From a virus, in the IMG/VR virus record IMGVR_UViG_3300020472_001612, positions 1 through 22,761 of that record: a stretch of DNA of 22,761 nucleotides. One strand, given 5' to 3'. Numbering within the stretch: position 1 is the first letter of the stretch; each line of letters starts with the position of its first letter. The position numbers and the translations under genes were made by a program. Under the pieces are notes generated by a model. That model saw only the letters and a program-made list of their open reading frames with translations. It made no database searches and was not told the origin of the DNA. Below are positions 1-22,761 of this stretch, one piece after another.

Positions 1-1
1 G

Positions 2-322
2 GGATTGGGTAACGACACCATTACGGAAAGAAAATCATATCCAGCAACGAGTACTGGGTCTAAAGTCGTGGTGGATAATGCCACAACAGGTAAATCAGAA
101 GAATGTATCGAAGCAATCGGATCAGGAAAAGGAACAGGTAGGATGGTCGGTGCTAGCGTTGGTGCTGCTGTGGCCCCTTCTCTCACTGGGATTCCTTTCG
201 TTGGTTGGGTACTTGCTGGCGCTGCTACAATGATTGGTATGGATCAAGGTGCTGACATAGGTGGAACAATGGTTGAAAGTATTAATCCTGAATGTGACCC
301 ACCAGAATTACAAGATAAATAA
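2..322 (+). CDS. Glycine-rich small protein, 5' end probably cut by the window edge
   Basis: I do not recognise this protein. The frame is open to the left edge; the first possible start inside the window is a TTG at 5 with no visible ribosome binding site, so the gene probably begins upstream. About 105 residues are visible. The first 45 are polar and Thr/Ser/Gly-rich. A Gly/Ala-rich hydrophobic stretch follows, with motifs such as GASVGAAVAP and GWVLAGAATMIG, resembling a glycine-zipper membrane hairpin. The tail is acidic and ends ECDPPELQDK. It lies 11 bases before a tail-tube-fold gene, so it may be a small virion or tail-associated protein, but that rests on position only. The stop codon overlaps an AT-rich octamer that resembles a T4 late promoter. 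Confidence 0.5.
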   Translation, partial: GLGNDTITERKSYPATSTGSKVVVDNATTGKSEECIEAIGSGKGTGRMVGASVGAAVAPSLTGIPFVGWVLAGAATMIGMDQGADIGGTMVESINPECDPPELQDK

Positions 323-333
323 AAGTAAAAACC

Positions 334-894
334 ATGGCAACGACAGGTGAAGGCAAGTTAACTGCTTGGGATAGACAACTTAAGAACAGGAACTTCCTAT
401 CCCCTGCTGGATTTAAGTTCACCTTACAGAGAGCGCCAAAGGTAGATTTCTTTTCGCAATCTGTAAATATACCAGGCATTAATCTTGGTGTTGCAGTTCA
501 ACCAACATACCTAAAAGATATTGCCACACCTGGCGATAAGTTGGTATATAATGATCTTGAAATAGAATTCTTTATTGATGAGAATTTAGTTAATTATCTA
601 CAGGTTCATGATTGGATGAGAGCATTGGGTTTCCCAGAGCATTTCGGAGAATCAATTCCTTTAGATGTTAATGATCAAAATCCACAACAGAGTGCTTACT
701 CTGATGGATCTTTATTAGTTTATAACAGTAGTTTTGTTGCAGTTGCTAAAGTAGATTTTAGTGATCTATTCCCAGTATCACTGACTCCTATTTCATTTAG
801 TGCTAATGCAACTGATATAAATTATATTATGGCGACAGCCTCTTTCAAATATACTATTTTTAATGTGGAGAGTTTAGTAGGTAATGAATCTTGA
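334..894 (+). CDS. Tail-tube-fold structural protein (gp19/gp54-like)
   Basis: This 186-residue protein has the pattern of myovirus tail tube and tube-initiator proteins. After a short polar start comes SPAGFKFTLQRAPKVDFFSQ, then a 'VNIPG' turn, 'DIATPGDKLVYNDLEIEFFI', and the 'NYLQVHDWMRALGFP' helix; the second half is beta-rich. T4 gp19 shows the same succession of beta strands with a conserved GDK/GDR-type turn. It is probably part of the virion, in the tube or the baseplate/tube junction. It sits directly before uvsY, and their reading frames overlap by 11 bases. In related cyanophages the gene just before uvsY is sometimes labelled gp3 or a tube protein, and I cannot settle which T4 name applies. 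No clear Shine-Dalgarno precedes the ATG. Confidence 0.65.
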   Translation: MATTGEGKLTAWDRQLKNRNFLSPAGFKFTLQRAPKVDFFSQSVNIPGINLGVAVQPTYLKDIATPGDKLVYNDLEIEFFIDENLVNYLQVHDWMRALGFPEHFGESIPLDVNDQNPQQSAYSDGSLLVYNSSFVAVAKVDFSDLFPVSLTPISFSANATDINYIMATASFKYTIFNVESLVGNES

Positions 895-1312
895 ATTTAT
901 ACAGGAACTTTGGGAAAAGGACTCGGTAATTGATAATGAACTTCTACACTCAGAATCAACAAAGATACCTTCCTTACATGCGAAGTATTATAAGATATAC
1001 AATAATATCTTAACGCTACAGAGAGCACAGGAAACCAAGTTTAAAGTTTTAAGAAAAGAGAAGTGGCAATATTACTCAGGTAAATCATCACCAGAGGTGT
1101 ATGCAGAGAAACCTTTTGACTATAAAGTCATGAAGGCGGATCTGGATAAGTACTTTGATGCAGACGAAGATATAATTAAATGCGTTGCTAAGATAGATTA
1201 CTATCAGATAATGTTAGATTATCTTGAGAGTATATTGAAGACCATATTAAATCGAACATACCAAATAAAGAATGCCATCGAATGGCAAAGATTTACGAGG
1301 GGTTATGACTGA
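884..1312 (+). CDS. uvsY: UvsY recombination mediator
   Basis: UvsY loads the UvsX recombinase onto single-stranded DNA coated with the phage SSB during recombination-dependent replication and repair. The 142-residue length is close to that of T4 UvsY (about 137). Similarity is visible along the whole protein: an N-terminal segment like 'LEFIQELWEKDSVIDNELL', a central basic segment followed by 'YYSGKSSPEVY', which matches the 'YYSGRG' region of T4, then 'MKADLDKYFDADEDIIK' and a C-terminal amphipathic segment 'YYQIMLDYLESILKTI' and 'RTYQIKNAIEWQRF', which in T4 drives hexamer formation. It overlaps the tail gene by 11 bases and uvsW by 8, so translation is probably coupled. The order uvsY-uvsW is the T4 order. 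UvsX itself is not in the window. Confidence 0.88.
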   Translation: MNLEFIQELWEKDSVIDNELLHSESTKIPSLHAKYYKIYNNILTLQRAQETKFKVLRKEKWQYYSGKSSPEVYAEKPFDYKVMKADLDKYFDADEDIIKCVAKIDYYQIMLDYLESILKTILNRTYQIKNAIEWQRFTRGYD

Positions 1313-2756
1313 CCTTACCATTGCCAAGAAGAATGAGGTTTATCTTACAGTAGATGCACAACCTCACGTTCAACAGGAACTATCAGATTTCTTTACTTTT
1401 GATGTTCCAGGCGCAAAATTTATGCCTCAGTATAGAAGTAGATACTGGGATGGTAAAATTCGTTTATTTTCAACTGCCACTGGTGAGGTTTATGTCGGAC
1501 TGTTAGATAAGATTGTCTCTTGGGCAAAGAAGTCTGAGTACTCAGTTCAATTTTTAGATAATGAGTTTTATGGAACTCCCTTTGAACATAATGAGAACAT
1601 AACAAAGGAAGGTATTAAAGATTATATGAAAGTAATCTCTCAGATTAAACCAAGAGATTATCAAATTGAAGGAGTATATGATGCACTAAGACATAATAGA
1701 AGGCTCCTTGTATCACCAACTGCATCTGGTAAGTCATTAATGATTTATTCAATTGCACGATATCATGTAGAAAATAAACGTTGTGTATTACTTGTTGTTC
1801 CCACGACTTCTCTCGTAGAACAAATGTATAAGGATTTTGTAGAGTATGGTTGGGATGTCGAAAAATATTGTCATATGGTTTACTCTGGTAAAGAGAAATG
1901 GGATAAACGATTAGTAACTATAACAACTTGGCAGTCTATCTATAAGTTAGATAAACAATGGTTTAAAAAATATGATGTTGTAATAGGAGATGAAGCTCAT
2001 CAGTTTAAGTCTAAATCATTAGTTGGTATTATGTCAAAGTTAAAAGATGCCAAGTATAGATATGGATTCACTGGTACTTTAGACGGCACACAGACGCACA
2101 AGTGGGTCTTAGAGGGGTTGTTTGGGCCCAGTTATAAGTTAACTGAAACAAAAGATCTGATAGACAAGGGACACTTATCTAAATTAAATATCAAAATACT
2201 TTTGTTGAAACATCCACCAAGAGAATTTGAAACATATTTGGAAGAGTTAGAATATATTATATCACATGAACAGAGAAATAACTTTATAAAAAATCTTGCT
2301 TTAAGTCTTAAAGGTAATACTCTTATTCTTTACAGTAGAGTAGAGACTCATGGTGAGCCCCTATATAAATTGATACAAACCGATGACCGTAAAGTCTTTT
2401 TTATCCACGGTGGTGTGGATGTAGAAGAACGAGAACAGGTCAGAGAAATTACTGAGAAAGAAAACAATGCAATTATCATCGCTAGCTATGGGACTTTTAG
2501 CACTGGGATTAATATTAGGCGGTTGCACAACGTCATCTTCGCCTCCCCAAGCAAGTCCAGAATTAGAAATCTCCAATCCATTGGCAGAGTCCTCAGAAAA
2601 GGACGGTTAAAAGATAAGGCAATATTATATGATATTGCAGATGATATCTCTACCAAACATAAAAGAAATTATACCTTAAATCATTTGGTAGAGAGAATCA
2701 AAATTTATAATGAAGAAAAGTTTAATTATGAAATCAATCAAGTGAACCTTAAATGA
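1305..2756 (+). CDS. uvsW: UvsW superfamily-2 DNA helicase
   Basis: UvsW is an ATP-dependent helicase/annealing enzyme that unwinds branched DNA and R-loops and helps move T4 from origin-based to recombination-based replication. From this start it has 483 residues, near T4 UvsW (about 500). Helicase motifs appear in order: 'PRDYQIEGV' (Q-like motif, near 115), Walker A SPTASGKS (near 137-144), 'VVPTTSLVEQ', the DEAH box in GDEAHQFKSKS (near 229), 'GFTGTLDG', and motif VI 'QSIGRVLRKG' (near 424). An upstream in-frame ATG at 1272 is possible. I prefer ATG 1305 because GAGGGG lies just before it and because it starts at the uvsY stop, though the spacing is short. The end overlaps the next start as ATGA. 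Confidence 0.93.
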   Translation: MTDLTIAKKNEVYLTVDAQPHVQQELSDFFTFDVPGAKFMPQYRSRYWDGKIRLFSTATGEVYVGLLDKIVSWAKKSEYSVQFLDNEFYGTPFEHNENITKEGIKDYMKVISQIKPRDYQIEGVYDALRHNRRLLVSPTASGKSLMIYSIARYHVENKRCVLLVVPTTSLVEQMYKDFVEYGWDVEKYCHMVYSGKEKWDKRLVTITTWQSIYKLDKQWFKKYDVVIGDEAHQFKSKSLVGIMSKLKDAKYRYGFTGTLDGTQTHKWVLEGLFGPSYKLTETKDLIDKGHLSKLNIKILLLKHPPREFETYLEELEYIISHEQRNNFIKNLALSLKGNTLILYSRVETHGEPLYKLIQTDDRKVFFIHGGVDVEEREQVREITEKENNAIIIASYGTFSTGINIRRLHNVIFASPSKSRIRNLQSIGRVLRKGRLKDKAILYDIADDISTKHKRNYTLNHLVERIKIYNEEKFNYEINQVNLK

Positions 2757-4381
2757 ATGTTATTGGAATATATGGTGCTATAGGATGGGAAAGTCACAAT
2801 GATAATGGATGGGTACACGATGCTGGTGCCACATTATTTGTTGATGGAAAACATTCATGCAGTATACAAGAGGAAAGATTAACTGGATATAAGTATGATG
2901 GTGATTTTCCAGAGAATTCCATCAAGTATGTCTTAGGCGATTTAACCGAAGAAGATATAGATGTTGTAGTTGTTCCTTGTATAGGACAACAGATCTTTAT
3001 GTTGGAATGGTTGCAGGGTCATACTGAACATTACTTAAAACATATATTTCCTAACGCAAAGATAAGATTTGTTTCACATCATAAAGCACATGCATGGTCT
3101 TCAATTTATTCATGCAATGCTAAAGAAGGATGCTATTTGGTAATTGATGGTGGTGGTAGTTATTCTGCCACTAAGAAAGGTCCTCAGTTCATAGAGGAAT
3201 GTTCTTTTGGATATTTCAATAAAGAAAAGAATATTCTTAGACACTTTAATGTTGGTGGACAGTATGGATTATTCCATCAGTACTGGTCACATAATATCTG
3301 GTGTGAAAAAACAAACAATCAAGATATTAATTTAACAGATCATAGGTATGTTGAGACTTTCTCAGGTAAAGTAATGGGATTGGCTGCTTATGGTAAGAAT
3401 AATGATCCAAAAAATTATGAGTTCAGTACTATAGGAATGCCTATAGTGGACTTTATGTATCATGATGCAAAAGATTTGCAGGGTATGTCTCCTGAAAATA
3501 AGGCAGCCTTCTTACAAAATAATATAGAGAATGCTTTGGTTGATTTTATTGGTATACTTGATGAGAAGGGTTACTTAGATAAAGATGTTTGTTTATCAGG
3601 TGGTATCTTTTTAAATATACCTGCAAACACTAAGATAGTTAAGAAGTTTCCTCATTTAAATTTTCATCTAACTCCTTTTGTTAATGATTGTGGACTTCAT
3701 TATGGTGCAGCTGCTTCGGTGGGAGTCGAGGTGCCAGAAAATTTGGCACTCTTAGGAAAATCTTATGATGAAAAAGAAAGTAATTTTTTATTATTAGATA
3801 ACTGGCCTAAGTATAGAAAGTATATTGACTATGAAATATACTATAATGATCCTGATGGTTTATGTAAAAAAGTTAGTGAATACCTTAATGATAATAAGAT
3901 TATAGGGTGGTATCAAGGAAGGTCTGAGTTTGGTCCAAGAGCATTAGGATCCAGATCAATCCTTATGTCTCCTAAATATAAAGAGAATAAGGATATTTTA
4001 AATTCACGGGTTAAGCATCGGGAATATTGGCGACCCTTTGCTGGAGTTATATTAGAAGATCGTCTTCAGGAATACTTTGAGGAAGACATAGTAAGTCCTT
4101 ATATGTTATACTCGCAGACAGTCAAGCAAGAAAAGAAGGATAGAATACCTGCTATTGTTCATGAAGACGGAACATGTAGAATCCAAACAATAAAGGAGGG
4201 TAAACTATCGACATTATTAAAAGAATATGATAAACTAAGTGGTGACCCCGTATTATTGAACACATCATTTAATGATAACGGTAAACCCATCATAGAGACT
4301 CCAGAAGATGCTCTTGAAGGACTTATAAATATGAATATGGACTACTTAGTAATTGGAAATACTATAGTAAAGAAGACATAA
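2753..4381 (+). CDS. NodU/CmcH-family carbamoyltransferase
   Basis: This 542-residue protein has both domains of the carbamoyl-phosphate-dependent O-carbamoyltransferases (NodU, CmcH, TobZ). The N-terminal Kae1-like ATPase-fold part has the metal-binding histidine motif VSHHKAHAWSS (residues 107-117), the phosphate loop DGGGS (132-136), 'GKVMGLAAYGK' (near 205-215) and 'LSGGIFLNIPAN' (near 280). The C-terminal domain carries 'GWYQGRSEFGPRALGSRSIL' (near 385-404), 'EYWRPFAGV' (near 422-430) and 'VLLNTSFNDNGKPI' near the end. Family enzymes carbamoylate hydroxyl groups on nodulation factors or antibiotics; some phage relatives have been linked to modified DNA bases. The substrate here cannot be read from sequence. 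It is coupled to uvsW by ATGA and overlaps the next gene by one base, which places it in the DNA-metabolism transcript. Confidence 0.93.
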   Translation: MNVIGIYGAIGWESHNDNGWVHDAGATLFVDGKHSCSIQEERLTGYKYDGDFPENSIKYVLGDLTEEDIDVVVVPCIGQQIFMLEWLQGHTEHYLKHIFPNAKIRFVSHHKAHAWSSIYSCNAKEGCYLVIDGGGSYSATKKGPQFIEECSFGYFNKEKNILRHFNVGGQYGLFHQYWSHNIWCEKTNNQDINLTDHRYVETFSGKVMGLAAYGKNNDPKNYEFSTIGMPIVDFMYHDAKDLQGMSPENKAAFLQNNIENALVDFIGILDEKGYLDKDVCLSGGIFLNIPANTKIVKKFPHLNFHLTPFVNDCGLHYGAAASVGVEVPENLALLGKSYDEKESNFLLLDNWPKYRKYIDYEIYYNDPDGLCKKVSEYLNDNKIIGWYQGRSEFGPRALGSRSILMSPKYKENKDILNSRVKHREYWRPFAGVILEDRLQEYFEEDIVSPYMLYSQTVKQEKKDRIPAIVHEDGTCRIQTIKEGKLSTLLKEYDKLSGDPVLLNTSFNDNGKPIIETPEDALEGLINMNMDYLVIGNTIVKKT

Positions 4382-4794
4382 TGGACGAAGAATTTTATGG
4401 ATCTATAAAACTTGTTTCAGGCGAAGAGATCTTCGCTGAGATTCTCCCTGTCGAGGAGAATGGTAGAAATATTTTAGTCTGTAGTGATCCAGTAGAAATA
4501 GAAACAGTCAGTATCAATGGATCTGCAGAAGGCCTAAGAATGATGCCTTGGTTACGTAGTATCCCCAAAGAGGGATTAGTCATCATTCCTTTGGATAAAG
4601 TAATTACAGTAGTTGAAGCAGCCGAAGATTCTGAAGTGGTTACTTACTACACTAAATTTGTTATGGCTAACTTCACTGATGGTTCAGAGAGAATTAAAGT
4701 AACCAAGAAAATGGGTTATTTAAATTCTGTTGAAAAGGCTCGGGAACAACTGGAGAAGCTTTATAAAAATAATACTGATAAAGCTGGATCCTAA
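4381..4794 (+). CDS. Small beta-rich protein, possibly Sm-like (LSm) fold
   Basis: The protein has 137 residues and I recognise no named function. The first 75 residues read as a small five-strand barrel: 'FYGSIKLVSGEEIFAEILPV' resembles the start of an Sm domain (a strand, the 'SGEE' turn, then a strand with 'AEI'), followed by 'DPVEIETV', 'MMPWLRSI' and 'GLVIIPLDKVITVVEA', which resembles the closing Sm2-type strand. The remainder is helical and charged ('SVEKAREQLEKLYKN'). An Sm-like fold would suggest RNA binding, as in Hfq, but the classical Sm2 signature is not clear. It overlaps the carbamoyltransferase stop by one base and is the last gene before the promoter region of gene 55. Similar genes are, to my knowledge, widespread in cyanomyoviruses as hypotheticals. 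Confidence 0.72.
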   Translation: MDEEFYGSIKLVSGEEIFAEILPVEENGRNILVCSDPVEIETVSINGSAEGLRMMPWLRSIPKEGLVIIPLDKVITVVEAAEDSEVVTYYTKFVMANFTDGSERIKVTKKMGYLNSVEKAREQLEKLYKNNTDKAGS

Positions 4795-4803
4795 TATCCC
4801 TTG

Positions 4804-4818
4804 AACTCTGACAGAGTT
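4804..4818 (+). other. Small inverted repeat after the first gene block
   Basis: AACTCT and AGAGTT form a perfect 6-bp stem around GAC, ten bases after the stop of the preceding gene. It is followed by ATTATATAC rather than a run of T, so it could be a weak transcript end or processing site but is not a convincing intrinsic terminator. Confidence 0.35.
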
Positions 4819-4840
4819 ATTATATACAAGATGGGCAACC

Positions 4841-4869
4841 TTGTCAACTGTTGTCAAAATACCTATACT
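4841..4869 (+). promoter_or_regulatory. Sigma70-type promoter P1 for the gene 55 block
   Basis: A -35 hexamer TTGTCA (4841-4846) and a -10 hexamer TATACT (4864-4869) are separated by exactly 17 bases. This is the upstream member of an overlapping pair in the only sizeable gap before gene 55. It suits recognition by the host vegetative sigma factor before the phage late sigma is made. Confidence 0.65.
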
Positions 4870-4879
4870 GTGGTACACT
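4851..4879 (+). promoter_or_regulatory. Sigma70-type promoter P2 for the gene 55 block, shifted 10 bp from P1
   Basis: A second -35 TTGTCA (4851-4856) and -10 TACACT (4874-4879), again 17 bases apart, sit exactly 10 bases (one helical turn) downstream of P1. The TTGTCAA heptamer is directly repeated. The expected transcript starts near 4886, leaving a leader of about 27 bases before ATG 4913. Confidence 0.65.
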
Positions 4880-4912
4880 TATAACAACGTAATATAAAAG
4901 GATAATCATGCC

Positions 4913-5395
4913 ATGCCCGCAGCAAAGACACGTAAGAGATCCGAACACTATGTAAACAATAAGGAATTCTTGTATGCGATCGTTCAATACAAGAAGGATG
5001 TGAAAGATGCTGAAGAAAATGGCGATCCAAAGCCACGTATCAGTAACTATCTTGGGTCTTGTTTTTTAAAGATTGCGACACACTTGTCGTATAAACCAAA
5101 CTTTGTAAACTATATGTTTAGGGAGGATATGATTTGTGATGGGATTGAAAACTGCGTTCAATACATACATAACTTCAATCCAGAGAAATCTACAAATCCT
5201 TTTGCATACTTCACCCAGATTATACACTACGCATTTCTTCGGAGGATCCAGAAAGAGAAGAAACAAATGGAGATCCGTAGTAAAATCATTGAAAAGTCGG
5301 GGTACGATGAAGTATTCACTGTTGACGATGATTACGGCAATACTTCTGACTACAATTCTATAAAAGAGGCAGTCCAGACAAAGATGTATCAGTGA
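4913..5395 (+). CDS. 55: gp55 late-transcription sigma factor
   Basis: gp55 replaces the host sigma on RNA polymerase and recognises the short late promoter (TATAAATA in T4); in T4 its activity is boosted by the gp45 sliding clamp through gp33. This copy has 160 residues against about 185 in T4. A basic start ('KTRKRSEHYVNNKEF') is followed by 'ISNYLGSCFLKIATHLSYKPNF' and a region-2-like sigma core: 'MICDGIENCVQYIHNFNPEKSTNPFAYFTQIIHYAFLRRIQKEKK', holding the DNA-melting and -10 recognition helix. The end is acidic. It is the first gene after the doubled promoter. An out-of-frame ATG at 4908 lies closer to the AAAGG ribosome binding site (4897-4901); ATG 4913 is the one in frame with the sigma-like sequence. 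Confidence 0.9.
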   Translation: MPAAKTRKRSEHYVNNKEFLYAIVQYKKDVKDAEENGDPKPRISNYLGSCFLKIATHLSYKPNFVNYMFREDMICDGIENCVQYIHNFNPEKSTNPFAYFTQIIHYAFLRRIQKEKKQMEIRSKIIEKSGYDEVFTVDDDYGNTSDYNSIKEAVQTKMYQ

Positions 5396-5396
5396 G

Positions 5397-5567
5397 ATGA
5401 GAACTCAAAATAAAGAGAACTATTACTATGTTTTTTGGGTAGTAGCAATGGTAGCCTTTATAGTCCCTCAAGTCTTTACTGCTATTGCATATCATAGACT
5501 TGCTGATCTACTTACTAAACCGATACAAGTTGAGCATGTAAATGAAAATCACACAAAAGATAATTGA
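5397..5567 (+). CDS. Small single-pass membrane protein, 56 residues
   Basis: I do not recognise this protein. It starts one base after the gp55 stop and ends inside the next small gene. A polar N-terminus (MRTQNKENYY) leads into one hydrophobic segment, residues about 11-32 (VFWVVAMVAFIVPQVFTAI), followed by a polar tail ending NHTKDN. It is probably an inner-membrane peptide with the C-terminal part exposed. The tight fit between gp55 and the next ORF and the open frame support it as a real gene, but there is no strong ribosome binding site and no family assignment. Confidence 0.6.
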   Translation: MRTQNKENYYYVFWVVAMVAFIVPQVFTAIAYHRLADLLTKPIQVEHVNENHTKDN

Positions 5568-5709
5568 TGATCTTACTGTGGCATTAGCACACACTAAGAA
5601 GGATGGTACGGAGAATTGGAAAGATGGGGATGATATAGATGTATGTCTTGCGGGTACGTTTGCAGCAGATAAGTTTATTAGTTTGATAAACAGATCAAAA
5701 CCAAAATGA
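5542..5709 (+). CDS. Small protein of 55 residues before gp47
   Basis: I do not recognise this protein. It begins MKITQKIIDDLTVALAHTKK, continues 'DGTENWKDGDDIDVCLAGTFAAD' and ends in a basic tail. It looks like a small soluble alpha-helical protein with an acidic middle. Its start lies inside the preceding micro-gene (26-base overlap) and its stop overlaps the gp47 start as ATGA, so it is framed on both sides by translational coupling. That is the main evidence that it is expressed. Confidence 0.6.
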   Translation: MKITQKIIDDLTVALAHTKKDGTENWKDGDDIDVCLAGTFAADKFISLINRSKPK

Positions 5710-6749
5710 AGATTGCGATTATAACTGATACTCATTTTGGTGGGCGACGAGGTTCAAAAGCCTTCCATGAGTTTTGGCAAAAATTTTATGATGATATATT
5801 TTTTCCCACCCTTGAGGAACGTGGGATAAAGTATTGTATTCATATGGGAGATGCTTTTGACAATCGTAAGAACATAGATTTCTGGTCACTTGACTGGGCA
5901 AAGGAACATGTGTATGATAGGTTTAGAGATCTTGGTGTAACAGTTTGGCAACTTGTAGGAAACCATGATGTTTATTATAAGAATACCAATCAGATTAATT
6001 CTATTGAGTCTCTTTTATCTACTTACGATAATCTTATACCTATACCTTCGCCTGGAGAGTATGATATTAACGGGTTCAAAGCCTTCATGCTCCCTTGGAT
6101 CTGTGATGATAACTTTAGAGAAACTGAATCTGCTATTGCTGCCACGGACTCTGAAGTTGCTTTTGGTCACTTAGAACTGAGAGGGTTTGAGTTATATCCT
6201 GGCTGTGTACAACAGAGAGGTATTGATAGAGGTATAGTAGAGAAGTTTGATACAGTATTCTCAGGACATTATCATACCAGAAGTAATGATGGTAAGGTAT
6301 TTTATTTGGGTAATCCATATGAAATGTACTGGAATGATTGTGGAGATAAGAGAGGATTTCATATCTTTGATACGGATGACCGTACTATAGAATTCATAGA
6401 GAACACAAATCACATGTTCGCTAAGGTGTATTATGAAGATACTCCTCTTGGAACCTTTAAATTCCACCTCTATCAAAATAAAATTGTTAAGTTACTTGTC
6501 AGAAAGAAGTCTAATCAGTTACAATATGAGAAGTTTGTTGATAGAATGATTAAAGCCGGCGTGGCTGATCTTAAAATCATAGAAAATCTGGAGGTAAATG
6601 ATGCGGAGGTGGAATTCGATGATGATAAAGTCGAAGATACACTGACACTATTGAATAAATACATAGAAGATTCCGATTTCGATCTAAAAAAAGAACGAGT
6701 GAAAGAACTTCTTCGAGAAGTATACATGGAAGCTTGCGAAGCGGAGTGA
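5706..6749 (+). CDS. 47: gp47 recombination endonuclease subunit (SbcD/Mre11-like)
   Basis: gp47 is the nuclease subunit of the gp46/gp47 complex, the phage Mre11/Rad50, which resects double-strand ends for recombination-dependent replication and takes part in host DNA breakdown. The protein has 347 residues (T4 about 339). The metallophosphoesterase signature is complete: D8 and H10 in 'ITDTHFGGRRG', GDAFDNR (near 48-54), GNHD (85-88), 'GHLELRGFEL' (near 157) and GHYH (187-190), which together bind two metal ions. A C-terminal region of about 100 residues ('VKELLREVYMEA') should contact the gp46 coiled coil. It is coupled by ATGA to the micro-gene before it; gp46 follows after one small gene. 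Confidence 0.95.
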   Translation: MKIAIITDTHFGGRRGSKAFHEFWQKFYDDIFFPTLEERGIKYCIHMGDAFDNRKNIDFWSLDWAKEHVYDRFRDLGVTVWQLVGNHDVYYKNTNQINSIESLLSTYDNLIPIPSPGEYDINGFKAFMLPWICDDNFRETESAIAATDSEVAFGHLELRGFELYPGCVQQRGIDRGIVEKFDTVFSGHYHTRSNDGKVFYLGNPYEMYWNDCGDKRGFHIFDTDDRTIEFIENTNHMFAKVYYEDTPLGTFKFHLYQNKIVKLLVRKKSNQLQYEKFVDRMIKAGVADLKIIENLEVNDAEVEFDDDKVEDTLTLLNKYIEDSDFDLKKERVKELLREVYMEACEAE

Positions 6750-6752
6750 TCT

Positions 6753-7040
6753 ATGTACATCCTATCTCTAAAAGGCGCCGAGGGCGACGGGGCATATGCC
6801 TGTATGGATGATAGTGGTGAGAAGGCACTTTACCTCTTCCAAAAAGAGGACGACGCACAAAGATATGCAGGACTACTACACGCAGATAACTCCGCTCCGT
6901 TATCTGTAGTTGAGATTGACGATGGACTTGCAGTCCAAACTTGCAAAAAACACAATTACAAATATGTAATCATCACACCAGATGATATACTATTCCCACC
7001 TCAACATTATGATTATATTCAAGACGATTCGGTGGCGTAA
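6753..7040 (+). CDS. DUF3110-type protein between gp47 and gp46
   Basis: The 95-residue protein matches my recollection of the DUF3110 family of cyanobacteria and their phages: an N-terminal strand 'MYILSLKGAEGDGAYACMDD', then 'ALYLFQKEDDAQRYAGLLHA', an 'EDDAxRYAxxL' signature, then 'LSVVEID' and a C-terminal 'YKYVIITPDDILFPP'. The function is unknown. The compact alpha/beta pattern suggests a small soluble regulator or binding protein. It starts three bases after the gp47 stop and overlaps gp46 by 32 bases, so it is translated within the nuclease operon. T4 has no counterpart here that I know of; it may modulate the complex or be unrelated cargo. Confidence 0.75.
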   Translation: MYILSLKGAEGDGAYACMDDSGEKALYLFQKEDDAQRYAGLLHADNSAPLSVVEIDDGLAVQTCKKHNYKYVIITPDDILFPPQHYDYIQDDSVA

Positions 7041-8721
7041 TTTCTTATCTACAGGTAATCAATTTACCGAGATTAATATTACGGAATCGCCTACAAATTT
7101 GATAGTTGGTGCGAATGGTACTGGAAAGTCTACCATGTTGGATGCGCTTACCTTTGTGTTATACAATAAGCCTTTCCGTAAGATTAAGAAAGCACAGTTA
7201 GTTAATACAGTTAACGATAAAGAGTGTGAAGTACATATAGAATTTACTGCATATGGTAGGGATTATCAGGTCGTGCGTGGTATTAAACCCACGTTATTTG
7301 AGATCTATATTGATGGAAAACTTCAAGACCAGTTTGCTTCTGCGATAGATCAACAGAGAAATCTTGAAGAAACTATATTAAAATTAAATTATAAGTCTTT
7401 TACTCAGACGGTTATATTAGGATCGGCAACCTTTGTGCCATTCATGCAACTGTCCAACTCTAATAGGAGAGAGATTGTAGAAGATATGTTGGATATAAAA
7501 ATCTTCTCTGGAATGGCAAGTATTCTTAGGGATAAGATGCGTAGTACTAATGAACTAATAAGGGAACTTACTACTAAAAGGGACATGGTGGAAGAGAAGA
7601 TCACCATGCAGGAAAGCTTTATTGCAGACTTGGATAAGAGAGGGAAGGAAAGAATTAAAAATAAGGAAGAAAGATTGAGTTCATTAGATAAAGATATCAA
7701 TTCCTTATTGGAAGAGAATAAAGATAACCAATCTGATGTTGAATTTCACACAACAGAACTTGAACAATTCTCTAATGCAAGTGGTTCATTAAAAAAGATG
7801 AACAATGTGAAGGCGAAACTTGAACAAAGGATTAAGACTATCAGTAAAGAACATAAATTTTTCAAGGATAATGTATCATGCCCTACATGTGAGCAGTCTA
7901 TTGAGGAAGAGTTCAGGCTAAATAAAATCGGAGAAATCGAGGACAAGGTACAAGAGATTAACTCAGCGTACAGTGAACTCAAAGAATCTATAAACGAAGA
8001 ACAAAAAAGAGATAAAAGGTTTATAGAGGTCTCCAAGCAGATCACCGCATTAACGAATGGAATTTCTACTAACAATTTTAAAATTTCTGAATACCAGAGA
8101 CAAATCCGAGATTTTCAACAGGAAGTTCAAGACATTACCGAACAAATTGCAAACAGAAATACTGAAAGGGCAGCTCTTAAGAAGTTAATAGATGATTTAG
8201 ATACCGCAGAAAAAAATAAGTCCGATCAAACTGAAGAGATAACTTACTTAGAGTTTGCACACTCTATGATGAAGGATGGTGGTGTCAAGTCTAAAATTAT
8301 TCAGAGATATCTTCCTGTAATGAATAAACAGATCAATAAGTATCTGCAATTACAGGACTTTTATGTTAATTTTACTCTTGATGATGAGTTTAATGAGATA
8401 GTTAAGTCCCCTATCCATGAGAGATTCAGTTATGAATCATTCTCTGAGGGTGAAAAGATGAGGATTGACCTTGCAATTCTTTTCATGTGGAGAGATATTG
8501 CTAAGATGAAGAATTCATCTTCTACCAACCTATTGATTCTTGATGAGATATTTGATAGTTCATTGGATGGTAATGGTACAGAGGATTTCACAAAGATTGT
8601 TCGATACGTTATTGAGGATGCTCATGTCTTTATGATCTCTCACAAACAAGAGGAATTGACTGATAGATTGGATAATCTAATAACATTTAAGAAGGTAAAC
8701 GGTTTCAGTAAGGTCGTGTGA
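7009..8721 (+). CDS. 46: gp46 recombination endonuclease subunit (SbcC/Rad50-like)
   Basis: gp46 is the SMC-like ATPase partner of gp47. With this start it has 570 residues (T4 about 560). It shows Walker A GANGTGKST (34-42), 'KPFRKIKKAQLVN' and 'VILGSATFVPFM', which closely follow T4 gp46, a long coiled coil (about 170-420) with a Rad50 zinc hook CPTC (291-294) at its turn, the ABC signature SFSEGEKMRID (near 477), Walker B LLILDEIFD (near 508) and the switch His in 'ISHKQEE'. An ATG at 6982 is in frame further upstream, but the match to T4 gp46 begins at 'MIIFKTIRWRNF', so I chose 7009. It ends the transcript begun at gene 55. Confidence 0.95.
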   Translation: MIIFKTIRWRNFLSTGNQFTEINITESPTNLIVGANGTGKSTMLDALTFVLYNKPFRKIKKAQLVNTVNDKECEVHIEFTAYGRDYQVVRGIKPTLFEIYIDGKLQDQFASAIDQQRNLEETILKLNYKSFTQTVILGSATFVPFMQLSNSNRREIVEDMLDIKIFSGMASILRDKMRSTNELIRELTTKRDMVEEKITMQESFIADLDKRGKERIKNKEERLSSLDKDINSLLEENKDNQSDVEFHTTELEQFSNASGSLKKMNNVKAKLEQRIKTISKEHKFFKDNVSCPTCEQSIEEEFRLNKIGEIEDKVQEINSAYSELKESINEEQKRDKRFIEVSKQITALTNGISTNNFKISEYQRQIRDFQQEVQDITEQIANRNTERAALKKLIDDLDTAEKNKSDQTEEITYLEFAHSMMKDGGVKSKIIQRYLPVMNKQINKYLQLQDFYVNFTLDDEFNEIVKSPIHERFSYESFSEGEKMRIDLAILFMWRDIAKMKNSSSTNLLILDEIFDSSLDGNGTEDFTKIVRYVIEDAHVFMISHKQEELTDRLDNLITFKKVNGFSKVV

Positions 8722-8722
8722 C

Positions 8723-8731
8723 GGTTAAATA
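8723..8731 (+). promoter_or_regulatory. Late-promoter-like element GGTTAAATA
   Basis: The nonamer GGTTAAATA lies just after the gp46 stop. It resembles the T4 late consensus TATAAATA, which gp55 recognises. The same nonamer occurs at 22118-22126 in the other regulatory gap. Flanking GTGTG and CACAC give it an imperfect dyad. Confidence 0.4.
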
Positions 8732-8746
8732 ACTGCACACTAATGG

Positions 8747-8774
8747 TTGAATTGGTCCTAATCTGATGTATTAT
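8747..8774 (+). promoter_or_regulatory. Possible sigma70-type promoter for the VWA gene
   Basis: TTGAAT (8747-8752) and TATTAT (8769-8774) are 16 bases apart. If used, transcription would begin near 8781, after the first in-frame ATG (8766), and this would make ATG 8799 the start of the next gene. Confidence 0.35.
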
Positions 8775-8798
8775 AGGAACATACAGAAGAAACAACCA

Positions 8799-10997
8799 AT
8801 GATTAATGCGGTCAATTATGAGGTCAAGGGTCAACTTGCTAAGTTGCTTGCCACAGAGGATCTTATAATAGAGAACCGTAAGGTCTCCACAGCGTCCTTT
8901 GATGTGAAGAGGAGAGTTCTTACCCTACCTATGTGGGATCGTGCTTCTGGGATCGTATATGACCTTCTGGTTGGACATGAAGTAGGTCATGCATTATATA
9001 CTCCAGAAGATGATTGGAAAGTAGAATATCCAGATGTACCTAAATCCTTTGTTAATATTTTAGAGGATGTTAGAATTGAAAGGTTGATGAAACGTAAGTA
9101 TCCTGGCCTGATCAAGACCTTCTACGGTGGATACTCTCAGTTATCTGATCAAGATTTCTTTGGAATTGCAGATGAGGATCTTGATGAGTTCATTCTTGCA
9201 GATAGAATTAATTTATATTTTAAGATTGGTAATTTTGTTGATATCCCATTCTCCGAGAAGGAAATAGGGTTTCGTGATAAGGCTTTCAAGACTGAGACAT
9301 TTGAAGATGTTCTTCTTTTGGCTAAGGATCTTTCTGATTATGTAAATTCAGAAGAAAAGACTCATACACCAGTCCAGATCAATGGTGATGAAGAATCTGA
9401 TACACCACCACCTGTTCCTTTTGATAGTTCTGAGGATATTGAGGAGGATTATGGTGCATTAGAAGATGAATCTGAAGGTCGTGGAGATAAGAAACCCCAA
9501 GAAGAGGAAACAGAAGAAGTACAGGATCAATTTGAACAGGGTGGAGACCATAATGATACTCTTACTGATAAGAGTTTGGAGGAGAATCTAAAAGAACTTA
9601 GTACTCCTGCAAAGTATGATGGTGATGAACCTGCTTATGTTGAGATTCCAAAATTAAATATGGATACTGTCGTTGGTAAGAATTCAGATATACATGAGTA
9701 TCTTGATAGTTGGTATGTTGAAGTTGAGAAGAGATACACGGAAGCGATTGAAGAAAAAGGTTATACTACTTGGACTAAAGATCCATTTGAAAATGTTGAT
9801 AGTGAGTATCAGAAGTTTAGGAAGTCAGCACAGAAAGAAGTTAATTACTTGGTTAAGGAATTTGAATGTAGAAAGGCAGCTGATAGTTATGCTCGTGCTT
9901 CTACTTCCAAGACAGGTATATTAGACACTACAAAACTTTATACTTACAAGTATAATGATGATATATTCAAAAAGGTAACAACACTTGCTGATGGTAAGAA
10001 TCATGGATTAATTTTTATCCTTGATTGGTCTGGATCAATGTCACCATATCTTTTGGATACAGTTAAACAACTCTTTAATCTTTTATGGTTCTGCAAGAAA
10101 GCTCAGATTCCTTTTGAGGTTTATGCTTTCAGTAACGAATGGTATAGATCTCATTATGATGCTGAAGTGGAAAAATATATTGTTCCTCCACAACATCATG
10201 AGAGAAAAGAAAATACTTTAATGGTTGATGAGGAGTTTTCTCTACTCAATATGTTTAGTAGTACCACTAAAGGATCTGAATTTGAGAAACAGATGAAGCA
10301 TTTCTTCCGTCTGACTTACTCTATGGATAGTAATACAAGGTTCAATTCTTATTATCAGTATCCACAAAGATTATCTCTTTCTGGTACTCCATTAAATGAG
10401 GCTTTGGTTACTTTAAATCAAATCATTCCAGAGTTTAGTAAGAGAACTGGTGTTCAAAAGGTTCAATGTATCACTCTTACAGATGGTGAAGCTCATGAAC
10501 TTAAGTATAACGTAATGGTTGCACCAAGATATGAGGATGGTGAACCAAGATTGGGATGTAGATCTGCCATTAATGGTAAGTGTTTCATTCGTGATAGGGT
10601 TTCTGGTGGTACTTATTTTGTAGAACCAAACTATCACAGTATGACAAGTACTTTGATCAATCAATTACGAGGTAGATTTCCTTATGTTAACTTTATTGGT
10701 ATCAGAGTAATGGCTCAGAGAGATGCTAACAATTTTGTTCGCAGGTATTGTAACTGGAACATTGAAAAGGTTGCAGATATTATGCAATCTTGGAGAAAGG
10801 ATAAGTCTCTTGTCCTAAAAGATGTTGGGTATCATGCTTACTTTGGACTATCATCTAATGCTCTTAACAATGAGAGTGAATTTGAAGTTGAGGATGGGGC
10901 AACAAAAGCAAGAATCAAATCTGCTTTTAAGAAATCCTTATCTGCTAAGAAGATGAACAAGAAAGTGCTCGGAGAGTTTATGTCCTTAATAGCATAG
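8799..10997 (+). CDS. HExxH-motif and VWA-domain protein (CobT-like partner of an AAA+ ATPase)
   Basis: The protein has 732 residues from this start (743 from ATG 8766). The N-terminal part carries VGHEVGHALYTP, with a zinc-metalloprotease HExxH at 60-64, followed by 'NILEDVRIERL' (86-95), whose E89 or E94 could supply a third ligand. A very acidic, Pro-rich linker (about 185-265) follows. The C-terminal half holds a von Willebrand factor A domain with MIDAS motif DWSGSMS (409-415) and a second metal-site loop 'LTDGEAHE' (near 562). VWA proteins of this layout work with MoxR/CobS-type AAA+ ATPases, and such an ATPase gene comes next. Cyanophage copies are often linked to cobaltochelatase CobT; the HExxH region argues for a protease or remodelling role instead. 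Function unproven. Confidence 0.82.
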   Translation: MINAVNYEVKGQLAKLLATEDLIIENRKVSTASFDVKRRVLTLPMWDRASGIVYDLLVGHEVGHALYTPEDDWKVEYPDVPKSFVNILEDVRIERLMKRKYPGLIKTFYGGYSQLSDQDFFGIADEDLDEFILADRINLYFKIGNFVDIPFSEKEIGFRDKAFKTETFEDVLLLAKDLSDYVNSEEKTHTPVQINGDEESDTPPPVPFDSSEDIEEDYGALEDESEGRGDKKPQEEETEEVQDQFEQGGDHNDTLTDKSLEENLKELSTPAKYDGDEPAYVEIPKLNMDTVVGKNSDIHEYLDSWYVEVEKRYTEAIEEKGYTTWTKDPFENVDSEYQKFRKSAQKEVNYLVKEFECRKAADSYARASTSKTGILDTTKLYTYKYNDDIFKKVTTLADGKNHGLIFILDWSGSMSPYLLDTVKQLFNLLWFCKKAQIPFEVYAFSNEWYRSHYDAEVEKYIVPPQHHERKENTLMVDEEFSLLNMFSSTTKGSEFEKQMKHFFRLTYSMDSNTRFNSYYQYPQRLSLSGTPLNEALVTLNQIIPEFSKRTGVQKVQCITLTDGEAHELKYNVMVAPRYEDGEPRLGCRSAINGKCFIRDRVSGGTYFVEPNYHSMTSTLINQLRGRFPYVNFIGIRVMAQRDANNFVRRYCNWNIEKVADIMQSWRKDKSLVLKDVGYHAYFGLSSNALNNESEFEVEDGATKARIKSAFKKSLSAKKMNKKVLGEFMSLIA

Positions 10998-11016
10998 ACA
11001 CTTTAAGAAGTGGTAC

Positions 11017-11042
11017 AATGCCTTGGCATTATGCCATTTTTT
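11017..11042 (+). terminator. Hairpin with T run after the VWA gene (weak terminator)
   Basis: AATGC and GCATT (11017-11030) form a 5-bp stem around CTTG. An alternative stem GGCA-TTA-TGCC overlaps it. Six T residues follow at 11037-11042. The stem is short, so termination is probably partial. The -35 box of the next promoter lies within the hairpin. Confidence 0.4.
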
Positions 11043-11052
11043 CCTTTATAAT
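11023..11052 (+). promoter_or_regulatory. Sigma70-type promoter for the AAA+ ATPase operon
   Basis: TTGGCA (11023-11028) and a perfect TATAAT (11047-11052) are 18 bases apart. The expected start is near 11059, giving a leader of about 17 bases to ATG 11076. This is the only convincing promoter before the long run of genes ending at 22066. Confidence 0.7.
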
Positions 11053-11075
11053 GTATACATACAAACGAATTGACC

Positions 11076-12209
11076 ATGCCTGTTAAACAAGTGAATTCAA
11101 GACTTGAATCCCTTAAAGACTTCGTTGGTGGTAACACTATTACACCAACAGATATAAGAAACTATTTAAAATCCCAAGGTAAGAATCCTGCCACTACGAT
11201 GGCTAATTGGGAGAAAACTAATCTTGGATATAAGAAAAGTGATCTACCATATTGGAATGGTAAGACAGGTGTTGATAGAAGGTATGATCTCAGTAGCATT
11301 GCAGAGAGGTTGGAGAAGACTTACGAGGCTGCATCTGCTGAACCAGTAGTAGAACAACAAACTAATCTTGTTCCTGTAAAGGATCAGGGATTTGTTCCTT
11401 TTGGAAGTTTCAGTGACATTAAGAAGATCCTTAAGTCTAAGATTTTTTATCCTGCATTTATTACAGGACTCTCTGGTAATGGTAAAACTTTCAGTGTGGA
11501 ACAGGCATGTGCCCAACTAAATAGAGAGTTAATTAGAGTTAATATTACAATTGAAACAGACGAAGATGACCTTATTGGTGGCTTTCGCCTTGTCGATGGT
11601 AGCACTGTATGGCATAATGGACCAGTTATCGAAGCATTGGAAAGGGGAGCTGTCCTCCTTTTAGATGAAGTTGATCTTGCTTCTAACAAAATTCTTTGTT
11701 TGCAGTCTATCCTTGAAGGTAAGGGAGTATTTCTTAAGAAGATTGGTAAGTTTGTAGAACCTGCCAAAGGATTTAATGTGATCGCTACTGCTAATACTAA
11801 GGGTAAGGGATCTGAGGATGGTAGATTCATAGGAACCAATGTTCTGAATGAAGCATTTCTTGAGAGATTCCCTGTAACTTTTGAACAAACTTATCCATCT
11901 GTCATTACAGAGAATAAGATTCTTAGTCAGTTATGTGATGATAAAGAGTATACAAAACGTCTTGTGGACTGGGCTGACATCATCCGTAAAACATTCTATG
12001 ATGGTGGAGTAGAGGAAGTTATTAGTACTCGTAGATTAGTACACATTGTTAAGGCATATAAGATTTGGAATAACAAGGCTAAGTCAATTGAAGTCTGTGT
12101 TAATCGTTTCGATGATGAAACTAAACAGGCTTTCCTTGATCTTTATGACAAGGTTGACGCTGATGTAAACTTTAATGATGCAGAGGACAAGGCTTATGAA
12201 GAAGATTGA
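11076..12209 (+). CDS. cobS: MoxR/CobS-like AAA+ ATPase
   Basis: The protein has 377 residues. The first 70 form a small helical domain ('TPTDIRNYLKSQGKNPATT') as in CobS-type proteins. The AAA+ core follows: Walker A GLSGNGKT (131-138), Walker B VLLLDEVD (193-200), the sensor-1 'IATANTKGKG' (N240), 'FLERFPVTF' with a candidate arginine finger R264, then a helical lid. In cyanophages this gene is usually named cobS, after the ATPase subunit of aerobic cobaltochelatase. No CobN-like large subunit is present in this window; the VWA protein just upstream is the obvious partner, so a MoxR-VWA style remodelling machine fits as well. A TTG six bases upstream is in frame, but ATG 11076 is the normal choice. 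Confidence 0.88.
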   Translation: MPVKQVNSRLESLKDFVGGNTITPTDIRNYLKSQGKNPATTMANWEKTNLGYKKSDLPYWNGKTGVDRRYDLSSIAERLEKTYEAASAEPVVEQQTNLVPVKDQGFVPFGSFSDIKKILKSKIFYPAFITGLSGNGKTFSVEQACAQLNRELIRVNITIETDEDDLIGGFRLVDGSTVWHNGPVIEALERGAVLLLDEVDLASNKILCLQSILEGKGVFLKKIGKFVEPAKGFNVIATANTKGKGSEDGRFIGTNVLNEAFLERFPVTFEQTYPSVITENKILSQLCDDKEYTKRLVDWADIIRKTFYDGGVEEVISTRRLVHIVKAYKIWNNKAKSIEVCVNRFDDETKQAFLDLYDKVDADVNFNDAEDKAYEED

Positions 12210-12378
12210 TCCTAAAGAGTACATGCAGGATGGTTGGGATAGTTCCCCACATCTTGCTGTTCATCCATACAAACGTGGTTCACTCCATAATAAGGTGGGT
12301 ATGTGGATTATGTGGACCTACTATGTTCTCTTCACTGGTATGGTTATTAGATTAATTTGGGTACTTAATACACGATGA
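12196..12378 (+). CDS. Small membrane protein, 60 residues
   Basis: I do not recognise this protein. The start ATG overlaps the end of the ATPase gene by 14 bases and is preceded by AGGACAAGG, a good ribosome binding site. The N-terminal half is polar (MKKIDPKEYMQDGWDSSPHL) and the C-terminal half is one transmembrane helix, about residues 35-57 (VGMWIMWTYYVLFTGMVIRL), ending in RLIWVLNTR. It would be a tail-anchored inner-membrane peptide with the N-terminus in the cytoplasm. The stop overlaps the pebS start as ATGA, so it is translated with pebS. Confidence 0.65.
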   Translation: MKKIDPKEYMQDGWDSSPHLAVHPYKRGSLHNKVGMWIMWTYYVLFTGMVIRLIWVLNTR

Positions 12379-12998
12379 AAAATCTATGGGATAGGTACAA
12401 AGCTGCAGTCACAGATGTCTTTCCTGATATGTACCGCACTAATAGGTGGGCATATTGGAAGTCTAAAGGTACAGATTTGGTTGCAGAGACTTTTGGACAT
12501 AAGTATTTTCTTAAGTCTCGGGCGGTTGATATCACCAGTGAGAAGTCAAACATCTATAACAATATAATCTATCCAAAAACAGGGGAAAATCTTCCTTGTT
12601 TTGGTATGGATCTAATGGGTTTCTTTGATAAGAAAGTTATTGTTGTATTTGACTTCCAACATCCAACAGAAAATCTTCTATTTGGTGTTGAAGGTTTACC
12701 AAAAGGTAAAGGTGACTACAGGTTTTTTGAACCTGGCAATCATTTCTCAGAGAATATTTACATTGCGTATTGTACTGCTGATGAGGTGGATGATCACTTA
12801 CCAATGTTTAAGAAATACTTGACTGCCTATGCAGATATGGTATACTGTAAGCAACCAAGTGGTATGGATACATCGGTGTATCATGACTTCGATGCTTACA
12901 TGACCAAGTTGGATCCAGTTGGAGGATATCTTTCTGGAAAGTTTGGAAAAGATAAAGCGGAAAGATTGGTAAAAGAATTTTTATTTGACTATGGTTAA
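12375..12998 (+). CDS. pebS: Ferredoxin-dependent bilin reductase, PebS-like (phycoerythrobilin synthase)
   Basis: PebS, first described from Prochlorococcus phage P-SSM2, reduces biliverdin IXalpha by four electrons from ferredoxin to phycoerythrobilin; host cells need two enzymes (PebA and PebB). This 207-residue protein shows the family core 'LPCFGMDLMGFFDKKVIVV', then 'FDFQHP', 'GNHFSENIYI' and 'YMTKLDPVGGY'. Compared from memory with P-SSM2 PebS (233 residues), D79 and D180 align with the catalytic Asp105 and Asp206 at the same offset of 26, so the core has no net gain or loss and only the N-terminal tail is shorter. Phage PcyX is an alternative but seems less similar. It is coupled by ATGA to the membrane peptide before it and overlaps the next gene by 8 bases. 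Confidence 0.9.
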   Translation: MKNLWDRYKAAVTDVFPDMYRTNRWAYWKSKGTDLVAETFGHKYFLKSRAVDITSEKSNIYNNIIYPKTGENLPCFGMDLMGFFDKKVIVVFDFQHPTENLLFGVEGLPKGKGDYRFFEPGNHFSENIYIAYCTADEVDDHLPMFKKYLTAYADMVYCKQPSGMDTSVYHDFDAYMTKLDPVGGYLSGKFGKDKAERLVKEFLFDYG

Positions 12999-14055
12999 CG
13001 CTTGGAGTCTATTAGATTCAATATTAAATGGAACACTTGATGAGGATTGTCCGATTATGACAGAAAAGAATGTTGGAGTTAGAACGGATCAAGAATTTTG
13101 GGAGGAAGATGGACATAGTGTAGTGGGTAATCCATACCCTGCTGCTGCATCTTCAGATACTATTCACATTGATACTGGTAGTACTGTTGCTGCACAAGCA
13201 GTAGATTACAATTACTATGGTCAAGACCATATATCATTTGGATCTACTGCATCTGCAAAGGATATTTTTCTATCATCTACAGATCCATACCCGACTTTAA
13301 ATGCTTTTTCATCTGCTGAAGAAGGTCATGAGTGGGTTAAAAATAATGGAGGATATGAATATACTCCACCAGGCCCGTATGAAACTGGTAGACCTAATCT
13401 GGGTTTAGATACTTCTAATTATGAACCAGCTCCTTTTCCTGATGATCCCTTATCGGATAATGATGATCAAATTGCACATCACATTCCTACTACTCCAGAA
13501 GTATTTGGTAACCAGTACACTACTGAACAGTTGGAGAATGATAGGAAGTATCAGGAGGCAATGATGCCTGGTATTGATGAAGAACATCGTAAGTGGATCT
13601 ATGAATCTCCTGATGGTGGAAAGACTGTCTATAGGAGAACACATGGACAAGATCCTATGACAAGGGAATTGGTTCCACAGAAAGATACTCAGGCAGGTGT
13701 CAGAGCTCATTCATTGGCTGATGCTGATATGAGAGATCATCTTGGTACTGAATATAAAACACACTTCTTTAAATATAATGAAGACAAGACTTTGAGAGAA
13801 GTTAAGGATTATGTATCAAGTACATACAAGTCTCATTATGCTAATGATGGTCAGACACAAACCCTTGACCTCATTGATTCTATAGGCGATGCTGAAGCCT
13901 TCAGTAAAGCAAACGCCATTAAATATCTTTCTCGATTTGGTAAGAAAGATGGAAAGTCAAAGTTTGACATCCTGAAGGCAATCCACTATTGTATACTCTT
14001 ATACCACTTCGCTGGTTTACATAATGAAAACGAAACTCCCTATGAAACTTTCTGA
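12991..14055 (+). CDS. Protein with C-terminal DUF3310-like domain
   Basis: The protein has 354 residues from ATG 12991; an in-frame TTG six bases earlier is less likely. The first 220 residues are low in order: Ser/Ala/Pro/Asp-rich stretches ('NPYPAAASSDTIHIDTGS', 'PPGPYETGRP', 'PFPDDPLSDNDD') and repeated Tyr. The last 60 residues resemble DUF3310, a small phage domain of unknown function: 'LDLIDSIGDAEAFSKANAIK', 'YLSRFGKKDGKSKFDILKAI' and 'HYCILLYHF', matching the pattern 'xNAIKYLxRxGKKxGxxDxxKAxxY'. In most phages the domain makes up nearly the whole protein, so the long N-terminal extension is notable. The gene overlaps gene 45, suggesting co-translation with the clamp. No function can be assigned. 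Confidence 0.75.
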   Translation: MVNAWSLLDSILNGTLDEDCPIMTEKNVGVRTDQEFWEEDGHSVVGNPYPAAASSDTIHIDTGSTVAAQAVDYNYYGQDHISFGSTASAKDIFLSSTDPYPTLNAFSSAEEGHEWVKNNGGYEYTPPGPYETGRPNLGLDTSNYEPAPFPDDPLSDNDDQIAHHIPTTPEVFGNQYTTEQLENDRKYQEAMMPGIDEEHRKWIYESPDGGKTVYRRTHGQDPMTRELVPQKDTQAGVRAHSLADADMRDHLGTEYKTHFFKYNEDKTLREVKDYVSSTYKSHYANDGQTQTLDLIDSIGDAEAFSKANAIKYLSRFGKKDGKSKFDILKAIHYCILLYHFAGLHNENETPYETF

Positions 14056-14710
14056 TAGAACTGTTAATTTACTTCGTAATTTTTCTACGATTAATCAGTC
14101 TATTCTGTTTAAACAGGGGAATAGATTACGAACGATCTCTGTCATGAAGAACATTCTTGCAGAGGCAAATATAGATGAAGATATACCACAGGAGTTTGGA
14201 GTTTATGATCTTGGACAGTTTCTTAATTCTTTAAGTCTGTTTCAGGAACCTGAACTAAACTTTACTGGTGAGAGTTTTGTTACTGTGAAGGAAGGAAAGC
14301 AGAGGTCTAAGTATTTCTTTGCTGATCCAAGTGTTATTGTTTCTCCTCCAGAGAAGTCTATTACTCTTCCTTCAGTTGATGTTGAGTTTACTTTAAAGAG
14401 TGCTCAGTTAGATCGGTTGCTTAAGGCTGCTGCAGTATATCATCTTACCGACCTCTCTATTGTTGGAAATGGTAAAGAGATTAAGTTAAAGGTTCATGAT
14501 CGTAAGAATGAAACATCAAATGATTTCTCAATCATAGTTGGTGTTACTGATAAGAACTTTGAATTGCATTTTAAGGTCGAGAACATTAAGATTGTTCCTG
14601 GCACTTATGAGGTTAAGGTATCACGTAAATTATTATCAGAGTTTAAGTCATCTGAATATGATTTAACATACTACATAGCTCTTGAACCCGATCTTACGTG
14701 GGAAGATTAG
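14042..14710 (+). CDS. 45: gp45 DNA polymerase sliding clamp
   Basis: gp45 forms a trimeric ring that tethers the phage polymerase to DNA and, in T4, also activates gp55-dependent late transcription. With the ATG at 14042 it has 222 residues (T4 about 228) and begins MKLSDRTVNLLRNFSTINQS, closely following the T4 start. Other T4-like segments are 'IYDLGQFLNSLSLF'-type (here 'VYDLGQFLNSLSLF'), 'FADPSVIVSPPEKSI', which matches 'ADPSTVVAPNKPI' of T4, 'LKSAQLDRLLKAAAV' and the closing 'YYIALEPDLTWED'. An in-frame ATG at 14024 would add six residues absent from T4. The start lies within the DUF3310 gene and the clamp-loader genes lie downstream. Confidence 0.93.
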   Translation: MKLSDRTVNLLRNFSTINQSILFKQGNRLRTISVMKNILAEANIDEDIPQEFGVYDLGQFLNSLSLFQEPELNFTGESFVTVKEGKQRSKYFFADPSVIVSPPEKSITLPSVDVEFTLKSAQLDRLLKAAAVYHLTDLSIVGNGKEIKLKVHDRKNETSNDFSIIVGVTDKNFELHFKVENIKIVPGTYEVKVSRKLLSEFKSSEYDLTYYIALEPDLTWED

Positions 14711-14711
14711 T

Positions 14712-14978
14712 ATGGATGAACATAAGGATAAGAGTAGAGAACAACTCATAGTTGAGTTTGCAGATTATGCTGTAAATAAAATGGATGAGGAAACTCTTAA
14801 AAGGATTGCTGCCATTACTCTTATGGCAAATGTAAACCCTGAAAGTGATTGGGCTACATGGCATGATTACCTTACCAGAGCTCCTTCTCTACAAAGTGCA
14901 GAAGAACTTCTTGGGATGATTCAACCAAGTGTTATTATGAAACAACAAGTAGATGAGTCTAAATCATCCGAATCTTAA
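14712..14978 (+). CDS. Small helical protein, 88 residues, between gp45 and an oxygenase
   Basis: I do not recognise this protein. It starts one base after the gp45 stop (TAGTATG) and overlaps the next gene by 26 bases. The sequence is charged and helical: MDEHKDKSREQLIVEFADYA, 'MDEETLKRIAAITLMANVNP', 'WATWHDYLTRAPSLQSAEELL', ending in a polar Ser/Lys/Glu tail. It sits where a second clamp-loader gene might be expected, but it does not resemble gp62, for which there is a better candidate at 20581-20967. The longer reading from an upstream ATG at 14682 would run into gp45 and is less likely. Confidence 0.65.
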   Translation: MDEHKDKSREQLIVEFADYAVNKMDEETLKRIAAITLMANVNPESDWATWHDYLTRAPSLQSAEELLGMIQPSVIMKQQVDESKSSES

Positions 14979-15534
14979 GGATCATATTTTTAAATATGAT
15001 TTATTGCCCGAGTGGAAATGTGATGCAGCAAAGCATCAAGTCATAGAGAAGGATGATTGGAGGACTCATTTATGGTATAGTAATACTAATAAAAGGGTTG
15101 ACGTTGATGAACAGTCTGAGTTACAATGGACGTTAGATGAGGTCGCTCAGAGTTGGATTCAACCACACATGGAAGATCTCTTTGGTGCTTTTCATGAAGA
15201 GTATCATGATCCAGAGAATACTAACAGTGAGACTTTTTGGGAGAACAATTCTCAGATAAAGTTTAACAAGTATTCTGTTGGAGATTATCTTAGTCCACAT
15301 CATGATCACATTCGTGATCTTTTTCAAGGAGACTTTAGAGGAATTCCTGTTACCAGTGTAGTTGGAGTTCTTAACGATGATTTTGAAGGAGGTGAGTTTG
15401 TTTTCTGGAGAGAACACACAGTTAAGATAGAGAAGGGACAGGTTTTAGCTTTTCCTTCCTCGTATCTTTTTCCTCATGAAGTCACGCCAGTGACAAGTGG
15501 GGTTCGTTATTCATGGATTACTTGGATTGTATAA
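14953..15534 (+). CDS. 2OG-Fe(II) oxygenase, prolyl-4-hydroxylase-like
   Basis: The protein has 193 residues and a clear 2-oxoglutarate/Fe(II)-dependent dioxygenase core: 'FNKYSVGDYLSPHHDHI' with iron ligands H116 and D118 (HxD), 'TSVVGVLNDDFEGGEFVFW', 'GQVLAFPSSYLFPHEVTPV' with the distal ligand H175, and R185 in 'SGVRYSWITW' as the 2-oxoglutarate-binding Arg. This is the prolyl-hydroxylase/AlkB-like layout common in cyanophages, where the substrates are mostly unknown (protein side chains or nucleic acid are possible). It overlaps the small gene upstream by 26 bases and gene 44 by one base, so it is translated between clamp and clamp loader. 'FPHEVTPVTSGVRYSW' fixes the family with high confidence. 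Confidence 0.88.
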   Translation: MSLNHPNLKDHIFKYDLLPEWKCDAAKHQVIEKDDWRTHLWYSNTNKRVDVDEQSELQWTLDEVAQSWIQPHMEDLFGAFHEEYHDPENTNSETFWENNSQIKFNKYSVGDYLSPHHDHIRDLFQGDFRGIPVTSVVGVLNDDFEGGEFVFWREHTVKIEKGQVLAFPSSYLFPHEVTPVTSGVRYSWITWIV

Positions 15535-16478
15535 TGAGAGATGAATTTCTTTGGGTTGAAAAATATAGACCCAAGACAATTGAAGACTGTATCCTCCCAG
15601 AGGATATTAAGAAAACCTTTACGGATTTCATAGAAACTGGAGAGATTCCTAATCTACTTCTTGCAGGACCTGCTGGATGTGGTAAGACAACTATTGCAAG
15701 AGCCTTGTGTGAACAACTGGGTTCTGACTACATAATTATTAATGGATCGGATGAAGGAAGGTTCCTTGATACCGTAAGGAATCAGGCAAAGAACTTTGCT
15801 TCTACTGTATCATTACATCAAACATCCACTCATAAAGTTATTATTATTGATGAGGCTGACAACACGACGCACGACGTACAACTCCTTCTTAGAGCGAACA
15901 TTGAATCGTTTTACAACAATTGTAGATTCATCTTTACTTGCAATTACAAAAATAAACTTATCGAACCACTCCACTCCAGATGTGCGGTGGTCGAGTTCGG
16001 ACTTACAGCCAAACAGAGACCCGCCCTCGCTGCGTCGTTCTTTAAAAGACTCAGCACTATCCTTGACGGTGAGAGGATTGAAGCGGATAAGAAGGTCATT
16101 GCCGAATTAATTAACAAACATTTCCCTGATTATCGTAGGGTACTTAATGAGTGTCAAAGACATTCTGTTGGTGGATCTATAGATTCATCTATTCTTGCTA
16201 CGTTCTCTGATGTAAATATCCATGATCTCATTAAAAACCTCAAAGAAAAGAACTTTAAGGAAGTACGTAAATGGTGTGTCAATAATTTGGACAATGATCC
16301 TGCTGTACTTTTGCGTCGTACTTACGATGCTCTTTGTGAAACCTTGGACGGTCCTTCTATTGCTGCTGCTGTCCTCATTATTGCTAAGTATCAGTATCAG
16401 ATTGCCTTTGTGGCGGATCAGGAGATCAATCTCCTTGCTGCTCTCACGGAAATCATGGTCGAGTGTGAATTCAAATGA
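15534..16478 (+). CDS. 44: gp44 clamp loader large subunit
   Basis: gp44 is the AAA+ ATPase subunit of the gp44/gp62 clamp loader (four gp44 to one gp62 in T4), which opens gp45 and places it on DNA. From ATG 15534 it has 314 residues (T4 319). The start 'FLWVEKYRPKTIEDCILP' is typical of clamp loaders (WxxKYRP). Walker A GPAGCGKT lies at 45-52, Walker B IIIDEADN at 103-110, sensor-1 'IFTCN' at 133-137, and the arginine-finger SRC motif at 148-150. The helical collar domain follows. The start overlaps the oxygenase stop by one base; a longer in-frame reading from 15513 would lie inside the oxygenase. The stop overlaps the next small gene as ATGA. Confidence 0.95.
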   Translation: MRDEFLWVEKYRPKTIEDCILPEDIKKTFTDFIETGEIPNLLLAGPAGCGKTTIARALCEQLGSDYIIINGSDEGRFLDTVRNQAKNFASTVSLHQTSTHKVIIIDEADNTTHDVQLLLRANIESFYNNCRFIFTCNYKNKLIEPLHSRCAVVEFGLTAKQRPALAASFFKRLSTILDGERIEADKKVIAELINKHFPDYRRVLNECQRHSVGGSIDSSILATFSDVNIHDLIKNLKEKNFKEVRKWCVNNLDNDPAVLLRRTYDALCETLDGPSIAAAVLIIAKYQYQIAFVADQEINLLAALTEIMVECEFK

Positions 16479-16606
16479 TGATTGAGAAGTATATTATACT
16501 CTCATTATTGTATCTTGAATGGTTCACACAGAAACTTCTGTGCTTACCTTACAAACTCTATATGAAATTTGACTACTGGAACTTTAATCGTAAATTACCA
16601 AAATGA
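16475..16606 (+). CDS. Micro-ORF of 43 residues after gp44
   Basis: This short open frame starts as ATGATG over the gp44 stop (ATGA) and ends over the next start, also ATGA. The peptide MMIEKYIILSLLYLEWFTQK continues 'LLCLPYKLYMKFDYWNFNRK'. The first half is hydrophobic and aromatic, the second basic and aromatic, so it may bind membrane. I do not recognise it. The stop-start overlaps on both sides are the main support; without them it would be easy to dismiss as a 130-base spacer. Confidence 0.5.
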   Translation: MMIEKYIILSLLYLEWFTQKLLCLPYKLYMKFDYWNFNRKLPK

Positions 16607-16788
16607 TATTGCCAGGAACTACAGTCACAGTTATCGATGAGACCTCTATCTACAGAGGTTATGTCGGATTTGTACAGAGGATCAGTGGTGATAAAGCTGC
16701 TGTTCTATTTGATAATCTTTCTCCGTGGGAAAAGATGATTACTTTTCCTATTAAAGATCTGGAGGAAGGAGGAATACTACCAAAATGA
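16603..16788 (+). CDS. NdhS-like SH3-fold protein (DUF3252-type), 61 residues
   Basis: The sequence MILPGTTVTVIDETSIYRGY then 'VGFVQRISGDKAAVLFDNLS', 'PWEKMITFPIKDLEE' resembles cyanobacterial and chloroplast NdhS, the small SH3-like subunit that docks ferredoxin onto photosynthetic NDH-1. The shared pattern, recalled from the family, is 'PGxxVxV ... YRxxGxVQRI ... KAAVLFxxxxWxKxxTFxxxxLE'. The phage protein is the bare domain, with no extra tail. If it enters host NDH-1 it could change cyclic electron flow around photosystem I, which supplies ATP during infection; this is inference. A general SH3-like (KOW-like) protein is the alternative. ATGA overlaps join it to both neighbours, including pyrE. 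Confidence 0.7.
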   Translation: MILPGTTVTVIDETSIYRGYVGFVQRISGDKAAVLFDNLSPWEKMITFPIKDLEEGGILPK

Positions 16789-17294
16789 AGGAACAATTAA
16801 TAAAAATCCTAAAGAAATATGCTTATCGTAAAGGTAAGTTTACATTATCTTCTGGTGTGGAGAGTGAACATTATGTAAATTGTAAACCAGTTATCCTTAC
16901 AGGAGGAGGTTTAAGTTTAGTCACTCAAATGATGTTAGATCATCTTGATAGTAAGGTAGTCGCAGGACTTACTTTAGGTGCAGATCCTTTAGTTAGTGCT
17001 GTGACTTTATTGTCACAGGGGTCTGGTTTGATTATTAGAAAAGAACCTAAAGGACATGGTACTGCTTCTCAGGTAGAAGGACCATTGCCACCAAAGGGTT
17101 CCACCATTACTGTATTGGAAGATGTTACTACATCAGGTGGATCATCCCTTAAAGCAGTTGATGTTTTAAGGGATTTAGACTATAATGTTAATCGTGTAGT
17201 AACTATTGTTGATCGTCAAGAAGGGGCTGTTGATCTTATGAAATCAAAAGAGATCGAACTTGTCAGCCTTGTTCTATTAGAGGACTTATTATGA
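16785..17294 (+). CDS. pyrE: Orotate phosphoribosyltransferase PyrE
   Basis: PyrE joins orotate to PRPP to give orotidine monophosphate in pyrimidine synthesis. The 169-residue protein has all family marks: 'KGKFTLSSGVESEHYVNCKP' (17-35), where host enzymes read 'SGxxSxxYxxxK', 'GLTLGADPLVSA' (61-72), 'IIRKEPKGHGT' with the mobile catalytic loop (83-93), and the PRPP-binding motif VLEDVTTSGGSS (110-121). Bacterial PyrE proteins are usually 180-215 residues, so this one is slightly short but lacks no visible active-site part. It is coupled by ATGA to the NdhS-like gene before and the membrane protein after. With PurM and PurN it points to nucleotide supply during infection. Confidence 0.93.
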   Translation: MKEQLIKILKKYAYRKGKFTLSSGVESEHYVNCKPVILTGGGLSLVTQMMLDHLDSKVVAGLTLGADPLVSAVTLLSQGSGLIIRKEPKGHGTASQVEGPLPPKGSTITVLEDVTTSGGSSLKAVDVLRDLDYNVNRVVTIVDRQEGAVDLMKSKEIELVSLVLLEDLL

Positions 17295-17557
17295 AAAGTA
17301 AAAAAGAAAAATTGAGGGCTCAAGTTAAGTCCAGATTTTATTATATCTTTTGGGGAACATGTACCGTGGCAGTTGTAGCTGGTCAGTTCCTTGTAGGAAG
17401 TGGTTTCCGTAGGATGGCTGAGAGTCTTGACAATGTATTGGAGTCTCCTATCATTATTGATATGGGTATTCCTCGTCCACATCTTATGCCAGTACCAGAT
17501 GTATGGGAAGAAGAAGGTATGTGGCATCCCACTGATCCACCTAAACGAGTTTGGTAA
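17291..17557 (+). CDS. Small membrane protein, 88 residues
   Basis: I do not recognise this protein. A basic N-terminus (MKSKKEKLRAQVKSR) precedes one transmembrane segment at about residues 17-37 (YYIFWGTCTVAVVAGQFLVG), followed by a Pro-rich, Trp-containing tail ('PHLMPVPDVWEEEGMWHP'). The positive-inside rule suggests the N-terminus is cytoplasmic and the C-terminal tail periplasmic or lumenal. It overlaps pyrE as ATGA and the next gene by one base. Similar small single-pass proteins occur in related phages without known function, as far as I recall. Confidence 0.7.
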   Translation: MKSKKEKLRAQVKSRFYYIFWGTCTVAVVAGQFLVGSGFRRMAESLDNVLESPIIIDMGIPRPHLMPVPDVWEEEGMWHPTDPPKRVW

Positions 17558-18681
17558 TGGAACTCTCTACTGCTGATGCCACTTATGCAGCAGATAAATT
17601 CATTAATTACTTCTCTAACACGGGAAGGATTGATGAATATTTGCGTACCGTCAAGATGGATCGCATAGCGAATCAACCTATGTCCTTGCCTGGATTCGGA
17701 CCAGAGGATGATTTGTTTAGTGACTTTGATATGCATCCAGAGGATATGAATATCCAAGTATATTCTGCAGGAGATGAGAAGGGATTTAGTAATGAGTATT
17801 TCAATGAGAGATTACAGATTACTATGTCTCATGCATTTGAAACTTCTATTCCTGGCAAGTCTTTAAAGTGGATTGTTCAAGAGACTAATACTAATAAGAC
17901 TGTTGGGTTTATTAGGTTCGGTTCTCCGACCATTAATTCCAAACCAAGGAATGATTGGTTGGGTGCCACGCCAGAATTGGGTCGGTTTAACCGCCATGCA
18001 ATCATGGGGTTCATTATTGTTCCTACTCAACCTTTCGGTTTTAACTACCTTGGTGGTAAACTTCTTGCCATGTTGTGTTGTTCACATCAGGCAAGAGAAC
18101 AACTTAACGCAAAGTATAATAGTGATATATGTTTGTTTGAAACTACATCACTGTATGGATCTACTAAGTCATCATCACAGTACGATGGATTGAAACCTTA
18201 TATGAGATATAAGGGATTGACGCAAAGTGATTTTACTCCTTTGTTGCATGATGATATATTTCATGATTTGAATAAGTGGTTCATTGCCAGAAATGGTGAT
18301 AAGATGTTGGTTAAGGAAGATGCTTCCAGTAGGAAGTTGAAGACGCAATCTAAGATGATATCTATTATTAAGAAATCTCTTAAGTCTTCTTCTAAGTTAA
18401 CTGACTTTGCTACTGCGATTAAGGATGCGAAGAATCTAACAGAACAAAAAAGATTTTATATGTCTACCTATGGTTTCTCGAATAGTAGAGAAGTTATCTT
18501 GGGAACTCAAGATACTCTCGTTAAGGCTGAGAATTATGATAGGTTCAATGTTGATTCGATTGTGGATTGGTGGAGACGGAAAGCTTCTCGTAGGTACGAA
18601 AGTCTCCAAAACCTTGGAAGACTCAGAACCAAGTTAGAGACTTGGAATACTAACCCAGATGAGATTGATATTATAAGATGA
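17557..18681 (+). CDS. Protein resembling DUF4338/DruA-like family
   Basis: The protein has 374 residues and an uncertain role. The middle section recalls DUF4338, the domain of DruA from the Druantia defence system and of several transposon-linked proteins: 'TVGFIRFGSP' (near 113), 'RNDWLGATPE' (near 131), 'NRHAIMGFIIVPTQPFGFNY' (near 145), 'LGGKLLAMLCCSHQAREQ' and 'LFETTSLYGS' (near 194), then 'YDGLKPYMRYKGLT'. The order (a strand with G-F-I-x-F, then W-[IL]-G, an N..R/I-V-P segment, and x-E-T) follows that family as I remember it. The C-terminal 130 residues are basic and helical, suggesting nucleic-acid contact. The ATG at 17557 overlaps the previous stop by one base; purM is coupled by ATGA. 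The relation is inferred, not measured. Confidence 0.65.
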   Translation: MELSTADATYAADKFINYFSNTGRIDEYLRTVKMDRIANQPMSLPGFGPEDDLFSDFDMHPEDMNIQVYSAGDEKGFSNEYFNERLQITMSHAFETSIPGKSLKWIVQETNTNKTVGFIRFGSPTINSKPRNDWLGATPELGRFNRHAIMGFIIVPTQPFGFNYLGGKLLAMLCCSHQAREQLNAKYNSDICLFETTSLYGSTKSSSQYDGLKPYMRYKGLTQSDFTPLLHDDIFHDLNKWFIARNGDKMLVKEDASSRKLKTQSKMISIIKKSLKSSSKLTDFATAIKDAKNLTEQKRFYMSTYGFSNSREVILGTQDTLVKAENYDRFNVDSIVDWWRRKASRRYESLQNLGRLRTKLETWNTNPDEIDIIR

Positions 18682-19583
18682 ACTACAAAGATTCGGGTGT
18701 AGACATAGATGCAGGTAATGCTTTTGTCGAGAAACTCAAAGAAAAAGCTCCCAGTATAGGGGGCTTTAATGGTATGTTTAGAGTACCATCTGGTTATGAG
18801 AAACCTGTTTTAGTATCTGGTGCTGATGGTGTCGGTACTAAGATTAATATTGCACGAATTGCTAATGACTATACGACCATTGGTCAAGATCTGGTCGCAA
18901 TGTGCGTCAATGATGTAATCTGTAGTGGTGCTAAACCATTATATTTTTTAGATTATGTTTCTACTAAGAAGATTGATGGTAATGTTGCAGATATTATGGT
19001 GGGTATTCTTAGGGGATGTGAGATATCAGAAATGGAACTCCTTGGTGGAGAGACTGCGGAACATTTTAGACAGAGTGACTATGATCTTGCTGGTTTCTGT
19101 ACAGGTATTGTAGAGGAGAATGAGATAGTAGATGGTAAGATTATTAAGCCAGGTGATAAGGTAATTGGTTTAGCAAGTAGTGGACTGCATAGTAATGGGT
19201 ACACCTTGATCAATGATATGTTGTGGAGACACAAGATTATGTGGAAAGATACTCCTGAGTTACTTACACCCACCACAATCTATGCTCCTATAGTCAAGGA
19301 GTTAATGGATGAATATCCTATTCTTGGTATGGCACATATTACTGGTGGGGGAATAGAGGAGAACCTATCAAGATGTTTGCCAGAAGGACTTAAGGTACGT
19401 GTTGATTACAACTCTTGGCCTTTACCTCCGATCTTTAGTAAGGTACAATTGGCAGGTGAGATACCAGAAGAAGAGATGAAGAGAGTATTTAATCTTGGTA
19501 TTGGATTCTGTCTGGTAGTGCCTCCAGAGATTGATATACATACTACAATCCCTTCTTGGGAAATTGGAGAAGTGTATGAGTAA
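18678..19583 (+). CDS. purM: Phosphoribosylformylglycinamidine cyclo-ligase PurM
   Basis: PurM converts FGAM to aminoimidazole ribonucleotide using ATP, the fifth step of purine synthesis. The 301-residue protein has 'MNYKDSGVDIDAGNAFVEKL' at the start, the phosphate/ATP motif SGADGVGTK (47-55), 'DLVAMCVNDVICSGAKPLYF', 'LGGETAEH' (near 120), 'GLASSGLHSNGYTLI' and 'MAHITGGGIEENLSRCLP'. Bacterial PurM has about 340-350 residues. The shortening is at the C-terminus, where the region between the 'GIGFCLVVP' strand and the last 'WEIGEVYE' is only about a dozen residues; active-site motifs are intact. It overlaps the gene before it as ATGA and the next gene by 8 bases. Cyanophage PurM is a known auxiliary metabolic enzyme. 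Confidence 0.94.
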   Translation: MNYKDSGVDIDAGNAFVEKLKEKAPSIGGFNGMFRVPSGYEKPVLVSGADGVGTKINIARIANDYTTIGQDLVAMCVNDVICSGAKPLYFLDYVSTKKIDGNVADIMVGILRGCEISEMELLGGETAEHFRQSDYDLAGFCTGIVEENEIVDGKIIKPGDKVIGLASSGLHSNGYTLINDMLWRHKIMWKDTPELLTPTTIYAPIVKELMDEYPILGMAHITGGGIEENLSRCLPEGLKVRVDYNSWPLPPIFSKVQLAGEIPEEEMKRVFNLGIGFCLVVPPEIDIHTTIPSWEIGEVYE

Positions 19584-19875
19584 AATTGATACACAGGGAA
19601 TGGGTGGACCCGTTGACCCAAATTATATCCCTGACGGTAAAGCACAAGAACATAAACCTGCTGAGGTTAGACCTCGTAGGTTATTCACTGAGACATATGC
19701 TAAGGAGATGAAGATCCTTATTAATGAAGTATTAGACGAACGAGAATATAAAAAGAAAATGAAAGGACCATATGATGTTGGTGGATATGAACTACCTCCA
19801 TCATATTTTGATACGGAACACTTTAAGTATCGTGTAGGAGAAGAAGAACCACCTTATAAGGATTGGAGCCAATGA
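19576..19875 (+). CDS. Hypothetical protein, 99 residues
   Basis: I do not recognise this protein. From ATG 19576, which overlaps the end of purM by 8 bases, it begins MSKIDTQGMGGPVDPNYIPD, is Pro- and Lys-rich in the first 35 residues, has a helical middle ('TETYAKEMKILINEVLDERE', then 'YKKKMKG') and an aromatic, acidic end ('YELPPSYFDTEHFKYRV'). There are no Cys residues and no signal or membrane segment, so it is probably soluble. The stop overlaps the next start as ATGA. A longer reading that starts inside purM is unlikely. Confidence 0.62.
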   Translation: MSKIDTQGMGGPVDPNYIPDGKAQEHKPAEVRPRRLFTETYAKEMKILINEVLDEREYKKKMKGPYDVGGYELPPSYFDTEHFKYRVGEEEPPYKDWSQ

Positions 19876-20069
19876 GTGAACATGTAGAGACAGATCCGAA
19901 TGGATTCTCCAAAAGAGCGCCTATCTCTGATAGGGAGTGTATCTACAAGTGTCTATGTAACTGTGAACAATTAGCAGGACTTGATAAGAATCAAGTTGCA
20001 AGATTGATGAAAGATTTCGAGACTGAGAAGACAGACGAACAAATCAAATCGGAGTATCCACCGCTATGA
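19872..20069 (+). CDS. Hypothetical protein, 65 residues
   Basis: I do not recognise this protein. It starts MSEHVETDPNGFSKRAPISD, then carries three Cys in a short span ('ECIYKCLCNCEQ', four counting each C in the segment), and ends in a helical charged tail ('KNQVARLMKDFETEKTDEQI'). The Cys cluster (C-x3-C-x-C-x-C) could bind a metal, but no known motif matches. It is joined to the gene upstream by ATGA and to purN by ATGA, so it is translated as part of the run. Confidence 0.6.
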   Translation: MSEHVETDPNGFSKRAPISDRECIYKCLCNCEQLAGLDKNQVARLMKDFETEKTDEQIKSEYPPL

Positions 20070-20581
20070 GATTAGGTATTATGTGCTCTGGAGAGGGCTC
20101 AAATTTTGAAAACATAGTTCACTCATGTCCTAAACATGACGTTGTACTCATGGTGTATAACAAAAAGAAAGCAAAGGCAAAGAAGAGAGCAGATAGATTA
20201 AATATTAACTCTTGTTATAGTAAGGATGAAGATGAGATCATTGCATTGTTTCATGCATATAATGTAGAAATGATTGTTATGGCAGGATGGATGAGAGTAA
20301 TCTCTAAGAAATTCTGTGATGAATTTGCTGGACGTATTATAAATTTACATCCTTCACTACTCCCTAAGTACAAGGGATTACATGCAGTTGAACAAGCTTT
20401 TAAGAGTGGTGATGATGTGACTGGTTGTACAGTTCATTTCGTGACAGAGGAGTTGGATTCTGGTACAATAATTAGACAACAGGACGTTCCTATTCTGCCT
20501 GGGGATACGGTTGAGTCATTGACCAGAGCAATACAACAGGCAGAACATCAATTATTACCACTTGTTATCAACGCATTTTAA
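20066..20581 (+). CDS. purN: Phosphoribosylglycinamide formyltransferase PurN
   Basis: PurN transfers a formyl group from 10-formyltetrahydrofolate to GAR, the third step of purine synthesis. The 171-residue protein is shorter than bacterial PurN (about 190-210) but complete in its core: 'CSGEGSNFENIV' (7-18) binds the substrate phosphate, 'MAGWMRVIS' (72-80) lies by the folate site, and the catalytic triad is N93 and H95 in 'IINLHPSLLPKYKG' and D131 in 'LDSGTII'. These match E. coli N106, H108 and D144 at one constant offset of 13. It is linked to its neighbours by ATGA at the start and a one-base overlap with gene 62 at the end. PurM lies two small genes upstream. Confidence 0.94.
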   Translation: MRLGIMCSGEGSNFENIVHSCPKHDVVLMVYNKKKAKAKKRADRLNINSCYSKDEDEIIALFHAYNVEMIVMAGWMRVISKKFCDEFAGRIINLHPSLLPKYKGLHAVEQAFKSGDDVTGCTVHFVTEELDSGTIIRQQDVPILPGDTVESLTRAIQQAEHQLLPLVINAF

Positions 20582-20967
20582 TGTACGAACTGAAAGATTA
20601 TCTTAATTCAATTAATTTCACTAAGGAAGATCTGATGACATCAGAGGATCCTACTTGGGAAAAAAAGTATCCTGCTTTCATTGTAAACAAGTGCCTGTCT
20701 GGATTTATTGATACAATTATATTCTCTAATGAGATGAATAGGTATCCAAATCTGCCCTCCAAATTACAGTATGACTTTTTTCTAAATAGTCTCAGGAAAA
20801 AGAAGAGATTTTCTCCCTGGCTCCGAAAGGAAAAGATTAAAGACCTTGATGCCGTTAAATCATACTATGGTTATAGTAATGAAAAAGCGATGCAAGCTTT
20901 GAAGATCTTGAATAAAACTCAAATCGATTACATTAAAAAGAAACTTGACGTTGGAGGCACAAGATGA
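20581..20967 (+). CDS. 62: gp62 clamp loader small subunit
   Basis: gp62 is the single non-ATPase subunit of the gp44/gp62 clamp loader. This 128-residue protein is shorter than T4 gp62 (about 187), as is usual in cyanophages. Parallels with T4 are 'FIVNKCLSGFIDTIIFSNEM' (T4 'FMVENALSQFPECMPAVYAM'), 'LPSKLQYDFFLNSLRKKKRF', then 'SPWLRKEK' (T4 'HFNYLMAAVPRGKRYGKW'), and 'DAVKSYYGYSNEKAMQALKI' (T4 'LLAKRYQVNTNDAIN'). It starts on the last base of the purN stop and is coupled to regA by ATGA, keeping the T4 order 62-regA. Its partner gene 44 is about 4 kb upstream. Confidence 0.88.
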   Translation: MYELKDYLNSINFTKEDLMTSEDPTWEKKYPAFIVNKCLSGFIDTIIFSNEMNRYPNLPSKLQYDFFLNSLRKKKRFSPWLRKEKIKDLDAVKSYYGYSNEKAMQALKILNKTQIDYIKKKLDVGGTR

Positions 20968-21422
20968 ACGCTGCAGAGCCTGAAGTAGATTGGTCGGCAG
21001 ACCAGATGATTGAAGTTACATTAAATGAACCAGATGATTTCCTTAAGGTAAGAGAAACTCTAACAAGAATTGGTGTAGCATCAAGAAAAGAGAAGAAGAT
21101 ATATCAATCCTGTCACATACTGCATAAGCAGGGAAGATATTTTATTGTTCACTTTAAAGAATTATTTGCATTAGATGGCAAACATGCCAATCTAACAGTT
21201 AACGATGTGGAACGTCGTAATAGAATTATTACCCTACTATCAGACTGGGGATTGATTTCTATTCTAAAACCAGATTCCATAAAGGGTGTTGCCCCATTGA
21301 ATCAGATTAAAGTCTTATCTTATAAGGATAAGGGTGATTGGACTCTTGAGACCAAATATAATATTGGTAAGAAAAAGAAAGCTGTTCAAACATCACATAG
21401 CACCTTTGTCCAATCACAGTGA
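20964..21422 (+). CDS. regA: RegA translational repressor
   Basis: RegA binds AU-rich sites at the ribosome binding sites of early phage mRNAs, including its own and genes 44 and 45 in T4, and shuts down their translation. The protein has 152 residues (T4 122), with an N-terminal start 'DQMIEVTLNEPDDFLKVRET', 'LTRIGVASRKEKKIYQSCHI', 'HKQGRYFIVHFKELFALDGK', 'NLTVNDVERRNRIITLLSDW', 'GLISIL' and 'IKVLSYKDKGDWTLETKYNI', all of which match T4 RegA in order. The extra length is split between a short N-terminal extension and a basic Ser/Thr-rich tail. It is coupled to gp62 (ATGA) and to the next gene (GTGA). T4 gene 43 (polymerase) normally follows; here it does not within the window. Confidence 0.92.
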   Translation: MNAAEPEVDWSADQMIEVTLNEPDDFLKVRETLTRIGVASRKEKKIYQSCHILHKQGRYFIVHFKELFALDGKHANLTVNDVERRNRIITLLSDWGLISILKPDSIKGVAPLNQIKVLSYKDKGDWTLETKYNIGKKKKAVQTSHSTFVQSQ

Positions 21423-22066
21423 AACGGACGGATATCTATCCAGTCTCTATATTTCAATCCTCTGTTGCAAATAACAGTAGATTGAAGGAGCTTATGGTTC
21501 CTATCATAGAGGATGCGAAAGGACATAAGGATAATCAAGCACCAGAGATATGGTTTACTGACAACTTAAAGACTTCTTGGGATAATAAACACCCATGTAA
21601 TGATATGTTGTTTGGTGATAATAATACTGGTAATGAAGTTATGAGTTCCTATTTTGAGGTACTCAAAACGTTTCCAATATTAGATAAGTGTAGATTAGAA
21701 ATCGCCTGGATATGGTGGAATTATTATTCCAATGGCGAGTATCAAGATGCACATAATCATCTATCTCATATATTAAATCCTATTCATTATTCTTGTGTTC
21801 ACTTTCTATCCTACGATCCTTCCATCCACGCTCCCTTATTATTTTCGGATCCTATATTCACCTTACGCACACAGACTTTAGAGTTTGGTAGTGAGGGATA
21901 TAAGGAGACCTGTGCAATGGATGTAAAGGAAGGTGATGTATTATTGTTTCCATGTTATATGCAACATGAGGTTAGACCATCTAAACCTACTCCAGAGTAT
22001 CCAAGGGTTACGGTTTCTTGGAACATTAAGATAACAGATTCAGAATTTATGCCTCATGATTGGTAA
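21419..22066 (+). CDS. 2OG-Fe(II) oxygenase (second, distinct type)
   Basis: The 215-residue protein belongs to the putative 2OG-Fe(II) oxygenase group common in marine phages. The iron ligands are probably H112 or H114 in 'GEYQDAHNHLSH', with H183 in 'GDVLLFPCYMQHEVRP', and R196 in 'PRVTVSWNI' as the 2-oxoglutarate site. The substrate is unknown. The start is GTG at 21419, overlapping the regA stop as GTGA; the next in-frame ATG is about 25 residues on and would cut into the conserved start ('DIYPVSIFQSSVANN'), so GTG is well supported. It is the last gene of the long run. It differs in motif from the oxygenase beside gene 44 (HxD there, HxH-like here), so the two are not recent duplicates. 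Confidence 0.82.
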   Translation: MKRTDIYPVSIFQSSVANNSRLKELMVPIIEDAKGHKDNQAPEIWFTDNLKTSWDNKHPCNDMLFGDNNTGNEVMSSYFEVLKTFPILDKCRLEIAWIWWNYYSNGEYQDAHNHLSHILNPIHYSCVHFLSYDPSIHAPLLFSDPIFTLRTQTLEFGSEGYKETCAMDVKEGDVLLFPCYMQHEVRPSKPTPEYPRVTVSWNIKITDSEFMPHDW

Positions 22067-22090
22067 GAACCGAACTGATATAATCGGTTT
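22067..22090 (+). promoter_or_regulatory. Extended -10 promoter inside an inverted repeat, upstream of hsp20
   Basis: TGATATAAT (22076-22084) matches an extended -10 (TGnTATAAT). It lies in the loop of an inverted repeat AACCGA (22068-22073) and TCGGTT (22084-22089), which overlaps the last base of the -10. The repeat begins one base after the oxygenase stop. No good -35 is present at the usual distance, as is allowed for extended -10 promoters. Expected start near 22091. Confidence 0.45.
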
Positions 22091-22117
22091 ACAACACTGA
22101 CTATTACTGTAGTTTGT

Positions 22118-22126
22118 GGTTAAATA
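22118..22126 (+). promoter_or_regulatory. Late-promoter-like element GGTTAAATA before hsp20
   Basis: This is the same nonamer as at 8723-8731, similar to the gp55-type late consensus. A start about six bases downstream would place the first transcribed bases at the foot of the hairpin at 22130-22148. Confidence 0.4.
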
Positions 22127-22129
22127 GTA

Positions 22130-22148
22130 GTGGACGCTTCGGGTCCAC
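22130..22148 (+). other. Hairpin with C(TTCG)G tetraloop in the hsp20 leader
   Basis: GTGGAC and GTCCAC pair with an inner C-TTCG-G, the very stable UUCG tetraloop; one G is bulged. It lies 34 bases before ATG 22182, with AGGAG (22169-22173) as a strong ribosome binding site 8 bases before the start. It may protect the mRNA 5' end. Confidence 0.55.
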
Positions 22149-22181
22149 AAAACACAAACTCGCTTAATAGGAGCTAATAAG

Positions 22182-22610
22182 ATGAACGCACTACAGCGCT
22201 ATCATGCTGCCAATCTTCCTGAATTGATGGAGAAGATTAACAGAAACAGCATTGGATTGGAGGACTACTTCGATCATTTTTTTAATAATGTACAGACCAC
22301 TAATTATCCTCCATATAATATTGTTACAATTAACAATGTGGAATCGAGATTAGAGATTGCCCTTGCAGGATTCAAGAAGACAGAGGTTAAAGTCTATACT
22401 CAATACGGTAAAATTATCGTAGAAGGTAATAAAGAAGACAAAAATGAATCCGAGTATGCACATAAGGGACTCGCTCAGAGGAGCTTTACGAGAGAGTGGA
22501 CTTTATCAGACGACGTAGAGGTACGGAAGGTGTCCTTCGAGGATGGACTCCTCTCAGTCGAACTGGGTAAAGTTGTTCCAGAACACCATGCTCGTAAGGA
22601 CTTCCTCTGA
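22182..22610 (+). CDS. hsp20: Hsp20-family small heat shock protein
   Basis: Small heat shock proteins hold unfolding proteins in a refoldable state without using ATP. The 142-residue protein has a variable N-terminus (MNALQRYHAANLPELMEKIN), the alpha-crystallin domain from about residue 43 ('YNIVTINNVESRLEIALAGF', 'VKVYTQYGKIIVEGNKEDK', 'AHKGLAQRSFTREWTLSDDV', then the conserved 'VSFEDGLLSVEL' signature) and a short tail. The usual C-terminal I-x-I/V is replaced by 'LGKVVPEHH'. Hsp20 is one of the standard genes of cyanomyoviruses, probably aiding protein folding during infection. AGGAG 8 bases upstream is the best ribosome binding site in the window. The gene has its own promoters and is followed by an intrinsic terminator. 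Confidence 0.94.
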   Translation: MNALQRYHAANLPELMEKINRNSIGLEDYFDHFFNNVQTTNYPPYNIVTINNVESRLEIALAGFKKTEVKVYTQYGKIIVEGNKEDKNESEYAHKGLAQRSFTREWTLSDDVEVRKVSFEDGLLSVELGKVVPEHHARKDFL

Positions 22611-22632
22611 TATCAAGAGGAAGTACTATTAC

Positions 22633-22659
22633 AAGGGGGCTTGACGGCCTCCTTTTTTT
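22633..22659 (+). terminator. Intrinsic terminator after hsp20
   Basis: AAGGGGGC (22633-22640) pairs with GCCTCCTT (22647-22654), 8 bp with one G-T pair, around the loop TTGACG; a T run follows to 22659. It lies 23 bases after the hsp20 stop. This is the clearest terminator in the window. Confidence 0.85.
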
Positions 22660-22669
22660 ATGCCATAAT
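22641..22669 (+). promoter_or_regulatory. Sigma70-type promoter overlapping the hsp20 terminator
   Basis: TTGACG (22641-22646), which forms the terminator loop, and CATAAT (22664-22669) are 17 bases apart. The expected start is near 22676, reading into the next gene or RNA off the right edge. From 22670 to 22761 I see no gene that can be assigned; TGTCC-GACG-GGACA (22675-22688) is a small hairpin. Confidence 0.5.
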
Positions 22670-22761
22670 ATATTTGTCCGACGGGACATAGGGAGTGACT
22701 GAATAATCTTTCTGGCAAATGCTGGATAAGGTGATGAGACACAGGTGGTGCTGCTTCCCCC

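Follow-up and report, generated by a model that had tools for sequence, protein, structure and literature searches.

How can the transcript of one gene end and that of the next begin within 78 bases? This is the distance that separates the stop of a peptidase/midasin-like gene (10997) from the start of a CobS-like AAA+ ATPase gene (11076..12209) in the window, the whole stretch of DNA analysed here, which is an entire IMG/VR virus record of 22,761 bases. Judged by its genes, the window looks like a contig of a T4-like cyanophage. The best DNA matches to the stretch from the peptidase to the AAA+ gene are Synechococcus phages, S-SSM7 first, where the two genes are annotated 'peptidase' and 'cobS'; these homologue annotations and the open reading frames define both genes here, and all features of the window described below lie on the plus strand. 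The original prediction had placed before the AAA+ gene a -35 box within a hairpin, a T run as the spacer and a -10 box, and regarded this combination as a possibly general, compact punctuation module. Its observation is confirmed, its interpretation partly supported.

The named elements are all present in the intergenic region: TTGGCA (11023-11028), a T6 run (11037-11042) and the -10 box TATAAT (11047-11052), with a spacer of 18 between the two hexamers. The hairpin exists as well, but is larger than the AATGC/GCATT stem first noticed. In the predicted fold it spans, with its U run, positions 11005-11042 and pairs as AAGAAGTGGTA-C-AATGC, loop CTTG, GCATT-A-TGCCATTTTTT (-16.0 kcal/mol for the whole folded stretch 11000-11075), so that TTGGCA occupies the loop and part of the 3' arm. 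It begins 8 nt downstream of the end of the peptidase stop codon and has a terminator score of 25, the highest among the 25 terminator-like hairpins listed for both strands of the window. The peptidase gene is followed by a stable hairpin with a U run immediately behind it, as in an intrinsic (Rho-independent) terminator, and 11005-11042 appears to be a putative terminator of this type, the T6 run being its U tract and at the same time part of the promoter spacer. The -10 box, recognised by sequence, family profile and position weight matrix (PWM), reads TATAATG and does not match the T4 late promoter TATAAATA. Transcription is predicted to start at 11059, 12 nt after the -10 start, with an A followed by T (column profile of the relatives and base read). 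Upstream of these elements lies a dyad, GACACTT-N3-GAAGTGGTACA (10997-11017; PWM score 11.3 with the -10 at family spacing, in agreement with the family profile). It overlaps the peptidase stop codon by the codon's last base, its right half is overlapped by the 5' arm of the terminator, and GAAGTG, at 11007, begins 40 nt upstream of TATAAT. The end signal of the peptidase gene seems to be built into the promoter of the CobS-like gene.

Conservation of these parts was followed in 80 relatives of the AAA+ protein among the matches listed. A -10 box of 5/6 or better, for which the loci were picked, was obtained at 77 of the 80 cobS loci (74 distinct, three repeats), the other three being too short; the contigs are interrelated, exact repeats were removed, and the counts are given without tree correction. 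Hairpin and T run are kept in 49 of the 74 distinct listed loci, with 39 different 5' arms, so that pairing is kept while the letters change; in one relative (L002) a G-to-C strand swap has occurred in the hairpin. The remaining 25 of 74 fall below the threshold set for this combination. TATAAT is exact in 40 of the 49 hairpin-bearing listed loci, but a -35 box at 16-18 bp is not conserved among them, as the distribution of best matches (1/6 in 9, 2/6 in 17, 3/6 in 17 and 4/6 in 6 loci) equals the local-shuffle null (8.1, 21.9, 14.8 and 3.5, respectively, with 0.4 at 5/6). TTGGCA, which the original prediction took for a promoter element, was therefore dropped as the key element of this site. 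In S-SSM7, the loop of the cobS hairpin coincides exactly with a TTGATT at spacing 16, and the hairpin has no T run.

Aligned on the -10 box, the cobS loci are strongly conserved at -51 to -31, the position of the dyad, whereas columns -21 to -17, which fall in the -35 slot, rank with the most variable ones. The conserved dyad consensus is GMCASTT-N3-AAACTGKCACA. Its right half, called at 6/8 or better to AAACTGKC, starts 39-41 nt before the -10 box in 58 of the 74 listed loci (exactly 40 nt in 36) and elsewhere within 30-50 nt in seven; at this threshold it is missing in nine of the 74. Dyad and -10 hold the same spacing even in cobS loci without the hairpin, and the base at +12 from the -10 start is A or G in all 74 listed distinct loci. 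Judged from these alignments, the conserved promoter element at the cobS site seems to be the dyad, not TTGGCA.

A dyad PWM trained on the cobS loci (score of 9 or more, with a -10 of 5/6 or better at cobS spacing) was applied to the window and to a genome set of seven cyanophages (Syn9, S-PM2, P-SSM4, S-SSM7, Syn33, S-SM2 and S-SKS1) plus T4, RB49 and HTVC008M. RB49 was covered for 160,000 of 164,018 bases; P-SSM2, P-HM1 and KVP40 were pattern-searched and left out of the statistics. Hits, among which may be the genome's own cobS site and in which neighbouring offsets of one site are counted separately, exceed the shuffled expectation in S-SSM7 (25 vs 1.6), S-PM2 (16 vs 1.0), S-SKS1 (16 vs 1.4) and P-SSM4 (12 vs 1.6), and modestly in Syn33 (5 vs 1.6). 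Syn9 and S-SM2 are near background (2 vs 1.2 each); the counts are 2 vs 1.8 in HTVC008M, 2 vs 1.4 in T4 and 0 vs 1.0 in RB49. Other dyad to -10 distances average 0.3-2.9 hits per bin over all scanned genomes and 2.2-2.6 in S-SSM7, S-PM2, S-SKS1 and P-SSM4. For the seven cyanophages and the window, the hits reduce to 64 unique sites, i.e. 17 in S-SSM7, 14 in S-PM2, 13 in S-SKS1, 10 in P-SSM4, four in Syn33 and two each in Syn9, S-SM2 and the window; some of the 64 are probably due to chance. Thirteen of the 17 S-SSM7 sites cluster between 38.5 and 52.5 kb, where most genes are small and hypothetical and where, presumably, early genes would be expected.

The two hits in the window (0.4 in shuffles) are the cobS promoter (distance 40) and a promoter of the peptidase gene itself (distance 39). 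The latter has a dyad of the cobS class at 8719-8740 (PWM score 12.8 at family spacing), with TAACTG at 8730, 39 nt before a -10 box TATTAT (8769-8774). Since this -10 box lies after the start of the longest reading frame (8766..10997), the true start of the peptidase gene is probably the later ATG at 8799.

The fixed spacing recurs in IMG/VR. There, AAACTGGCACA followed by TATAAT within 26-56 nt yielded 130 distinct pairs among the matches listed, of which 104 have a distance of 39-41 nt, 63 of these exactly 40; a control with the reversed motif gave 67 pairs, only two of which are at 39-41 nt. In 103 of the 104 listed pairs at 39-41 nt a purine stands 12 nt after the -10 start, and in 95 of the 104 the following base is T. 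Counted without a -10 box, the strict dyad pattern is close to shuffles in several genomes, and a looser dyad pattern with the -10 box produces a weak peak only. For the half-site AACTGKCAC, counts are about two to four times the expectation in six of the seven cyanophages, the exception being S-SM2. Dyad promoters are not devoid of -35 signals: TTG occurs at spacing 16 in 12 of the 19 dyad promoters of S-SSM7 and the window (null 0.56), and in the other six cyanophages a -35 of 4/6 or better is found at spacing 16 in 6/45 and at spacing 17 in 5/45 (null 1.7 and 1.8). Given this TTG and the mild -35 excess, there is no strict divide between the dyad and -35 promoter types.

Hairpins are in excess in the gap between dyad and -10 box. 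Gap hairpins with a score of at least 16 occur in 22 of the 64 dyad sites of the genomes and the window (4.0 in shuffles) and in 40 of the 104 listed IMG/VR pairs (9.0 in shuffles). A T run accompanies the gap hairpin in 15/31 cases in the genomes (score of at least 13) and in 20/40 among the listed IMG/VR pairs. As about half of the gap hairpins are without a T run, and 25 of the 74 listed cobS loci fall short of the hairpin and T-run threshold, the hairpin may not always terminate; gap hairpins lacking a T run may be weak terminators or have another role. Judged by comparison with relatives, the nested arrangement is a real, recurring design.

The original prediction counted three promoter regions of the window that are combined with inverted repeats, of which two share a common design. 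The case 3' of hsp20 is genuine: a terminator-type hairpin followed by a T run (22633-22654) carries the -35 TTGACG (22641-22646) at its loop, and the -10 box CATAAT follows at 22664-22669. No dyad was seen in this stretch (22633-22669). The inverted repeat AACCGA/TCGGTT around TGATATAAT upstream of hsp20 (22068-22089) is present in sequence and fold, but it lacks a T run and encloses its TATAAT, a different design, and was dropped as the third example. A manA RNA (RF01745, Rfam E 1.1e-15), cut by the window end, occupies 22675-22761; it starts at the predicted transcript start of the hsp20 module (22676). manA is likewise found 3' of hsp20 in L863, L864, L867 and L918, i.e. in four of the five hsp20 loci searched. 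Several different genes follow the hsp20 fused module.

The hsp20 sample comprises 80 loci among the matches listed, which after removal of 21 repeats leave 59 distinct 3' regions. A strong terminator is present in 33 of these 59 listed regions and is combined with a -10 box in 28 of the 33, with 27 distinct hairpins. A -35 of 4/6 or better occurs in 25 of these 27 listed hairpins (null 3.3) and of 5/6 or better in 19 (null 0.5); TTGA or TTTAC is placed at the loop in 18. A conserved -35 at 16-18 bp is thus present 3' of hsp20 and absent at cobS. The loop -35 class was also sought in IMG/VR with the query TTGACA-N6-TTTTT-N6-TATAAT (17-bp spacer), where a qualifying hairpin scores at least 17, has the -35 within it and extends as far as the T run. 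Such hairpins surround the -35 in 50 of the 113 distinct T-run sites among the matches listed, against a mean of 2.4 per 113 (maximum 6 in 50 rounds) when the upstream 20 nt are shuffled and 3/126 among the matches listed for the A-run control (AAAAA). Of the 50 hairpin-bearing listed phage sites, 40 have four or more of the six -35 bases in the loop. In bacterial contigs, 9 of the 116 T-run promoters among the matches listed possess a hairpin (0.74 in shuffles), none of the nine with as many as four -35 bases in the loop, and a bacterial-wide design was dropped. In the recount of loop bases the rules for ends differed a little, with 117 bacterial sites rather than 116 and 125 A-run sites rather than 126. 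Proteins matching cyanomyoviruses (the seven genomes) are found on 43/50 contigs with a hairpin, 32/61 without and 42/116 A-run contigs, all among the matches listed; the loop -35 design is concentrated in cyanophages and not confined to them. The 52 reading frames downstream of the module at the listed sites fall into 26 protein clusters, which suggests that the design arose or moved several times. In the loci L183, L187, L192, L206, L210, L221, L226, L239 and L246, among the matches listed, a recurring fused module precedes a conserved GACTGGCTAGGCAGACGG-like leader, possibly an undescribed phage RNA; it has no Rfam match above the gathering score in L183, L210, L226 and L239.

The hsp20 3' regions and the IMG/VR T-run sites bear out a compact terminator-promoter module, but its generality is unsupported. 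Strong promoters, defined by TATAAT plus a -35 of 5/6 or better, number three in the window, one of them with hairpin and T run in the spacer. Where the terminator stem ends 3-14 nt before the -10 box, the two are regarded as fused. Among 439 strong promoters of the seven cyanophages, terminators lie at 3-14 nt in 8, at 15-26 nt in none and at 27-50 nt in 3, while T4, RB49 and HTVC008M (201 strong promoters) have none at 3-14 nt and 8 at 27-50 nt. Phage contigs of the control scan have none at 3-14 nt among 192 strong promoters; A-run contigs have four (629 promoters), a density no different from that farther away. Starting from the terminators instead, TATAAT occurs 3-15 nt after strong terminators one to three times per genome in Syn9, S-PM2, P-SSM4 and S-SSM7 (26-42 strong terminators each) and not at all in T4 and HTVC008M; hairpin, T run and TATAAT as a rule for all terminators was consequently dropped. 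When a looser -10 and no -35 are required, counts rise above shuffles in all these phages (cyanophages 9-28 vs 1.5-3.6, T4 15 vs 2.8, HTVC008M 11 vs 1.8, RB49 18 vs 2.2), probably because real terminators outnumber shuffled ones. With a -35 of 4/6 required (0.1-0.7 in shuffles), counts are 1 in Syn9, 3 in S-PM2, 3 in P-SSM4, 1 in S-SSM7, 2 in Syn33, 3 in S-SM2 and 8 in S-SKS1, compared with 0 in T4, 0 in HTVC008M and 2 in RB49. The fused design is concentrated in cyanophages and not general.

How the cobS site itself is to be read depends on the part assigned to the dyad. An ordinary sigma-70 promoter, with TTGGCA as a -35 set into the terminator hairpin, the T run as spacer and no dyad-binding factor, suits the window well, since TTGGCA-18-TATAAT scores 11 of 12. 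The geometry of a -35 in a hairpin is clearly real at the IMG/VR T-run sites and at hsp20, and the S-SSM7 cobS loop and some -35 excess at dyad promoters point in the same direction. Such a promoter is nevertheless unlikely, because the -35 match of the 49 hairpin-bearing listed cobS loci is that of the local shuffle, and columns of the -35 slot are among the most variable, whereas the dyad distance is kept within about one nucleotide. Dyad and hairpin are both inverted repeats, and their overlap in the window would also suit an RNA feature, such as a double hairpin or a site where the upstream mRNA is processed at its 3' end, next to a coincidental -10 box. This is very improbable, as the spacing between dyad and -10 is unchanged in loci that lost the hairpin, and the nearly invariant +12 purine of the listed IMG/VR pairs speaks against coincidence. 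A chance encounter of a terminator with a -10-like string in AT-rich intergenic DNA can practically be dismissed: the -10 is a short motif, and over window positions 1-20000 the promoter scan stays near shuffles (87 found, mean 77.2), but none of 300 dinucleotide shuffles gives the combination, and the arrangement is conserved in relatives.

We consider it probable that the cobS site is a terminator nested in a promoter of the dyad class, and that hsp20-type sites achieve the packing by means of a loop -35. Some 60 bases would then suffice to end one transcript and start the next: RNA polymerase arriving from the peptidase gene would form the 11005-11042 hairpin with its U run and halt, and a separate polymerase would start the CobS-like gene at TATAAT (11047), the first transcribed base lying near 11059. 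The class to which the cobS promoter belongs is shared by several marine T4-like cyanophages and is characterised by a dyad right half that begins about 40 nt before the -10; the dyad is probably the site of a dimeric regulator. With the dyad in place a good -35 would not be required, and the gap between dyad and -10 would be free to hold a terminator. Where no dyad was seen, as after hsp20, the -35 would form the hairpin loop, and the descending arm together with the T run would make up the spacer of 16-18 bp. What the sequences show directly is the set of parts, the constancy of their spacing and their enrichment relative to controls; that the hairpin terminates, the promoter fires and a protein binds the dyad, we infer. 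In its most specific form, a dyad of about 20 bp with a putative dimeric regulator would fix polymerase at a -10 box about 40 nt downstream without a -35, the gap would nest the previous terminator, and promoters devoid of a dyad would use TTGACA as the terminator loop; this version is tentative, its chances lying a little below even.

Three known systems come close. PeSL cassettes (early promoter plus stem-loop) of the T4-type phages RB49 and phi1 were reportedly described by Arbiol et al. in 2010. They are intergenic units with a strong host-type promoter and a stem-loop terminator, and a promoter and a stem-loop do share one intergenic unit at the cobS site. The geometry differs: of the 93 strong promoters of RB49, 14 have a terminator that ends within the 50 nt preceding the -35, and none is overlapped by one (2 vs 0.5 in shuffles with a looser promoter definition), whereas in the window the hairpin is nested between the dyad or -35 and the -10. 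Doron et al. are said to have reported in 2016 a novel regulatory element of early genes in cyanophage Syn9. That element is reported to be, like the dyad, an upstream element of T4-like cyanophage promoters, and the two may be the same thing, in keeping with the clustering of 13 of the 17 S-SSM7 dyad sites among small hypothetical genes; Syn9 is weak in the dyad PWM scan (2 vs 1.2 in shuffles), with a raised half-site count (18 vs 5.2).

In the portion of the Kayvirus study available, the early promoter p98 lies immediately after terminator t97, both mapped (PMC7698491). The pairing of a terminator with the promoter right behind it is shared; p98 and t97 are described as adjacent, and the predicted hairpin in the window is nested in the promoter. 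Marine T4-like cyanophages lack motA/asiA according to the parts available of PMC5780444 and PMC2984593, and the latter, a 2010 review, calls it an open question how they switch on non-late genes without MotA/AsiA. Neither a fused terminator-promoter nor this dyad turned up in the titles and abstract beginnings covered by a limited literature search, and the available portions of PMC7698491, PMC2988021, PMC5780444, PMC7238727, PMC3037559, PMC8707807, PMC2984593 and PMC5082946 describe neither design. With its constant distance to the -10 box, the dyad offers a testable handle on the activation of non-late genes in the absence of MotA/AsiA. Promoter and terminator fit each other in size: where a terminator is nested in a promoter or fused with one, a stretch of about 40 bases can keep two genes apart. 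Both designs would be of use for the annotation of phage transcripts, since a promoter inside a terminator is easily overlooked.

Two further arrangements of repeats and promoters were observed in the genome set. In S-PM2, near 108084 and 136648 of the joined sequence, the T runs of terminators lead straight into a late-promoter-like TATAAATA, suggesting that late promoters can merge with terminators too. In RB49, 11 of the 93 strong promoters possess an inverted repeat of at least 5 bp that fills the spacer between -35 and -10, e.g. GGGGATCGGTGATCCCC.
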